A stretch of 64,000 nucleotides of DNA from Gemmatimonadota bacterium (GTDB lineage: Bacteria; Gemmatimonadota; Gemmatimonadetes; Longimicrobiales; Gaopeijiaceae): the NCBI GenBank assembly GCA_013002885.1, contig JABDLS010000114.1:1-64000 (forward strand). Reading direction: 5' to 3'. The notes beneath the pieces were generated by a model. That model saw only the letters and a program-made list of their open reading frames with translations, was not told the DNA's origin and searched no databases. Every line of letters starts with the position of its first letter. The stretch's first letter is position 1. This document shows positions 1-64,000 of this stretch, piece after piece. A program made the translations under genes and the position numbers.

Positions 1-107
1 CGCAGCGGGTCAGTCCGGCAATGTTGACCCTGACTCTACCAAGCGATAGACCTAGCTCCTCCTGTCACGCCCCGGGCGTCCGACCTCCACCCCACGAGCC
101 TCGCGAA

Positions 108-1379
108 ATGTCCGCACCCCCCGTCGCACGCCGACTCCGCGAAGGTCAGCTCAAGAAATCACCTATTCGCGAGATCATGAAGCTCGCGGACCGGCGCAAC
201 ATCGTAGCCATGGGCCTCGATCCCGACGATGTCATCTCGTTCGCCGGGGGTTGGGTAAACCACGAGGCACCCGACGCCCTTCGAGCCGAATACGCCCGGG
301 TGGCCGACGACCCCCGACTCTTCCACGAGCTGGGCGCGTATTCGCCGACACGCGGTCTTCCCCGACTGCGCGAGTCCCTCGTCCGGGTGGATGCCGAACT
401 GTACGGCACGAAGAGCCTTGCAGACGAGCACATCCTCGTGGGCGGAAGCTCGACTCAACTCACACATACCCTGTTCACGGCGCTCCTCGATCCTGGCGAC
501 ACCGTCGTCCTTTTCGATCCGTCGTACGCCAACTACGGCCCTCAGCTCGAGCTCGGCCCCCAGGGTCTCGAGATCGCGTGGCTGGAGGTCTTCGACGCAG
601 ACGGCTGGGCCTACATGCCCGATCCGGACGTTGTCATCGAGCGTTTCGATGCACTCCTGTCCGAGAGCCAACCGCGGCTCCTCCTCTTCTCGACCCCCGA
701 CAACCCCACCAGCCAACTCATCCGCGACGACGTCTTCTTCGAGCTACTGAGGATGTCCGAGGAGGCCGACTGCTTCGTGGTGGTCGATTTCGCGTATCGT
801 GCGCAGTGCTTCCGTCAACCCGAGCCGGATCATTTCTCAGCGAGCCCGGCGGAGTACCCGAACCTCATCCGCCTCCACTCGAATTCGAAGTGGTGCCGTG
901 GTCTCGGCCGTCGGCTGGGATGGATCGAGGCGGACCCGGCCGTCGTATCCGCCGTCGAGGTGGTCCAGCAGAGCACGGCCCTCTGCCCGGACTCGGTGCA
1001 TCAGCACACGCTGGCGGCCTACCTGGACGCAGCGCTGGAAGACGGCTCGCTCATCAGCTACATGGATGATACCCGCGAGCTGTACGAGACGGCCGCCCGG
1101 CACACCGTCGATTGCGTCCGTCGCTACCTCCGCATGCCCTGCCTCGACGCCGAGGGCGGGTTGTATACGGTTGTCGACGTGGGAGGCGACGGCGACTCGT
1201 TCGTCCGGGACTTGCTCGCCGCCACAGGGGTCATCTTCGTGCCGGGTAGCGGCTTCGGTGCGTCCCTGACCAACGGCGTGCGGATCTCGTACGGACCGCT
1301 GGTCCACGATCTGGATCGGATCGAGGAAGGGCTTCAGCGGGTGGGATCGCATGTGGGGGGGAATCAGGCCTACTCATGA
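108..1379 (+). CDS. PLP-dependent aminotransferase, class I/II fold
   Basis: A 423-residue cytosolic enzyme of the aspartate-aminotransferase fold, in the group that includes 2-aminoadipate and MocR-type aminotransferases. An early conserved segment (ISFAGGWVNHEAP) and a PDNPT loop are visible. The probable Schiff-base lysine is Lys261 in NSKWCRGLGRRLGW, followed by the arginine-rich phosphate-binding stretch typical of the fold. The open frame reaches back to base 21, but those extra residues are proline-rich and unlike the family, so the ATG at 108 is preferred. No helix-turn-helix domain is present, so it is an enzyme and not a MocR regulator. The substrate cannot be told from sequence, and the gene appears to stand alone. 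Confidence 0.85.
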   Translation: MSAPPVARRLREGQLKKSPIREIMKLADRRNIVAMGLDPDDVISFAGGWVNHEAPDALRAEYARVADDPRLFHELGAYSPTRGLPRLRESLVRVDAELYGTKSLADEHILVGGSSTQLTHTLFTALLDPGDTVVLFDPSYANYGPQLELGPQGLEIAWLEVFDADGWAYMPDPDVVIERFDALLSESQPRLLLFSTPDNPTSQLIRDDVFFELLRMSEEADCFVVVDFAYRAQCFRQPEPDHFSASPAEYPNLIRLHSNSKWCRGLGRRLGWIEADPAVVSAVEVVQQSTALCPDSVHQHTLAAYLDAALEDGSLISYMDDTRELYETAARHTVDCVRRYLRMPCLDAEGGLYTVVDVGGDGDSFVRDLLAATGVIFVPGSGFGASLTNGVRISYGPLVHDLDRIEEGLQRVGSHVGGNQAYS

Positions 1380-1495
1380 ACCAGTCCACGTAACGTCGGC
1401 ATCATGGGGTCTAGTCCACGTGGCCTGAAGGGCTGGCGCCAGTCTTGCTCAATTGCCAACATCATCATCTCAGGAACACGGACCGGAGGGAGAGA

Positions 1496-1750
1496 GTGGG
1501 TATCGTCGGATTCTTGGTATTTGGATTGGTAGTCGGTGCAACAGCGCGCCTCATCAAGCCGGGGCGGCAGAACCTCAGCCTCGGGATGACGTTGCTGCTT
1601 GGTGCGGCCGGCTCCGTCATCGGGGGCGTGGTAGCCAATGTCCTCGGTACCGGCACGATCATGGAGCTGAACATGCTCGGCGCACTCGTCGCGATCATCG
1701 CGGCGGTGATGCTGGTGGGGACCGCGGAAAGTATCGCTGGCAAGAAGTAG
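1496..1750 (+). CDS. GlsB/YeaQ/YmgE family small membrane protein
   Basis: An 84-residue protein with three hydrophobic helices and conserved glycines: an FLVFGLVVGATARLIKPG first helix, a LLLGAAGSVIGGVVA second helix and a short C-terminal helix ending SIAGKK. This is the transglycosylase-associated (GlsB/YeaQ/YmgE) family, small inner-membrane proteins often linked to general stress; no enzymatic activity is established. The GTG at 1496 is chosen because GGAGGG lies about 6 bases upstream and the longer frame from 1445 adds a polar, non-conserved head. It is monocistronic between the aminotransferase and the S9 peptidase. Confidence 0.85.
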   Translation: MGIVGFLVFGLVVGATARLIKPGRQNLSLGMTLLLGAAGSVIGGVVANVLGTGTIMELNMLGALVAIIAAVMLVGTAESIAGKK

Positions 1751-1776
1751 CGCCCGACAAGGTCTGCGTGGGCGCT
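1749..1776 (+). terminator. Possible hairpin terminator after the GlsB-like gene
   Basis: A 7-bp perfect stem (AGCGCCC/GGGCGCT) with a 14-base loop begins at the stop codon. A second small hairpin (CATCGC/GCGATG, 1813-1829) follows, with a weak T-rich tail. There is no strong T-run, so factor-independent termination is uncertain. Confidence 0.35.
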
Positions 1777-1922
1777 CTCGTCCCGCCGGAGACACGGTTT
1801 TCGCTCGAGGAGCATCGCGTCATGCGATGACTTCGTGAGCTTTCTTGCGGCCCCTTGCCTCCCCCACTCTGCCATCGAGATTGATCTCACGTCGCACCCC
1901 GCAGCGTAGACCGGAGCCTGCC

Positions 1923-4001
1923 ATGACGCCGCCCCGAGCCCTCGGAGCCTCAGCACTCGTCCTCGTCGCCCTCGTTTTATGTCCTCTTAGCGCGATCGCG
2001 CAGGTCGCCGAGTTGGAGCGTTTCGAGCCCGTGGACGTCTTCGGACTCGAGTGGGCCACCGACCCGCAGATCTCTCCGGACGGCGCCCACGTCGTCTATG
2101 CGAGGAACGCGAACGACGTCATGACCGACCGGGCGGGAACCAACCTCTGGATCGTCTCGACGGACGGACAGAGCCATCGACCGATCACGAGTGGTCCCGG
2201 CTCCAACACCTCGCCCCGCTGGTCCCCATCGGGCGATCGCCTTCTCTGGGTCTCGTCCCGCGGCGGATCGCCCCAGCTGTGGCTGCGCTGGATGCACACC
2301 AACGAAGACCATCGGATCACGAACCTCACCGAGAGCCCGAGCAGTATCTCCTGGTCCCCGGACGGAGACTGGATCGCGTTTACCATGTTCGTCGAGGACG
2401 ACCCCGACCCGGCCCTCGCCAAAGGAATGCCTTCGCCTCCGGAAGGGGCCGAATGGGCCGGCCCGGCCGTGGTCATCGATGAGGTGCAGTACAAGAACGA
2501 CGGACAGACCGGGTTCGCTCGTGAGGGCAACGTCCACGTCTTCGTGGTCCCAGCGGAAGGGGGTACCCCGCGGCAGCTCACCCGTGGCCCCTACAACCAC
2601 ATCGGACCGGTGTGGACGCCGGGAGGTCGCAGCCTCGTCCTCGTCGCCAACCGAAGGGCCGACTCCGACTTCGAGGCCAACGACACCGACCTCTACGAAG
2701 TGTCCCTGGGGGACGGATCGCTGACCCGGCTCACTGACCGCTACGGCCCCGACGCCGGTCCGGCCGTGTCCCCTGACGGGCAGTCCATCGCGTACGTGGG
2801 CTTCGACGACGAGCACCAGGGCTTCCAGGTCAGCCGTCTCTACGTCATGAACCGTGACGGAAGTGGGAAGCGAGAGATCTCGACGGGCTTGGACCGGAGT
2901 GTCGGGGGTGTGCAGTGGAGCGGTGACGGTCGGTCCCTCTTCGTCCATTACACTGACGAGGGCTCCGGTCACGTCGCCCGTGTGAGCCTGGACGGAGGCG
3001 TAGACGTCGTCGTGGAAGACCTCGGCGGGACGGCCATCGGCCGGCCATACGCGGGAGGGTCGTATTCGGTCTCCGACGACGGCACCGTCGCGTACACCAT
3101 GTCCACGCCACTTCGGCCTTCTGACGTCGGAATCGCCCGGCAGGGTCAGGCCGCCAGCCAGCTCACACGACTCAACGAGGACCTCCTTGCCCACAAGCAG
3201 CTCGGCCAGGTGGAGGAGCTCTGGTGGGAGTCGTCGGTGGATGGCCGCCGGGTCCACGGTTGGATCGTCACACCTCCGGCCTTCGACCCGTCCCAGGACT
3301 ACCCCCTCGTTCTGGAGATCCATGGTGGCCCGTTCTCCGCCTACGGCCCCCACTTTTCGGCCGAGGTCCAGCTCTACGCCGCGGCAGGCAACGTCGTCCT
3401 TTACACCAACCCTCGAGGCAGCACCTCGTACGGCGAGGAGTTCGGCAACCTCATACACCACGCGTATCCCGGCGACGACTATCACGACCTCATGTCCGGG
3501 GTCGACGCGGTCATCGGCGAGGGCTACATCGACGAAGACCGTCTCTTCGTCACCGGCGGCTCGGGGGGAGGGGTCCTCACCGCGTGGATCATCGGCCAGA
3601 CCGATCGCTTCGCGGCAGCCGCTGTCCAGAAACCCGTCATCAACTGGGCGAGCTTCGTCCTTCACGCCGACGGGATTCCGTTCTTCGGCAAGTACTGGTT
3701 CGGTGAGATGCCGTGGGAAGACATCGAGCACTACTGGAGTCGCTCACCCCTGTCGCTCGTGGGCAATGTGACGACACCCACCATGCTGGTGACGGGAGAG
3801 GTCGACTACCGCACGCCCATGTCGGAGACCGAGCAGTACTACGGCGCTCTCAAGCTGGTGGGCGTACCGACAGCGATGGTGCGGATTCCCGAGGCATCCC
3901 ACGGGATCGCCGCCCGGCCGAGTCAGCTCCTGGCCAAGGTCACGCACATCCTCGGTTGGTTCGACCGGTACCCAAGACGCGGCAGTAGGCCAGTGAGCTA
4001 G
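1923..4001 (+). CDS. Exported S9 family prolyl-oligopeptidase-like peptidase
   Basis: A 692-residue protein of the DPP-IV/acylaminoacyl-peptidase group. The ATG at 1923 is followed by a signal peptide (hydrophobic core ALVLVALVLCPLSAIAQ). An N-terminal beta-propeller of WD40/TolB-like PD40 repeats (repeated SPDG and SPSGD motifs) spans roughly residues 40-410. The C-terminal alpha/beta-hydrolase domain carries a probable catalytic triad: Ser547 in GGSGGG, Asp628 in GEVDYRTPM and His660 in EASHGI. It should hydrolyse short peptides in the periplasm or outside the cell, with the propeller limiting substrate size. It is convergent with the next gene, with only 13 bases between them. Confidence 0.92.
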   Translation: MTPPRALGASALVLVALVLCPLSAIAQVAELERFEPVDVFGLEWATDPQISPDGAHVVYARNANDVMTDRAGTNLWIVSTDGQSHRPITSGPGSNTSPRWSPSGDRLLWVSSRGGSPQLWLRWMHTNEDHRITNLTESPSSISWSPDGDWIAFTMFVEDDPDPALAKGMPSPPEGAEWAGPAVVIDEVQYKNDGQTGFAREGNVHVFVVPAEGGTPRQLTRGPYNHIGPVWTPGGRSLVLVANRRADSDFEANDTDLYEVSLGDGSLTRLTDRYGPDAGPAVSPDGQSIAYVGFDDEHQGFQVSRLYVMNRDGSGKREISTGLDRSVGGVQWSGDGRSLFVHYTDEGSGHVARVSLDGGVDVVVEDLGGTAIGRPYAGGSYSVSDDGTVAYTMSTPLRPSDVGIARQGQAASQLTRLNEDLLAHKQLGQVEELWWESSVDGRRVHGWIVTPPAFDPSQDYPLVLEIHGGPFSAYGPHFSAEVQLYAAAGNVVLYTNPRGSTSYGEEFGNLIHHAYPGDDYHDLMSGVDAVIGEGYIDEDRLFVTGGSGGGVLTAWIIGQTDRFAAAAVQKPVINWASFVLHADGIPFFGKYWFGEMPWEDIEHYWSRSPLSLVGNVTTPTMLVTGEVDYRTPMSETEQYYGALKLVGVPTAMVRIPEASHGIAARPSQLLAKVTHILGWFDRYPRRGSRPVS

Positions 4002-4014
4002 GCGCCACCGACAA

Positions 4015-5043
4015 TCAGCGCCCCGGCAGCACCTCGACGACCGAACCGGCCTGCTCGCGCAATCGGTCACGGTTCAAGGGATGCGGGCTACGCAGCCACC
4101 AGTCGTTGACGATGAGCCCACCGTCTTCGAGGCGCCGGAACTGCATGGAGCCCGTGTAGCTCCCTCGAAGGAGTTCACGCGGGAGATTCACGTATTCGAA
4201 CTCGAGGGCCTGAAGTTGGGCGGATGTCTCGTCAATCCAGAGAAGTCCTCGCAACTCGGGGACGTCTCGACCGTCCACCGGCTCGAACTCGAGCGTGATC
4301 CACCCCGGTCGCGACGCATCGCGACTCAGAGTGAAACAGTGCATTCGAAGGAAGTATGGCGCGAGGAGGACCTCGGCCGACGGGCCATAGATCCAGACCT
4401 CTTCACCGTCCACGCTGACGTACCCGCCCGCCTCGATTTCATCGGGGGGCAAGGAAGTGAAGGGCCTTTCGTCTCCTACCACCAGCCGTCGGCTCGATGA
4501 CTCCGCGACGATCTCCAGCGAGCGGCGTTCCCGCCACCGGTCATACTCCACGATCCGATACTGGTGCGTCGTTGAGGACCGGGTGACCTCCGCGGCTCGA
4601 AGAGCCTTCTCCACCTCCGCCCACACCGTGTAGACGGCGCGAGCCGACTCGGGATCGACGGCGCAGCGTTCCTCGCCGGTCACCGCGAGACCGCTCAAAC
4701 GGATGGGCTCGGCAGGCAACTCGAGAGCGTACCGGGCGTCTCCTTCGAGAGTGAACGGCCCCACCTCGACACCCCGGCGCCCGATCATTTCGGCTCGCAA
4801 GCGGTAGGTGAGGCTATTGGCCCCGACGAATCCAAACGAGCCGGAATCATCGGTGAGCTTGGCGTCGATGCGCTCGCCTTCGCCGTCGAGGAGGAGAACC
4901 ACGGCCCCGACGACAGGGCTGCCGCTTTCGGCGTCGACGACACGACCGAGGATGGATTGGGCCTGGACGTCAGGGGCTCCGCCAAGGCAGAGGACGCCCA
5001 CCGTCGCGAGAGCCGATACCCACGGCGACCCCACCGCCCTCAC
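4015..5043 (-). CDS. Exported carboxypeptidase-regulatory-like domain protein
   Basis: A 342-residue protein starting at GTG 5043, whose GTGA overlaps the stop of the upstream BNR gene, so translation is probably coupled. A signal peptide ends near PDVQAQ. Next comes a CarboxypepD_reg-like Ig-fold segment (ILGRVVDAESGSPVVGAVVL...), a transthyretin-like module common in Bacteroidetes and Gemmatimonadota envelope proteins. The C-terminal 220 residues contain many predicted beta-strands and match no family I recognise. The longer frame to 5169 would run deep into the upstream gene and adds a non-signal-like head. The function is unknown; a cell-envelope role is likely. Confidence 0.78.
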   Translation of the reverse strand: MRAVGSPWVSALATVGVLCLGGAPDVQAQSILGRVVDAESGSPVVGAVVLLLDGEGERIDAKLTDDSGSFGFVGANSLTYRLRAEMIGRRGVEVGPFTLEGDARYALELPAEPIRLSGLAVTGEERCAVDPESARAVYTVWAEVEKALRAAEVTRSSTTHQYRIVEYDRWRERRSLEIVAESSSRRLVVGDERPFTSLPPDEIEAGGYVSVDGEEVWIYGPSAEVLLAPYFLRMHCFTLSRDASRPGWITLEFEPVDGRDVPELRGLLWIDETSAQLQALEFEYVNLPRELLRGSYTGSMQFRRLEDGGLIVNDWWLRSPHPLNRDRLREQAGSVVEVLPGR

Positions 5044-8000
5044 GAAATCGGTCGCGGCGGCCTCGGGGGGACGATGACCACAGAGAAGCCTGCGTCGCCT
5101 AGCATCCGATTGAAAGCGTCCAACCTCGGTCCCAGCAGCTCCTGGTTGGTGGCTTGATGCACGGTCCATCTCGCCCGGAGATCACTCAGGACGTCCCGAG
5201 AGCCCATGCTCACACCCGGCTGATCGGCGTCGGCGTTGCCGTGGAGGAACACGTACTGGAATTTCAGCCTCGTGGGGAAGTTGATGACCGTCTGGCCGTC
5301 CACCGTTCGACTCTGGTAAAGGGAGTCGGCCACCGTCTCCAGCTCGCCGGCCAGGTCCTCGCCTTCGGCCACGAGGGATTCCGTGTCATCATGCTCGCCG
5401 ATACGCTCCATGGCCGACTCGATCTGGCCACGGACATCATTGTTCACCGAAGCCGCCCGGTGTATCGCCGCCAGCTCGTTGGCCACGTCGGCGACGAATC
5501 GGTCCTGCTCGATGTACGCGGACAATGGCACGTCCAGACGCGGGTCCATCCGGACCTCGAACGGCTGCGTCATGGACCACTCGTCGACGGTGAGGCGGAC
5601 CTGATAGTCGCCGGGCACCACGCGCCGGCCCTGGAGCGATCCGAAGACATACGCTCCGGGGATGTTGGGAATGGACTCGTGTCGGAGATTCCAGACGACG
5701 CGATTCGCGCCCCGCTCGACGCTCAGAGGCGATGCGCCGGGACTCACCTCGTCGTCGGGATCCGTGGACATGGTCCGGACCAGGTCTCCTGCCGCGGTGA
5801 GGATCTCGACGGTGACCTCGGGAGACGCCGCCGTGTCGGCACCGAAGCCAGCTCCGAGTACGAAGTCGATGACGGCCCCCGGCGGCGGATTCTGCCCCCC
5901 GCCGCCCCCGCCAAAGCCCCCGCTACCGGCCCACCGGTACACGTGGCCCGGCGCATAGAGGTGGTGCTCGCCATCGGCTACCTCGGCCGCCTGCCTCAGC
6001 GGCTGCAGCTCGTCGAGGATCCAGAACGACCGGCCCGATGTGGCGACGACGAGGTCGTTCTCGCGCTCGTGGACCATGAGGTCGTTGATGGGCGTGTTGG
6101 GCAGGTTGAGCTGGAGGGACTGCCAGTCCTCTCCCGAATCGAAGGAGACGTACACACCCGTCTCGGTTGCCGCGTAGAGAAGACCGGGCTGCACGGGGTC
6201 CTCCCGCACTACGTGGACCCACGCCTCGTCGTCGATCCCGTCGGCGATGGCCTGCCAGCTCTCGCCCCAGTTCCGGGTCACGTACGCCAGGGGCGTGAAG
6301 TCGTTGAACTTGTAGCGGGTCACCGCGATGTAGACCGTCGCCGGATCGTGAGGCGAAACGTGCACAGCGTTGACGATGGCCTCGCCCCACTCGCCGGTGA
6401 CGTCTGTCCAGGTGCCGCCACCATCCCGGGTCACGTGGACGAGACCGTCGTCGCTGCCCGTCCAGAGAACGTTCGGGTCGTGGGGTGACTCGTCGAATCC
6501 GTAGATGGTGCCGTAGATCTCGCCGCCGGCGCCTTCGTTGGTGATGGGGCCACCGCCGTACCCCTGCTTGGAGTCGTCGTCTCGGGTGAGATCCGGGCTG
6601 ATCTCCTCCCACGTCATCCCCCGATCCTGGGAGCGCACCACGTAGTTCGAGGCGTGGTAGATGACGTCAGAGTCGAAATCCGAGACCAGGATCGGCGCGC
6701 TCCAGTTGTAGCGGTACTTCATCTCGCGGGCCTGGAGGGCGGCGGGCATGACCGGATAGGCGGCGATGTCACGGGTCGAGTTGGTCACGTGATCGTACTC
6801 GCTGATGATCCCCATGTAGCAGCCCGCGTATACGAAGCGGGGATCGTCGTCGTCGAAGTCCGGGCGCGCACTCTCGCAGCCTCCCACCGAGTACCAGTCC
6901 TTCCACCCGATGCCGCCAGGGCCCCTGCTGGCGATGGCCACCGACGAGTTGTCCTGCTGGCCGCCGTAGACGTGGTACGGGAAGCGGTCGTCGAGGTTGA
7001 CCCGGTAGAACTGTGCGGTCGGCTGATTCTGCTGCGTGGACCAGGTGTCTCCGCCGTTGAACGAGACGTTCGCGCCGCCGTCGTTGGCGTTGACCATGAC
7101 CTCGTTGTCCAGAGGGTTGATCCAGAGGTCGTGCTGGTCGCCGTGTGGGACGGCCACGCTCGAGAAGGTCCTGCCACCGTCGACGGACTTCATGAACGGG
7201 GCGTTCATGACATACACCGTCTCTTCGTCGACAGGGTCCGCGTAGACCTCGATGTAGTACCAGGCCCGGGCGCGGATCGTCCAGCTCTCGCTGACCAGCG
7301 TCCACGAGTCGCCGGCGTCGTCGGAGCGGAAGAGCCCGCCGCCGGGGTCGGCCTCCACCATGGCGAAGAGGCGGTCCGGGTTGGCCCGGGACACGTCGAT
7401 GGCCGTCTTGCCCATGAGTTCGGGGAGCCCGGCGTTGATCTCCTGCCACGAGTCGCCGCCGTCGGTGGACTTCCAGAAGCCGCTACCCTCACCGCCACTC
7501 ACCACCCGCCACGGAAGTCGGCGATGGTCCCAGAAGGAGGCGTAGAGAATGCGCGGATTGGTCATATCCATGGCCAGATCCGACGCGCCCGAGTTCTCGT
7601 CCACGTGGAGGATCAAATCCCACGTTTCGCCGCCGTCCGTGGAGCGGTAGATCCCCCGCTCCTCGTTGGCGCCGTACGGAGCCCCCTGCGCGGCCACGTA
7701 CACCACGTCGGGATCGTCCGGGTGGACCCGAATGCGCGAGATGGAACGAGTGCGGTCCAGACCGAGATGCATCCAGGTGCGCCCTGCGTCAGTGGACCGG
7801 TAGACCCCGTCGCCGTGAGACGTCATGACGCCACGGATGGCGTGCTCCCCCATGCCCACGTAGACGACGTTCGGGTCCGACTCGGCCACCGCGATCGCAC
7901 CGACCGAGGACGTGCTGAGCTCACCGTCCGACACATTGGACCACGTCATGCCCGCGTCCGTCGTCTTCCAGACGCCTCCGCCCACGGTGCCCATGTAGTA

Positions 8001-8237
8001 GACGTGGGGCTGGGTGGGTACGCCCGTTGCCGCTACCGACCGCCCACCCCGGAACGGTCCTATGCCCCGCCACTCCATGGCTGAGTAGAGACCGGGGTCG
8101 ACGGGGGGCTCCTGAGCGGCAACAAACGAAGGGGGCGCCACCAGGCTTGCGATGGCTGCCATCAGGAGTGCCGCCGCCAAGGCGGAGGAGGGGCCGGGAC
8201 AGGGAGGTCGGCCGGGGCTCGTGTTTCGGGGGTGCAT
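5040..8237 (-). CDS. Exported sortilin/BNR-repeat beta-propeller protein
   Basis: A 1065-residue protein with an N-terminal signal peptide (core LAAALLMAAIASLVAPPSFVAAQ). Repeats of the Asp-box kind (STDAGRTWMHLG, STDGGETWDLI, SDDAGDSWTLV, SFDSGEDWQSL) run over residues about 50-740, as in VPS10/sortilin-like and BNR glycosyl-hydrolase-like proteins. The last 300 residues hold an Ig-like strand region (VVWNLRHESIPNIPGAYVFG) and a helical tail. Such proteins are abundant in Gemmatimonadota; no activity is established, and catalytic glycosidase residues cannot be assigned. GGAG precedes the ATG. It is the first gene of a two-gene unit with the carboxypeptidase-regulatory-like protein. Confidence 0.88.
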   Translation of the reverse strand: MHPRNTSPGRPPCPGPSSALAAALLMAAIASLVAPPSFVAAQEPPVDPGLYSAMEWRGIGPFRGGRSVAATGVPTQPHVYYMGTVGGGVWKTTDAGMTWSNVSDGELSTSSVGAIAVAESDPNVVYVGMGEHAIRGVMTSHGDGVYRSTDAGRTWMHLGLDRTRSISRIRVHPDDPDVVYVAAQGAPYGANEERGIYRSTDGGETWDLILHVDENSGASDLAMDMTNPRILYASFWDHRRLPWRVVSGGEGSGFWKSTDGGDSWQEINAGLPELMGKTAIDVSRANPDRLFAMVEADPGGGLFRSDDAGDSWTLVSESWTIRARAWYYIEVYADPVDEETVYVMNAPFMKSVDGGRTFSSVAVPHGDQHDLWINPLDNEVMVNANDGGANVSFNGGDTWSTQQNQPTAQFYRVNLDDRFPYHVYGGQQDNSSVAIASRGPGGIGWKDWYSVGGCESARPDFDDDDPRFVYAGCYMGIISEYDHVTNSTRDIAAYPVMPAALQAREMKYRYNWSAPILVSDFDSDVIYHASNYVVRSQDRGMTWEEISPDLTRDDDSKQGYGGGPITNEGAGGEIYGTIYGFDESPHDPNVLWTGSDDGLVHVTRDGGGTWTDVTGEWGEAIVNAVHVSPHDPATVYIAVTRYKFNDFTPLAYVTRNWGESWQAIADGIDDEAWVHVVREDPVQPGLLYAATETGVYVSFDSGEDWQSLQLNLPNTPINDLMVHERENDLVVATSGRSFWILDELQPLRQAAEVADGEHHLYAPGHVYRWAGSGGFGGGGGGQNPPPGAVIDFVLGAGFGADTAASPEVTVEILTAAGDLVRTMSTDPDDEVSPGASPLSVERGANRVVWNLRHESIPNIPGAYVFGSLQGRRVVPGDYQVRLTVDEWSMTQPFEVRMDPRLDVPLSAYIEQDRFVADVANELAAIHRAASVNNDVRGQIESAMERIGEHDDTESLVAEGEDLAGELETVADSLYQSRTVDGQTVINFPTRLKFQYVFLHGNADADQPGVSMGSRDVLSDLRARWTVHQATNQELLGPRLDAFNRMLGDAGFSVVIVPPRPPRPIS

Positions 8238-8378
8238 CTTGGCTCCGTGCTGCTAGATGGATGAGGGTGCCAAGTGAGGGAATGCCGGTGGGCAGCGCAA
8301 CGTCCAGTGGGCTGTTGGGTAAGCTCGCCGGTCGCCCCCATCCGATTCCTCACTTCATCACGGCAGGAGCTCGCCTTC

Positions 8379-9164
8379 ATGGCCAATTTCAAGGTCCCGG
8401 CCCGCACGTATATGTCGTCGCCCCTCGCATCCGTCCACCGGGGAGATTCACTCGACGATGTCCATGTCCGACTTCAGGAGTCGGGCTTCTCCGCCCTCCC
8501 AGTGGTGGACGATGCAAGCCACGTCGTTGGCGTCCTCTCCCGCTCAGATCTTCTCCGATTGGGCACTCGGGAGTCCGGAGCTGAGCCGCGCTCGCCCCTG
8601 CTGGTGTTCCCCGACGGAACGGCCGGCGAAGAGATGACGCCGTCTCCGACCGCGGTTTCTCCGGCGGCGCCGCTGTCCAAGGTGGCCGGGATCATGATCG
8701 AAGACCGAGTCCATCGGGTGTTCGTCGAGACCGAGGATGGAAAGACGACCGGCGTTGTGACCACGCGGGATCTGATGCGGGCCATCTCGGACGCGAAGGT
8801 GAGCCGGCCCCTCTCCGACTTCATGTCTTCACCGGTGTTCACGATACGCGCCGCCGAGCCCGTATCCCTGGCCACCGAGCGGCTCGGCAAGGCCCGTGTG
8901 ACCGGACTGGTCGTGGTCGACGAGGCGTGGCCGGTGGGTGTCTTCAGCCAGTTCGAGGCGTTGGACGCGCGGGACGTCCGGCGGGAGACAGCGGTGGAAG
9001 ACGTGATGAGCCCGGCCATCCTGATTCTGGACGGTCGAACGCCCATTCATCGTGCCGCTGCCCAGGCCGCCAGCATGGACGTTCGCCGCATCGTGGTCAT
9101 CGACGAGGAAGCGACGGTGGGCATCGTCACGGGGCTGGATTTCGCCCGGGTCATCAGGTCATGA
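8379..9164 (+). CDS. Protein with four CBS domains
   Basis: A 261-residue soluble protein made almost entirely of CBS motifs arranged as two Bateman modules. Each repeat has the pattern MSSPLASVHRGDS..GFSALPVVDD..VVGVLSRSDLL, and a later copy reads VEDVMSPAILILDG..IVVIDEEATVGIVTGLDFAR. CBS pairs bind adenine nucleotides and act as energy sensors. The ATG at 8379 has AGGAG about 10 bases upstream; the 35 residues upstream of it in the open frame are not CBS-like. There is no attached catalytic or transport domain, so it presumably regulates a partner encoded elsewhere. Confidence 0.9.
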   Translation: MANFKVPARTYMSSPLASVHRGDSLDDVHVRLQESGFSALPVVDDASHVVGVLSRSDLLRLGTRESGAEPRSPLLVFPDGTAGEEMTPSPTAVSPAAPLSKVAGIMIEDRVHRVFVETEDGKTTGVVTTRDLMRAISDAKVSRPLSDFMSSPVFTIRAAEPVSLATERLGKARVTGLVVVDEAWPVGVFSQFEALDARDVRRETAVEDVMSPAILILDGRTPIHRAAAQAASMDVRRIVVIDEEATVGIVTGLDFARVIRS

Positions 9165-9174
9165 AGCCTTTCTG

Positions 9175-9194
9175 ACGGGGGCTTCGGCCCCTGT
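9175..9194. terminator. UUCG-tetraloop hairpin between convergent genes
   Basis: ACGGGGGC-TTCG-GCCCCTGT forms an 8-bp stem with one G-T pair and a stable TTCG loop, 10 bases after the stop of the CBS gene and before the convergent 3' end at 9257. The T-tail is weak on both sides, so it may act with Rho or only as a 3' RNA-stabilising structure. Confidence 0.55.
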
Positions 9195-9256
9195 TCCTGG
9201 GCTGGCGCCCGGACTCCGACGACCTGGGACGAGTCGGGGTCCGAGGCACCCTGTCC

Positions 9257-9754
9257 CTATGCGACCTTGGCGAACAGCACGACCTCGTTCTTGCCAAGCG
9301 CCTTCGCGCATTTCGGGCAGTAGGCATAGAAGAAGTAGAGGTGCTCCAGCTCTTCCCCCTCGTCCCTCACGTACGTCTCCATCTCGGCGATCCACTTCCT
9401 CACGTTGCGGTAGGGCCCCTCGAACACACGCGTGAGGAACACCCCGGAGAGCGTCTCCATGGTCGCTTCGGGCACAGGACGGTCCGTCGCGACGTAGATG
9501 TCACTCCCCCATGGCGAGATCTCGTCGGTGATCCAGATTGGGTCCTCGGGGTAGGCCGCGGCACCCTCGATGGCCTCGTGGTCACGACTGATCACCGAGC
9601 CGAAATTGATGGGGATGTGCAGGAACTCCAGGATGTGGTCCTTCAGGAACAGCTTGTCGGACCACGCGTGCTTCGCACGGTCCCACCGCTCGGTATCCAG
9701 ACGGGCGCAGCACCCGGTTTCGCTGTTGTCGTAGTTGGTGTCGGCGAGCTTCAT
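9257..9754 (-). CDS. Conserved hypothetical cytosolic protein
   Basis: A 165-residue protein with no signal peptide or membrane segment. Distinct features are a DTNYDNSETGCCARLD start and a C-terminal YCPKCAKALGKNEVVLFA motif whose CxxC pair could bind a metal together with the N-terminal cysteines. I recall similar proteins in many Gram-negative genomes, but I cannot tie them to a named domain or experimentally known role. GGAGG lies 5 bases before the ATG. It follows the bactofilin-like gene by a single base, so the two are almost certainly co-transcribed. Confidence 0.75.
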   Translation of the reverse strand: MKLADTNYDNSETGCCARLDTERWDRAKHAWSDKLFLKDHILEFLHIPINFGSVISRDHEAIEGAAAYPEDPIWITDEISPWGSDIYVATDRPVPEATMETLSGVFLTRVFEGPYRNVRKWIAEMETYVRDEGEELEHLYFFYAYCPKCAKALGKNEVVLFAKVA

Positions 9755-9755
9755 G

Positions 9756-10904
9756 TCATCCTCCCGCAGGGACTCGGCCCCGATCGCGAATCATCAGAGC
9801 CACCGCACCGAGGCCGAACGTGATGGCTCCGAGTCGGGCCAGCCAGCCGACCCATGGCAGGAAGCCGGCAACGGCCACGAGGGCGCCGCCGGCGAGGAAG
9901 AGAAGCACGGCGTTCCCGCGCTCTGCAGGATTCCGACTCCGCAGTACGGCTCCCCCGAGCCAGAGCCCCGTCGGTATGGGCGCCAAGTAGAGCGAGACGC
10001 CGTAAAGCACCGCGACGACCAGGGCCAGAGGAATCCCGATCACCGTAGCCCCGACGACCACGATCCCGACGGGCACCCCGATGAGTACCAATACCCCCAG
10101 CCCGAGGGCGGCGGCGGCGTTCGGCGTCGCGCCCCGGACGACTGCGGCGATGGTGGCAGGGGCGAGCACAACCAACGTCGTGCCGACCAGCAGGAACCCC
10201 AGAACCCGGAGAACCACTAGCCCCAAACCGCCCTCACCCGACTCACGTGGCTCGAGTTCGACGGCACCCTGCACAATCGTGGCCTGCGGGGAGATCCGTG
10301 CCTGGACTCCTTCCTCGACCCGGTAGCGGAGCTCGCCGCCTACGCGAGCGTCAGACGATACGGTCACTGAGGCTGCCTCCAGGCGTACGTCCCCATCGAC
10401 CTCACCCGCGAGCTCGACTTCCTGGGCGCTCACGTAGAGGTCGCCGGCAACGCGACCCAGCACGCGCACTTTACCGCCCGCCAGGTAGGCGTTGCCGTCT
10501 ACTACCGTGCCCGCGGTCAGCTCGACTCCGCCACCTACAATCGTGACGTTTTGCCCCACCGCTGCGTCGAGAAGCACCGTTCCACCCGCCCCGCGAACAC
10601 TACCCTCGATGCGACCCCGGACCGTCTGATCCCCACCACCCCCGAGGTACGACCCACCAACCGTGCCGTCGAAGTCGATCGAACCGCCCGCAGCCATGAC
10701 GTCCCCCGCCACGTACTCAGCTATCGAGACATCCCCGCTGGCAGCGACAAGATCGCCATTGGGTCGCAGGAGGACTCGGTCTTCCCAGCGGCCACCGGAG
10801 CAGGCGAGGGCCGGGAGCACGGTCAGAGCGAACAGAACCGCCCGCCCGACCGATCGAAGGGCGCGACATCCACTAGGTGTGCACCGGGTTGTTGGGCCGA
10901 GCAT
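9756..10904 (-). CDS. Bactofilin-like beta-helix protein with C-terminal membrane helices
   Basis: A 382-residue protein. The N-terminal hydrophobic segment ending LPALACSGG could be a signal or lipoprotein signal, though the lipobox is imperfect. Residues about 45-220 are short beta repeats (GGSIDFDGTVGGSYLGGGGD, VRGRIEGSVRGAGG, DGDVRLEAASVTVSS) resembling the right-handed helix of bactofilins (polymer-forming cytoskeletal proteins). The last 150 residues hold about four transmembrane helices. GGGAGG at 7 bases supports this start. It probably forms a scaffold at the envelope. It is the first gene of a unit with the 165-residue protein downstream. Confidence 0.8.
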   Translation of the reverse strand: MLGPTTRCTPSGCRALRSVGRAVLFALTVLPALACSGGRWEDRVLLRPNGDLVAASGDVSIAEYVAGDVMAAGGSIDFDGTVGGSYLGGGGDQTVRGRIEGSVRGAGGTVLLDAAVGQNVTIVGGGVELTAGTVVDGNAYLAGGKVRVLGRVAGDLYVSAQEVELAGEVDGDVRLEAASVTVSSDARVGGELRYRVEEGVQARISPQATIVQGAVELEPRESGEGGLGLVVLRVLGFLLVGTTLVVLAPATIAAVVRGATPNAAAALGLGVLVLIGVPVGIVVVGATVIGIPLALVVAVLYGVSLYLAPIPTGLWLGGAVLRSRNPAERGNAVLLFLAGGALVAVAGFLPWVGWLARLGAITFGLGAVALMIRDRGRVPAGG

Positions 10905-11064
10905 TGGATGCCTCCCTGTCGTGACCGCACTGGCCGACGCGACCGGCTGGCCGCCGGCTGAATGAAAGCTGCCGGAGACGCCGGCTCACGTCAGTCAGGG
11001 ACCGGTCGACGAAAGGCGTGGGGAGAAGCCCTGGCCGTGTCGACGGACTCAGCCGCCCGTCACC

Positions 11065-11961
11065 CTAGGCCGGGACGATGAGTACCGGCCGTTTCGAGGC
11101 CCGAAGGACCTTGTCCGCAACGCTGCCAAGCACAACCCGGCCGAGGCCGCCTCGGCCGCGCGACGCCATGACCACGAGCTCGGCGCCGATCTCGTCCACC
11201 GCGTCGAGGATCCCGGCGGCCGCATGGTTGACAACCCGGGACTCCCTCCCGACCTCCGTACCCTCAGCCACCATCCGGGACGCGACCCGCTCGAGCTCGG
11301 CGTGCGCCGCCTCGCGACTCTGGTCGAGCTGTTGCTGGATTGCTTCGACAGCGTCGGGCAGATAGACGGACTCGGTGCTGTGTGGATACTCGACCACCCT
11401 CACCAGCGACAGATCCGCGTCGAACAGATCGGCGAGGGCCACCGCAGGATCGAGCGCCGTCTCGCTGAGCTCGGAACCGTCGAGCGTGACGGCCACATGA
11501 CCGGGCTCGGGAATCCGGGCGAAGTCGGGCCGCCCACCGTCGTCCGGCGGCCGCACGAAGAGGACCGGCGCCGCAGTCGTGCGGACGAAGCGGTCGGCGA
11601 CGCTTCCCATCCAGGCTCGACTCAGCGGGCCTCGGCCGTGAGTCGCCATCACGGTCAACGAAGCACCGATCTCGGCACGGTGTGCTTCGAGGACCTCGGG
11701 GGCGTTGCCCGTGAGCACCGCCACGGAGACGTCTCCGAGACCTGCGTCCCGCGCCTGATCCGCGACCGCATCCAGATATCGCTGCTCTGCTTCGCTCAGC
11801 GGCTGGATGAAGTTGACGTCGGGGAAGGCGATCGGAGGAGGAACCTCGACCGTGGCGAGCGATAGCGAGCCTCCCGAACGCCTCAGCAGAGCGATCGCGA
11901 AGGGGAGGGCTTGCTCCGCGAACTCCGTCCCGTCCAGGGGCACCAGGATCCTGTCGAACAT
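11065..11961 (-). CDS. Tandem-domain universal stress protein (UspA family)
   Basis: A 298-residue protein with two Usp domains. The first opens MFDRILVPLDGTEFAEQALP and closes VMATHGRGPLSRAWMGSVAD, where one nucleotide-binding glycine is replaced by proline. The second closes VMASRGRGGLGRVVLGSVADK, which carries the full G-x2-G-x9-G(S) ATP-binding pattern. The second half may therefore bind ATP while the first is altered. The ATG at 11961 has GGAGG 6 bases upstream; the frame extends to 12246 but the added 95 residues are arginine/proline-rich and not Usp-like. It is divergent from the diguanylate cyclase. Confidence 0.9.
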   Translation of the reverse strand: MFDRILVPLDGTEFAEQALPFAIALLRRSGGSLSLATVEVPPPIAFPDVNFIQPLSEAEQRYLDAVADQARDAGLGDVSVAVLTGNAPEVLEAHRAEIGASLTVMATHGRGPLSRAWMGSVADRFVRTTAAPVLFVRPPDDGGRPDFARIPEPGHVAVTLDGSELSETALDPAVALADLFDADLSLVRVVEYPHSTESVYLPDAVEAIQQQLDQSREAAHAELERVASRMVAEGTEVGRESRVVNHAAAGILDAVDEIGAELVVMASRGRGGLGRVVLGSVADKVLRASKRPVLIVPA

Positions 11962-12233
11962 TTCATCCCTCCGGTGGTCGGGGTCCGCGCCGGTGTCCTG
12001 GGGAGACCCTTGAGTCGTCTTTCGGCTCCCCCCAAGGTCGCAGTCAGGGCGACGAGGGAAAGCCCAGTGAGCCGCACGGCGCGGCAGACGCCTCTGCAGT
12101 GGGCGAGGCTCGCATCCGTCGACCGGGTGTCTCGCCTCTTGCGGCAGCGGGCCGATGGGTGTCCTATCGGTCGGTCTGTGGCCACGCGCGTGAGCCTCGT
12201 GACGAGCGTCGTGCGACCCCTGAAGGAGGGGGC
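11962..12233. other. Divergent intergenic region between Usp and diguanylate cyclase genes
   Basis: 272 bases hold both upstream regions. Apart from the two ribosome-binding sites (GGAGG for the Usp gene, GAAGGAGGGGG for the cyclase) I see only a weak inverted repeat, CCGAT...ATCGG at 12152-12170. No convincing promoter hexamers were found by eye. Confidence 0.4.
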
Positions 12234-13160
12234 TTGGAGAAATCACTGAAGTTCTTCGAGGCGGTGGTAAACTCGGTCACCGAGCACATCGTGGTGGTTG
12301 ACGCGGCAGGCGTGATCGAGTGCGTCAACACGGCGTGGGTCGGCTTCGGCATCGACAACGGCAGCCGGATGCAGACTGCGGAAGATTGGCTGGGCGTCGA
12401 CTACTTCCGGGCCTGCAACGGCTCGCCGACCTCCGGTGACGGGGACGGCCCTGCGGTCGCGAAGGGTCTCCGTCGCGTCATCGACGGACAGGTGGGGGTC
12501 TTCTCACACGAATACGCCTGCCACAGTACGACCGAGCGACGGTGGTTCATGATGCGTATCACGCCTCTCGAGTGGGAGGGCCCGGCGCGCTACGTCATCT
12601 CGCATCACAACATCACCGGACGGAAGCTGGCCGAGGAGAGAGTACAGGCTCTTTCCCTCAAGGACGGACTGACGGGCCTACCGAATCGCCGACGCTTCGA
12701 CGACTTCGTTGCTTCCGAATGGCGACGGGGGCTGCGAGACAGGGCACCCGTCTCCCTCCTTCTCATCGACATCGATCATTTCAAGTTGTTCAACGACCAC
12801 TATGGACACACCGTGGGGGACGAGTGCCTGCAGAAGGTCGCCAGGGCTATCGGCGACGTCGCGCGCCGACCTGCAGATCTGGCCGCCCGATACGGCGGTG
12901 AGGAGTTCGCGGTCGTCCTGGGTGGCACCGATGAGCCCGCGGCCCACCGACTAGCGATCGAGGCGCTCGAGGCGGTCGCCGGGCTGCGAGTTCCGCACGA
13001 TGCGTCACCCACAGCGCCGATCGTCACGGTCAGCGTCGGCGTCGCGACGATGGTGCCGGAGGCCGACTCAGGTTTGGACACGCTCCTGGTGGCCGCAGAC
13101 GAGGCCCTCTATGCGGCGAAGCGTGGGGGGAGAAGTCGCGTCGAGGTCTGGACACCCTAG
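12234..13160 (+). CDS. PAS-GGDEF diguanylate cyclase
   Basis: A 308-residue cytosolic protein. A PAS domain (about residues 5-125; AVVNSVTEHIVVVDAAGVIECVN) precedes a GGDEF domain (about 140-305; LTGLPNRRRFDD). The active-site motif is GGEEF at residues 221-225, intact, and RPAD five residues before it matches the RxxD product-inhibition I-site, so it should make cyclic di-GMP from two GTP with feedback control. The TTG at 12234 is chosen because GAAGGAGGGGG ends two bases before it and residues upstream in frame are not PAS-like. It reads in the same direction as the kinase-regulator operon that follows and may feed the same pathway. Confidence 0.88.
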   Translation: MEKSLKFFEAVVNSVTEHIVVVDAAGVIECVNTAWVGFGIDNGSRMQTAEDWLGVDYFRACNGSPTSGDGDGPAVAKGLRRVIDGQVGVFSHEYACHSTTERRWFMMRITPLEWEGPARYVISHHNITGRKLAEERVQALSLKDGLTGLPNRRRFDDFVASEWRRGLRDRAPVSLLLIDIDHFKLFNDHYGHTVGDECLQKVARAIGDVARRPADLAARYGGEEFAVVLGGTDEPAAHRLAIEALEAVAGLRVPHDASPTAPIVTVSVGVATMVPEADSGLDTLLVAADEALYAAKRGGRSRVEVWTP

Positions 13161-13175
13161 GACCAACCCGCGAAC

Positions 13176-13240
13176 CGGAGGGGGATGAACCCCGACCGTG
13201 GCGAGTGAGAGCGGGGTCCCGAACGCCTCAAGGAGACCGC
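13176..13240 (-). pseudogene. Short remnant resembling the N-terminal coding part of the neighbouring Usp gene
   Basis: The spacer between the cyclase and the MHYT kinase contains about 65 bases closely similar to 11833-11893 inside the Usp gene. The stretches 13193-13230 and 11847-11884/5 match at most positions, with one gap. Read on the minus strand it gives LLEAFGTPLSLATVGVHPPP, against RSGGSLSLATVEVPPP in the Usp protein. No complete Usp domain surrounds it, so it looks like a relic of a duplicated or deleted universal-stress gene. Confidence 0.5.
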
Positions 13241-13323
13241 TCCCGTACCGATAATCGGTAAGGAAGCCGCCCCGCGCGAAACGCGTCGGCGGGATGCTCG
13301 ATCGTACGTCCCTGGAGGGGCTC

Positions 13324-15636
13324 ATGCACTTCGGTTGGCCGGATGGCCTCGATGGGTGGCTCTCCGTCACCTATGACCCCTGGCTCGTCGTGCTCTCGGT
13401 ACTCATCGCGAGCATGGCATCGTACATCACGTTGCGTCTGTTCGACGCGGCTCGCGGTTTCCAGGCCCGACGCCTGAGGTCGGCCAGCTTCCTCGGCGCA
13501 GCCGCAACGCTCGCCATCGGCGTGTGGACGATGCACTTCACCGGCATGCTCGCCGTGCTGCTGGACGCGCCCGTTGGGTATCAGGCTACGCTCACCATCG
13601 CATCGATCGCGCCCGCGATGCTAGGCTGCGGGGCCGCCTTGTGGATCCTGTCCGGGGATCGGCCAGCCGGAACACGGCTGGCTCTCGCGTCGGTGTGTCT
13701 CGCCCTCGGGATCGGGGGCATGCACCACCTCGGCATGATGGCCATGCGCACCACGGCGGTCATGCGGTACGACCCCACGCTCTTCGTCGTATCACTGCTC
13801 CTGGCCGTCGGAATCGCTCGCTTCGCTCTGGGACGCTTCGAAGCATCGAGTACTTCCGCGAACGCGCGCAGCCGGGGCATGAGCGCGGTCCTCGTCGGTC
13901 TCACCATCCCCGTCATGCACTACTCGGCGATGGCGGCAACCCGCTTCTACCCGGTCGAATCAGCGTCAAGGCCAGAGGGGCTCGTCGATCCCTTCCGGAT
14001 GGGCTTCGTCGTATACGGACTGGCGGTCACCCTGCTCGTCGTCCTCCTGCTGGGGATCGTCGCGTCCCGAGCCCGCGCCGATGCCGAACGTGAGGCTCGA
14101 CGCTTCAAGACCTTCCTCGACGTCGTTCCCGACGGCCTGCTGGTCTGTCATGCCAATGGCCGTATCGCAGTGGCGAATGCGCGAGCGGGTGAGCTCTTCG
14201 GATACGAAGTGGCCGAACTGGTCGGCCAGTCCGTTGGCGATATCCTCCCCGTGGGTGGCCCAATCGGACTGACCCAACCAGTCTCCACTCCGACAGAAGC
14301 CGACCGCGACGTCGTTGCGGCGCGCCGGGACGGAACGAAGTTCCTGAGTCAGGTCGCCGCCCACACCGTCGTCGCCGACGGTGAAGAGATGACCATGGTG
14401 GTGGTGCGCGACGTCACGGCGACGCGCGCGCAGGAGGCAACGCTGAGGCAGCTGGCCGAGGCCGTGGTCCAAGCCAGCGACGCAATCGTCATCACCGACG
14501 CGGAGGGGACGGTGGAGTACGTCAATCCCGCCTTCGAACGACTATCGGGACACAAGGCCGCCCAGGCCGTCGGGGACGTACCGCATTCGTTGCAGCCCGA
14601 TCATCCCGACTCGAAGGAGATCTGGGCCTGCATCCGTGCAGGCGAGCGCTGGAGCGGACACTTCGACTATCCGACAGCTCACGGTGAGGTCTACTCGGCC
14701 GATGTCTCCGTCTCACCCATCCTGTCGACGACGGGCGAACTCAACGGTGTCGTGGAGATCCGGCGTGACCGGACCGAGGCGGAACAGCTACAGGGTCAGC
14801 TCGCCCAGGCCCAGAAACTCGAAGCCGTCGGGCAACTGGCTGCTGGCATCGCGCACGAGATCAACACGCCGATCCAGTTCGTGGGAGACAACCTGCGCTT
14901 TCTCGGCGACAGCCTGGGCGACCTCACCGGGCTCGGCTCGCTCCTCCAAGAGTTCGTGGTCACGTCCGGAAACGGTCCACTTCCCGAGGCCTTGGTCCAG
15001 CGGGCGACCACGTCCCTCGAGGAGGCCGATCTGGACTTCCTGCTGGACGAGGTACCGGTGGCCATCGAGCAATCGCTCGAGGGGGTCTCGCGGGTCGCCG
15101 GAATCGTCCGCGCCATGAAGGAATACGCTCACCCTACGGACGAGCGGACGCCCGTCGACCTCAACGCTTCGATCCGCAACACCGTGACGGTCGCCCGGAG
15201 TGAGTGGAAGTACGTGGCCGATCTGGTGATGGACTTCGACGAGGCCCTTCCGATGGTGACCTGCTCACCAGGAGAGTTCAACCAGGTGATCCTCAACATG
15301 CTCGTCAATGCGGCCCACGCGGTCGAGGCCGCCCGCGGGACCGGAGATGTGGAGAAAGGAACCATCACCATCCGCACACGGCAGGATGACTCAACCGCGG
15401 TCATCGAGATCCAGGACACCGGTTGTGGTATGCCGGACGACGTGAGAGACAAGATCTTCGATCCCTTCTTCACAACGAAGGAGGTAGGCAAGGGCACGGG
15501 CCAGGGCTTGAGCCTCGCCCACGCCATCGTCGTCAAGAACCACGGAGGCTCTCTCTCCGTGGAGTCGGTGCCCGGAGCGGGCACGACATTCACCATTCGA
15601 CTCCCCTGGGGAGAAGCTCGGGAGGCCGTGGCATGA
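13324..15636 (+). CDS. MHYT-PAS-PAS sensor histidine kinase
   Basis: A 770-residue membrane protein. An MHYT domain (about residues 10-245) has seven helices and the repeated motifs MHFTGM, MHHLGM and MHYSAM, proposed in this family to bind metal and sense oxygen, CO or NO. Two PAS domains follow (about 260-375 and 380-500; LDVVPDGLLVCHANGRIAVAN and DAIVITDAEGTVEYVNP). The phospho-acceptor is His511 in IAHEINTP, and the ATPase domain shows N-box, DTGCGMPDD, a KGTGQGLSL G-box and PGAGTTFTIRLP. It should autophosphorylate and pass phosphate to the receivers encoded next. The ATG at 13324 has GGAGGGG 7 bases upstream, and the stop overlaps the next start (ATGA). Confidence 0.9.
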   Translation: MHFGWPDGLDGWLSVTYDPWLVVLSVLIASMASYITLRLFDAARGFQARRLRSASFLGAAATLAIGVWTMHFTGMLAVLLDAPVGYQATLTIASIAPAMLGCGAALWILSGDRPAGTRLALASVCLALGIGGMHHLGMMAMRTTAVMRYDPTLFVVSLLLAVGIARFALGRFEASSTSANARSRGMSAVLVGLTIPVMHYSAMAATRFYPVESASRPEGLVDPFRMGFVVYGLAVTLLVVLLLGIVASRARADAEREARRFKTFLDVVPDGLLVCHANGRIAVANARAGELFGYEVAELVGQSVGDILPVGGPIGLTQPVSTPTEADRDVVAARRDGTKFLSQVAAHTVVADGEEMTMVVVRDVTATRAQEATLRQLAEAVVQASDAIVITDAEGTVEYVNPAFERLSGHKAAQAVGDVPHSLQPDHPDSKEIWACIRAGERWSGHFDYPTAHGEVYSADVSVSPILSTTGELNGVVEIRRDRTEAEQLQGQLAQAQKLEAVGQLAAGIAHEINTPIQFVGDNLRFLGDSLGDLTGLGSLLQEFVVTSGNGPLPEALVQRATTSLEEADLDFLLDEVPVAIEQSLEGVSRVAGIVRAMKEYAHPTDERTPVDLNASIRNTVTVARSEWKYVADLVMDFDEALPMVTCSPGEFNQVILNMLVNAAHAVEAARGTGDVEKGTITIRTRQDDSTAVIEIQDTGCGMPDDVRDKIFDPFFTTKEVGKGTGQGLSLAHAIVVKNHGGSLSVESVPGAGTTFTIRLPWGEAREAVA

Positions 15637-16838
15637 TCCGAATCCTGTTCGTGGACGACGAACCCCATGTGCTCGACGGTCTCCGCCGAATGCTGCGGAC
15701 CTATCGCTCCGAGTGGGACATGACATTCGTCCAGAGTGGCGAAGAGGCAGTCACCGCCATGGCGGCCGGGCCCTTCGAGATCGTGGTCTCCGACATGAAG
15801 ATGCCCGGAATGTCCGGGACGGAGCTCCTGAGCAAGGTCAAAGAGGCCCACTCCGAAACCGTCCGCATGGTCCTCTCCGGCCAGGCGAGCCGGGATGAGG
15901 TCCTGAAGGTGGTGAGTCCTGCCCACCAGTACATGGCGAAGCCGTGCGGACCCGACGATCTCAAAGCCACCATCGAGCAAGCCATAGCTCTGCGTCGTTT
16001 GTTGTCGTCGCGCGAACTCGCCGCAGTCGTCTCGGGCATCGTGAATCTGCCGAGTATCCCGAGCCTCTATCAGGCGCTGGTCGAGGAGTTGAACAAGCCG
16101 GAGCCGAGCATCGCCAAGATCGGGGAGATCGTGGAGCAGGATCCGGCGATGACGGCAAAAATCCTGCGCCTGGTGAACTCGGCTTTCTTCGGTCTGCGGA
16201 GGGAGGTGAGCCGTATCTCCGACGCCGTCTCCTATCTGGGGACCGACACCATCAGTACGCTCGTCCTTTCCCAGGGGCTCTTCCAGCAATTCGATCCGAA
16301 CGTGGTCTCCTCTGGCGAGCTGGATGCGCTCTGGTCACACAGCATGCGTACCAGCCGACTCGCCGCGGCCGTCGCGAAGTCATGCGACGTCGGCCGGGAC
16401 GTCGTCGACCATGCGTTCACGGCGGGCATGCTTCACGAGGTCGGCAAGCTCGTGTTCGCTTCTTCGTTCCCGGAGCGCTGGAAGGAGGCGCGTGCGGCCC
16501 TGGCGGCCGGCGAGGCTCATCCCTCGGTCGTCGAGCGCGAGATTCTGGGCGCCACTCATGGGGAGATGGGTGCCTACCTCCTCGGCCTTTGGGGCCTTCC
16601 AGACCCGATCGTGGAAGCGGTGGCATTCCATCCGGTGCCGTCCGACCACGTCAACCCGTCCCTCGACGCACTCTCCATCGTGCACGTGGCTGACGTGCTC
16701 GCCGGAGCGACCTCGTCCCGGGAAGACACCATGGCCCAGCTCGACCACGACTACCTGGCGGCGGTGGGCGTCGCCGGCCGGATCGAAGGGTGGATGGAGC
16801 TGGCTGCGGAGACCCTGCAGATGGGTAGCGCCGCATGA
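15633..16838 (+). CDS. Response regulator with HDOD output domain
   Basis: A 401-residue cytosolic protein. The receiver domain (1-125) has FVDDEP acidic residues, phospho-acceptor Asp54 in VVSDMKMP and the conserved lysine in MAKPCGPD. An HDOD domain (about 145-345; GIVNLPSIPSLYQALVEEL, LRLVNSAFFGLRREVSRISDAV, HSMRTSRLAAAVA) follows; HDOD is a non-catalytic HD-like fold used as a signalling scaffold. The start overlaps the kinase stop and the stop overlaps the next start, both ATGA, so the three are translationally coupled. This is the likely direct target of the MHYT kinase. Confidence 0.9.
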   Translation: MIRILFVDDEPHVLDGLRRMLRTYRSEWDMTFVQSGEEAVTAMAAGPFEIVVSDMKMPGMSGTELLSKVKEAHSETVRMVLSGQASRDEVLKVVSPAHQYMAKPCGPDDLKATIEQAIALRRLLSSRELAAVVSGIVNLPSIPSLYQALVEELNKPEPSIAKIGEIVEQDPAMTAKILRLVNSAFFGLRREVSRISDAVSYLGTDTISTLVLSQGLFQQFDPNVVSSGELDALWSHSMRTSRLAAAVAKSCDVGRDVVDHAFTAGMLHEVGKLVFASSFPERWKEARAALAAGEAHPSVVEREILGATHGEMGAYLLGLWGLPDPIVEAVAFHPVPSDHVNPSLDALSIVHVADVLAGATSSREDTMAQLDHDYLAAVGVAGRIEGWMELAAETLQMGSAA

Positions 16839-18013
16839 ATACGAAGGTCCTTTTCGTCGACGACGAGCCGCACGTCCTCGACGGCATCCGGCGGCAGCTG
16901 CGGAAGCGTTATGAGGTCGTGACCGCCGTGGGTCCCGAGGAGGGCCTCGAGAAGCTCGCTGCCGAAGGTCCCTTCGCCGTGGTCGTCTCGGATATGCGCA
17001 TGCCCGTCATGGACGGAGCCACCTTTCTCGCGCGCGTCCGCGCGGAGGATCCGGACGCGGTCCGCATGGTCCTGAGCGGTCAGTCCGACATGGATATGAC
17101 GATCTCAGCGGTGAACCAGGGCAACATCTTCCGATTCCTGACCAAACCGTGCGAGACCGCCGACCTCGCGGCGGCCATCGATCAGGCGCTCGAGCAGTAT
17201 CGCCTCGTAATCGCCGAGCGGGAGCTTCTGCAAGGAACGCTGAGCGGGGCCGTGGGACTCCTCAACGACGTCCTGGCGATGACGAGTCCCGCCGCGTTCA
17301 GCCGCGTGAGCGCCACCCAGCGGGTCCTCACCGAACTGGTGGAGCACCTCGATCGACCTCTGAACTGGGAATGGAAGCTCGCGGGCATGCTGTCGTACAT
17401 CGGGTGCGTCTCCATCCCCGACGAGACGGTGAAGAAGGCGTTCGCCGGACAGCAGCTGGACGAATTGGAGGAAAAGGCCTTCGCCGCCCATCCCGAGGTG
17501 GCGAGCAAGCTCCTGGCACGGATTCCCCGTCTCCAGGAGGTGGCCGATATCATCGGTGCTCAGTCGGGTGCCGCTGCCGAGCTCGCGACGGCCGACTTCT
17601 CGACGCTCACCGATCAGCAGATCGGGGGCCAATGTCTCCTCGCGGCCACGCATTACAGCGCGGCCATCAGCGCCGGGGAGACCCGAGGACGGGCGTTCGA
17701 CCTGGTGCGCGTCGAGGGTATCGTGCACCCGGTCGTACTGGAGGCGCTCGCCAAGGTCCGGGTGGACTCGGGGTCGGTACTCATGGCGACCGCCGCCGAA
17801 CTGAGGCCCGGCGTGCACCTGGATCAGGATGTCCTCAACGCCGAAGGCAAACTCCTGCTCGCCGAAGGCTACGAGGTGACCGATGCCATCATCGTTCGCC
17901 TCAGGAACCACTCCGAGCGAGGTGACCTCCAGGAACCCTTCCGAGTGCGAACCGCCACGGAAGAGCCGACCAATGCGCCGACCCCCGAGCCCGTCGCGGC
18001 CGCTACCGGCTGA
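16835..18013 (+). CDS. Response regulator with degenerate HD-GYP-like output
   Basis: A 392-residue protein. The receiver (1-120) closely resembles that of the upstream HDOD protein (both begin with FVDDEPHVLDG) and has Asp53 in VVVSDMRMP plus Lys in FLTKPCET. The following 200 residues align by pattern with RpfG-type HD-GYP domains: AGMLSYIGCVSIPDETV stands where these enzymes have AALLHDIGKIGIPD, and AHPEVASKLLARIP where they have a HPxxG helix. The metal-binding His-Asp is replaced by Ser-Tyr and the later HH pair is missing, so phosphodiesterase activity is unlikely. It may be a cyclic-di-GMP or partner-binding adaptor. It is the last gene of the kinase operon. Confidence 0.82.
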   Translation: MNTKVLFVDDEPHVLDGIRRQLRKRYEVVTAVGPEEGLEKLAAEGPFAVVVSDMRMPVMDGATFLARVRAEDPDAVRMVLSGQSDMDMTISAVNQGNIFRFLTKPCETADLAAAIDQALEQYRLVIAERELLQGTLSGAVGLLNDVLAMTSPAAFSRVSATQRVLTELVEHLDRPLNWEWKLAGMLSYIGCVSIPDETVKKAFAGQQLDELEEKAFAAHPEVASKLLARIPRLQEVADIIGAQSGAAAELATADFSTLTDQQIGGQCLLAATHYSAAISAGETRGRAFDLVRVEGIVHPVVLEALAKVRVDSGSVLMATAAELRPGVHLDQDVLNAEGKLLLAEGYEVTDAIIVRLRNHSERGDLQEPFRVRTATEEPTNAPTPEPVAAATG

Positions 18014-18045
18014 AGCGATGTAAGGTGGTTGCCTCTCCGACCGCT

Positions 18046-18092
18046 GGGCGAGAGCTTCGCCCATGCTTGAAAGCGCTAGGGCGGGCTAGCGC
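18046..18092. terminator. Two hairpins between convergent genes
   Basis: GGGCGA-GAGCT-TCGCCC (18046-18062) and GCGCTAG-GGCGGG-CTAGCGC (18073-18092) lie in the 123-base gap between the response-regulator operon and the convergent TPR gene. Both stems are perfect. Neither has a T-run, so they may be Rho-assisted or bidirectional 3' structures. Confidence 0.45.
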
Positions 18093-18136
18093 GGGGCAAG
18101 TCCCGAGACGCCTCCGGTGCCCTTGCAGCAGACGTT

Positions 18137-20374
18137 TCAGCGCCCCTCCAACGCCGTCGCGCGTTGCCGTGCGTCCCGCACCCGAGCTTGGAGATCCACA
18201 TCGGCGTTGTCCCAGGCGTCGGCGAAGGCCCGGTAGTGCTCGGCCGCACGGGCAGCGTCTCCTTGCCCTTCGTAGAGTCGCCCTAGCCACTCGTGCACCA
18301 CGGGATCGAAGATGTGGAGAAGGAATGTCGGTCCGTCGAAGAACGGATGCTCCAGATAGCGCTCGTAGGCCTCGATCGCCGAATCAGGCCGGTCCGCCAG
18401 CTCATAGCCTCGCCCCAGGATGAGGTGCGCGCATCGAGCGCAGAAGGCCGCCTCCGCCGCGGTCTCCAACTGGGCGACTCCGTCCGGCGCTCCCCTGCGT
18501 ATGGCCAGCAGGGCGGCGGCGAAGCGCGCCGTGTCTCGCGCGCCAGCATCCGCGTTTTCGGCCAGGGGTTCGAAGGCCTGGAGCATGGCCTGGGCCCGAT
18601 CCTCGTACCCGAACATCGCCCATGCCACGGCGTGGTATCCGTACCCGCGATTGTGCTCCGACAACTCCTCCCAACCGATCTCGCGTTGCAGCTTCTCGAT
18701 CTCCTCGGCGGCCCGGGCACTGTCGCCTTCGATGACGCCGACGGACCACGGCGTAGGCAACCCATACAGCAGTTGCAGCGATGGACCCGCGACCTCCCCT
18801 CCGAGACGCTCGCTTCCGTCGAAGACCTCCGCCGCGGCATCGAGCTCCCCGGCACGGGTCCGCAACACCCCGTCGATGTACAGCTCCCATGCACGGGCCG
18901 CACCATCTGACGACGGCGGAGAATCTCGAAGCAACGCCCGTGCGGAATCCGGTTGCCCGGACATGGTGAGCATCATGGCCCGGACCCCGGTGTTGTACGG
19001 GAAGCCAGGGGCGCGCGCCTCCCAATCATCGAGTGCCGCGCTGGCCTCAGCGTCGCGCCCGAGGGCGACCTGGGACACCATCACGTTCCAGGTGAAGGCT
19101 TGGCTCTCGGCGATGTCGAAACCCTCGGCCACGTCCAGTACGGCGTCGTACTGGCCCTCCCAACTCAGGATGTGCGAGAGATTCCCGGCGGATCCCACGT
19201 CTGACGAATCAATGGCGAGGAGCGATCGGAAAGCGCGGGCAGCCTCGCCTTCCTCACCAGTGTGCAGGTGATAGGAAGCCTCGGTAAAAAGCCGCTCGCG
19301 CTGTGGGAGTCGCTCACGATGGCGATATGCGGCCCGGATGGCCTGAGCCCCGACTTCCTGGTCTCCGCCAAAATTCCCGATGGTCACGGCGATGGCCCGA
19401 TGGGCGCCGGCGAACGTCGAGTCGATCTCCGTGGCCTCCTGGTAGAGTCGGACGGCGACCGGAGCAGAGATGACACCTCGAGTGTGACCCCGGACCGCCG
19501 TCGTGTATCGCTCGAGGGCAGCGAGAGACCGGGTCGAGACCTCTTCGAGAGGCTCGGACTGCGCCACGGAGCGCAGAGACTCGCCGACCTTCTCACGCAT
19601 GCGGCGAGAGAGCTCATCGACGGCCTCGATGAGGTCGTCCTCCCCCTCGGATGTCACCCGGAACGAGGCGAGCTCGTCGCCAGTCCCGGCGGCCAGCAGT
19701 CTTGCGTTGATCACGATGGAGGTCCCCAACCTTCCGACCTCGCCGCTGATGACCCCTTCCACACCCTCCCGCGTCGCCAGCTCCAGGGCGACATCGCCGG
19801 GAAGGCCATCCGCGGGTGACCGCTGCATCCTCCCGAGTGCGGCGTTCACGACGCTGTTGGGCATCAACTCCAACGTCGGGCTCTGAGCCAGATCGATCCG
19901 AAGGGCTTCGGTGATGAGGTCGCCGGACACGGATTCACCCGCTGAGCTATCGAAGTCCGCCAGCACGACCTGACCGCCCGCCTGGAACACACCCTGTGCC
20001 ACCAGCGTTCCGGGCGAACCGATCCCGGTCACCCGCATCACCAGATAACCGGCGGTTACCACACCCAACAGCGCGAAGGCCAGGATTCCGCCTCCGATGG
20101 CCTTGCGCCATGTGAACAGCCGGGCCATCGCCGATTCGGGCGGGACGGAGGGGGCAGCGGCTACGCCCGCGCGCGGCGCGGCGATGGGTTCGGTCCCCCC
20201 GGGGGCCTCGGCGCCTTCCTCGGCCTCGCCGGACTCAGCCGCACCCGAGTTCGCGTCCCCGAAGGAAGCGAACAGGCCGACGCCTCGGCCGCCCTGCACG
20301 TACGCGGTGGTGAGAACGACGGGCAGGCCCGCCAACAAAGCCAGAAGCGCCCCACCGAAGACCCACTCGGGCAC
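18137..20374 (-). CDS. TolB-like/TPR membrane protein (N-terminus uncertain)
   Basis: At least 745 residues. There is a transmembrane helix at about 10-30 and another near 90-115, then a TolB/FlgO-like domain (about 135-260; VVLADFDSSAGESVSGDLITEAL, GVEGVISGEVGRLGTSIVINARL) and a long C-terminal array of TPR-like helices to residue 740. This architecture is known from the C-terminal halves of Gemmatimonadota serine/threonine kinases and adenylate-cyclase-like proteins, here without kinase or cyclase. The GTG at 20374 is the first standard start, but family-like sequence (FLQEAHRRGLWQVFGIFI) continues upstream to about 20500 in the same frame with no ATG, GTG or TTG. A CTG start or a one-base indel is therefore likely (see findings). 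Confidence 0.8.
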   Translation of the reverse strand: MPEWVFGGALLALLAGLPVVLTTAYVQGGRGVGLFASFGDANSGAAESGEAEEGAEAPGGTEPIAAPRAGVAAAPSVPPESAMARLFTWRKAIGGGILAFALLGVVTAGYLVMRVTGIGSPGTLVAQGVFQAGGQVVLADFDSSAGESVSGDLITEALRIDLAQSPTLELMPNSVVNAALGRMQRSPADGLPGDVALELATREGVEGVISGEVGRLGTSIVINARLLAAGTGDELASFRVTSEGEDDLIEAVDELSRRMREKVGESLRSVAQSEPLEEVSTRSLAALERYTTAVRGHTRGVISAPVAVRLYQEATEIDSTFAGAHRAIAVTIGNFGGDQEVGAQAIRAAYRHRERLPQRERLFTEASYHLHTGEEGEAARAFRSLLAIDSSDVGSAGNLSHILSWEGQYDAVLDVAEGFDIAESQAFTWNVMVSQVALGRDAEASAALDDWEARAPGFPYNTGVRAMMLTMSGQPDSARALLRDSPPSSDGAARAWELYIDGVLRTRAGELDAAAEVFDGSERLGGEVAGPSLQLLYGLPTPWSVGVIEGDSARAAEEIEKLQREIGWEELSEHNRGYGYHAVAWAMFGYEDRAQAMLQAFEPLAENADAGARDTARFAAALLAIRRGAPDGVAQLETAAEAAFCARCAHLILGRGYELADRPDSAIEAYERYLEHPFFDGPTFLLHIFDPVVHEWLGRLYEGQGDAARAAEHYRAFADAWDNADVDLQARVRDARQRATALEGR

Positions 20375-20540
20375 GAAGCCGCGCTCGATGAAGAGGTCGA
20401 GGACCTGGAGGAACCCCCAGCCGCCACCGATGAAGATGCCGAAGACCTGCCAGAGACCCCGCCTATGTGCCTCTTGCAGGAAGTGTCGAAGGGGGCTCAG
20501 GGGTGGTGACTCCGTGGCTGGGACATGGGGGTGTCGGCCT

Positions 20541-20552
20541 CAAGTATACTTG
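20541..20552 (-). promoter_or_regulatory. Palindrome with a -10-like TATACT upstream of the TPR gene
   Basis: CAAGTATACTTG is a perfect 12-bp palindrome in a GC-rich setting. On the minus strand it contains TATACT (20548-20543), one mismatch from the sigma-70 -10 consensus; no good -35 is visible at 16-18 bases. It could be a promoter element or operator for the TPR gene, giving a start of transcription near 20536. Confidence 0.35.
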
Positions 20553-20628
20553 CCGTTGACGCGGTCCGCAGTACGACACCCGGGCCCCATCCACCCTTCC
20601 GTTTCGGCGGAAACGACCGTTCGCCCCC

Positions 20629-22524
20629 TCACCCCTCCACGACGATGGGCCGACTCGTCACCACAGGGGTCCGGCCCGCGAGCTCCAGCTGCAGATGCAA
20701 CGTGTACTCACCGGGCTCCAGGTCCGGAAGCTCGAGTTCGATGGACCGGAAGACGGCCTGCACCTCATCGGGCCCGAAGTCGTCGAAGGTGATGTCGATC
20801 TGCTGATCGGGTTCGATGATGCCCAGGAAGTCGCCGACCCGTTCCAGGAAGCCGGGTCGCCCCTCGCTGAAGCCGACGGTCACCCGGACCGGCTCCCGGA
20901 TACGGAGCCCGTAGACCTCCCAGAAGACGCCGAAGCGTTCCCCGGAGCGCACCCGCACTCCGGGCCGGACGTTGGTGACAGCCTCGTCGAAGGAGTCGGG
21001 CAGAGGCACACCTTCCCGCAGGATCATGAGGTCGGAAACCGACACGAGACCAGGCAACAGTGGCTCCTGAATGATCCCCTGACGCGCCCGCCAGGCTCGA
21101 CGCTCCGGTAGGTCGACGACCTCGAGACTGCTTACGTACTTCCCCGGCCGCGCCTCGATGGTGAACACTCCCTCGGGCTCGCGGCCAAGGACGTTGACGA
21201 AGGGTCCACCCTCGACGGGAATCAGGAAGAGCGCAGCATGAGGAGGCTCTTCGGGCAACGGATCCGCACCCCATACCGGCTCGGCGTCCCCGCCCCCAGC
21301 AGGGAGCGTCGGCCGGTACGCACCGACCACCAGCATGGAGTCGTCACGCCGGAATCGCCCCACCTGCGTCTCCAGCCCCCGGACCTCCGGTGCGTAGAGG
21401 GGCGCATGCCACGTCCGAGCCTCCCTCGGGGCCGTAATCCAACTCTCCGGCGGAATCTCCGCCGGCGACTCCATGAACTCGGGCGGAAAGATGTAACCTC
21501 GACTCTTGGGGTGGTGGTGGCCGATCATGACCCGGCTGTCCTGCATGCCGGAGTCGAAGCGCCCGCGTGGACTCCGCCCGCCCAAAGCACCTGGCATGCG
21601 CGTGGGATCGTGACGGCGACTATACCCGATGTTCATACCGTAGCGGACGAGCGTCTCCTCCAGATCCTCGTCCCATTCGGTGCCGGGTCGAGTCACACGC
21701 TCGGACGCGAGCACCTTCTGACCCATGGGCTCGGCCGCCTCGCGAAAATTGCGGGCGACGACCCATCGGGCGAGGTGGTCGGTGAAGCGGTCGTTGCCTT
21801 CGAAGAGGAAGAGGGGATCGGAGAGACGCCAGAACCGTCCCCACTCCAGCTCCCTCTCGGCACCGGAGAGTCGGTCGAAGTCTTCCGCCTCATCAGGGGG
21901 GAGGATATACCGAAGCGTCGTCCACTCCCTCCACACGTCGTCGGGCATGGCATCGAGGGCGTTCCGAAAAGCTCCCTCTGCCTCCACGTACTCCGTGCGC
22001 TTGTGGAGCGCGTAGCCCATGAGCGCGTGGCACCACCAGCCCTCTTCGATGCCGCACTCGAAGGCGACGCGCTCGGCCTCGCCCATGTTGTCGTTTTCCA
22101 CCAGGTAGTGGACGAGCATGCCCAGGATCCATCGGTCCGGCACGAGCTCGTAAGCATCGAAGAGCTCGCGGATGAGCTGTTCGCGAGCCTGTTTGACCTC
22201 GCGAAGCTCACCGGGGAAGTCGTCCTCACCCTCACCACCGAACCAGATGCAGATGCGTCCGATCTGTTCGTCGCACGAGGCCTGGGGCCGCTCGCCGCGC
22301 GCCAATGGGGTCCGGCTCTCCCGAAACGCCTCGAACTCCACCTGGAGTTCCTTGATGTCCTGAAGCGCCTCGGCCTCGTCCTGGCCGACCACCACGCCAG
22401 GTGTGAGGGCGAGGCCCGCCAGCGGTGCGAGCGCCAGACCCGCCAGAAGCTTCGATGGGACGGATTCGCCGCGACCGCTCGTAAGCGTCAGGCGGGTGCG
22501 AATGAAGGCGAAGAAAAGGCGCAT
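20629..22524 (-). CDS. Exported GWxTD-like hypothetical protein
   Basis: A 631-residue protein with an N-terminal hydrophobic signal region (KLLAGLALAPLAGLALTPGVVVGQ). A helical, TPR-like segment lies at about 60-190. Next comes a stretch with RFWRLSDPLFLFEGNDRFTD and WDEDLEETLVRYGMNIGYSR, resembling GWxTD-containing exported proteins of Gemmatimonadota and Acidobacteriota. The last 250 residues look like beta-rich modules (GEYTLHLQLELAGRTP). The function is unknown. The ATG at 22524 is a choice between weak starts: the frame opens at GTG 22593 and neither has a strong ribosome-binding site. It shares direction with the S41-like and TerC genes but has its own 90-base leader. Confidence 0.65.
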   Translation of the reverse strand: MRLFFAFIRTRLTLTSGRGESVPSKLLAGLALAPLAGLALTPGVVVGQDEAEALQDIKELQVEFEAFRESRTPLARGERPQASCDEQIGRICIWFGGEGEDDFPGELREVKQAREQLIRELFDAYELVPDRWILGMLVHYLVENDNMGEAERVAFECGIEEGWWCHALMGYALHKRTEYVEAEGAFRNALDAMPDDVWREWTTLRYILPPDEAEDFDRLSGAERELEWGRFWRLSDPLFLFEGNDRFTDHLARWVVARNFREAAEPMGQKVLASERVTRPGTEWDEDLEETLVRYGMNIGYSRRHDPTRMPGALGGRSPRGRFDSGMQDSRVMIGHHHPKSRGYIFPPEFMESPAEIPPESWITAPREARTWHAPLYAPEVRGLETQVGRFRRDDSMLVVGAYRPTLPAGGGDAEPVWGADPLPEEPPHAALFLIPVEGGPFVNVLGREPEGVFTIEARPGKYVSSLEVVDLPERRAWRARQGIIQEPLLPGLVSVSDLMILREGVPLPDSFDEAVTNVRPGVRVRSGERFGVFWEVYGLRIREPVRVTVGFSEGRPGFLERVGDFLGIIEPDQQIDITFDDFGPDEVQAVFRSIELELPDLEPGEYTLHLQLELAGRTPVVTSRPIVVEG

Positions 22525-22614
22525 GCGGTGCTCGGCCGTGAGTTGGGTACCCACACTAAGACAGCCTTCACGTCGCCACGTTCCCCCGAGCACGTGGGCC
22601 GAGGCCCGCGCGAC

Positions 22615-24252
22615 TCAGTCGCTGATGCTTCGCGTCGCCCGCTGGAGGGCCAACTCCAATAGGGCACGGTGGTAGGTGCGGAAGTTCTCCCGGGTCAAGG
22701 GCACGTACACGTCGGGCTCGACAGGATTGCCCTCCAGGATCTCTCCGTTGGGCCGGATGGTGTGCCCCACGTTCCACATGAAGAGCGCCAGGGGCCGACC
22801 GCTCCCGGGGAGCGCTATTACCTCCTCGGCCTCCCAGGTGTTGCTGTATCCGCCAGCGGGCATTCCCACAACCGGAGCCAGGCCATTGTCGGAGAACATG
22901 GAGACGAACTGGTCGAGGTGCGATCCACCGTGAGGCCCGGCGATGATCGCCACGGGTCCGGAAAAGTGCACCGGCGCGGGCTGGAGGACGCCGTCGGAGT
23001 CCTGCGGTAGGTGAGCCAGCTTGAACGGCGTCGCCGGCGTGTACTCGTCTCCCCGCTCCACGGCGGCTCGTGCATCGGACCTGGCCCACTCATGCAACCA
23101 GCTACGGCTCTCGTTGAGCCCGAAGATGTCGGGCGCATCGGCGATGTCCGGCTCGGCGGCCCACGCCTCGATCATCTCGATTGCGGCATCGCTGATGCGG
23201 ATGTTGCCGAACGTGGTGCGGAAGGGCTGGGACAGGAGCCGCTGGATGGCGTACGCGCCTCTCGATCCGCCGCTGCTCCAGGTGACGTCGATAACGAGTG
23301 TGTGGTCGAGGATGTCCTCCGCCTCGGCGTACTCCATGAGATCGATGACGTCCTGGATGAGCTCGTATTCGAAATCGAGCCACCGGAGGATCACGATCGG
23401 CCGACCGTCGTCGGGCCGGAGGACGTGGAAGTTGAGGCGTTCCATGACCGTGGCGAACCCGGGGTAGAGCTCGTCCTCTCCATCGACGATGTCGATCTCA
23501 TCGGGCGGTAAATAGGGGAGTACGGCGACGTAACGTGCCCCGTCCTCGCCTTCCAGTTCGAGCTCCAGAGAGTCGCGGTAGAGCCACGGCGGTACGTCCA
23601 GGGCACGCTCGGGCAACCTCAGACCGAGGTGCCAGAGCAGTCCGTGCACCGACGAATGCCTCGTCCACGCGGTGAAGGTTTCCACGTACTCGGGGATGGT
23701 CCTCCCGTTGACCGCGACGATGCGGTCACCGATCCCGACTGACGACCCCGGGCCGGGATCGGCGCCCGACACGAAAAACGCGGGGTCGTGCAGGTCCGAG
23801 AAGTCGGTGCGGACGTCGATGGGGGCCCTGAGCTCCGTCCGCTGCTCGATCCGGAGCCCCCCTGAAACCGGCTCCACGGAAAGGTGACGGTCCCGGCGGG
23901 CGTTGCTCAGCTTGACCAGCGCGTAGAAGAGCTCTTCTTCCGTCTCGGCCTCCACGACCTCGTGACGAACCGACTCCATCTCCTCCAGCGGATCGTACCC
24001 CAGGGCCTCCTCCTTCGGTGGAGACCAGGCTTCCCGGTCTCGGGACAGCTCGAGGAGGCGGTCGACCAGGGCACTGCGCTGGGCCGGGGTGCCGATGGAC
24101 GCCCCGTCGGCCGAGGTGGAGCCGGCGGTGCTCTGAGCCAGTAGAGGCTCCGCTGTTCCGGCCGCATCGAGCAGCATGCACAGGACCGCCGCGGTCAGAA
24201 GTGAGCAGGCGGCGGGCGTTCTCCGAAGATCGGGCCTCACGCGGCAATCCAT
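22615..24252 (-). CDS. Exported S41-like C-terminal processing protease
   Basis: A 545-residue protein with a signal peptide (core ACSLLTAAVLCMLLDAAG). A PDZ-like segment sits in the middle (GSSVGIGDRIVAVNGRTIPEY). The S41/crotonase-like catalytic domain follows with VIDVTWSSGGSRGAYAIQRLL and IAGPHGGSHLDQFVSMF, whose serine occupies the usual nucleophile position of tail-specific proteases. The lysine partner could not be confirmed by eye. The domain is diverged from Prc/CtpA and may be a retained-fold homologue. The ATG at 24252 is preferred over 24354 because it sits directly before the signal peptide. Confidence 0.75.
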   Translation of the reverse strand: MDCRVRPDLRRTPAACSLLTAAVLCMLLDAAGTAEPLLAQSTAGSTSADGASIGTPAQRSALVDRLLELSRDREAWSPPKEEALGYDPLEEMESVRHEVVEAETEEELFYALVKLSNARRDRHLSVEPVSGGLRIEQRTELRAPIDVRTDFSDLHDPAFFVSGADPGPGSSVGIGDRIVAVNGRTIPEYVETFTAWTRHSSVHGLLWHLGLRLPERALDVPPWLYRDSLELELEGEDGARYVAVLPYLPPDEIDIVDGEDELYPGFATVMERLNFHVLRPDDGRPIVILRWLDFEYELIQDVIDLMEYAEAEDILDHTLVIDVTWSSGGSRGAYAIQRLLSQPFRTTFGNIRISDAAIEMIEAWAAEPDIADAPDIFGLNESRSWLHEWARSDARAAVERGDEYTPATPFKLAHLPQDSDGVLQPAPVHFSGPVAIIAGPHGGSHLDQFVSMFSDNGLAPVVGMPAGGYSNTWEAEEVIALPGSGRPLALFMWNVGHTIRPNGEILEGNPVEPDVYVPLTRENFRTYHRALLELALQRATRSISD

Positions 24253-24362
24253 GGGTTCGTCCGGTAGCGGGTGACGGGTCACGGTCGATGAAGATCTGGG
24301 CGACCGAGGGCCGGGTGCAAGCTCGCGGGCCGGGCGGCGCGACAGCCCATCCAATCGACGCC

Positions 24363-25586
24363 CTACTCCACCTGGTCCCGCAGCATTCGCCTTGCCCAGA
24401 CGAACTGGGTCGCGAGAAGGGACGCCCCTCCGCCCAGGATGACGACGCCCACGCCGGGGACGACCTTGAGGGCTGTCCCGATGAGGAGCATCGTGGCACC
24501 GACGACGAGCACGATGCTACGCCGAGCCGTCTCCAGGGAGATCCTCATGAGCCGCTCCCGTTCGGACTCGACCGGCGAGCGCAGGGGCTCGGGTCCGGGA
24601 GGCGGCACCACCACCGATGCCAGAACCCCAACCGCGAGGATTCCGCCGATGACGATGAGGGAGGCCATGAGGGGAATCTCTGCGTGATGCAGCATCAGCA
24701 TCTTGAAGCCGACGAACGCCAGGATGAGGACGAGACTCGGACGAAGGAAGCGGAAGTGCTCCAACAGCGGCGCCAGTGCGAAGTAGAGGCTCCTCAGCCC
24801 GAGGACGGCGAAAACGTTCGAGGAGTAGACCAGGAAGGGGTCACTGGTGATGGCGAAGATGGCGGGGACGGAGTCCACCGCGAACAGGAGGTCCGCGGAC
24901 TCCACCATCAGGAGCGCAACCAGAAGCGGGGTCGCGAACCTCTTCCCGTTCTCGACCACCGTGAAGCGCTCGTCGCGAACCTCGTCCGTGATGGGCATGA
25001 CGCGACCCAGTGCCTTCACGAACGGGTTCTGCGACGGGTCGATGTTGTCGTGTCGCACCACCATGAGCCGAGCGGCCGTCAGGAGGAGGATTCCCCCGAA
25101 CAGGTACGTGGTCCAGAAGAAGCGGTGAACCAGCTCGGCTCCGACGGCGATCATGATTCCGCGCATGATCAGGGCCCCACAGACCCCCCAGAAGAGCACC
25201 CTGTGCTGGTACTTGAGGGGGATGCGCAGATGAGAGAAGATCAGCGCGATGACGAAGATGTTGTCGAGGCTGAGCGACTTCTCGAGGACGTACCCGGCGA
25301 AGAACTCGAGGGCGGCGGTGCGCCCGTCGATGTCTTGGGGAAAGGCGAGTCCGCCTCCGACCCAGTTGTTCTCATACAGGAAGTAGACGACCCCGACGAA
25401 GGCCAGAGCCAGGGCGATCCAGAATCCGCTCCAGGCCAGCGCTTCGACGAGGCGCTGGGCTCTGTGCTCGCGATGAAAGACGCCCAGATCGAGCGCCAGA
25501 AGGGCCAGGATGAGGCTGATGAACCCAGCCCAGACCGCGATCTCGATGGTTTGGCCTCCAAGGGCCGAAAACGAGGTTGATGCCAC
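24363..25586 (-). CDS. TerC/Alx family integral membrane protein
   Basis: A 407-residue protein with about nine transmembrane helices, starting at GTG 25586. Family signatures are LEFFAGYVLEKSLSLDNIFV in helix 3 and the acidic ESADLLFAVDSVPAIFAI in helix 7. These aspartates are the conserved putative metal-binding residues of TerC/Alx proteins, which have been linked to manganese export and metallation of exported proteins. The length and order fit Alx. No tellurite-resistance cluster lies nearby, so a manganese or redox role is more likely than tellurite resistance. Confidence 0.92.
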   Translation of the reverse strand: MASTSFSALGGQTIEIAVWAGFISLILALLALDLGVFHREHRAQRLVEALAWSGFWIALALAFVGVVYFLYENNWVGGGLAFPQDIDGRTAALEFFAGYVLEKSLSLDNIFVIALIFSHLRIPLKYQHRVLFWGVCGALIMRGIMIAVGAELVHRFFWTTYLFGGILLLTAARLMVVRHDNIDPSQNPFVKALGRVMPITDEVRDERFTVVENGKRFATPLLVALLMVESADLLFAVDSVPAIFAITSDPFLVYSSNVFAVLGLRSLYFALAPLLEHFRFLRPSLVLILAFVGFKMLMLHHAEIPLMASLIVIGGILAVGVLASVVVPPPGPEPLRSPVESERERLMRISLETARRSIVLVVGATMLLIGTALKVVPGVGVVILGGGASLLATQFVWARRMLRDQVE

Positions 25587-25787
25587 GCACGCCCCACCGC
25601 CCGCCGCCCACCCGCCTTTTGCGAGTTGCGGATGCTATCGCATCGTTGGTTTCAACGGAAGAGTGCCGCGTTGGTGGCCGAGCGAACCGCGGACCCCCAT
25701 GTCGACGCTTTCGGTGGTCAGGCTCGTGAAGTAGCCTTTGCGGCCCTGCACCAGCGCCTCGACTCGCGCCCCGGCCAACCCCTTCCA

Positions 25788-26303
25788 ATGAACCCGAGCC
25801 CCCTGATCGGCCACCTTCGTCGGACCGCAGAGGTCATACCCGCCCTCACCGCCGAGGTGGACGACGAGCAGGCACGCTGGAGACCACGACCGGACCAGTG
25901 GTCGATCATCGACGTCGTGAGTCACCTGACCGACGAGGAATCCCGGGACTTCCGGACGCGTGTCGACCTGACCCTTCATCGTCCCGGCGAAGTCTGGCCG
26001 GCCATCGACCCGGAACGATGGGTGAAAGAGGAGAGGTACATCGAGAGAGAGCTGGCCGCCGAGGTCGAACGCTTTCGTCTGGAACGGATGCACAGCCTGG
26101 ACTGGTTACGGGGGTTGAATTCCCCTGACTGGACGCGAAGCCATCAGCACCCTTCCGTGGGTACCCTCACCGCCGGTGACCTCCTGGCCTCCTGGGTGGC
26201 CCACGACCTCATCCACGTCCGTCAGGTCACTCGATTGCACCGCGAGTATCTGGAGACAGTGGTGGCCCCAGGTACCCGCATCGGCTACGCCGGACGCTGG
26301 TGA
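25788..26303 (+). CDS. DinB family protein
   Basis: A 171-residue four-helix-bundle protein. DinB signature positions are visible: RPRPDQWSIIDVVSHLTDEE (first histidine) and LLASWVAHDLIHVRQVTRL (the HxxxH pair), together the usual three-histidine metal site. Relatives are thiol-dependent S-transferases or metal-dependent enzymes of mostly unknown substrate. The ATG at 25788 begins the conserved bundle; the 54 upstream residues in frame overlap the TerC promoter region and are not conserved. It is convergent with the D-acylase operon. Confidence 0.85.
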   Translation: MNPSPLIGHLRRTAEVIPALTAEVDDEQARWRPRPDQWSIIDVVSHLTDEESRDFRTRVDLTLHRPGEVWPAIDPERWVKEERYIERELAAEVERFRLERMHSLDWLRGLNSPDWTRSHQHPSVGTLTAGDLLASWVAHDLIHVRQVTRLHREYLETVVAPGTRIGYAGRW

Positions 26304-26321
26304 AGAGGCCGAGATCGGCCC

Positions 26322-28160
26322 CTACCCCACCGGGCGTTCGGCCCTCCCCTCCCGCTGCCTCTCCAGTACGACACCCGGCAGCGCGTCCGTAGCCTCACCG
26401 CCATCGACTACGAAGCGGCCGTTGACCAACACCCATGTCATCCCCTTCTGGAAGACGTACGGGTCGAGGTACGTGGCGTCGCTCCGTACCGTCTCGGGGT
26501 CGAAGACCACGATGTCGGCCTTCTGACCCACCGCGATTCTCCCTCGATCCCGCAGGCCGAGGATCTGCGCCGACAGGCCGGTCATCGAACGGATGGCATG
26601 GGGAAGGGTGATGGTCCCGCGCTCGAACACGAACTCGCGGAGAAGCCGACCCGACGTCCCGTATTGGCCGGGGTGCGTCGAGGGACTGGATCGGTCACCG
26701 GTATCGGCCATGCGGTCCAGGGCGACGGCCGTGTAGTCCTGGGTCATCCACTCTTCGATGTCGACCATACCGACGGCCTTGGCCATCCAGAGGACCCCGC
26801 CGGGTTGATCAAGACCGTTCATCTGGAGCCAGATGACGGTATCGAAGACGCTCTCTCCCCGCTCCTCGGCCACCTCGGCCAGGCTCTTACCAATGTGGGC
26901 TGGGTCGGTGAAGTCGACGATGATGAGGTTCTCGGCCCCACCCTGGCGAATGATCTCGTACTCCGAGTCGACTCGGATCCGTTCTCGTGTGTCGGAATCC
27001 CGGAGCCGCGCTTGGAGGTTGTCCAGCATGCCCGTGTAGTCCACCGGTGGAAAGTCGTCGGCGGCGCTCTGTCCCGGCACTTCGCCACGGATCAGCGCCC
27101 ATCTCGGCACGAGGGTCACGTAGGCGGAATAGCCGTCGTAGGAGTGCATGTTCAGATAGACCTGGTGACCTTCTTCCCACGCCTTGTCGAGCATCTGGGT
27201 GGTGGCCTTGCTCACTCCCCACTCCCTGGGGCCCTTGGGATGAATGTGGTCGATCATTACGGGCACACCGGCGGCTTTCGCCACGTCGAGGAGTTCGACG
27301 ATGGCGTCCAGCCAGGTGACGTGACGCTGCATCGGGTGATCCATGTGCGTAGGTAGGAGCCACTTGGAATACCGCCCCTGGCTTCTCATGTGTGCCATGA
27401 AGAACCCACCGTACGGCGCCACCTCCTTGGCCAACTCCTGAACCTCCCGCTCGGAGCTGTAGCGCATGGGCGTGTACTCGAGGCCCGTGCTCATCCCGAA
27501 GGCTCCGTCCTCCATCCCCTGCCGGACGAGAGCGCGCATGCGCTCCAACTCGTCACCCGTTGCGTGGCGCATGACTTCATCGGGTTCGGTGCCCATAGCC
27601 AGCTCTCTGACCTGCCCGTGCCCCACCATGGGGACGAGGTTCAGAGCGTGGCCCAGCGCCTCCAGTGAATCGCGCTGGACGGAGAGAGGCCAGATGCCCG
27701 GGAAGCCGTCGGCGTTGATGACAGCCGTCGTGAAGCCCTGAAGCGTATAGTTCGGGACCCGGTTGTACCCATCGAGGATGCCCGGACCCAGACCCCCTTC
27801 GATGTGCTCATGCAGACCGATGAAGCCGGGAGTGACGTACTGGCCTCCGGCGTCCAGCACCCGGGTGGCGGTGGACCCGTCGAGTTGGCCGAGCGCCACG
27901 ATCTCGTTGCCCCTGATGCCGACATCGGCGTAGAAGAACGGATTCCCGGACCCGTCGAGCACCCGACCGTTCACGATGAGGACGTCGTAGTCCTGGGCGG
28001 CGGCCGGCGCCGCGCCTACGAGCACCAGGAACGCCACCGCCAGGCCCGGCGCGACGGAGACCGTTCGACGGATTCGAGGACGCGGCGAGCGGCGGCGCCG
28101 GCGAAGTCGCAGCCGTGGCGTGGATGTGGCGTAGTCGCGAAGAGTGGGGGTGGTGTTCAT
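26322..28160 (-). CDS. Exported N-acyl-D-amino-acid deacylase (amidohydrolase)
   Basis: A 612-residue protein of the D-aminoacylase/dihydroorotase-like amidohydrolase family. An arginine-rich head and hydrophobic core (GLAVAFLVLVGAAPAAAQ) form an export signal. The metal site begins GFIGLHEHIEGG and continues with PVMIDHIHPKG. The C-terminal part contains the family motif SPSTHPGQYGTSGRLL and the closing strand GRIAVGQKADIVVFDPETV. It should remove an acyl group from N-acyl-D-amino acids in the periplasm. The start overlaps the stop of the S15-type hydrolase upstream (ATGA), making it the third gene of a coupled operon. Confidence 0.9.
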   Translation of the reverse strand: MNTTPTLRDYATSTPRLRLRRRRRSPRPRIRRTVSVAPGLAVAFLVLVGAAPAAAQDYDVLIVNGRVLDGSGNPFFYADVGIRGNEIVALGQLDGSTATRVLDAGGQYVTPGFIGLHEHIEGGLGPGILDGYNRVPNYTLQGFTTAVINADGFPGIWPLSVQRDSLEALGHALNLVPMVGHGQVRELAMGTEPDEVMRHATGDELERMRALVRQGMEDGAFGMSTGLEYTPMRYSSEREVQELAKEVAPYGGFFMAHMRSQGRYSKWLLPTHMDHPMQRHVTWLDAIVELLDVAKAAGVPVMIDHIHPKGPREWGVSKATTQMLDKAWEEGHQVYLNMHSYDGYSAYVTLVPRWALIRGEVPGQSAADDFPPVDYTGMLDNLQARLRDSDTRERIRVDSEYEIIRQGGAENLIIVDFTDPAHIGKSLAEVAEERGESVFDTVIWLQMNGLDQPGGVLWMAKAVGMVDIEEWMTQDYTAVALDRMADTGDRSSPSTHPGQYGTSGRLLREFVFERGTITLPHAIRSMTGLSAQILGLRDRGRIAVGQKADIVVFDPETVRSDATYLDPYVFQKGMTWVLVNGRFVVDGGEATDALPGVVLERQREGRAERPVG

Positions 28161-29959
28161 GCGGGTGGCACCAGGGGAAGAAGCAGATGCGAGGGCCGAA
28201 CCGAATCGTGGTAGATGGTCTGCTCCGCGGTTCGGAGCTCCGCATCCACCCCGAATTCGGCACCGGTGTTCGGGTTTCGGTCGAAGCGAGGGAAGTTGCT
28301 GCTCGAGACCTCGACGCGGATGCGATGACCCGGAAGGAAGACGTTGCTCGTGGCGAGGAGGTCGATGCGGAGTTCAACGGGTTGGCCGGGGGTCAGAAGC
28401 TCCGGCTTGGTCGACCCGTTTCGGTAGCGGGCCCGGAGGATGCCGTCCGTAAGGGTCCGCGCTGTGCCATCGGGGGCCACGTCGATGAGCTTCCCGGTGA
28501 AGTCGGTGTCCGGTGCCGACGACGAGACCCATAGTACGAGCTCGATGTACCCCGTCACCTCCATGGCTTCCTCGACGGGCTCGCTCGTGTAGACCACCAC
28601 GTCGGGCCGCGACTGCAGCGGGGTGGGATCGTACGGCGCCCTCGAGTAGCCGCTCATGGCGAAGGTGGGCACCGGATCGGCGGGGTCGTAGACGTAGGTG
28701 TCGGCCGGCTCTTGCCCCGGTTCACGCCACTCGAGACGCCCGTCTTCGGGATCGCTGCCAGCCTGCCCACCGCTGTGCAGATACAGGGGCGTCGGGACGG
28801 CTCGGTCGAGCGGCCATCCCGGTTCGTCGCGCCATTCGTTCGTTCCCATGACGAACAACCGGACCGGGCCAAAATCCATCACCGACGAGTCACCTCCTCG
28901 CAGCCAGTGCTCGAACCAGCGATCCAGCAGCCCGGCGTAATCCATGCCGGCCTCCGGTCCGAAGTCGACCCCACCGATGCTTCGGCTTTCCAATGTGGGG
29001 CTGGAGTGGGTCCAGGGACCGATGATGATTCGCTGCCCGTTGCGTGCCTCGTCGGTGGCGCCACGCTCCGCGATCCCGCGGTAGTTGCCCAGGGTTCCCC
29101 TGAGCAGGGTGTCGTACCAGCCCGTGGTGTGGAGCGCAGGGACCTCGAAGCGGTCGTGGCGAAGGCCTACGTCGTACGTGGACCAGAAGTCGTCGTAGCT
29201 GGGGTGCTCCAGCATCAGCGAGTAGCCAGGAGCCAGCTCATCGAGGTCCATGACGTCAAGCGACAATAGCGGGACATGCCAGAGCCACTCGTCGCGGAGA
29301 CGGGTGCGCTCCTCGTCGGACAGTCCGATTGGGCCATCACGCTCCTCGTACGAAGCCCCCGCCCTTCGACGTCGGACATCGGCGGCTTGTCCCAGATTCC
29401 ATCCCAGCCCATCGGACAGGTAGAACGCGCCGCCCTGGAAGACCATGTCGTAGCGCCTCGTGTAGGACGAATGAGGAGCGATGGCGACGAGGCTGGGGGG
29501 TGCCAATCCGGCGGCTGTCAGTTGGGTCGTGGCCAGGTAGCTCCCACCCCACATCCCGACCTCACCGTTCACCCCGGGGAGCGACGCTACCCACTCCACG
29601 GTATCGTAGCCGTCCTCCGCCTCATCGTGGGGTACGGCTACGCCTTCGGAGGCGTAGCGGCCCCGGGTGTCCTGGACGACCACCACGTACCCCTTCGAAG
29701 CCCACTCGCGGAAGCCGTCCGGTGATTCACCGGCATTCTTGGAGTAGGGCGTCCGTCGCAGCATCGCCGGGAAGGAGCCCGCCGCGTCGGGCCGGTAGAC
29801 ATCGGCTCGAAGGACGACGCCGTCGCGCATCTCAGCGGGCACGTTCTTCTCGACGATGACCGAATACGGCGCGTCGACGGTCGCGTTTCCGCATGCCGTG
29901 ATCATGACACCGAGCAAGGTGCCGAGGATCAGGCGGGCGCCCAGCGGAGGCCGGTTCAT
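28157..29959 (-). CDS. CocE/NonD (X-Pro dipeptidyl-peptidase S15) family lipoprotein hydrolase
   Basis: A 600-residue protein. The signal ends in lipobox ITAC with Cys23, so it is probably anchored to a membrane. The alpha/beta-hydrolase domain has the nucleophile Ser140 in MWGGSYLATTQ, and the C-terminal half is the jelly-roll domain of the S15 class (IRVEVSSSNFPRFDRNPNTG). The family includes X-Pro dipeptidyl peptidases, cocaine esterase and glutaryl-7-ACA acylases, so the substrate may be a peptide, ester or amide. It overlaps both the P1 peptidase upstream and the deacylase downstream by four bases. Confidence 0.9.
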   Translation of the reverse strand: MNRPPLGARLILGTLLGVMITACGNATVDAPYSVIVEKNVPAEMRDGVVLRADVYRPDAAGSFPAMLRRTPYSKNAGESPDGFREWASKGYVVVVQDTRGRYASEGVAVPHDEAEDGYDTVEWVASLPGVNGEVGMWGGSYLATTQLTAAGLAPPSLVAIAPHSSYTRRYDMVFQGGAFYLSDGLGWNLGQAADVRRRRAGASYEERDGPIGLSDEERTRLRDEWLWHVPLLSLDVMDLDELAPGYSLMLEHPSYDDFWSTYDVGLRHDRFEVPALHTTGWYDTLLRGTLGNYRGIAERGATDEARNGQRIIIGPWTHSSPTLESRSIGGVDFGPEAGMDYAGLLDRWFEHWLRGGDSSVMDFGPVRLFVMGTNEWRDEPGWPLDRAVPTPLYLHSGGQAGSDPEDGRLEWREPGQEPADTYVYDPADPVPTFAMSGYSRAPYDPTPLQSRPDVVVYTSEPVEEAMEVTGYIELVLWVSSSAPDTDFTGKLIDVAPDGTARTLTDGILRARYRNGSTKPELLTPGQPVELRIDLLATSNVFLPGHRIRVEVSSSNFPRFDRNPNTGAEFGVDAELRTAEQTIYHDSVRPSHLLLPLVPPA

Positions 29960-31209
29960 CTCCTGAGCCGGTTGTAGCTCCGGAGGATCTCGCGAAGGCG
30001 GTCGTGGGGCAGACGATGGACGGTCACATCGTCCGCACCGGTCATCGTCTCCGCCGCCACCATGGCGTTGACCACGGCTTCTTCGGTGGCCTGGACCGTG
30101 GCCGAGAAGATGGGGTTCAAGCGCTCGTTGGCGAGGACCTCTAGGCCAGCCACCGCCGCACGCTCCCGAGCCGCTCCACGGTTGGCCGTCGAGAAGGCCA
30201 TGAAGATGTCGCCCGAGCCATTGCCCGAGGTGCTGCCGTTCCGCCCGAGACCGAGGGAGACACGTGTGGCGATGCGCTCGAGCTGATGCGGAAGGACCGG
30301 TGCGTCCGTGGCCACCACAACGATGATGGACCCCTCGCGATCGGCGCGGTCGTCGGCCTCGACGGGAGAACCGTTCGGCCCCGGTCGTTCGGGGAGAAGG
30401 TCCGGGATCTCGGTCCCGACAGGGACACCTGCGACACGGAGCTGCTCTCTACTTCCGTAGTTGCACTGCACGAGGACGCCTACGGTGTAGGTCGCATCGT
30501 CCACGGCGATGACACGCGACGACGTCCCGATCCCGCCCTTGAAGCGATGACAGATCATTCCCGTGCCGCCACCGACATTCCCCTCGTCCACGGACCCGCC
30601 GGTGGCCCCGTCCATGGCCAACAGGGCGTCCTCCACCGTCACGTGCTGACCGAGGATGTCGTTCAGCGTACCGTCCCACGTCTCTGCAACCACGGGCAGC
30701 GATGCCAGCCAGGGTGGATAGCCGACGCCGTCCCAGTCACCGCTCCGCGTGACTCCCCACCGCACGACGGCGTGGTGCACGATACCGACGTTGAGGGTGT
30801 TGGTGATCATGACCGGCCCTTCCAGCAGACCTGAGTCCTCGACCCACGTCGTGCCCGTCATCTCGCCGTCTCCGTTTAGGGAGAACCACGCGGCGAAGAC
30901 CGGATCCGGTGTCTCGTTGCCCCTGGGCCAAACGGCGGTCACGCCCGTTCGCACCGGGCCCTGACCCACGACTCTCGGACCGCTTCCCCGGACCAGGGAG
31001 ACGTGCCCGACCTCGACTCCGGCTACGTCGGTGATTGCGTTGAAAGGTCCGGGTGATCCCTCGAAGGGGACGCCGAGATCGCGAGCGCGAGGGGCCTGGG
31101 CGTCGACAGGTGTCACAACGAGGAAGGCGACCAAGGCCGTCGCGACCGCCGCTGGCACGCCCGTGGTCGAGAGCCTGCGTGGGCCGTTCTGGGGCAGATG
31201 TGTACGCAT
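29956..31209 (-). CDS. P1 family (DmpA/BapA-type) aminopeptidase
   Basis: A 417-residue exported protein with a signal peptide ending near TPVDAQA. The family makes a precursor that cuts itself before the nucleophile; here Ser294 in REGSIIVVVATDAPVLPHQL fits the start of the small subunit. Other family marks are RTGVTAVWPRG, NTLNVGIVHHAV and GSGDIFMAFSTAN. Relatives cleave N-terminal D-amino acids (DmpA) or beta-amino acids (BapA). The ATG at 31209 precedes the signal; a TTG at 31245 is the alternative. It is the first gene of the operon with the S15 hydrolase and the D-acylase. Confidence 0.92.
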   Translation of the reverse strand: MRTHLPQNGPRRLSTTGVPAAVATALVAFLVVTPVDAQAPRARDLGVPFEGSPGPFNAITDVAGVEVGHVSLVRGSGPRVVGQGPVRTGVTAVWPRGNETPDPVFAAWFSLNGDGEMTGTTWVEDSGLLEGPVMITNTLNVGIVHHAVVRWGVTRSGDWDGVGYPPWLASLPVVAETWDGTLNDILGQHVTVEDALLAMDGATGGSVDEGNVGGGTGMICHRFKGGIGTSSRVIAVDDATYTVGVLVQCNYGSREQLRVAGVPVGTEIPDLLPERPGPNGSPVEADDRADREGSIIVVVATDAPVLPHQLERIATRVSLGLGRNGSTSGNGSGDIFMAFSTANRGAARERAAVAGLEVLANERLNPIFSATVQATEEAVVNAMVAAETMTGADDVTVHRLPHDRLREILRSYNRLRR

Positions 31210-31346
31210 GAGGGGGAAACGACCCTCCGGCGCGCTCCCCGGCAAGGGGGACGGTGCGCCACGCGCTTCGGGCCCGTATCGTACCCTTCGATGGCGGCCC
31301 GGCGCTTGGGCCGTACGCTGACCGACCCGCTGCAGGAGGGGCCCAC

Positions 31347-32423
31347 ATGTCGACCCGAAGAGACTTCATCCGAACGACGGCCCAGGGCCTCGCCGGCCTC
31401 GGCGCCGCCGCAGCCCTCCCCGAGGTGGCTTCCGCGGAAGTCGTCGTCGGAGCGGCTCGGGTGGCGGGCTTTCCCAAGGGGTCGGGCTTCGTAGGGTCCA
31501 CGAGCGTGGCCACCGGGACGGGGCTCTTCTACGACCCTGCCTGCCTGGAGCATGTGGTTCCGCCTGCCAGCAGCGGAGCACCCAGACCGGAGATCGCCGA
31601 GCGGCTTGTCCGCATCATGGAGGTCCTGAACGAGCGGGGGCTCGTCGATGAGATGCACTCGGTGGCACCTCTCGATGACCCCATGCCTCACATCCAGCGG
31701 CATCACACACCGGAGCACGTGGCGGGCATCCGTCAGATTCCGGTGACGGGTCCCCTGGCCGAACTCGCCGTCGCCGGTGCCCTCGGCTCCGTGGATGCCG
31801 TCGCACGCGGCGACGTGCGAAACGCCTTTTGCGCCGTCCGTCCTCCGGGGCACCACGCCAACAACACCGGCGCGGAAGAGGGCTTTTGCTACTACAGCAA
31901 CGCCGCAATCACCGCCCGCTACGCACAACGGGCATGGGGCTACGAGAAGGTCCTCATCATCGACTGGGACTACCATCACGGGAACGCCACGCAGAACGCT
32001 TTCTTCGACGACCCCTCGGTGCTCTTCTACTCGACCCACGACTGGGAGGCGTATCCGGGAACGGGTGACCCCAGCCTGGTCGGCGAAGGCGATGGTCACG
32101 GGACGAACATCAACGTCCATCTCGACTGTGGGAGTCGCGACATCGACATGCTGCGGGTCTGGGACGACGCCCTCGACCCCGCCGTGGCAGCGTTCGACCC
32201 GGACCTGGTCATCGTGTCGGCGGGCTTCGACAGTCGTCAGGACGACCTGCTGGGCTGTTTCGATGTCACCGACGACGCCTTCCGCCGGATGTCCCGACGG
32301 GCCATGGCGTACGCCGACTCGTGCTGCGAGGGTCGGCTGGTGTCGCTACTGGAGGGTGGCTACAACGTCGAGGGGCTGGCGATGGCGACGGCCGCCCACG
32401 TGGAGACGCTCCTGGGGGGTTGA
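31347..32423 (+). CDS. Histone-deacetylase-family amidohydrolase with Tat signal
   Basis: A 358-residue protein. The N-terminus STRRDFIRTTAQGLAGLGAA is a twin-arginine signal. The arginase/deacetylase fold retains the full active site: RPPGHH (His169/His170), Zn ligands Asp208 and His210 in IDWDYHHG and Asp295 in SAGFDS, and the catalytic tyrosine 339 in EGGYN. Bacterial members deacetylate small molecules such as polyamines or acetoin-related compounds. The Tat signal is unusual and suggests a periplasmic substrate. GGAGGGG lies 7 bases before the ATG. It is divergent from the P1/S15/deacylase operon. Confidence 0.88.
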   Translation: MSTRRDFIRTTAQGLAGLGAAAALPEVASAEVVVGAARVAGFPKGSGFVGSTSVATGTGLFYDPACLEHVVPPASSGAPRPEIAERLVRIMEVLNERGLVDEMHSVAPLDDPMPHIQRHHTPEHVAGIRQIPVTGPLAELAVAGALGSVDAVARGDVRNAFCAVRPPGHHANNTGAEEGFCYYSNAAITARYAQRAWGYEKVLIIDWDYHHGNATQNAFFDDPSVLFYSTHDWEAYPGTGDPSLVGEGDGHGTNINVHLDCGSRDIDMLRVWDDALDPAVAAFDPDLVIVSAGFDSRQDDLLGCFDVTDDAFRRMSRRAMAYADSCCEGRLVSLLEGGYNVEGLAMATAAHVETLLGG

Positions 32424-32452
32424 AGCGCCCTCACACGCGGGGGCCGCCGGTC

Positions 32453-32866
32453 CTACCGTCCCGGACGTAGATGCCCCCGACTCACCTCGGGGCGCATGGT
32501 CACGATCGTACGCCGATCGGGGTTGAGGGCCTGCGAGCGAAGCCCGAGGCGGGTCCGTCCGCCGAGATCGTCCCTGGGTACGAGGCGGAACACCGTCACC
32601 GCCCCGTAGGAGCAGGGCACGACGATGTCGATGTCTTCGTCTGGTTCGAGACTCCCGAGGGAGACTTCCTGCGCCCCGGCTCGCACGCCTGCTTCGATGG
32701 TCTCATCGTAAGCGCTCTCGATGCGGAGGTCGCACAAGGCTGTGCCATCGTCCGCTCCTGAGCGCAGATCGCCGAGATCCACCGAGCGGGCCCCCGGCGC
32801 GCACGCGGCAAACACGATGGGCATCAGCGCCACGAGAAGCAGCCGTGTCAGAGTGCATTTGTCCAT
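32453..32866 (-). CDS. Small putative lipoprotein
   Basis: A 137-residue protein with a hydrophobic signal (LTRLLLVALMPIVFAAC) ending at a likely lipid-attachment cysteine; Phe at -3 makes the lipobox non-ideal. The mature part has two further cysteines (CDLRIESAY and VPCSYG) that could form a disulphide, and a probable small beta-sandwich. I do not recognise the family. Two adjacent ATGs exist (32869 and 32866); the second gives better spacing from the AGGGGGG ribosome-binding site. Confidence 0.65.
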   Translation of the reverse strand: MDKCTLTRLLLVALMPIVFAACAPGARSVDLGDLRSGADDGTALCDLRIESAYDETIEAGVRAGAQEVSLGSLEPDEDIDIVVPCSYGAVTVFRLVPRDDLGGRTRLGLRSQALNPDRRTIVTMRPEVSRGHLRPGR

Positions 32867-32935
32867 CATGTCCCCCCCTGTGAGTCCTTCTTCCACCAAC
32901 CCTGGGGAGCAAGGGAAGGGCCAAGTGACGCGAAG

Positions 32936-32965
32936 AACATAAACCAATGTCACCAAATGCTTTAA
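32936..32965 (-). promoter_or_regulatory. Possible promoter for the small lipoprotein
   Basis: On the minus strand TTAAAG (32965-32960) and TATGTT (32941-32936) are separated by 18 bases in the only AT-rich patch of this spacer. Transcription would start near 32929, some 60 bases before the chosen ATG. The match to consensus is modest. Confidence 0.3.
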
Positions 32966-33032
32966 GTGCGCAAAGGGCCGCGCCGGGGGTATGAGTCAGG
33001 ATGGCCACATCGGACAATGTGACCGCCTGGAG

Positions 33033-33070
33033 CCGGTCAGGCCGACTCGATCCGGTCAGGCCGACTCGAT
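33033..33070. repeat. 19-bp perfect tandem repeat, two copies
   Basis: CCGGTCAGGCCGACTCGAT occurs twice head to tail (33033-33051 and 33052-33070) in the 283-base spacer between the end of glpD and the start of the small lipoprotein gene. The unit contains no stop of either gene and is followed by further GGTCGG/GACCGG motifs around 33091-33105. It may be a regulator-binding array or simple replication slippage. Confidence 0.6.
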
Positions 33071-33152
33071 CGGCCAAAGCACGACCCGTCCGGTCGGACC
33101 GGACCAGGCGGCGCCGAAAGCGGGTCGCGACACTCAGCTTCGGAGGTCCCCT

Positions 33153-34736
33153 TCAGCGTCCGGGAGGAGGCCAGACGTACCCGGCCGCAACAGACTCGAA
33201 GTCGGCGACCTGCGCATCGATCCACACCCCATCGTGACCCAATTCGGCGGCCATCAGCTCGGCAACGGCTCGCGCTGCGTCTCTCGAGCCTCGAGCATCG
33301 AAGATCAGAGAGCGGCTCCGACGCGAGAGGATGTCGTCGACGGTGCGGGCCATCTCTTCGCGACATCCCCACAGGACCTCGGCCCGGGTCAACTCCAACC
33401 CAGGATGGACCGGCACCTCGAGGGTGGCGTCATCGGACATGAGCTCCCGAAGCCTCACCGCGTCAGAGCCGTATACCTCGAGGCGCCCGAAATCGTCAGC
33501 GTGCTGATGGTACCCGTAAATACGGAGTTCCTTGGTCACGCACTCCTCGATCTCGAGGTCACCCAACGTCTGGGCCGCGTCGACGACATCCTCGGCCATC
33601 TTCCGATACGTCGTCCACTTGCCCCCGGCGATGGTGAGCAGCCCCGAATCGCTCACCCTTATGGCGTGCTCCCGCGAGATCTCCGCGGTGTCGTCGGCCT
33701 CGGCCTCGGCCACCAGGGGTCGGATACCGACGAAGACGCTCTTCACGTCGGCAGGCTCTGGATCGTGGGTGAGATACCTCGCGGTGTGCTCCAGGAGGAA
33801 CTCGACTTCTTCATCCAGAGGTCGTGGCTCCAGATCGACGTCCTCGATGGGCGTGTCAGTCGTGCCCACCAGAACACGGTCGTGCCATGGAATGGCGAAA
33901 AGGACCCGGTCGTCGTCGGTCTTGGGCACCATGATGGCGGACGAGCCGGGCAGGAACTCCCGATTCAGGACGATGTGCACGCCCTGACTCGGGCGGATGA
34001 TGTCCTGGGCATCCGGTTCGTCCATGCGCCGTACGGCATCGGTGAAGGCTCCTGTGGCGTTCACCACCACACGTCCGCGAACGACGTGATCCTCGCCGGT
34101 CTCATCGTCGCGGATCTCCACGCCGTCGATGAAACCGTCGTCGCCTTTGGTCACGCCGGTCACCGGGCAGTAGTTCAGGAGCGTCGCCCCCTGCTCCGCC
34201 GCAGTCATGGCCAGGTGGATGAGGAGGCGGGCATCGTCGAATTGACCGTCATGGTAGACGACCCCTCCCCGGAGTCCATCGGTCTCTATGGTGGGCAGCG
34301 CTTCCACGGTTTCTTCCACCGACAGGTTCTTCGACTGGCCGAAGCCGAAGCGACCGGCCAGGACGTCGTAGACCCGCATCCCGATACCGTAGAAAGGAGC
34401 TTCCCACCACTTGTAGTTCGGCACGACGAAGGGCAGATCGGTCACCAGGTGGGGGGCGTTTCGGTGAAGAATCCCCCTCTCCTTCAACGCTTCCATGACC
34501 AACGGGACGTTGCCCTGCTGCAGGTATCGAACGCCGCCGTGGACGAGCTTGGTGGAGCGGCTCGACGTCCCCTTCCCGAAATCGCTCTGCTCGAACAGGA
34601 TCACGTCGTGGCCGCGAGACGCGGCGTCGAGGGCGACGCCGACACCGGTGGCGCCGCCACCCACCACGATCATGTCCCACGGCTCGTCGCCGTCGGCCCG
34701 GTCGGTGAGGCGGCGGATCATCTCAGAGCGTTTCAT
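33153..34736 (-). CDS. glpD: Aerobic glycerol-3-phosphate dehydrogenase
   Basis: A 527-residue FAD enzyme that oxidises glycerol 3-phosphate to dihydroxyacetone phosphate and passes electrons to the quinone pool at the inner face of the membrane. The FAD-binding dinucleotide fold IVVGGGATGVGVALDAASRG is at residues 23-42. Family blocks TSSRSTKLVHGGVRYL, VGTTDTPIED and TIAGGKWTTYRKMAEDV follow, and the last 130 residues form the C-terminal GlpD/GlpA domain. The length is normal. No glycerol kinase or transporter gene adjoins it here. The start lacks a strong ribosome-binding site, but conservation from the first 20 residues supports it. Confidence 0.93.
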   Translation of the reverse strand: MKRSEMIRRLTDRADGDEPWDMIVVGGGATGVGVALDAASRGHDVILFEQSDFGKGTSSRSTKLVHGGVRYLQQGNVPLVMEALKERGILHRNAPHLVTDLPFVVPNYKWWEAPFYGIGMRVYDVLAGRFGFGQSKNLSVEETVEALPTIETDGLRGGVVYHDGQFDDARLLIHLAMTAAEQGATLLNYCPVTGVTKGDDGFIDGVEIRDDETGEDHVVRGRVVVNATGAFTDAVRRMDEPDAQDIIRPSQGVHIVLNREFLPGSSAIMVPKTDDDRVLFAIPWHDRVLVGTTDTPIEDVDLEPRPLDEEVEFLLEHTARYLTHDPEPADVKSVFVGIRPLVAEAEADDTAEISREHAIRVSDSGLLTIAGGKWTTYRKMAEDVVDAAQTLGDLEIEECVTKELRIYGYHQHADDFGRLEVYGSDAVRLRELMSDDATLEVPVHPGLELTRAEVLWGCREEMARTVDDILSRRSRSLIFDARGSRDAARAVAELMAAELGHDGVWIDAQVADFESVAAGYVWPPPGR

Positions 34737-34847
34737 GGCACATTCATGGGTCGGGGGTCAGGTCGCCGCGGCAGTGGCCCCGAAGGTACGACGGGCCCGG
34801 AGGGTGACCAACGCCCCCCGGGCTCGAACGCTCAGCGCGGTGCGCTC

Positions 34848-37628
34848 CTACTCGTACCGCAGCACCGTCGCTGGCCGCACCCGGCTGGCCCGAGCCGCCG
34901 GCACGAAGCAAGCGGCCAGCGCGACCAGGGCGAAGATCGCCGGAACGGCCACGAAGGTGAGGGGGTCCTGCGGCGCCACCTGATAGAGCATCCCCGAAAG
35001 CATGTCGGTCATGAACCACGCCACGCCCGTGCCCACACCCACCCCGATGAGTGCCATCGTCATGCCTTGGCGGACCACCAGCCCGATGACCTGCCTGGCT
35101 TCCGCTCCCATGGCCATGCGCACGCCGATTTCGCGGGTGCGCTGGCTCACGGCGTACGCGAGCACACCGTAGATACCGATGAGCGCCAGCGTGAGGGCGA
35201 TGGTCGCGAACGCGCCCAGTAGAAGCGTGGCGAAGCGCGGCTGCGCCATGGACGCCGACAGGACCTCATCGAGAGTGCGGATCTCGGCCAGCGGAATCGA
35301 TGGATCCATGGAACGCACCTCGGCTCGGACCGCGTCGAGGTAGCGGCCCGGAGGTCCTTCCGTGCCAATGGTCAGGGTCATGGACCGGGTCGTCCCGAGC
35401 CAGTTCTGGTGGACCTGAGCGTGAGGCACGTAGTAGCGTGTCTTGGGTGCCGAGATCAAGGCGTCGTGGCTCACGTTCCCGACGACGCCGACGACCACCG
35501 CCGTGTCGGCGGCGCCGCTGGCCAGCACCGCCCGCCCGATGGCGCTCTCGCCCGGCCAGTACCGCTCGGCTATGACCTCATTGACCATCACCACAGCCTG
35601 CCCGTCGCGCGTGTCCTGCTCGTCGAAGCTCCTCCCCTCGACGACCTCGATCCCCATCGTCTCGACATAGCCGGGGGTCACCCACTGCCAGTCGCCCTGG
35701 GTGGATTCGTTGGGTCCTGGCTCGTAGCCCACCGGGCGGAAGAACGAATCGCCCATCGTGCTTGCTAGCGGGAGTAGTCGCGCCGCACCCGCGCTTCGGA
35801 TGCCCGGGGTCTCGCGGACACCGTTCAGCAGCTCCTGATAGAAGAGTGTCACCGACTCTGGATCGGCATACGAAGCTGCCGGCGCCGACACGCGCACCGT
35901 GAGGACGTTCTCGGCACCGAAGCCGGGGTCGACACTCATGAGGCTCACCAGGGTTCGGGCCATGAGCCCGGCACCCGTGAGCAGGATCACCGCCATCGCC
36001 ATCTGCGAGGCGACAAGCAGTCCTTGGGCACGCGACGAGCGCGGACCGGCACTCCGTCCGCGACCCCCGTCGTGAAGGGTGCTCGCGAGGCCGATCTTCG
36101 ACACACGGAACGCCGGAATGAGGCCGAAGACGAGCGCCGTGATCACCGAGACGCCCAGCGTGAACGCGACCACGGTTCCATTGAGGCTGATGTTGCCGGC
36201 CCGGGGGATCGCGTCGGGGTCGATGGAAAGCAGCGTGGTCATGCCCAGGCGAGCGAGGCCGATTCCCGCCAGAGCCGCCATCGTGGCCAGTAGCAGGTTC
36301 TCAATGAAGAGTTGGCGGAGGATCCGAGCCCTCCCGGCACCCACCGCGGCCCGTACGGCCACCTCCCGCCCTCTGCTCTCGGAGCGGGACAGGAGGAGGT
36401 TGGCGACGTTGCCGCATGCAATGAGGAGTACGAACGCCACCGCCCCGAAAAGGACGAGAATCGTGGTCTGCGCGGTGCCCAGCACGTCGTCTTTCGCGGC
36501 GAAGACACGAGGCGCGAAGCGGCGCTCCTCGCTGTACAGGCCGACCGGCGGAACGGTGGCCATGATCCGTTCGAGGTCGGCATTGGCCTCGGCGACGGTC
36601 GCGCCGTCGTTCAGGCGCCCGACACCGTACGAGCCATGATTTCCGCCGGACCCCAGTGCCGGAGCTGGGGACTCGAGGTCAACGAAGGTCGGCAGGTAGA
36701 CCTCGTAGGGAGAGACCGACGAGAAGTCGACAGGAAGCCGGAAGTCGTCGGGAAGCACACCGATCACTGTGGTCAGCGATCCGTCGACCTCGACTTCCCT
36801 ACCGACGATGGACGGATCGCCCGCGTACCGGCGCTGCCACAGATCGTGGGAGATCAGGAGCACTGGTTCGCCCGTCTCCGCCTCTTCCCACGAAGCCATG
36901 CGGCCGATTTGTGGATCGACGCCCAGCACGTCGAACAGGTTGGGTGTGACTCTCGCCCCCCGAACCTGCTCCGGGTCATCCACCGACGTGAAGCTCAGCG
37001 TGGTCCCCGAGTACAGGGCCATGTCCTCGAAGGCCCGGTTTTCCTGATGGAAATACTGGAACTCGGGCAAAGAGAGCCACGTCTTGTCGGGGAAGTTGTC
37101 CCAGCTCGCCCAGATGGTGGCGACCTCGTCGGGTTCCTCGTAGGGGAGTGGGGCGAGGATCACCCCGTAGGCCACGCTGAAGATCGCCGCCGTGGCACCA
37201 ATCCCCAGGGCGAGGGTGAGTACCGCCACCGTGGTGAACCCGGGGCTCCGTCTCAGGGAGCGTGCCGCGAACCGTATCTCCTGCGCCAACCATCCCATCC
37301 CATCTCCTCCCGTCCAGTCGTTCACGAATCCCAACACTCTTCGACCCAGTCGCGTCAGCGTCGCCACGGGCGCTTCGGCTTCACGTGTTCCGAGCATGAC
37401 GATGTAGAGCGTCCGCTCGGCCGGGTCCTCAACGCACACCAGCAGGTGCTCTCCCACGGGGAGCCCGACCGTGCCGCGTTCACGCGCTCGATCTCGCATC
37501 GCCTGCGGAAGGCCGCGCCGGGCCAGGTCGTCGATACGCGATGCGATGGCCGCCCGGTCAGCCTGGTCGAGCGCTCGGAGCGCCACGATGGCGGACTCGG
37601 TGAGTTCGACCTTCCACCCCTCGTTCAT
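34848..37628 (-). CDS. RelE-like domain fused to FtsX/MacB-type ABC permease (ADOP class)
   Basis: 926 residues from the ATG at 37628. Residues 1-85 resemble a RelE/ParE toxin: WKVELTESAIVALRALDQ, a helix pair, then VGEHLLVCVEDPAERTLYIVMLGTR, matching the usual strand order although catalytic basic residues are not clearly kept. A 24-residue linker leads to a complete permease: RFAARSLRRSPGFTTVAVLT and the first helix, a MacB-type periplasmic domain, helices near the middle, a second periplasmic domain, and three C-terminal helices ending VRPATVLRYE. These permeases of Acidobacteriota and relatives (ADOP) often carry a different N-terminal prefix domain. An in-frame ATG at 37298 with GGGAGGAG 6-7 bases upstream could start the permease alone (816 residues). 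No ATPase gene adjoins it. A Phd-type antitoxin gene lies 52 bases upstream. Confidence 0.85.
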   Translation of the reverse strand: MNEGWKVELTESAIVALRALDQADRAAIASRIDDLARRGLPQAMRDRARERGTVGLPVGEHLLVCVEDPAERTLYIVMLGTREAEAPVATLTRLGRRVLGFVNDWTGGDGMGWLAQEIRFAARSLRRSPGFTTVAVLTLALGIGATAAIFSVAYGVILAPLPYEEPDEVATIWASWDNFPDKTWLSLPEFQYFHQENRAFEDMALYSGTTLSFTSVDDPEQVRGARVTPNLFDVLGVDPQIGRMASWEEAETGEPVLLISHDLWQRRYAGDPSIVGREVEVDGSLTTVIGVLPDDFRLPVDFSSVSPYEVYLPTFVDLESPAPALGSGGNHGSYGVGRLNDGATVAEANADLERIMATVPPVGLYSEERRFAPRVFAAKDDVLGTAQTTILVLFGAVAFVLLIACGNVANLLLSRSESRGREVAVRAAVGAGRARILRQLFIENLLLATMAALAGIGLARLGMTTLLSIDPDAIPRAGNISLNGTVVAFTLGVSVITALVFGLIPAFRVSKIGLASTLHDGGRGRSAGPRSSRAQGLLVASQMAMAVILLTGAGLMARTLVSLMSVDPGFGAENVLTVRVSAPAASYADPESVTLFYQELLNGVRETPGIRSAGAARLLPLASTMGDSFFRPVGYEPGPNESTQGDWQWVTPGYVETMGIEVVEGRSFDEQDTRDGQAVVMVNEVIAERYWPGESAIGRAVLASGAADTAVVVGVVGNVSHDALISAPKTRYYVPHAQVHQNWLGTTRSMTLTIGTEGPPGRYLDAVRAEVRSMDPSIPLAEIRTLDEVLSASMAQPRFATLLLGAFATIALTLALIGIYGVLAYAVSQRTREIGVRMAMGAEARQVIGLVVRQGMTMALIGVGVGTGVAWFMTDMLSGMLYQVAPQDPLTFVAVPAIFALVALAACFVPAARASRVRPATVLRYE
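37298..37318 (-). promoter_or_regulatory. Strong internal ribosome-binding site and second start in the fused permease gene
   Basis: On the minus strand GGGAGGAG ends a few bases before the in-frame ATG at 37298, which begins MGWLAQEIRFAARSL, the usual first residues of stand-alone permeases of this class. It is a better initiation site than that of the longer form at 37628, so both a fused and a free permease may be made. Confidence 0.6.
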
Positions 37629-37680
37629 GGCCGCACCCTCGACCGCTTCAAACGACCCGTCCCCAGCATCGTCGGAACCC

Positions 37681-37935
37681 TCAGAGGTCCAAGTCCCGAC
37701 GGACGTCGTCCCACGATCGGGTGCTCGCCGTGCGGACTTCATCCACCGCCGCCTCGAACTCCTTTCGATCCAGAAGCGAGCGCAGCTTGTCCAGGAGCGT
37801 GACGTCCGCGAGCGGCACGATGGCCGCGAGCTCCTTGCCGTGTCGGGTGACAACGAATCGCTCGCCCCCGTACGCCGCACGGTTCAACAGCTCCGCCATA
37901 TGCTTTCGGGTCTCGGCCGTGGTGATCTCTTCCAT
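37681..37935 (-). CDS. Phd/YefM family antitoxin
   Basis: 84 residues. The N-terminal fold-and-DNA-binding part is typical (MEEITTAETRKHMAELLNRA, RFVVTRHGKELAAIVPL), and a charged C-terminal helix (FEAAVDEVRTASTRSWDDV) is the usual toxin-binding tail. Phd proteins neutralise a co-encoded toxin and repress their own operon by binding palindromes. The expected downstream toxin partner is present only as the N-terminal domain of the large permease 52 bases on. An AT-rich perfect palindrome lies 56 bases upstream and is a good operator candidate. Confidence 0.9.
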   Translation of the reverse strand: MEEITTAETRKHMAELLNRAAYGGERFVVTRHGKELAAIVPLADVTLLDKLRSLLDRKEFEAAVDEVRTASTRSWDDVRRDLDL

Positions 37936-38226
37936 TGATGACTCCGGCTACGTCGATGAATCCGGGGGGGCGCTCCAGTACAATTTGGTGTTTTTGTACA
38001 AAAATTACAAGTCACGTCTCGCCGGTGTATTCGAGATTCCCGAACACGAGGAACGTCAAGCAGTACATCATCAAGAACCTCGCACTGGTGAGAGCGGCGA
38101 TCGTGTTTGGGGGGACGGCGCAGCGATCCGACGACGAGGCCGAAGAGCTGTTGTGACCGTCGTCACCTTGTCGTGCCCCACGTGTAGACCCAAACAGCCA
38201 TCCCGATTCCACGCCGAGTCTGCCCC
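37936..38226. promoter_or_regulatory. Divergent control region with a 14-bp AT-rich palindrome
   Basis: The 291-base gap between the antitoxin gene and the exported 164-residue protein contains TTTTTGTACAAAAA (37991-38004), a perfect palindrome and the most AT-rich patch of this neighbourhood. On the minus strand TTGTAA overlaps its edge as a possible -35. Phd-type antitoxins bind such palindromes. The rest shows no clear ORF; short frames across it have no ribosome-binding site or family resemblance. Confidence 0.5.
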
Positions 38227-38721
38227 ATGACCGTCCGCCGCACCCTCACCTCGCTCATGACCGGTATCGCGATCGCGCTGGCGGGGGCACCGACTCCGTC
38301 GTCCGCGCAGGACGTCGCCGATCTCGAACGCCTTTCCGGCCTCACCACCGTGGACGTCCGCGCCGAAGCGCAGTGGGACGAGCTCATCACGGTGGAGGCC
38401 GGCGGAGCCACGCAGGGCCAGTTCCTTCAGGCGCTCCAGGCGTCGTTTCGCGACGCCATCGCAGAGGCAGACGCCGCGCCGAGCGTTCTGGACGGTGCAC
38501 CCGTCACCGTCACCTGCCACGTCGACACCTTCTACGATACGGGGCTGATCGTCTACTCGCTCCGGGTCCAGACCGAGGCCGCTGGCGCGGACGGCCAGGA
38601 CGTCATCACCTGGATCAAAAGCAGCGTGGGGAGCTACACGGTGCAGCAGCTCCATCTGATGTTCCGCCTCGGCGAGCAGTGCGCGGACAGCTTCCTGGAA
38701 GATTGGCGGGCGGCGAACTGA
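38227..38721 (+). CDS. Small exported protein of unknown function
   Basis: 164 residues with a clear signal peptide (LTSLMTGIAIALAGAPTPSSAQ, cleavage near AQDV). The mature part is about 140 residues, with two cysteines (VTCHVDTFYDTGLIV and GEQCADSFLEDW) that could pair and a regular alternation suggesting a mixed alpha/beta fold. I do not recognise a family. No strong ribosome-binding site is visible, but the signal peptide fixes the start. It is convergent with the TPR/cupin/amidohydrolase operon. Confidence 0.7.
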   Translation: MTVRRTLTSLMTGIAIALAGAPTPSSAQDVADLERLSGLTTVDVRAEAQWDELITVEAGGATQGQFLQALQASFRDAIAEADAAPSVLDGAPVTVTCHVDTFYDTGLIVYSLRVQTEAAGADGQDVITWIKSSVGSYTVQQLHLMFRLGEQCADSFLEDWRAAN

Positions 38722-38729
38722 CCCTGCTC

Positions 38730-38754
38730 GATCGCCCTCGCGCTCCTCGCGATC
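38730..38754. terminator. Weak hairpin after the small exported protein
   Basis: GATCGC (38730-38735) pairs with GCGATC (38749-38754) across a 13-base loop, 9 bases after the stop at 38721 and before the convergent end at 38780. There is no T-run, so support is limited. Confidence 0.3.
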
Positions 38755-38779
38755 ACCCTGCGTGGGAAGGTAGGCCGGG

Positions 38780-39373
38780 TCAGCCAAGCCCCTCGAGGTG
38801 CTCGTCGGCTTCGGCCACACCCTGGCTCAAACCCGCCTCTACGTAGCGCTGCCGCGCCTCGGCCCAGAGGGTACGCGCCTCCTCGACGTCGCCTCGTCTC
38901 TCCGAAAGCAGCGCCGCCCGTCGGACCGCGTTCGCATGGCTCAGGTCGCCCGACCCGGCATGGTCGCGGTACAACGCCAAGGCCTCCTCGTAGTGCCGGC
39001 CGGCCTCATCGAGATCGCCCCGGGCCACCTCCAGATCTCCCACGTGCCTCAGCTTGTGCGCCAACTCCAACGGCTGGCCCGATGACCGGAGAAGACTGAC
39101 CGCTTCCCGCCACCGTTTCTCGGCCGCCTCTACATCTCCGACATCCATGGCCACGTGAGCCCCGAGGTGGAGAGCGTGGGCGTAGTGCACTACCTGACCG
39201 GCGTTTCGCAAGGTGTCCGCCGCACGGTCCAGATCGGCGCGCACCGAAGCCAGGGCCGCGCGTTGCTCGCCCTCCGGCAGCTCGAAGGAGGCGCGTCGGG
39301 CACTCCACGCCGACTCGAGAATCTCGAGCGCCGCCGCGGTACCGACAACGTCCCTTCGGTTGGGGTCGGACAT
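38780..39373 (-). CDS. TPR-repeat protein
   Basis: 197 residues, soluble, with at least four TPR units (HYAHALHLGAHVAMDVGDVEAA, ELAHKLRHVGDLEVARGDLDEA, LSHANAVRRAALLSERRGDVEEA). There is no signal peptide and no attached enzymatic domain, so it is probably a protein-interaction scaffold. It starts 17 bases after the cupin stop, making it the third gene of the amidohydrolase-cupin-TPR unit. Its partner is unknown. Confidence 0.8.
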   Translation of the reverse strand: MSDPNRRDVVGTAAALEILESAWSARRASFELPEGEQRAALASVRADLDRAADTLRNAGQVVHYAHALHLGAHVAMDVGDVEAAEKRWREAVSLLRSSGQPLELAHKLRHVGDLEVARGDLDEAGRHYEEALALYRDHAGSGDLSHANAVRRAALLSERRGDVEEARTLWAEARQRYVEAGLSQGVAEADEHLEGLG

Positions 39374-39390
39374 GGCCAGGGGCGGCCTGC

Positions 39391-39720
39391 CTACCCGGGG
39401 GCGGGCGCCATGACCATCAGCACGATGAGACGCTCCTCGCTCGTGTTGCGGATCCCGTGCGGGACGCCCTCGGGTGCGATGAGCATCCGTCCGGCCTCCA
39501 TCTCGATCTCACGGTCGTCCAACAGAAACACACCGCGCCCCTCGAGGGTCAGGTAGACCTTGTCCTGGTCCGCGTGGGCGTGGAGGGCGTGCTCCTGACC
39601 GGGCTCGAAGGCGTTGAGACCCACGAGCATGCGCTCGGACATGAAGAGGGTGCTCTTGCCCATCTTCGCGTCTCGAAACTCGGCGAAGTCCTGCGGAACG
39701 ATCGACTCGGGGTGATTCAC
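39391..39720 (-). CDS. Cupin-domain protein
   Basis: 109 residues forming one conserved beta-barrel. Cupin motif 1 is seen as GQEHALHAHADQDKVYLTLEG, with Asp replacing the usual Glu ligand, and motif 2 as PEGVPHGIRNTSEE. A metal site of three histidines is probable. The start is GTG at 39720, overlapping the amidohydrolase stop (GTGA), which indicates coupling. Small cupins of this kind may be enzymes or ligand sensors; the substrate cannot be inferred. Confidence 0.85.
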   Translation of the reverse strand: MNHPESIVPQDFAEFRDAKMGKSTLFMSERMLVGLNAFEPGQEHALHAHADQDKVYLTLEGRGVFLLDDREIEMEAGRMLIAPEGVPHGIRNTSEERLIVLMVMAPAPG

Positions 39721-40961
39721 GGTCCTTCCCCTGGGCCCGAGCGTTGGACGACGCGGCCACTCTTCATGACGAAGCGGACATCCTGAATCGCTTCGATCGT
39801 CTCCGTGGGATCTCCCTCCACGGCGATGATGTCGGCCATCCAGCCCGGACGAATCAGCCCGATCTCGTCTTCCAGGGCCAACGACTCGGCCGCGAGGGAG
39901 GTGGCGCTGGTGAGTGCATCGAGGGGCGACTGGCCCCCCTCACGCACCCGGTAGATCAACTCCTCGGCGTTTCGTCCGTGGGCGCCGGCCACAGCGTCGG
40001 TCCCGAACACCGTCTTGAGACCGGGCACGGTGAGCGCCGCCCGGAAGGCTTCCAGGGCCCGTGGCACAGCCGCCCTCATCTGATCGAAGCCCTCCTGCGT
40101 GTATCCCCCGATACCGAGGTAGCGGGCTTCGTTGTCGAAGTAGTTCTGGAAGATGAGATGGATGTTGGGATCGTAGAATGTGCCGCGATCCGCCAGGAAC
40201 TCGAGCGTCTCGCGGTCGAGGAGCGCGCCGTGTTCGATGGTGGTGCATCCCGCCCTGCTCGCACGCCGAGCGCTCTCGTTTCCGTGTGCGTGGACGACGG
40301 CACGCAGTCCCAGTGCGGCGGCCTCACCGCACGCGGCATCGAGTTGGGCCTGGCTCAGCGTGGGCGCACCTCCCGTCCGGATGCTCTCGGAGCCGAAGAT
40401 CTTGATCACGTGAGCCCCTCGCGCGGCGAAGTCACGCACGGCGAGGCGCAGCTCGTCGGGTCCACCCGTGTTTGCCGACACCGACCCCAGCGAGGTGAGG
40501 ATACGGGGCCCGGGAAGCGTTCCACGAGCCAGGGCTGCGGCGAGGGGGCCGTCTTCCCGCCCACCCAGGGACTGGACAGTGGTGAACCCTGCCAGAAGCA
40601 TCGCGTAGGCGTTCTCCGCAGCGTGCAGGACGCGCACCTCCATGTCGCTTCCCCGGGCCAGACGACCGTCCGCGTCGAAGTGCCATCCCGCATGCACGTG
40701 CGTGTCGATGAGGCCCGGCAGGACCGTCATGTCACGGAGATCTTCTACCCGATCGCCCACGCCTTCGCCGGCGGCCACGATCTCCGCGATCCGTCCGTCC
40801 CGCACGACGATATCCCGATCGACGAGCAGCTGACCGGTGCCGTCCACCACCTTGGAAGTCCGCAGCACGACCGTGCCCTCCTGCGCAGCGGCTCCGGTGC
40901 TCGAGCAGAGGAGGAGCCCAATCGCTGCACAAACGGCGACGGTCCGTCGGGTCGTCTTCAT
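39717..40961 (-). CDS. Exported amidohydrolase (imidazolonepropionase-like)
   Basis: 414 residues with a signal peptide (TVAVCAAIGLLLCSSTGAAAQ). The TIM-barrel metal site begins LPGLIDTHVHAGWHF; further ligands lie in ALGLRAVVHAHGNES, GCTTIEHGALLD and VFGTDAVAGAHGRN. It ends with the small beta-sandwich strand IRPGWMADIIAVEGDP. Relatives include prolidase-like and Xaa-Arg dipeptidases and imidazolonepropionases, so a small cyclic amide or dipeptide substrate is likely. The ATG at 40961 is preferred; the frame runs to 41282 but that part lacks conservation and covers the divergent promoter region. It is first in the operon with the cupin and TPR genes. Confidence 0.88.
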   Translation of the reverse strand: MKTTRRTVAVCAAIGLLLCSSTGAAAQEGTVVLRTSKVVDGTGQLLVDRDIVVRDGRIAEIVAAGEGVGDRVEDLRDMTVLPGLIDTHVHAGWHFDADGRLARGSDMEVRVLHAAENAYAMLLAGFTTVQSLGGREDGPLAAALARGTLPGPRILTSLGSVSANTGGPDELRLAVRDFAARGAHVIKIFGSESIRTGGAPTLSQAQLDAACGEAAALGLRAVVHAHGNESARRASRAGCTTIEHGALLDRETLEFLADRGTFYDPNIHLIFQNYFDNEARYLGIGGYTQEGFDQMRAAVPRALEAFRAALTVPGLKTVFGTDAVAGAHGRNAEELIYRVREGGQSPLDALTSATSLAAESLALEDEIGLIRPGWMADIIAVEGDPTETIEAIQDVRFVMKSGRVVQRSGPGEGP

Positions 40962-41154
40962 CGTGTCCTCGGGTGGTACAGTGGAGCCGAGAGAGGGCGC
41001 TGAGAGCGGGGAGCGTGCGATACCTGGGCGGGCCCCGCAAGTGGAGCGCGAGCGCTCTCCGCTTTGCGTGGGCTGCCAGGGCCCTCGTGTCCTCTGGCGC
41101 CGCTCCGTACCGTCAGGCAGGTTGGCCGGAGCGCCCCCGCTTTCAGGACTCTCG

Positions 41155-43152
41155 ATGACCCGCTTCACTGCCCACTCCCCGGCCTCGGTCGCCGTCTTCT
41201 GCGCCGCGCTGGCCGTCCTTGCAGGCCTCACCCCTGCGCCTGCCGCGAGCCAGGTCTCGAACGAACCGGGGGACTGGCCCACCTATGGTGGAGACATCGG
41301 CGGGCTGAAGTACTCGCCCCTCGATCAGATCGATCGTAGCAACGTGCATCGGCTTCGTATCGCCTGGAGCTGGGACGCCGGTGATGCGGAGATCCACGGA
41401 CCGGCCAGTCCCCTCAAAGGCCAGAGCGTGCGGCCGGGCAATTTCCAGGCGACGCCGGTGGAAGTGGCGGACACGCTGTGGCTCACCACACCGTACAACC
41501 GGGTCGTGGCGTTGGACGCCGGCAGTGGGCGGGAGCTGTGGTCGCACGACCCGCGGGCCTGGCAGTGGGGCCAGCCCCCGAACGGCACCGGCTTCGTGCA
41601 CCGAGGAGTCGCGCTGTGGGACGGCGATGGTGACGATCGCCGCGTCTTCGTTGCCACCCGATGGGAGCTCCTCGCGCTGGATGCTCGTACAGGCTCGCCC
41701 GTGGAATCGTTCGGCGTGGAAGGTCGCGTGGACGTGGCGAGTCACGCCATGTGGCCGGTCATCCCCCTCCACTTCACCAGCACATCCCCACCCGTCGTGT
41801 ACGGCGACCTGGTCATCGTGGGCAACGGGCTCTGGGACGGCTTCGTCTATCCCCGTGATCCGCCGGGGCACATCTACGCGTTCGACGCCCGCACGGGAGC
41901 GCTGCGCTGGCGTTTCGATCTCATCCCCGGGGAAGGACAGCCGGGCGGGGAGACGTGGGAGAACGGCTCGGCGGAGCGAACGGGCCACACCAACGCGTGG
42001 GCGCCCATGGTGCTCGACCCGGAACGCGGCATCCTCTACGCCGGCATCGGAACACCATCCAACGACTACTACGGCGGAGACCGTCTCGGAGACAATCTCT
42101 ACGCAGAGAGCCTGGTCGCACTGGACGCCCGAACCGGTGAGAAGCTCTGGCACTTCCAGACGGTCCATCACGGGGTGTGGGACTTCGATCTGCCCGGCGC
42201 ACCCGTCCTCTATTCGGCCACTGTCGAGGGGCGGCGCATTGACGCCGTGGCCGTCGCCGGAAAGACGGGCTTCATCTACGCCTTCGACCGGGTGAGCGGA
42301 GAGCCCATCTGGCCTATCGAGGAGCGGGCGGTGCCCGCGTCCGACGTACCCGGTGAGCGGACGGCTCCGACGCAGCCCTTCCCGACGAAGCCCGCTCCCT
42401 TCGCCCGCCAGGGCTTCACCGAAGACGACCTACTGAGCCTCACACCGCAGCTTCGCGCTCGTGCCGAAGAGGTCGTGTCTGGCTACCGCCTGGGCCCGCT
42501 CTTCACTCCGCCGTCGCGCGAAGGCACGTTGGCCATGCCCGGCATCATCGGGGGAGGAAACTGGGGCGGGGCCGCGGTGGACCCGGAGACGGGCATCCTC
42601 TACGTGAAGGCGACAGAGCAGCCCAGTCTTCTGAAGCTCGCGCCGGCGGACCCCGAGCTCGTCGTCGCAGAATGGGCGCGGGACCGGACCGTGGGCATGG
42701 GGCTGGGCGTCGATGGGCTGCCCATATCCGATCCTCCCTGGGGAACGCTTACCGCGGTCGACATGAACTCCGGTGAGCACGTATGGCGTGTGGCGGCCGG
42801 CGACCGACCGGAGCTTCGTGAGCACCCCGCACTGGATGGCGTGGACTTGCCGGAGCGCCTTGGCTATCCCGGTGCGCCAGGCGGCATCGTCACTCGCGGG
42901 GGGCTGGTCTTCCTGACCGGTGGAGGGGACGTGCTCTGGGCTCACGACAAAGCCACCGGCGACGTGCTGTGGCAGGCGAAGCTGCCCGCCCGCGGGTACG
43001 CGAATCCCATGAGCTACGCGACGTCCGACGGAAGGCAGTTCGTCGTCATCGCCACCGGCGGTGGGTCGAACCCGCGCACCCTCGTGGCGTTCGCTCTGGC
43101 GGGCGGCGAGGAGTCGGACCAGGACCTGGACCGCACGGGAGTACGGCGATGA
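41155..43152 (+). CDS. PQQ-dependent dehydrogenase, eight-bladed propeller
   Basis: 665 residues with a signal peptide (core AVFCAALAVLAGLTPAPAASQ). The mature part is a quinoprotein propeller: DWPTYGGDIGGLKYSPLDQID at the front, then blades of the form VVALDAGSGRELWSHDP and LVALDARTGEKLWHFQTVHHG, and GIIGGGNWGGAAVDPETGILYVK late on. It resembles periplasmic pyrroloquinoline-quinone glucose or alcohol dehydrogenases of the GCD/methanol-dehydrogenase group; there is no fused cytochrome domain and no membrane helices beyond the signal. Its stop overlaps the next start (ATGA). The frame extends to 40837, but the signal peptide fixes the start at 41155. Confidence 0.9.
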   Translation: MTRFTAHSPASVAVFCAALAVLAGLTPAPAASQVSNEPGDWPTYGGDIGGLKYSPLDQIDRSNVHRLRIAWSWDAGDAEIHGPASPLKGQSVRPGNFQATPVEVADTLWLTTPYNRVVALDAGSGRELWSHDPRAWQWGQPPNGTGFVHRGVALWDGDGDDRRVFVATRWELLALDARTGSPVESFGVEGRVDVASHAMWPVIPLHFTSTSPPVVYGDLVIVGNGLWDGFVYPRDPPGHIYAFDARTGALRWRFDLIPGEGQPGGETWENGSAERTGHTNAWAPMVLDPERGILYAGIGTPSNDYYGGDRLGDNLYAESLVALDARTGEKLWHFQTVHHGVWDFDLPGAPVLYSATVEGRRIDAVAVAGKTGFIYAFDRVSGEPIWPIEERAVPASDVPGERTAPTQPFPTKPAPFARQGFTEDDLLSLTPQLRARAEEVVSGYRLGPLFTPPSREGTLAMPGIIGGGNWGGAAVDPETGILYVKATEQPSLLKLAPADPELVVAEWARDRTVGMGLGVDGLPISDPPWGTLTAVDMNSGEHVWRVAAGDRPELREHPALDGVDLPERLGYPGAPGGIVTRGGLVFLTGGGDVLWAHDKATGDVLWQAKLPARGYANPMSYATSDGRQFVVIATGGGSNPRTLVAFALAGGEESDQDLDRTGVRR

Positions 43153-43745
43153 GCGACGGCAGCGACCGCAGGACGTTTCTCAAGCAGGGCTTCGCGATCA
43201 CCGCAGCGGCTGCGACGACCGGTGCGATTCCCAAGGACTCGAGCGCTCGTCCGCAAGTCGCGCCCGACCCGGCCCTGCTCCGCGCCCTCGCCGAGTTGGT
43301 GCTTCCTTCGGAGCTGGGCGCCGATGGACGCGAGGCGGCGGTGGTTGCCTTCGAAGACTGGCTGGAGTTGTACGAGCCGGCCTTCGAGGTGAACCACGGG
43401 TACGGAACCCATGAAATCGTGTACGGGCCCGCCGATCCCGGCCCGGGATGGCAGGCCCAGCTGGAGGCGATGGACGTGGAGGCTCGTCGACGCGCCGGAA
43501 CCGGCTTTTCGGAGCTCCCTCCCGGCGAGCGCCGCGCACTGGTGGAGCGCCAGCTCGCGGGCGAGGGTGGCGGACTGCCCGCTCCAGCGCGGGCAAGACA
43601 CGTGGCCGTAGGCCTCCTGGCCCACTGGGCCACGTCCAGCGAGGCTCACGACCTGGCGTATCGAGCCCGTATCCGACGCCACGCATGTCGTGGCCTCGAC
43701 GACCTGGGGGAACCACCACCGCCCCTGGCCGGAGACGAAGCATGA
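43149..43745 (+). CDS. Gluconate 2-dehydrogenase subunit 3 family protein
   Basis: 198 residues. The N-terminus DRRTFLKQGFAITAAAATTGA is a twin-arginine signal, as is usual for the small (gamma) subunit of membrane-bound FAD dehydrogenases, where the hitchhiker subunit carries the Tat signal for the whole complex. The helical body (LLRALAELVLPSELGADGREAAVVAF) fits the gluconate-2-dehydrogenase subunit-3 family. It overlaps the PQQ gene upstream and the GMC gene downstream by four bases each, consistent with a complex with the flavoprotein. Confidence 0.88.
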   Translation: MSDGSDRRTFLKQGFAITAAAATTGAIPKDSSARPQVAPDPALLRALAELVLPSELGADGREAAVVAFEDWLELYEPAFEVNHGYGTHEIVYGPADPGPGWQAQLEAMDVEARRRAGTGFSELPPGERRALVERQLAGEGGGLPAPARARHVAVGLLAHWATSSEAHDLAYRARIRRHACRGLDDLGEPPPPLAGDEA

Positions 43746-45313
43746 CGGCTCGGGTGGACGGCGCGGACGTGGTCATCGTCGGGGCAGGAATCACGGCGGC
43801 GATGGCGGCATGGAAGCTGGCCGAGACGACGGATTTGAGCGTACTGGTCGTAGAGGCGGGAGACCGTCCCGTGCCCCTCTCGCAGCGCCGCCTCCGACGC
43901 CGGCGGTATCTGGACTACGGGGAGAACCCCTGGACGGCGGATCACCTGGACGACATGGCAGCCCCAGGACAGATGTCGCGTTCCATGGGCGTGGGCGGCC
44001 AGGCCATGCACTGGGGCGGCGCGGTACCGCGCTTCACGCCCGAGGATTTTCGGATCCGGTCACTCTACGGTGTCGGTGACGACTGGCCCATCGACTATGA
44101 CGTCCTCGAGCCGTATTACCTCGAGGCCGAGCAGAAGATGGGCGTCGCGGGTGAACAAGGACCGGCTGATTTCGACCGGCGTGGCGAGGCCTACCCGATG
44201 CCGCCCGTGCCGCTCAGCGAGTCGCTGGAGCGACTCCGGGCGTGGGCGGAGCGGTCGGGTACGCCGTTCTGGGCCAACCCCGTCGCCCGCATCGTCGAGC
44301 CCTTCGCAGCGGCCGACGGGTCTCGTGGCGTCTGCCGGCGCTGCGACACGTGCAACATCTGCCCCATCGGTGCCAAGTACACGCCCGACCTCACCTTCGA
44401 CTGGCTGGAATCCACCGGCCGCATCCGGCTTCTCCCGCGGCACCTGGTACGCCGCCTCGAACTTCGTGCCGGTACGAGCCGCGCAGAGGCAGCCGTTGCC
44501 GTCGATCGGGACGCCCCGGACGCACCCGTGCGCATCGAGGGGAGTCGGTTCATCCTCGCGGGAGGCTACACCTGGGCGCCGTGGCTTCTCATGGTGAGTG
44601 GACTCGCGAATTCGAGCGGCCTCGTGGGGCGCTATCTCAACGGACACCGCAACGTTCAGGCCTTCGTGGAGCTCGACTTCCCCCTGTATCCGGGGGAGTA
44701 CGGCAACCACTCGCTGCTATCCAAGCGCTTCCAGAGCCGATCGGAGGGCGACGGCCGATACGTGCGTCACGACTTCCGGGTATGGGATTCGACCTCCGGA
44801 CGCGGCCCCCGGCTCGCCAATGACGAGGGCGGTCTCCTGCTTGGTGACGCCCTTCTGGCGGACTGGCGAGCCAGAGCTACCACCGGGGCCGCCCGACTTC
44901 GCGCGTACTATGACGTGCTTCCCCACCGGGAGAGCCGGATGGAGTTGGACGGCGGGACGAATCAGTGGGGCGATCCACTTCCCCGGCTTCGCTTCCGCGA
45001 CTCAGACGCCAGTGTGGACCTCCGCCCCCACACCGAGGACCTCATCCGCCGACGCTTCGCCGATCTGGTCTCGGCAGGAGGAGGCCGCATCATGCGTACC
45101 TCCGTCGACGACACTCAGGATCATCCCGGCGGAGGCGCTCGCATGGGCTCAGATCCGGCCAACTCCGTCGTCGACGAGTACGGTCGCTGTTGGGATCACG
45201 AGAACGTCTTCGTCGTGGGGGCGCCCACGATGGTGTCGGGAGGCTGTGCGAACGGTACGCTGACGTTCTGTGCGCTCACATTGCGACAGGCGGAGGAGGT
45301 GGCGCGGGGGTGA
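43742..45313 (+). CDS. GMC oxidoreductase, flavoprotein subunit
   Basis: 523 residues without their own signal; export is expected by association with the Tat-carrying small subunit. The FAD-binding motif ADVVIVGAGITAAMAAWKLA begins at residue 9. The family blocks MGVGGQAMHWGGAVPRF and the C-terminal HPGGGARMGSDPANSVVDEY and NVFVVGAPTMVSGGCANG are intact. A cysteine cluster at residues 198, 201, 204 and 207 (CRRCDTCNIC) resembles the iron-sulphur-type site of gluconate, fructose and FAD-glucose dehydrogenases. The substrate is probably a sugar, sugar acid or alcohol. No cytochrome-c subunit gene follows, so the electron acceptor must be encoded elsewhere. Confidence 0.92.
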   Translation: MTARVDGADVVIVGAGITAAMAAWKLAETTDLSVLVVEAGDRPVPLSQRRLRRRRYLDYGENPWTADHLDDMAAPGQMSRSMGVGGQAMHWGGAVPRFTPEDFRIRSLYGVGDDWPIDYDVLEPYYLEAEQKMGVAGEQGPADFDRRGEAYPMPPVPLSESLERLRAWAERSGTPFWANPVARIVEPFAAADGSRGVCRRCDTCNICPIGAKYTPDLTFDWLESTGRIRLLPRHLVRRLELRAGTSRAEAAVAVDRDAPDAPVRIEGSRFILAGGYTWAPWLLMVSGLANSSGLVGRYLNGHRNVQAFVELDFPLYPGEYGNHSLLSKRFQSRSEGDGRYVRHDFRVWDSTSGRGPRLANDEGGLLLGDALLADWRARATTGAARLRAYYDVLPHRESRMELDGGTNQWGDPLPRLRFRDSDASVDLRPHTEDLIRRRFADLVSAGGGRIMRTSVDDTQDHPGGGARMGSDPANSVVDEYGRCWDHENVFVVGAPTMVSGGCANGTLTFCALTLRQAEEVARG

Positions 45314-45340
45314 CGTCGCCGACGGGCCCCCGAGCGGCCC

Positions 45341-46837
45341 TCAAGCGATGATGTCGTGGATCACCTCGCCCGCCACATCGGTCAGGCGGAAGTCACGCCC
45401 GCTGTAGTTGTACGTGAGCTGGGTGTGGTCGATTCCCATGAGGTGGAGGATCGTCGCGTGGAGATCGTGGATGTGTACCGGATTCTCGATGGCCTTGAAG
45501 CCGAAATCATCGGTGCGGCCATACGTCATGCCACCCTTCACACCGCCGCCGGCGAGCCAGATGGAGAAGCCGAAGGGGTTGTGATCCCGACCGTTGGTGA
45601 CACGACCGCCGGCGTTGCCGCCCCCCGTCTCGAGCACGGGCGTGCGCCCGAACTCGGTGCCACACACCACGAGCGTCTCGTCGAAGAGGCCCCGTGACTT
45701 GAGATCCTTCACCACGGCGGCGAAAGCCTGATCCGAGTGCCGTGCGTTGACTCGATGGTTCATGATGTCGCCATGGTGGTCCCACGGATCGCCCTTGGCG
45801 TAGTAGACCTGGACCATGCGGACCCCCTGCTCCACGAGCCGCACCGCCATGAGGCAGCCGCGGGCCGTACTGCCAGGGCCATACAAACGCTGGGTGGCCT
45901 CGGTCTCCTTGCGGATGTCGAAGACCTCCGGCGCCTCGGTCTGCATCCGGTACGCTGTCTCCATGGCGTCGATGGCGCCCTCGATCTCCTCGTCGTTCTG
46001 GACGAGGCGCTCGAGGTGCATGCGGTTGAGCTGCTCGACCAGATCCACTTCCCGACGCTGATCGTCGAGGTCGACCGCTTCGGTATGGATGTTGGGGATG
46101 AGCGCGTACGGGTCGAAGTCGTCTTCGAGCCTCGGGATCTTGTCGGCGATGAACGTGCCCTGGTGGATGGCCGGCAGGAAGCCATTGCTCCACAGAGGCG
46201 GGCCCACCACGGTCGGCTGGTCGGGGCATAAGACGACGAAGCCCGGTAGGTTCTGGTTCTCCGAGCCGAGCCCGTACGTGAGCCACGAACCGAGCGACGG
46301 CCGCCCGGGCTGGATATGGCCCGTGTTCATCATGAGCAGCGACGGCTCGTGGTTCGGGATGTCCGTGTACATCGAGTTGATGACACAGATGTCATCAGCC
46401 ACCGACCCCACATGGGGGAAGAGCTCGCTGACCGCGATGCCCGACTCGCCGTAGCGCTTGAACTCGAAGGGCGACTTCATCAGGGCGCCCGTCTTCCGCT
46501 CGGTCTTGATCTCGCCGGTGGGAATCGGCTGACCGTGATAGCGGTCGAGCTCGGGCTTGGGGTCGAAGGTGTCGACCTGCGACACCCCCCCGTTCATGAA
46601 GAGGAAGATCACGTTCTTCGCTTTGGGGGCGAAGTGGGGCCTGGGAATCATCCCCCCCATGGCCGAACGGATGGGGCTGGCGGCTTCGGCGATCGACGCG
46701 CCGATCATCTGGGCGAAGGCCATCATCCCGAAGCCGGCCCCCATGGTCTTGAGCGCCTGCCTGCGCGTCTGCGGTGCTCCCCCGACGAAGCCGCACCCGT
46801 GATGATGGTGGTCGTCGTGTCCGTGTCCGTGGGCCAT
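45341..46837 (-). CDS. DUF1501 (sulfatase-like fold) Tat-exported protein
   Basis: 498 residues. A striking His-rich head (HGHGHDDHHHHGCGF) precedes a twin-arginine signal (TRRQALKTMGAGFGMMAFAQM). The body is the DUF1501 family, a relative of alkaline-phosphatase/sulfatase folds: NVIFLFMNGGVSQVDTFDPKP, INSMYTDIPNHEPSLLMMNTG, ETLVVCGTEFGRTP and HIHDLHATILHLMGIDH. In Planctomycetes it is nearly always paired with the DUF1549/DUF1553 cytochrome protein, as here (47-base gap). The role of the pair is not established. The His-rich head might bind metal. Confidence 0.9.
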   Translation of the reverse strand: MAHGHGHDDHHHHGCGFVGGAPQTRRQALKTMGAGFGMMAFAQMIGASIAEAASPIRSAMGGMIPRPHFAPKAKNVIFLFMNGGVSQVDTFDPKPELDRYHGQPIPTGEIKTERKTGALMKSPFEFKRYGESGIAVSELFPHVGSVADDICVINSMYTDIPNHEPSLLMMNTGHIQPGRPSLGSWLTYGLGSENQNLPGFVVLCPDQPTVVGPPLWSNGFLPAIHQGTFIADKIPRLEDDFDPYALIPNIHTEAVDLDDQRREVDLVEQLNRMHLERLVQNDEEIEGAIDAMETAYRMQTEAPEVFDIRKETEATQRLYGPGSTARGCLMAVRLVEQGVRMVQVYYAKGDPWDHHGDIMNHRVNARHSDQAFAAVVKDLKSRGLFDETLVVCGTEFGRTPVLETGGGNAGGRVTNGRDHNPFGFSIWLAGGGVKGGMTYGRTDDFGFKAIENPVHIHDLHATILHLMGIDHTQLTYNYSGRDFRLTDVAGEVIHDIIA

Positions 46838-46884
46838 GTCGTTCTCGGTGTCTCGTGTCTCGCCGGCCAGGCCGGCAGATCAGG

Positions 46885-49800
46885 TCAGCTGATGAATCTG
46901 TACTCGGCGGCACTGAAGAGCGCCCGGGCGTACTGGATCCACGCCCGGTGGGCAGCGCGGCGCTCGGCGAGCTCGCGCTCGAGTTCCTGCTCCGTGGCCG
47001 AGCCCCCGTCCGACTCGGCGCCTTCGTCCTCTTCGGCGTCGTCGTCAGCGACGAGCTTGGCGAGCTCGTCCTTCAGGTGCTCGGCATGCTGCGTCTCGAT
47101 GAACTCCAGGCCGAGGGCCGCCTCCGCTTCCGTCACGTCGCGACCGTAGAGCAACGGATATGCGGCCTCGATCATGGCTCGATGATCGAAGCGCTCCGGC
47201 GGCGGCTCGACTTCCTTCTCGTCGTCGTCGTCCTCACCGCTTCGCGCTGCGCTCGCCTGGCGCGACTCCGCTCCATCTTGCGCCCCGTCCGTCGCCTCGT
47301 CATCGGTCGCCTTCGCGAGCCGCCGTACGAATGCGTCGGCCTGACGGTGCACGAAGTCCGAGTTCATGAAGTAGAGGCTCTGGAGCGGCACGTTCGTGGC
47401 GTAGCGCTTCTCGGCCGTGAGACTCGGATTCGGGAAGTCGAAGGTCTGCAGGTACTCGTGGAGCTGGAAGCGGCTCACCTCGGAGTACAGGGTACGTCGG
47501 GTGTTGTCCTCGGAATTCAGCTGGAGCGACTTGCCGCCCACCTTCCGGTCCAACTCACCCGAGACCGACAGGAGCCCGTCCCGAATCGCTTCGGCGCCGA
47601 GACGCTGGCGGTTGAATCGCCAGAAGAGGCGGTTTTCCGGATCGATATCGGCGAACTGGGGATTGTCGTCGGCCGCCAGCTGATAGACGGACGACAGCAT
47701 GATCTGCTTGTGGAGACGCTTGATGGAGTGGCCGTTCTCCACGAAGTCCGCCGCGAGGTACTCGAGGAGCTCGGGGTTCGTGGGTGGCTCCCCGGCGAAT
47801 CCGAAGTTGCTCGGTGTGCGGACGACGCCCTCGCCCATATGCCATGCCCACACCCGGTTCACGATGACCCGAGCGGTGATGGGATGGCTGGCGATGTCCC
47901 GGGCGAGTTCGAGTCGACCACTCCCCTGCTCGTACACCTCGGGAGTTTCGTCCTGGAGCACCAGCGGGAAACCCCGGGGCACCCGCTGACCCAGCGTCCG
48001 TGGATCGCCGCGGATGTGCAGGCCGATGTCCTCGATGCTCGTCTCGTCCTTTTCCTCCACGCCCATGACGAAGGCGAGGTCGGGGAGCTCCTCTTCCAGC
48101 TCCTCGATCTCTTCGCGCATGGTCTCCACGTGGTCGACAGCCACGCGGCTGAGCTGACGCTCCAGCCCCCATCCCCGGAAGCGGAAGACCCCAGGCTGCG
48201 GGAAGAATGTGTCGAGCTCGTTGTCCAGATCGCGGAAGAAGAGGTCGGCGAGGAGGTTGAGCTTCTCGCGATCCATCGTCTTCAGTTCGAGCTGGTGTTC
48301 ATCGAAGAAGCTCTCGAAGCCGTTGGGCATGGGCGTCGACTTGGTCTCCTCCAGCGACGTGCCCCGGGCGATGAGCTTCCGGTTGTACTCTTCCAGCTTG
48401 TCGCGCTCGGCGACGATCTCCAGGACCCGTCGCTGGAACTCGTCGGCGAGCTCCTGTGCCCGCTCCTCGGTGCCGCCTTCGTCGGCGATCATTTCCTGCC
48501 ACGGAACGACGTATGGGTAGTGCTTGGGCTCCTTGCCCAGGAAGCGGATCCACCGGCGCAGGACCTCGAGGTCCAGGCGGTCCCGAGCAGCCGCAGCCTC
48601 TACCGGGAGTTGCTCCTTACCCGTCACTTTCCACGCCGCCATCATGTACCGCGACGTCTGGAGGGAGAGGACTGTGGCGAGCTGGTCGCTCTCTGTGGAG
48701 AGGTAGGAGTCGAGGCCCTCCTTCATGGACTTGATGAAGTCCTGCTCGGTCTTGAACTCCGCCGCCGTCGCCGAGTCCGCCACGGGGTACTCGTAGTAGT
48801 TGGCGTTGTCGAAGATCCCGGCGATGGCGTAGTAGTCGTGAATGCCGATGGGGTCGTACTTGTGATCGTGGCAGCGGGCGCATCCCACGGTGACCCCCAT
48901 GAAGCCCCGCGTCGTCACATCGACGCGGTCGTGGCGCTCGTCGGCCCTGGCGATGACCGGATCGGCGATGTCGTAGTACCAGGGCCCCTGCCCCAGAAAG
49001 CCCAGGGCCGGAAGCATCTCTTCGCGCTTCTCCGCCGGCATGAGGTCGGCAGCCAGATGTGCCATGACGAAGTCGTCGTATGGCATGTCGTCGTTGAAGG
49101 CGTCGACCACCCAGTCGCGATGGACGTACGCCATGGGATAGCGCTCGCGCCCCGATCCGTCGCGTGCCAGACCCCGGGTATCGTCTTCGCCGTACCGGGT
49201 GACGTCGAGCCAGTGCCGACCCCACCGCTCGCCGTAGTGCTCCGAGGCGAGTAGGCGGTCGACAACCTTCTCGAAGGCCTCGGGGGAGTCGTCGGCCAGG
49301 AAAGCGTCGATCTCTTCCGGTGTCGGGGGGAGCCCGGTGAGGTCGTAGGTGGCCCGGCGAACGAGGGTGCGCTTGTCGGCGGGCCCTACCGGGGTGAGCC
49401 CCTGCTTCTGGAGCGCGGCCAGGACGAAGCGGTCGATCTCCGTCTCTGCCCACTGGCTCGTCACCGTCGGGACTTCAGGGTGGGTCAACGGCTTGAACGA
49501 CCAGTGGCTCCGCTCCTCGGCCGTGACGGCGCGCCGAGGGATGGCCAGAGGCGCCGCCACATCTGCCCACTCCGCGCCGGCCTGGATCCACGCGACAAAG
49601 CCTTCGATCTCGGCCTCGCTCAGCGGATCGCCATTGCGGGGCATTTGCAGGTCGTCGCTCTCGTGGCGAATCGCCGCGACGAGGAGGCTCTGCTCCGGGT
49701 TGCCCGGAAGGACAGCTGGTCCGCGGCCACCACCCTGGAGGATGCGGTCGCGGGAGTCCAGTCGGAGCCCACCACGCTCGTCGTCGGTGTGGCACGAGAA

Positions 49801-50280
49801 GCACTTCTGTTCGAGGATTGGGCGCACCCGATCGACGAAGATCTGCGCCGCAGGAGACAGCCCCTCCGCTGCGGAATTGGAGGCGAGGACGATTTCGGCA
49901 GCCTGTTCCGGCCAGGGCGCGTCCATCTGGATCCACTCCACGAGGCCTTCGATCTCACGGGCCGACAGAGGGTCGGCGTCCTGGGGCATCTCGAGATCCT
50001 CGACCTCGTGACGCACCACCTGGATGAGGAGGCTCGCGTCGGGATCACCGGGTACGATGGCGGGGCCCGAGCGTCCTCCTCGGAGCAAGTCGTCCAGCGA
50101 AGTGACCCTCAGCCCGCCGCGCCGACGGCGTTCCGAGTGGCAGTCGGCACACTTCTGCGCCAGAACAGGCCGGACGCGGGACTCGAAAAAGTCGTCGGCA
50201 GACTGACCGGAAGCATCCGGTGACCCTACGAAAACAGCCATACCGGCGGCGAGGGCCGGGAGGGCGACGGAGAGCTTCAT
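46885..50280 (-). CDS. Planctomycete-type cytochrome c / DUF1549-DUF1553 protein
   Basis: 1131 residues, secreted (signal core VALPALAAGMAVFVGS). It has two tandem PSCyt1 modules, each with a heme-c CxxCH site (residues 44-48 CADCH and 160-164 CFSCH), then DUF1549 (TYDLTGLPPTPEEIDAFL) and a third conserved CARCH in VGCARCHDHKYDPIG. The C-terminal DUF1553 shows ITARVIVNRVWAWHMGEGVV and QSLYFMNSDFV. Relatives commonly have a single cytochrome module. It is probably a periplasmic redox protein that works with the DUF1501 product encoded next on the same strand. Confidence 0.9.
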   Translation of the reverse strand: MKLSVALPALAAGMAVFVGSPDASGQSADDFFESRVRPVLAQKCADCHSERRRRGGLRVTSLDDLLRGGRSGPAIVPGDPDASLLIQVVRHEVEDLEMPQDADPLSAREIEGLVEWIQMDAPWPEQAAEIVLASNSAAEGLSPAAQIFVDRVRPILEQKCFSCHTDDERGGLRLDSRDRILQGGGRGPAVLPGNPEQSLLVAAIRHESDDLQMPRNGDPLSEAEIEGFVAWIQAGAEWADVAAPLAIPRRAVTAEERSHWSFKPLTHPEVPTVTSQWAETEIDRFVLAALQKQGLTPVGPADKRTLVRRATYDLTGLPPTPEEIDAFLADDSPEAFEKVVDRLLASEHYGERWGRHWLDVTRYGEDDTRGLARDGSGRERYPMAYVHRDWVVDAFNDDMPYDDFVMAHLAADLMPAEKREEMLPALGFLGQGPWYYDIADPVIARADERHDRVDVTTRGFMGVTVGCARCHDHKYDPIGIHDYYAIAGIFDNANYYEYPVADSATAAEFKTEQDFIKSMKEGLDSYLSTESDQLATVLSLQTSRYMMAAWKVTGKEQLPVEAAAARDRLDLEVLRRWIRFLGKEPKHYPYVVPWQEMIADEGGTEERAQELADEFQRRVLEIVAERDKLEEYNRKLIARGTSLEETKSTPMPNGFESFFDEHQLELKTMDREKLNLLADLFFRDLDNELDTFFPQPGVFRFRGWGLERQLSRVAVDHVETMREEIEELEEELPDLAFVMGVEEKDETSIEDIGLHIRGDPRTLGQRVPRGFPLVLQDETPEVYEQGSGRLELARDIASHPITARVIVNRVWAWHMGEGVVRTPSNFGFAGEPPTNPELLEYLAADFVENGHSIKRLHKQIMLSSVYQLAADDNPQFADIDPENRLFWRFNRQRLGAEAIRDGLLSVSGELDRKVGGKSLQLNSEDNTRRTLYSEVSRFQLHEYLQTFDFPNPSLTAEKRYATNVPLQSLYFMNSDFVHRQADAFVRRLAKATDDEATDGAQDGAESRQASAARSGEDDDDEKEVEPPPERFDHRAMIEAAYPLLYGRDVTEAEAALGLEFIETQHAEHLKDELAKLVADDDAEEDEGAESDGGSATEQELERELAERRAAHRAWIQYARALFSAAEYRFIS

Positions 50281-50431
50281 GGTGTTCGGCGGGGTGCGGG
50301 GACACGACTCCCAGGCGGGAGTCGAGCTGCATGCAAGCGAATATGCTGGGAAGCGCGTGGGACGCGCCAGGGAAACAGGTGTTTTTCGGTAAGTCCACCT
50401 TCACGAGGTCCTCGATGGTGCTGCCGGCTTG

Positions 50432-52093
50432 TCAGCTCCCCGGGACCTCACACCTCTCGTTCCCCGCGGCATCCGTGGCACACACCTCGACGTTCTCCGC
50501 CTCGGCCGGCACCGTGGCCCACCACAAGAACTCGCCGTACCATCTCATGGGCGCCGACGTCGGGGCGTCCATCAGGCCGTAGTGGACCTGGACGCTTTCG
50601 AAGTCCGTGGGTTGCATGGGGCTCTTTCGGTCGTGGACGCGAGCCCTCACCAGGAGATCGCCAACCGGTCCCGCACCCGAGGCCGCATCGGACGTCGTAG
50701 CCATCGCGGCTCCCCGGGGCGACACCGTCACCAGCGTCACCACCGGTGCCTGGGCATCCGGCGCCAGCCCTCGACCGGAGAAGATACGCTCCTGGATGGC
50801 GGTCGGGTGCTCGCCCTGAGACTGGATCACATCGATGCGTCCGTCGCCGTCCACATCACCGATGGACATGCCCAGCGTGCCGGGCGTCTCCTCACCCTCG
50901 AAGACATCTGGAGCGACGGTGAGCCCGCCGGAGCCGTCATTGATCATCAGGCGATCCGGCCCGCTCAACGATCCGACCAGGAAGTCGGCATCGCCATCGG
51001 AGTCGTAGTCGAGATAGGTGACCAGGTTGTCGTCGAAGCCGGGGTTCTCGTCGTCGGGCCACCAGTCGTCGGTAACGTCCCGGAAGCGGCCTTCCCCGTC
51101 GTTTCGAAAGACGTGCTCCCGCCGGCTGGAGCCCACCCCGCCGACGATGTCGCCGTCGTTGATGGTGGCCAGGTCCAGGAAACCGTCCCCGTCGAGGTCC
51201 ATGGCCTCGTACTCGTAATTGTTCGTGTACTGCGGCAGGCCGCGCCGGTCCATCTCGAAGGTCCCGACGCCGTCATTACGAAAGAGAAATCCACCAGCGC
51301 AGCGCTTGCACGAGACGAGGACATCCAGGTCGAGGTCGTTGTCGACATCGACGAACTCCAGGTCCCAGGAGAAGCGCACCCGGAGGTCCGGCATGCGCTC
51401 TGACGTGGCGTCGATGAAGCGCCCCGACCCGTCGTTGAGCCAGAGGCGAGTCCGCCCGCCATCGTTGGTCATGTTGTCACCCGGACCCCAGTCGGCCAAC
51501 ACAAGGTCGAGATCGCCGTCGCCGTCGACGTCTCCGGGCTCGGCGTCGCCGAGACTGAGAGGCATGGACGGGAGGCGCCCGGAGGTCTCCTCGGTGAAGC
51601 CACCGGACCCATTCCCAATGAAGAGCCGGCTCGGCGTCTGATAGGTGTTGCCCACGAACACGTCCACGACCCCGTCGCCCGTGAGGTCGGCAGCCTTGAT
51701 GACCCGAGTAAGGTCGGGTGCCGAGCCGAACACCCTTGTCGTGGCCTCCTGGAAGGGCGCGCCGGGTCGGGCGTAGAAGGCCCGGTTCATCTCCGGCTCG
51801 CCTGGGTTGGAGTAGTCGCCCCCGTTTGCGAAGAGCAGGTCCAAACGGCCGTCTCCGTTCAGATCGGCCAGCTCGACCTTGTTCGTCCACTCGCCGGTGG
51901 AGTCCAGCAGCTCATCGGTGACGTCGTGCCAGAGGGCGGCGGGGAGTGGTTCCGAGTCGCCCGCGTCCGCCGGGCCCGAAGCACCCGAGGACCTAGGCTC
52001 GTCCGGCGGTGAGCACGCCAGGGCCAAGCCCAGCGCCAGGAGCGGAACCCTGGTGGCTCTCGATGCCACCGGACACCCTGTTCGTCGTTGCAT
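50432..52093 (-). CDS. FG-GAP/VCBS-repeat lipoprotein
   Basis: 553 residues. The N-terminus ends LLALGLALACSP, a plausible lipoprotein signal. The rest is seven or so FG-GAP/VCBS repeats, each holding a calcium-binding DxDxDG loop (ADLNGDGRLDLLFANG, GDVDGDGDLDLVLADWG, MDLDGDGFLDLATINDGD). This is an extracellular seven-bladed propeller of the integrin-alpha/ASPIC kind. It is 151 bases upstream of the DUF1549 gene on the same strand and could be co-expressed. No catalytic residues are evident. The start is divergent from the DUF2339 gene about 100 bases away. Confidence 0.87.
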   Translation of the reverse strand: MQRRTGCPVASRATRVPLLALGLALACSPPDEPRSSGASGPADAGDSEPLPAALWHDVTDELLDSTGEWTNKVELADLNGDGRLDLLFANGGDYSNPGEPEMNRAFYARPGAPFQEATTRVFGSAPDLTRVIKAADLTGDGVVDVFVGNTYQTPSRLFIGNGSGGFTEETSGRLPSMPLSLGDAEPGDVDGDGDLDLVLADWGPGDNMTNDGGRTRLWLNDGSGRFIDATSERMPDLRVRFSWDLEFVDVDNDLDLDVLVSCKRCAGGFLFRNDGVGTFEMDRRGLPQYTNNYEYEAMDLDGDGFLDLATINDGDIVGGVGSSRREHVFRNDGEGRFRDVTDDWWPDDENPGFDDNLVTYLDYDSDGDADFLVGSLSGPDRLMINDGSGGLTVAPDVFEGEETPGTLGMSIGDVDGDGRIDVIQSQGEHPTAIQERIFSGRGLAPDAQAPVVTLVTVSPRGAAMATTSDAASGAGPVGDLLVRARVHDRKSPMQPTDFESVQVHYGLMDAPTSAPMRWYGEFLWWATVPAEAENVEVCATDAAGNERCEVPGS

Positions 52094-52194
52094 CGCGCGA
52101 AGGTCGACGCTTCAGGGCTCGTCGCGCAATGGTGGCAACCGAGGTCGGCACATCCTACGATTGCAGAGCCGTCCTCATCGAACGGGGAGCCGCG

Positions 52195-55100
52195 TTGGAA
52201 ATCATCGGGATCGTCGTCCTCGTCGTGCTCGCCGTCCCCGTCGGGCTCGTGTGGGCGCTGGTTCGCATCGGGAAGCTCGAAAACTCGATCTCGGGGCTCC
52301 ACCAGGAGATCGCGGCACTGAAGCGAAGGGAGGCCAGGCGTGCGGCGCGGGCCGCGCCGGGAGCGGAGAGCGAGGCGCCCGCAGACCGGGCGTCGAGCGC
52401 TGAATCGACCGCAGCCGACACCCCGCCACCTGGAACCGCCCCACCACCTGGCACGACCCCGCAACCGGGACCCGAGGCGCCACCGGCAGGTCCCCCGCCC
52501 TACACAGGTCCCGCCACCCCACCTCCCCTCCCCGGGCAGGAACCCGTCGGCGCCGAAACCGGCCCTCGGTCAAAGCGCCCGGCGTCCGACGGACCGGGCT
52601 CTTCGGATGAGCAGCCCGACGACCCGACGCGCCCAACCTCCGCCGCCGGCCTCGACGTCGAAGCCGCCATCGGCGGGAAGTGGCTCCTTCGCGCAGGCCT
52701 GGGCATCCTTGCCATCGCTCTGGCCCTCTTCGCCAGGCTGGTGGCTCCGCAGCTCTCGCCCATGGCGAAGGTCGCGCTGGCGTACGCTGGCGCCCTGGGC
52801 TTCTTCGCCCTGGGCAAGTTCTTCGAAGACAAGCTGGACCGCTTTGCCAAACCGGTCATGGCGGGGGGCCTCGCGTTCGGCTTCTTCGTAGCGTTTGCCG
52901 CCCACTTCGTCCCAGCAATGCAGGCCGTCTCGCTGCCGGTCTCCATCGGGTGGATGGCGCTCAGCATGCTGTCGGTTCTGGTAGCGGCAGAGCGGTGGAA
53001 GTCCGAGTCCACGGCGGTCCTCGCCATCGTCCTGGGGCACGTGTCGGCGCAGGTCTCCGCGGGGGCGGCCGACATCTACTCCCTCGTGATGATCGCCTTT
53101 CTCGCCCTTACGGCGCTGGCCCTCCTGCTCCGACATGGCTGGGTGCAGCTCGGGCTCCTGGGCGTGGTGGCCTCGTACGGCGCCCACCTCCTCTGGATGC
53201 TCGCCGATCGCCAGGCACCGATGGGCGACGAGGGATTCTGGCTCAGCCTTGCCTTCCTCACCTCGTATTACCTGATCTTCCTCGTCGCCGACCTCCTCTG
53301 GTGGTATCGCGAGCCGGAGGTGGGAGACGGAGAGGAGGCCGCGAGGAGGCTCAGGGACGCCCGTGCCATGGGCCCGGCCAACCTGGTCCTGTATGTGTCG
53401 CTCACCACATTCCTCTACCTGGCGTCGGGGGCCATGGTGGAGTCGGTGGAGTGGTACTACCTGACCCTCGGCGCACTGCAGGCCGCGCTTGCATGGCTCT
53501 ACCGAAGCGTGAGCCACAAGGACTGGGTTTTCTATCCGGTCTTCGGAACGATCCTCTGGACCATCGGGCTCTTCGCGGCTCTAGACGCGTTGGTGCTCAA
53601 CCTGGTCCTGGCGTCTCAGGCGCTTCTCCTGCTCATCACGGCCCACCGAACGGGGCTCCGCGTCTTCTACCTGCTGTCTCAGGCGATGATGGCCGCGGCC
53701 TTCATCCACTACTTCTCCTATCCGCCTCCGGCGCCCGGTTTCGGGCCATTCATGGGAGGCCTGGCGGTGGCCCTGGTGTACTTGGTGAAGGCCGATCTGG
53801 AGGAGAGCTGGTACGACGTGCCCTTTCTTCCGCAGATCCACGCCGTGTTGGGCGGCCTGGTCGTTCTGCGGGAAGTCACCGAGTACATGTCGGAAACGTG
53901 GCGATGGGGTGCCTTTCTCGCGGCGGTGTCCATCGGCCTGACGCTCCTCGTTCTGGCGCGAGGTCGGTCGACGCTGTTGTTCACCGTGTCGACGGTGGCC
54001 GTCGGACTCCTCCTCGCCACGGGCACGGTCGGTCACGACCCCATGTGGCTGGCCGCCATGGGCTCGTTGGCAGCGGCCCTCGTCCTCGTGTACCAGGCGC
54101 CCCGCATCGCCGCCTTCGAAGGAGCCTCTGGACCGACGACCCACGCCCGCACCATCGCGGGCTTCGTGCTGCTCGCGGCTCTGTTCACCGCCGATGGACT
54201 CACGGGCTCGCTCACCACCTACCTTCTCTGGATGCTCCTGCCGGCCGGCGTCATCGCGGTGCAACTCGAGCTGAACAGGGCCACGGGGACGACGAACTCT
54301 CCGGATCGACTGGCTCTCGTGATCTACGTCGCCGCCGGCGTCCTCATTCTGGTGCTCACCGGCGAGGCGACGACGCGCTTCATGCAGCCTGCGTGGTCTT
54401 GGATCTGGGCCTCGGTGCTCTTCGGGCTCTTCGGGTTCTTCCGCTACAAGGGCCTCACGGTGGTGGGCTTCACGGTCCTGTTCGGGGGTGCGTTCGTCTT
54501 CCTGAACACCTCGTTGTTCGCAATACCCGCCGTGATGGGCAGCGGCCACCCCGCTCTGTCCTCATGGGTCGCCGGAGCTTTCTTGGCCGTGGTCCCCTTC
54601 GCCATCGGTTGGAGGATGGACCTGTACGTCGACCCGCCGAAGGGTCTGACGGGGTTGGAGGCCCCAAACGACATCGAAGCGTCACTCCCCGTCTACATGC
54701 CGTACCTCCTGGGTCTCCTCACCGTGGGAGCCGTGGCGGCAGAGCTGACATCGGTGGGTTGGGTGTACGTCGCTCCAGCGGTGATGGGGACGGGGTTGGC
54801 GATAGCGGGGCGAAAGAAGTCGATGGTGCGTCCCGTGGTGGCTGCAGTGCTTGGTGCCGCCCTCTGGCACATTCATTTCCTTTTCAGCGGGGCGACCATG
54901 GCCCCGGCCCTGGAGGCCGCCACGCTTCTCCTACTCGGGTTCGCGGTGCTGACGTTGGTGACGGAACGGATTGCGCACACCCAACTGGTCCCGGGCGAGG
55001 ACGACCCCGAGTCTTCCTTCCCTGCCTTTCTCGTCGGCCTCGTCATCGCCGCAACCCTCTCGGGGATGGTAGCTCTCGAAGCCTCCGACTTCGTGGGGGG

Positions 55101-55353
55101 TGCGTGGACGACGGTGGGCTGGTCGGTCTGGGGGGGTCTGCTCATGGCCGCCGCTTTCGGGGTCCGGTCGGCCGTGTACCGCCGGGTGGCCCTCGTGGTG
55201 TTGGTCGTCTGTATCGCCCGGGTCTTCGTCGTCGATACCGTGGCGCTGTCGGACACCGCGCGGATCGGAGCTTTCCTCATCCTCGGCCTCGTTCTCGTAG
55301 GCATCGCCCTCCTCTACAACCGGTACTCGGACGAGTTGAAGAGTTGGTTGTAG
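52195..55353 (+). CDS. DUF2339 large polytopic membrane protein
   Basis: 1052 residues. It begins with one helix (IIGIVVLVVLAVPVGLVWALV), a short coiled segment (LENSISGLHQEIAALKRRE), a proline-rich cytoplasmic linker (about 45-150), then some 27-30 transmembrane helices to the end. This is the DUF2339 layout, whose function is unknown. The TTG at 52195 is selected for the GGGGAG 5 bases upstream and because the family starts at this helix; the longer frame to 52009 would run into the divergent VCBS gene. The gene is immediately followed by the M42 peptidase. Confidence 0.83.
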   Translation: MEIIGIVVLVVLAVPVGLVWALVRIGKLENSISGLHQEIAALKRREARRAARAAPGAESEAPADRASSAESTAADTPPPGTAPPPGTTPQPGPEAPPAGPPPYTGPATPPPLPGQEPVGAETGPRSKRPASDGPGSSDEQPDDPTRPTSAAGLDVEAAIGGKWLLRAGLGILAIALALFARLVAPQLSPMAKVALAYAGALGFFALGKFFEDKLDRFAKPVMAGGLAFGFFVAFAAHFVPAMQAVSLPVSIGWMALSMLSVLVAAERWKSESTAVLAIVLGHVSAQVSAGAADIYSLVMIAFLALTALALLLRHGWVQLGLLGVVASYGAHLLWMLADRQAPMGDEGFWLSLAFLTSYYLIFLVADLLWWYREPEVGDGEEAARRLRDARAMGPANLVLYVSLTTFLYLASGAMVESVEWYYLTLGALQAALAWLYRSVSHKDWVFYPVFGTILWTIGLFAALDALVLNLVLASQALLLLITAHRTGLRVFYLLSQAMMAAAFIHYFSYPPPAPGFGPFMGGLAVALVYLVKADLEESWYDVPFLPQIHAVLGGLVVLREVTEYMSETWRWGAFLAAVSIGLTLLVLARGRSTLLFTVSTVAVGLLLATGTVGHDPMWLAAMGSLAAALVLVYQAPRIAAFEGASGPTTHARTIAGFVLLAALFTADGLTGSLTTYLLWMLLPAGVIAVQLELNRATGTTNSPDRLALVIYVAAGVLILVLTGEATTRFMQPAWSWIWASVLFGLFGFFRYKGLTVVGFTVLFGGAFVFLNTSLFAIPAVMGSGHPALSSWVAGAFLAVVPFAIGWRMDLYVDPPKGLTGLEAPNDIEASLPVYMPYLLGLLTVGAVAAELTSVGWVYVAPAVMGTGLAIAGRKKSMVRPVVAAVLGAALWHIHFLFSGATMAPALEAATLLLLGFAVLTLVTERIAHTQLVPGEDDPESSFPAFLVGLVIAATLSGMVALEASDFVGGAWTTVGWSVWGGLLMAAAFGVRSAVYRRVALVVLVVCIARVFVVDTVALSDTARIGAFLILGLVLVGIALLYNRYSDELKSWL

Positions 55354-55432
55354 CTTCACATCCGATCGGACGACGTCTCCGCCACGTCGGCCGACGAGCC
55401 GCCCCGATCTCGCGCCTTCCCCTGGAGCATTT

Positions 55433-56491
55433 GTGAACAGCGCATCGAAGTCCTTCCTCGAAAGCCTCCTTTCAACGCCCGGCGTCTCCGGATACGAGGA
55501 GTCCGTCCAAGAGGTGGTCCGCGACTATGTCGGTGGCGTCGCGGACGAGGTCCGGACCGATCTCCACGGCAACGTCCTCGCCACGGGCAATCCCGGGCGC
55601 GGGCTCCGTCTGATGTTCGACGGCCACTGCGACCAGCTCGGCATGGTGGTCTCCCACATCGATGAATCGGGATTTCTCTATTTCCAGACGGTGGGAGGAT
55701 GGGACCCCCAGCAGCTCGTGGGTCAGAGGGTGACGGTCTGGACCTCCGGCGGGGAAGTTCCGGGTGTCATCTCACGGAAGGCCATCCACCTCCTCACCCC
55801 CGACGAGAAGAAGAAAGTCGTCGACGTGAAGGACATGTGGATCGATATCGGGGCGAGAGACGCCGAGGACGCCGGCGGCGATGTGACCATCGGCGACCCG
55901 GTCACCGTCGCTCTGGGGCTCCAGGAGATGCGCAACGGCATCGCCAACGCTCCCGCGATGGACAACCGAACGGGGGTGTGGGTGGTCATCGAAGCGTTCC
56001 GGCGAGCCATGGAGAAGGGTGTCGACTGCACCCTCGTGGCCGCGTCCACCGTCCAGGAAGAGATCGGTCTGAGGGGTGCGCGGACCGCCGCCTATGGCAT
56101 CGACCCCCACGTGGCCATCGCGGTGGACGTGACCCACGCCACCGACTGCCCCAGCATCGACAAACGGCAGCGTGGCTCCATCGCACTCGGGGACGGACCG
56201 GTCATCCTCCGGGGCCCCAACGTGAATCCTCGGGTGCACGAGATCCTCACGACGGTGGCGAACGAAGGCGAGATCGCCCACCAGGTAGCGGCGCTGGGTC
56301 GAGCTGCCCCGAATGACTCCAACGCCCTGCAGATCACGCGGGCCGGCGTGGCGACAGGGCTCGTGCAGATCCCGAACCGGTACATGCACAGCGCTGTGGA
56401 GACGGTGTCGCTCGACGACCTGGATCGGTGCGCGGACCTGTTGGCGGCTTTCGCCGGTGCGCTGGCGGAGGACACCGACTTCACTCCTTGA
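55433..56491 (+). CDS. M42 family metallo-aminopeptidase
   Basis: 352 residues, cytosolic. The dinuclear-zinc site is complete: FDGHCDQLGM, AMDNRTGVW, TVQEEIGLRGA, AVDVTHATD and the C-terminal YMHSAVETVS histidine. The family (tetrahedral TET aminopeptidases, once annotated as endoglucanase M) removes N-terminal residues from peptides made by other proteases. The GTG at 55433 with GGAG upstream is the natural start. The length matches the family. It is convergent with ppdK, 9 bases apart. Confidence 0.92.
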   Translation: MNSASKSFLESLLSTPGVSGYEESVQEVVRDYVGGVADEVRTDLHGNVLATGNPGRGLRLMFDGHCDQLGMVVSHIDESGFLYFQTVGGWDPQQLVGQRVTVWTSGGEVPGVISRKAIHLLTPDEKKKVVDVKDMWIDIGARDAEDAGGDVTIGDPVTVALGLQEMRNGIANAPAMDNRTGVWVVIEAFRRAMEKGVDCTLVAASTVQEEIGLRGARTAAYGIDPHVAIAVDVTHATDCPSIDKRQRGSIALGDGPVILRGPNVNPRVHEILTTVANEGEIAHQVAALGRAAPNDSNALQITRAGVATGLVQIPNRYMHSAVETVSLDDLDRCADLLAAFAGALAEDTDFTP

Positions 56492-56500
56492 AGGAGAGGG

Positions 56501-59206
56501 TCAGGCGGTGAGGGCGGCGTGGGCCGCCGCGAGCCGAGCGACGGGAACCCGGAAGGGGGAGCAGGAGACGTAGTCCAGTCCGAGGCGGTGGCAAAGAGCG
56601 ATGCTCGCCGGGTCGCCGCCGTGTTCTCCGCAGATCCCCACTTCCAACTCCGGGCGCACTCTCGTCCCTTCGGTCTTCGCCCACTCCATCAGACGGCCGA
56701 CCCCATCTTCATCGATGGTCTCGAAAGGATTGGCCGCGAAGATGCCGCTCTTGAGGTACTCCACGAGGAAGCCTTGCTCGGCATCGTCTCTCGATATCCC
56801 GAACGTGGTCTGGGTGAGGTCGTTGGTGCCGAAGGAGAAGAACTCGGCAACCTCGGCGATACTCGCCGCCGTGAGCGCGGCACGTGGAATCTCGATCATG
56901 GAACCGAAGCGGTAGGGGACCTCGATGCCTCGCTCTTTCATGACCTCCCGGGCCTCGGACTCCAGCACCTCTCGCGTCCGACTCAGTTCGTCGACATGCG
57001 AGACCAGCGGCACCATGACTTCGGGGCGTACGTCCACACCATCGGCGGCGCAGGCGCATGCAGCCTCGAAGATGGCCCGCACCTGCATGCGTACCAGGCC
57101 GGGGATGAGCATGCCCAGCCGGACGCCTCGCGTGCCGAGCATCGGGTTCTCCTCCCGCAGTACCTCGACACGTTCGAGATAGCGTTGCTTCACGGCGATC
57201 TCGCCCAGCGCCTCATCGATCTCCGACAGGGTGTGGACGTGTTGGAGCTGCACCTTCAAATCGGCCAGGTCTCGGACCAGATCGTCGTGGTCCGGGAGGA
57301 ACTCGTGAAGCGGGGGATCGATGAGGCGGATGATGACCGGAAGCCCGTCCATGGCTCGGAGCAGGCCCTGGAAATCCTCACGCTGGAGGGGCAGTAGGTC
57401 GGCCAGGGCGTCGTCGCGCTCCGCCGGATCCGTCGCCATGATCATCCGCTGCACGATGGGCAAGCGATCCGTCTCGAAGAACATGTGCTCGGTGCGACAT
57501 AGGCCGATCCCCTCGGCCCCGTACGACCTCGCGCGCTCGGCATCATCGGGATAATCGGCGTTCGCCCTGACACCCAGGACACGCACCTCATCCGCCCACG
57601 AGAGGAGCGTGGCCAGGAACGGATTCTCGAGGTCCGCGGTCACGGCGGGAAGCTCACCGGCGTACACCAGCCCTTGCGTTCCATCGAGAGAGATCCAGTC
57701 ACCCTCTACCAGCGTCTGGTCTCCTACCGCCAGTTCGCCTCCGACGACGTCGAGCTCCATTTCGGTCACCCCCACTACTGCAGGCCGGCCGAACTGTCGC
57801 GCCACCAGGGCCGCGTGGCTGGTGCGACCGCCACGGCTGGTGAGGATGCCGCGTGCCGCCAGCATACCGTGCACGTCGTCGGGTTTGGTGTCGGGCCGGA
57901 CCAGGATGACCCGGCGCCCGTCGGCAGCAGCTCGCTCGGCGGTGTCCGCGTCGAAGACGATCTGACCGACCGCCGCGCCGGGCGACACTGCCAGGCCCCG
58001 AGCGAGGACAGGCGACTTGGAAGCGACAGTGGGGTCCAATTTCGGGTGGAGGAAGACCTCGATCTGACCGGTGGTCACCCTCTGCAGGGCCTCGTTACGC
58101 TCGATTAGGCCCTCGTCCGCCATGTCCACCGCGATCCGGACTTCCGCCTCGGCTGTGCGCTTTCCGTTTCTCGTCTGAAGGATCCATAGCTTACCGGACT
58201 CGATGGTGAACTCGAGGTCCTGCATGTTCCGATGCCGGCGCTCCAGCTCCTGTGCGATGGAGTGCAGCTCGTCATAGATGACCGGCATCCGATCCGCCAT
58301 GACGGAGAGGTCGTGGGTCGCCCGGGTGCCGGCGACCACGTCTTCTCCCTGCGCGTTCTCTAGGAAGTCGCCCTCGAGTTCCGGAGCCCCCGTGGTGCCA
58401 TTCCTCGACATGCAGATACCGGTCGCGGAATTCGTGCCCAGGTTGCCGAAGACCATCATCTGCACGTTCACGGCGGTCCCCAGGTCGTGGGCGATGCCGG
58501 AGGCCCGTCGGTAGTCGATGGCGCGTTTCCCGTTCCAGGACCGGAAGACGGCCTCGGTGGCAGCCTGAAGCTGTTCCTCCGGGTCCTGGGGGAAATCCTT
58601 GCCCGCGAACGTCCGGATGACCGCCTTGAAGCGCTCGCAGATCTCCCGCCAGTCGTCGCCGTCCAGGTCGGAGTCGAGTTGGACTTCCCGGTCTCGCTTT
58701 CGGTGCTCGATGACGCGCTCGAACGCCGAGTCGTCGATGTTCAGGACGACGGTCCCGAACATGTGGAGCAGGCGCCGATAGAGGTCGTATGCGAAACGGG
58801 CGTCGCCGGTGCGTCTGGCGAGGGCCGACGTGATCTCGTCGTTGAGCCCGATGTTCAGGACTGTGTCCATCATGCCGGGCATGGAGAACTTCGCGCCCGA
58901 TCGACACGAGAGCAGTAGCGGGTCGGCGATGTCTCCGAAGCGCTTGCCGGCCTGGTCGCCGACGGCCTCCACCGCGGCCTTCTCCTCTTCCCAGAAATCG
59001 CTCGGTAGCTCGCCACCGGCCGAGAGGTAAGCGTTGCACGCCTCTGTGGTCGCGGTGAAGCCCGGCGGGACCGGGACTCCCAGCCGCGTCATGTCTCCCA
59101 GGTTGGCCCCTTTCCCACCCAACAACGCCCTGACGTCATCCCAGGAGCCCCCAACCCACTCCTGGGCATCATCGACTTCGGTGAAGAGATAGATATACTT
59201 CGGCAT
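56501..59206 (-). CDS. ppdK: Pyruvate, phosphate dikinase
   Basis: 901 residues catalysing pyruvate + ATP + Pi to phosphoenolpyruvate + AMP + PPi. The ATP-grasp N-terminal domain (LLGGKGANLGDMTRLGVPVP; SGAKFSMPGMMDTVLNIGLN) covers about 1-350. The swivelling phosphohistidine domain carries His464 in TSRGGRTSHAALVARQ, and the C-terminal TIM barrel has GICGEHGGDPASIALC, with the active-site cysteine, near the end. All key blocks are intact and the length is normal. It is monocistronic, suggesting a gluconeogenic or PPi-linked glycolytic role. Confidence 0.96.
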   Translation of the reverse strand: MPKYIYLFTEVDDAQEWVGGSWDDVRALLGGKGANLGDMTRLGVPVPPGFTATTEACNAYLSAGGELPSDFWEEEKAAVEAVGDQAGKRFGDIADPLLLSCRSGAKFSMPGMMDTVLNIGLNDEITSALARRTGDARFAYDLYRRLLHMFGTVVLNIDDSAFERVIEHRKRDREVQLDSDLDGDDWREICERFKAVIRTFAGKDFPQDPEEQLQAATEAVFRSWNGKRAIDYRRASGIAHDLGTAVNVQMMVFGNLGTNSATGICMSRNGTTGAPELEGDFLENAQGEDVVAGTRATHDLSVMADRMPVIYDELHSIAQELERRHRNMQDLEFTIESGKLWILQTRNGKRTAEAEVRIAVDMADEGLIERNEALQRVTTGQIEVFLHPKLDPTVASKSPVLARGLAVSPGAAVGQIVFDADTAERAAADGRRVILVRPDTKPDDVHGMLAARGILTSRGGRTSHAALVARQFGRPAVVGVTEMELDVVGGELAVGDQTLVEGDWISLDGTQGLVYAGELPAVTADLENPFLATLLSWADEVRVLGVRANADYPDDAERARSYGAEGIGLCRTEHMFFETDRLPIVQRMIMATDPAERDDALADLLPLQREDFQGLLRAMDGLPVIIRLIDPPLHEFLPDHDDLVRDLADLKVQLQHVHTLSEIDEALGEIAVKQRYLERVEVLREENPMLGTRGVRLGMLIPGLVRMQVRAIFEAACACAADGVDVRPEVMVPLVSHVDELSRTREVLESEAREVMKERGIEVPYRFGSMIEIPRAALTAASIAEVAEFFSFGTNDLTQTTFGISRDDAEQGFLVEYLKSGIFAANPFETIDEDGVGRLMEWAKTEGTRVRPELEVGICGEHGGDPASIALCHRLGLDYVSCSPFRVPVARLAAAHAALTA

Positions 59207-59406
59207 GAGCCAAAGTTAGGGACGGGGATGTCCGACCGGTGTCCGGCAATGCACTCCACGCGCTTGGGGAAAAACCGGACCGCGCAGTCGGCGGGACCGC
59301 TGTTCTCCCACCCCATGGCGGCCTACCATTAAATTTCTCGTTCAGTAGAGTAGTAGGAAGGCACGACCATCTCGACGAACTCGTCTACCTCGGAAAAGGT
59401 GTGACC
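59207..59406. promoter_or_regulatory. Divergent spacer between ppdK and the outer-membrane-like gene
   Basis: The spacer holds an unusually AT-rich patch (CATTAAATTTC near 59324-59336) followed by TAGAGTAGTAG, a possible promoter for the downstream plus-strand gene. An AAGGTG ribosome-binding site precedes its ATG at 59407. Nothing else was recognised. Confidence 0.35.
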
Positions 59407-59898
59407 ATGAAGAAGCTCGTTTCCGCATTCGCAGCAGCGGCATTCCTCGCGGTGGGTGCCTCGGGCGTGAGTGCCCAGGTGCAGGTCGGCCCGACCCTGG
59501 CCTTAAGTAGCGACGACGTAGGCTTCGGCATCGGCGCGACGGTGAGTGCCCAGGCCCCGGCACTCGGTGAGGGCTTCGGGTTTCTCGGCGAATTCCTCCT
59601 TTTCTTCCCTGATGGTTTCGACTTCTTCGAGATCAACGGCAACGTCACGTACGCATTCCCGTTGGAGGACTCATCGTTGATGCCCTTTGCGCTGGCTGGT
59701 CTTAACATCTCGCGAGTTTCCGTCGACGTCGGGGGCTTCGGCAGTGGCAGCAGCACGGATATCGGACTGAACCTGGGTGGCGGCGTCACTTTCGACCTGG
59801 ACTCGTTCCGTCCATCGGTGGGCGCGCGATTCGCGATCAGTGATTTTAACCGGGTGGTCGTCTTTGCAACGCTCCCCTTCGAGGTGGGCTCGAACTGA
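59407..59898 (+). CDS. Small outer-membrane beta-barrel-like protein
   Basis: 163 residues with a clear signal peptide (KKLVSAFAAAAFLAVGASGVSAQ). The mature part is strand-rich and glycine-rich, with alternating aromatic residues (LSSDDVGFGIGATVSAQ, FFEINGNVTYAFPLED, SFRPSVGARFAISDFNRVV), as in eight-stranded OmpA/OmpX-type barrels. The last residues (VVVFATLPFEVGSN) do not end in Phe, so the insertion signal is not typical. The function is unknown. It stands alone with its own terminator downstream. Confidence 0.75.
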   Translation: MKKLVSAFAAAAFLAVGASGVSAQVQVGPTLALSSDDVGFGIGATVSAQAPALGEGFGFLGEFLLFFPDGFDFFEINGNVTYAFPLEDSSLMPFALAGLNISRVSVDVGGFGSGSSTDIGLNLGGGVTFDLDSFRPSVGARFAISDFNRVVVFATLPFEVGSN

Positions 59899-60007
59899 TT
59901 CGAAGGAGGATCTGAAGGGGTAGAGGGCAGCCCAGGCGGGAAGGGTTGACCGCTCCCAGTACTAGGGAAGGCTGCGGCGATTCCCTACCCGTTCTTGGAG
60001 TTGATGG

Positions 60008-60046
60008 GAGCCCCGCCGGCTGAGTGCCGACGGGGCTCTCTCTTTT
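60008..60046 (+). terminator. Rho-independent terminator
   Basis: An 8-bp perfect stem (GAGCCCCG/CGGGGCTC) extends by four more pairs after one mismatch around a TGAGT loop, followed by TCTCTTTT. It lies 110 bases after the stop of the outer-membrane-like gene and is the clearest intrinsic terminator in the window. Confidence 0.8.
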
Positions 60047-60206
60047 CGAGGCGCCTGACGCGGTGATCCGACAACGCCGCGTCGATCGCTTTGGGTCCGG
60101 CGTATGGCGTCGACTGGCCGATCATGCTTCCGAACCGCACATTGGGAGCTCGTTTTCGAGCCTCCCCCTGAGGGCTCGGATCGCATCACAGGGAACCAGA
60201 CCAGAC

Positions 60207-61130
60207 GTGACGAAATCCAGATTCGACGCCGTTCCGCCACGAGGCCTCCTGGGCGTTCGAGCCCTCGGCTCGGCGCTTACGGTTACTCTCATCATGGTGC
60301 CGGCAGCCTTTCTCGCGGTGGACCCGGCGCCCTCGGCAGCCCAGGCCGCAGAGATTCCACGGACTCCCGCCGGCCACCCCGACCTGAACGGGATCTGGCA
60401 AGCCATGGGCAACGCACATTGGGACATCGAAGCCCACGCAGCCCGGGCAGCCCTGGCCATGCAGCCCGGCCCCGTCGTCCCGGTGCCCGCCGACGAGGTG
60501 GTCGCCCTCGGTGCGGTAGGCTCGGTCCCGTCCAGCTATGGCGTGGTGGAGGGTGACGTCATCCCCTACCGCCCCGAAGCGCTGGCCCTTCGTGACGAGA
60601 ACCGTGGGCTTTGGCTCGAGCGCGATCCGGAGATCCGGTGTTACCTGCCCGGCGTACCCCGGGCCACGTACATGCCCTTTCCCTTCCAGATCTTTCAGAG
60701 CGATGCCCGCTTCGTGGTCGCCTACGAGTATGCCGGCGCCGTCCGGGACATCTACCTCGAGGACCCCGGTCCTCCCCAGGTCGACTCATGGATGGGCCAG
60801 TCGGTGGGATCGTGGGACGGCGATACCTTCGTGGTCACGGTGAGCGGATTCAATGGCGAAACCTGGTTGGACCGGGCGGGCAATCACCATTCCCCGGCCC
60901 TGACCGTGACCGAGCGCTACACCATGGTGGGGCCGGACCATATCATCTACGAAGCCGAGCTCGACGACCCGGCAACGTATTCGAGGCAGTGGACGATCCG
61001 CATGCCGTTGTACCGCAATATCGACCCGAAGGCGCGGCTGGGTCAGTTCAAGTGTGTCGAGTTCGTGGAGGAGCTCATGTACGGTCATCTCCGGAAGAAC
61101 CCGATTCGCGGACGGGAGGGAGGACGATGA
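60207..61130 (+). CDS. Exported hypothetical protein, paralogue of the next gene
   Basis: 307 residues from GTG 60207 with a signal region (ALTVTLIMVPAAFLAVDPAPSAAQA). The mature start IPRTPAGHPDLNGIWQ and the later block WMGQSVGSWDGDTFVVTVSGF resemble segments of the following protein (LPDGTPDLQGNWS; WMGDSWGHWQGDTLVIET), so the two are paralogues. Such exported proteins often sit beside DUF6152 genes in proteobacterial and Gemmatimonadota genomes, but I know no function. The frame is open to 60024, overlapping the terminator, so a start that far upstream is unlikely. The stop overlaps the next start (ATGA). Confidence 0.72.
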   Translation: MTKSRFDAVPPRGLLGVRALGSALTVTLIMVPAAFLAVDPAPSAAQAAEIPRTPAGHPDLNGIWQAMGNAHWDIEAHAARAALAMQPGPVVPVPADEVVALGAVGSVPSSYGVVEGDVIPYRPEALALRDENRGLWLERDPEIRCYLPGVPRATYMPFPFQIFQSDARFVVAYEYAGAVRDIYLEDPGPPQVDSWMGQSVGSWDGDTFVVTVSGFNGETWLDRAGNHHSPALTVTERYTMVGPDHIIYEAELDDPATYSRQWTIRMPLYRNIDPKARLGQFKCVEFVEELMYGHLRKNPIRGREGGR

Positions 61131-62233
61131 AGTCGCGGCGGTCCGTCGGAATCGCGTCGCGGTCGTGTTGGTCGCTCCTCGCATCGACTATGGCTCTGGC
61201 CCTCGTCCTGACCCTGGCGGGCACCAGCTCCCCCTTGGTCGCCCAGTCCGACGTCCCGCGACTCCCGGACGGCACGCCCGACCTGCAAGGCAATTGGTCC
61301 AACGCGACGATGACCCCCATCGTCCGGCCCAACGGGGTCGACCTCGTGCTCACCCCTGCTCAGGTCCGTTCCCTGGAGGAGGGCAGGCAGGACTTCATTG
61401 CCCAGGACTACGAAATCAGCGATCCCGATCGTGATGCGCCTCCTGAGGGTGGCGAATTCACCGGCAACGCCATCTTCGATGCCGCCACGGGGGGGACGGG
61501 GGGTTACAACCAGTTCTTCGTCGACGCCGGCGACAACATCGCCATCTTCAACGGGGAGTCCCGGAGCTCGCTCATCATCGAGCCCGACAACGGCCGTCCG
61601 CCGGCGTACTCGGAGGCGGGACGACAGCGCCTCAGGGAGCGCGCGGAGTTCGACGCCCAGTTCGGCTCGTATGACAACCCCGAGAACCGTCCCTTGGCCG
61701 AGCGATGCATGATGTCGTTCGGGTCCAATGGCGGCCCGCCCATGCTCCCCAACTACTTCTACAACAACAACTACACCATCGTGCAGACGCCCGACCACGT
61801 GACGATCCTCACGGAGATGGTCCACGATGTCCGCATCATCCGTATGGGCGAGCCTGACCCACTCCCGCCGCACATCCGCCCGTGGATGGGCGATTCGTGG
61901 GGTCACTGGCAAGGTGACACGCTGGTCATCGAGACGACCAACATTCATCCGGAGCAGATTCTCCTCGGGATGTCCAACGCATCGTTCCGGCCGTCCGAGG
62001 CGATCAAGGTCACCGAGCGCCTCACCCGAGCCGACGACGATACCATCAACTACGAATTCACCATCGACGATCCACTGGTGTGGAGCGCGCCCATTCGGGG
62101 AGAGGTCCCCTTCGAGCGCCTCGACGGGCTCCTCTACGAGTATGCCTGCCACGAGGCTAACTACGCCATGGAGAACGTCCTCCGCGGCGCCCGTGCCGAA
62201 GAGGCCCGCCAGAACGAGAGAAGACAACCATGA
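61127..62233 (+). CDS. Exported hypothetical protein, second paralogue of the triad
   Basis: 368 residues with a signal peptide (ALALVLTLAGTSSPLVAQS). The mature protein opens VPRLPDGTPDLQGNWSNATM. The body holds a duplicated-looking beta-rich region with RCMMSFGSNGGPPMLPNYFY, HDVRIIRMGEPDPLPP and GHWQGDTLVIETTN, ending in a YEYACHEANYAMENVLRGAR helix. It is similar in plan to the gene upstream. It overlaps the neighbours on both sides by four bases, so the three proteins are probably made together. The function is unknown; location is periplasmic or outer-membrane. Confidence 0.78.
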   Translation: MKSRRSVGIASRSCWSLLASTMALALVLTLAGTSSPLVAQSDVPRLPDGTPDLQGNWSNATMTPIVRPNGVDLVLTPAQVRSLEEGRQDFIAQDYEISDPDRDAPPEGGEFTGNAIFDAATGGTGGYNQFFVDAGDNIAIFNGESRSSLIIEPDNGRPPAYSEAGRQRLRERAEFDAQFGSYDNPENRPLAERCMMSFGSNGGPPMLPNYFYNNNYTIVQTPDHVTILTEMVHDVRIIRMGEPDPLPPHIRPWMGDSWGHWQGDTLVIETTNIHPEQILLGMSNASFRPSEAIKVTERLTRADDDTINYEFTIDDPLVWSAPIRGEVPFERLDGLLYEYACHEANYAMENVLRGARAEEARQNERRQP

Positions 62234-62688
62234 CCATCCGACCCCTCGCGGCGCTGGGCGCCCTAGCCGTGGGTCTCGCCACGCTGGTGATTGCCGCACC
62301 GGCCGTGGCCCATCACGCCTTCGGCGCCGAGTTCGACCGTGACGCGCCCATCCAGCTCCGCGGCCAGATCGTGAAGCTGGAGTGGGTAAACCCCCACACC
62401 TGGGTCCACGTCGAGATCGCGAAGGACGACGGAACCACCGAGGTCTGGATGGTGGAGGGCGGCACGCCGAACGTGCTCCTCCGCCGAGGTCTACGTCGCG
62501 ACTGCCTCACGCCCGGCACCGAGATCATCGTGGACGGGTACCAGGCCAAGGACCACTCCCTCACCCGGGCCAACGGCAAGGACATCACCTTTACCGATGG
62601 GACGAAGATCTTCCTCGGCTCCTCGGGCACAGGCGCTCCGTACGAGCGGGAGATGATGGCTGCGCGCCGGGCGCAGGGGCGCTGCTAG
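62230..62688 (+). CDS. DUF6152 family exported protein
   Basis: 152 residues with a signal peptide ending APAVAHHAFGAEFDRD. The rest fits DUF6152, a small OB-like beta-barrel family: IQLRGQIVKLEWVNPHTWVHVEI, WMVEGGTPNVLLRRGLRRDCL, TEIIVDGYQAKD and TDGTKIFLG. The adjacent His-His after the signal is conserved in relatives and may bind metal. The start overlaps the upstream stop (ATGA). Relatives are found near DUF6644 genes, two of which lie just downstream on the other strand. Confidence 0.85.
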   Translation: MTIRPLAALGALAVGLATLVIAAPAVAHHAFGAEFDRDAPIQLRGQIVKLEWVNPHTWVHVEIAKDDGTTEVWMVEGGTPNVLLRRGLRRDCLTPGTEIIVDGYQAKDHSLTRANGKDITFTDGTKIFLGSSGTGAPYEREMMAARRAQGRC

Positions 62689-62738
62689 GTCCGTCCCGCC
62701 GGACTGCCGGGCGAAAAGCGATTCATCAGGAGCGAAGC

Positions 62739-63077
62739 GTGGGTGAGAAGGGATCGAAACGGACGGCCGCCGCCGAAACCACCGCTCGGGAACTCACCGC
62801 GGAACTCGCTCATCTAGGAGATGTGACGAGTAAGAAGATGTTCGGTGGAGTGGGCATCTTCGAGAGCGGGACCATGTTCGGTATCGTCGATTCGACGGGC
62901 GCGATTTTCCTTCGGGGTGGCGATCTGAACCGGGAGACATTCGAGGCGTCCGGCTCCGAGCGACACGGGAAGATGCCGTACTGGTCGGTCCCACCACAGG
63001 TTCGCTCGGATGCCGATGTATTCGCGGCCTGGGGCGCCGCCGCGGTCAACGCGAGCAGGCAGGCGAAGAAGAGCTGA
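62739..63077 (+). CDS. TfoX N-terminal-domain protein
   Basis: 112 residues, cytosolic. The TfoX-N fold is visible: LGDVTSKKMFGGVGIFESGTMFGIV, then DSTGAIFLRGG and PYWSVPPQV near the end. It lacks the C-terminal domain of the full competence regulator Sxy/TfoX, as do many short bacterial homologues of unknown role. The GTG at 62739 has AGGAG 7 bases upstream; the longer frame crosses the DUF6152 gene. It is transcribed after the triad but with a 50-base gap. Confidence 0.85.
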   Translation: MGEKGSKRTAAAETTARELTAELAHLGDVTSKKMFGGVGIFESGTMFGIVDSTGAIFLRGGDLNRETFEASGSERHGKMPYWSVPPQVRSDADVFAAWGAAAVNASRQAKKS

Positions 63078-63098
63078 ATCCAGGGCCGTGAGGCCTTC

Positions 63099-63116
63099 GA
63101 GTTTCAGCTGAAACTC
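63099..63116. terminator. 18-bp perfect palindrome between convergent genes
   Basis: GAGTTTCAGCTGAAACTC is self-complementary over its whole length and would fold as a 7-bp stem with an AGCT loop on either strand. It lies 22 bases after the TfoX-like stop and 44 bases from the convergent stop at 63160. There is no T-run, so it may be a bidirectional terminator or a protein-binding site. Confidence 0.45.
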
Positions 63117-63159
63117 CAAACGGGGCTCTCCGTCTCTGCCGGGCTCACTGCGGCCGCTA

Positions 63160-63639
63160 TTAGCTATACCCGATCCACCGCCCGGCCGCCGCGACGGTGA
63201 ACCACAACGCGATCGACACCGCCCCCAGAACCCGACTCCGCGCCGACGTCTCCAGGCCATCCAGCGAACGGTTCTTCACTGCGAAGGTGAACGCGATGGC
63301 CGCAGGCAGCGTCATCATCTTCACCCAGAACGACGTGTTGTAGAAGCACTTGATGGCTTCGGACAAGAACAGAAGCACGCCCGTCGACAACATCACGGCC
63401 ACCCCGCCGAGGAGCCATGGCCGCACATGACGAGCCAGGTCGGAGAGTCGCTGGCCGGTGAGGCCCAACCCCAGCAGCCTCAGGTCCACCACGAGAATGG
63501 CGCCGCCCAGGACGCACAGCGCGACGAGGTGCGCGGCTTCGATAATGGGAAAAAGCCAGACGGAGTCCCGGACCAACGTCCCGAGGTAGGTGGCCTCGCA
63601 CCACTCGAAGAAGCCGATCCACGACTCCGGCGGCATCAT
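63160..63639 (-). CDS. DUF6644-like four-helix membrane protein
   Basis: 159 residues with four transmembrane helices. Family-like features are VRDSVWLFPIIEAAHLVALCV (helix 1, with a histidine), VVDLRLLGLGLTGQRLSDLARH, and GVLLFLSEAIKCFYNTSFWVKMM. The membrane histidines could bind heme, but this is not shown. The ATG at 63639 makes an ATGA overlap with the stop of the upstream paralogue, so the two are coupled. The 16 extra residues in the longer frame overlap that gene and are discarded. Confidence 0.8.
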   Translation of the reverse strand: MMPPESWIGFFEWCEATYLGTLVRDSVWLFPIIEAAHLVALCVLGGAILVVDLRLLGLGLTGQRLSDLARHVRPWLLGGVAVMLSTGVLLFLSEAIKCFYNTSFWVKMMTLPAAIAFTFAVKNRSLDGLETSARSRVLGAVSIALWFTVAAAGRWIGYS

Positions 63640-64000
63640 GGCAGCTCCCCTGACGGGGCTGGCAGACCGTCCGCCTCGGCGCGGCACCCGGCGACGAAGT
63701 TCACCCAGTCCGGTTGGGGCTGGATGTCACAGTCAAACCAGTTGTAAGCCACCAGTCGACCCGAGAAGACGACTCCGGTCCAGACGACGAGGGACACGAG
63801 CCCCGCCATCCGTGCTGCCCGAGGTGCGCGGTAGTCGTCATCCCACTGATGGATGCTGCGGTGGATACGGGTATGGAAGAGCCAGATGTTGAGCCCCGCC
63901 AAAACCAACAGCACCACCTTGATGCGGAAGAAGAGGTTGTTGTAGTAGCGGAGAGGAGACGAGTAGAAGAGGAGCAGACCGGTGACGACCATCACGGCGA
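63636..64000 (-). CDS. DUF6644-like membrane protein, truncated by window edge
   Basis: At least 120 residues are visible; the gene continues beyond base 64000, so the true start is unseen. The visible part contains TGLLLFYSSPLRYYNNLFFRIK and VVLLVLAGLNIWLFHTRIHR, which match the middle of DUF6644-type membrane proteins, then a last helix (AGLVSLVVWTGVVFSGRLVAY). It is paralogous to the gene it overlaps downstream. The function is unknown. Confidence 0.75.
   Translation of the reverse strand, partial: AVMVVTGLLLFYSSPLRYYNNLFFRIKVVLLVLAGLNIWLFHTRIHRSIHQWDDDYRAPRAARMAGLVSLVVWTGVVFSGRLVAYNWFDCDIQPQPDWVNFVAGCRAEADGLPAPSGELP

Follow-up and report, generated by a model that had tools for sequence, protein, structure and literature searches.

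The three enzyme families considered here are known from biotechnology use or from sequence-based annotation, and their natural substrates are poorly known. In family S15, proteins of the cocaine esterase (CocE) type need not act on peptides. The pairing of a class III aminotransferase with a CoA-acylating semialdehyde dehydrogenase is used in β-alanine catabolism, and the (methyl)malonate-semialdehyde dehydrogenase (MMSDH), which is such an enzyme, also serves valine and 3-hydroxypropionate. In Cupriavidus necator, an aptA-mmsA1 operon has been assigned to the use of substrates that generate β-alanine (PMC6572756). Among the amidohydrolases of subtype V, Cys97 of OngB is a zinc ligand, and almost no activity is left when any one of the ligands is replaced by alanine (PMC12017989). 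In the S58/P1 aminopeptidases, to which DmpA and BapA belong, position 146 is reported to be variable (PMC9570944).

The locus described here lies in a window of 64,000 nucleotides from a Gemmatimonadota genome, this being the whole stretch of DNA that was analysed. It consists of three consecutive genes on the reverse strand, encoding an S58 aminopeptidase, an S15 hydrolase and an amidohydrolase (Table 1). The original prediction was of three linked, exported hydrolases joined by four-base overlaps. The open reading frames, the ATGA junctions and the export signals all bear this out, and the coordinates given for the trio were correct. The aminopeptidase has a Sec-type signal (VVTPVDAQA), its hydrophobic N-terminus ending in VDAQA, the S15 protein has the lipobox ITAC with its cysteine at residue 23, and the N-terminus of the amidohydrolase is also hydrophobic and ends in AAAQD. 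In the two related genomes that carry the same trio (G003 and G005), the second junction has no overlap, there being a gap of about 14-25 nt after the stop codon. Beyond the amidohydrolase, which is the last gene of the operon, is a DinB gene on the forward strand. A scan of the operon region for promoters and terminators found none, including any sigma-70-like site, and the promoter role given in Table 1 is therefore presumed from position; an Rfam search of the window gave no matches, and hence no Rfam riboswitch. The source genome is a 4.0 Mb draft, which also contains two further S58 genes, one further CocE-type gene and several paralogues resembling D-aminoacylase.

Table 1. Features of the operon region, in positions of the window.
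Feature	Position	Strand	Remarks
TerC/Alx-type membrane protein	24363-25586		Adjoins the operon region
D-aminoacylase-like amidohydrolase	26322-28160	-	Predicted exported
S15/amidohydrolase overlap (ATGA)	28157-28160	-	4 bp; absent from G003 and G005
S15 hydrolase, CocE/NonD-type	28157-29959	-	Predicted lipoprotein (Cys23)
S58/S15 overlap (ATGA)	29956-29959	-	4 bp; kept in G003 and G005
S58/P1 (DmpA-BapA family) N-terminal-nucleophile aminopeptidase	29956-31209	-	Start ATG, or alternative TTG at 31245
Divergent intergenic region	31210-31346		137 bp; presumed operon promoter region, from gene positions
HDAC-family (class II-like) deacetylase	31347-32423	+	PF00850, E 5e-75; Tat-type N-terminus STRRDFIRTTAQG

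The first protein is assigned to peptidase family S58/P1 both by its family score (PF03576, E 1e-110; 370 bits against a gathering score of 23.9) and by its self-cleavage and catalytic residues. Compared with solved structures, it scores 359.5 bits with BapA and 358.7 bits with DmpA, the whole mature length being aligned. The equivalents of DmpA N218, G249-S250, S288 and D290 are all conserved, with the aligned residues (NGSSGD) as in DmpA. Self-cleavage is predicted between Gly293 and Ser294 (numbered from the ATG; 305/306 from the TTG), with the serine codon at 30330-30328. Like its family, the enzyme may release N-terminal D- or β-amino acids, and since the scores to BapA and DmpA are so nearly equal, the choice between D- and β-specificity is left unassigned by the sequence. 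In a tree of S58 loci, the window protein falls within a distinct and supported group of nine.

The second protein can be classed as a CocE/NonD hydrolase, on the basis of its match to TIGR00976 (E 3e-145; 485 bits against a cut-off of 66.3), its S15 and PepX_C domains (PF02129, E 3e-58, and PF08530), and its Ser-His-Asp triad. It matches cocaine esterase across the full length with 364 bits, while α-amino-acid ester hydrolases reach about 168 bits, which is under half of that score. Tyr72, Ser140, Asp283 and His318 are invariant across five homologues. Given that its closest relative is cocaine esterase, activity on peptide bonds is an assumption. An X-Pro dipeptidyl peptidase, the S15 enzyme in the strict sense, was also considered and rejected (PRK05371, 72.7 bits against a cut-off of 642).

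The third protein matches PF07969 (Amidohydro_3, E 4e-19) and scores 160 bits with D-aminoacylase, and the best NCBIfam model (NF006560) gives 163 bits, which is below its cut-off of 340. The HxH motif (His117, His119), His257, His305 and Asp482 are all kept. The protein has no cysteine anywhere, and the position of the zinc-ligand cysteine is occupied by Asp151, which is invariant in five orthologues. Among 20 near-full-length homologues from the fetched loci, this position is Asp in 17 and Cys in none, with His257 and His305 present in all 20 and Asp482 in 19. The D-aminoacylase label thus fails on a defining feature, the cysteine having been replaced. The protein may still work as a metal amidohydrolase, with aspartate as a ligand. 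A structure prediction from a five-sequence alignment had a mean pLDDT of 37. The D-aminoacylase-like paralogues of the same genome (L002-L008) also have no zinc-ligand cysteine, Asp being usual there, and some of them deviate further at other metal positions. Amidohydrolases of this cysteine-less kind deserve specialist attention.

These observations bear directly on the function first proposed for the trio, which was a pathway for peptides containing D-amino acids or N-acyl-D-amino acids, such as cell-wall fragments or lipopeptides. This now appears improbable. It is true that the structure which the third protein matches best is D-aminoacylase, and that the S58 protein matches D-aminopeptidases (5tzb, 2drh) as well as DmpA. 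However, neither the amidohydrolase nor its orthologues have the zinc-ligand cysteine, whose counterpart in OngB, Cys97, is essential (PMC12017989). The same family includes sugar-acid deacetylases, OngB among them, so that D-specificity is not readable from family membership. When ten genes around the operon were scanned for families, none proved to be a D-amino-acid oxidase, a racemase or a cell-wall gene.

Divergent from the operon, with 137 bp between its start and that of the S58 gene, is a gene for an HDAC-family deacetylase, which the original prediction had not included. The protein best matches HDAC6 and HDAH, with propanil and dimethoate hydrolases among the weaker matches, and its Tat-type signal makes export probable. 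The gene adjoins S58 in G005 (L074) and S15 in a further genome (G025, L154), but no copy was found next to the trio of G003. It is a possible fourth partner of the operon. The CocE-type protein and this neighbour could together indicate detoxification of acylated drugs, antibiotics or esters, and the closeness of the S15 protein to CocE and to α-amino-acid ester hydrolases would fit this, as would the propanil and dimethoate hydrolases. We regard it as very improbable, however, in that the operon is without any resistance or efflux gene and the adjacency of the HDAC-family gene is not universal.

The original prediction had itself named a genomic survey as the check on the linkage, with rare linkage counting against it. 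Among 98 related genomes, the complete trio is found in 3, namely the window genome (G000), G003 and G005, which are three species of one genus; in G005 the S58 gene is split over two contig ends. S58 homologues occur in 78 of the 98, and S15 homologues in 48. In a 395-genome sample of the phylum, searched for S15, the trio was confirmed in the window genome and G003 only: S15 orthologues of at least about 58% identity were found elsewhere in G003, G025, G390, G183, G204 and G304, and only G003 has the trio. Since it is so rare, and most orthologues stand alone, what was to count against the linkage is largely what was found. The linkage does not extend beyond close relatives as a conserved three-gene system, and the idea of a general system is rejected, although the genomes surveyed are drafts and some of the absences may be contig breaks. 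It is worth adding that a record titled as a Klebsiella pneumoniae MAG (L105, CAMAXE010000001.1) contains an S15 protein of 56% identity to that of the window, and that this title looks wrong. A literature search found no description of the trio, subscription journals being mostly outside its coverage.

It could be that the three genes are unrelated housekeeping hydrolases, brought together by chance in one genus and sharing no pathway. The low count is as this would predict, and the orthologues do occur apart: the 574 bp of contig that extend beyond the S58 gene of G006 (83% identity) contain no match to S15, in G025 the S15 gene (70%) adjoins an HDAC gene with no S58 between them, and the amidohydrolase (about 71-74%) is located elsewhere in G025 and G049, standing alone in the latter. 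Chance adjacency nevertheless seems to us rather unlikely. The orthologues in the three species are about 72-86% identical in protein sequence, and the trio has survived this 14-28% divergence while the flanking genes were rearranged, with the S58/S15 overlap kept in all three, and this points to a degree of functional coupling. Young or rare as the trio is, the pairing of S15 with S58 recurs. In another family of the same class, G304 (L158, C33; 3449-8492) has a tight same-strand operon of S15, M28 and S58 genes, and in an acidobacterium (L110) S15 and S58 are convergent. These pairings, which also weigh against chance, suggest a peptide-related role.

The surroundings of other S58 genes provide a clue as to the substrate. 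A set of 103 S58 loci and 62 control loci was examined for a class III aminotransferase and MMSDH (TIGR01722 above cut-off) within 9 kb of S58. The two genes are present on the same strand beside 17 of 34 near relatives of the window protein (50-68% identity), and beside none of the 9 loci of its own clade, none of 60 in a distant clade and none of the 62 controls. Fisher p-values for this association are small, but ignore shared ancestry and are descriptive only. The 17 loci are L076, L050, L053-L055, L066-L068, L070, L073, L075, L077 and L170-L174, and M28 peptidase and EVE genes are often also present. One of them (L076; G000:C63:50000-68600, 7952-14211) contains an S58 paralogue from the window genome itself. 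Two layouts are seen, which fall in separate clusters of the S58 tree: the family of the window genome has EVE-S58-(M28)-MMSDH-aminotransferase, and in other families of the order S58 is preceded upstream by MMSDH-aminotransferase. The best matches of the aminotransferase among solved structures are mixed class III enzymes. At a further locus (L058; G041:C41, 1199-6756), an AGCS carrier, a PLP decarboxylase and a dihydropyrimidinase precede S58 on the same strand.

The near-relative loci are likely to be β-alanine catabolic loci, and the S58 enzymes encoded there would, from their gene context, release β-alanine. For the window enzyme, the connection is by kinship only, given that its own clade has no such pair. 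In the papers searched, a link between S58, the aminotransferase and MMSDH was not reported. The recurring neighbourhood offers a directly testable natural role, the release of β-alanine, for enzymes of the DmpA/BapA type. A bolder proposal is that the exported S58 enzymes of Gemmatimonadota are β-aminopeptidases feeding β-alanine catabolism, with the trio as a branch for acyl-blocked β-alanyl compounds in which the metal of the amidohydrolase is held by Asp rather than Cys. Taken as a whole this is quite unlikely to be right, but if true it would give the DmpA/BapA-type family a natural role.

The explanation that we prefer for the trio, with roughly even chances of being correct, is that the operon is specific to its lineage and serves to scavenge, outside the cytoplasm, peptides and amides that are short or modified (acylated). 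The genes would be co-transcribed. The exported aminopeptidase would cleave itself at Gly-Ser, and the freed serine would remove the N-terminal residue from small peptides or amides, β-alanyl substrates probably being preferred to D-aminoacyl ones. The lipoprotein would hydrolyse an ester or amide by means of Ser140-His318-Asp283, and the amidohydrolase would take an acyl group off nitrogen with the help of a metal bound by histidines and, in place of Cys, probably by Asp151. Acting together, the three would remove blocking groups and set free amino acids that the cell could take up. This scavenging role draws on the gene order, the overlaps, the families, the active-site and catalytic residues, the export signals and the retention of the trio in three species, and is favoured also by the S15/S58 pairing elsewhere, by the near-relative context (17/34) and by the C. 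necator operon (PMC6572756). Against it are the absence of β-alanine genes from the clade of the window protein (0/9), and that a CocE-type S15 enzyme may not act on peptides. Of the original interpretation, the three linked exported hydrolases have stood, with active sites that are intact in S58 and S15 and with the operon kept in three species. The idea of the trio as a general system devoted to D-amino acids has not, being weakened by rarity, by the cysteine-less third protein, by the tie between DmpA and BapA, and by a near-relative context that favours β-alanine. The trio is mostly ordinary and rare; the S58 neighbourhood, like the cysteine-less amidohydrolases, merits specialist attention.

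Each of the three proteins lies in or near a known family, and the variants are the combination and the Asp-for-Cys site. The aminopeptidase resembles DmpA of Ochrobactrum anthropi (1b65) in its full-length match, its GS nucleophile motif and its equivalents of N218, S250, S288 and the Asp at 290, and differs in bearing an export signal and in having Trp at the position of DmpA Tyr146. It matches BapA of Sphingosinicella (3n2w) equally at full length and in catalytic residues, whereas BapA has an NS cleavage site and Glu at 290. The S15 protein aligns with CocE (1ju3, 3ida; TIGR00976) throughout, keeping the triad and the oxyanion tyrosine, and differs as a predicted lipoprotein. The amidohydrolase has the subtype V layout of D-aminoacylase AfDam (1m7j, 1rjp), N-acyl-D-glutamate deacylase BbDam (3giq) and the GlcNAc1A deacetylase OngB (9kb1), including the HxH, His257, His305 and Asp482 positions, but differs from all of them in Asp151, in its lack of any cysteine, in its long inserts and in its sub-cut-off NCBIfam score. 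Finally, the aminotransferase and MMSDH pair of the C. necator aptA-mmsA1 operon (PMC6572756) is also found beside near S58 relatives, the C63 paralogue included, although here the pair is not adjacent to the window trio and its class III aminotransferase lacks a sequence-based β-alanine assignment.
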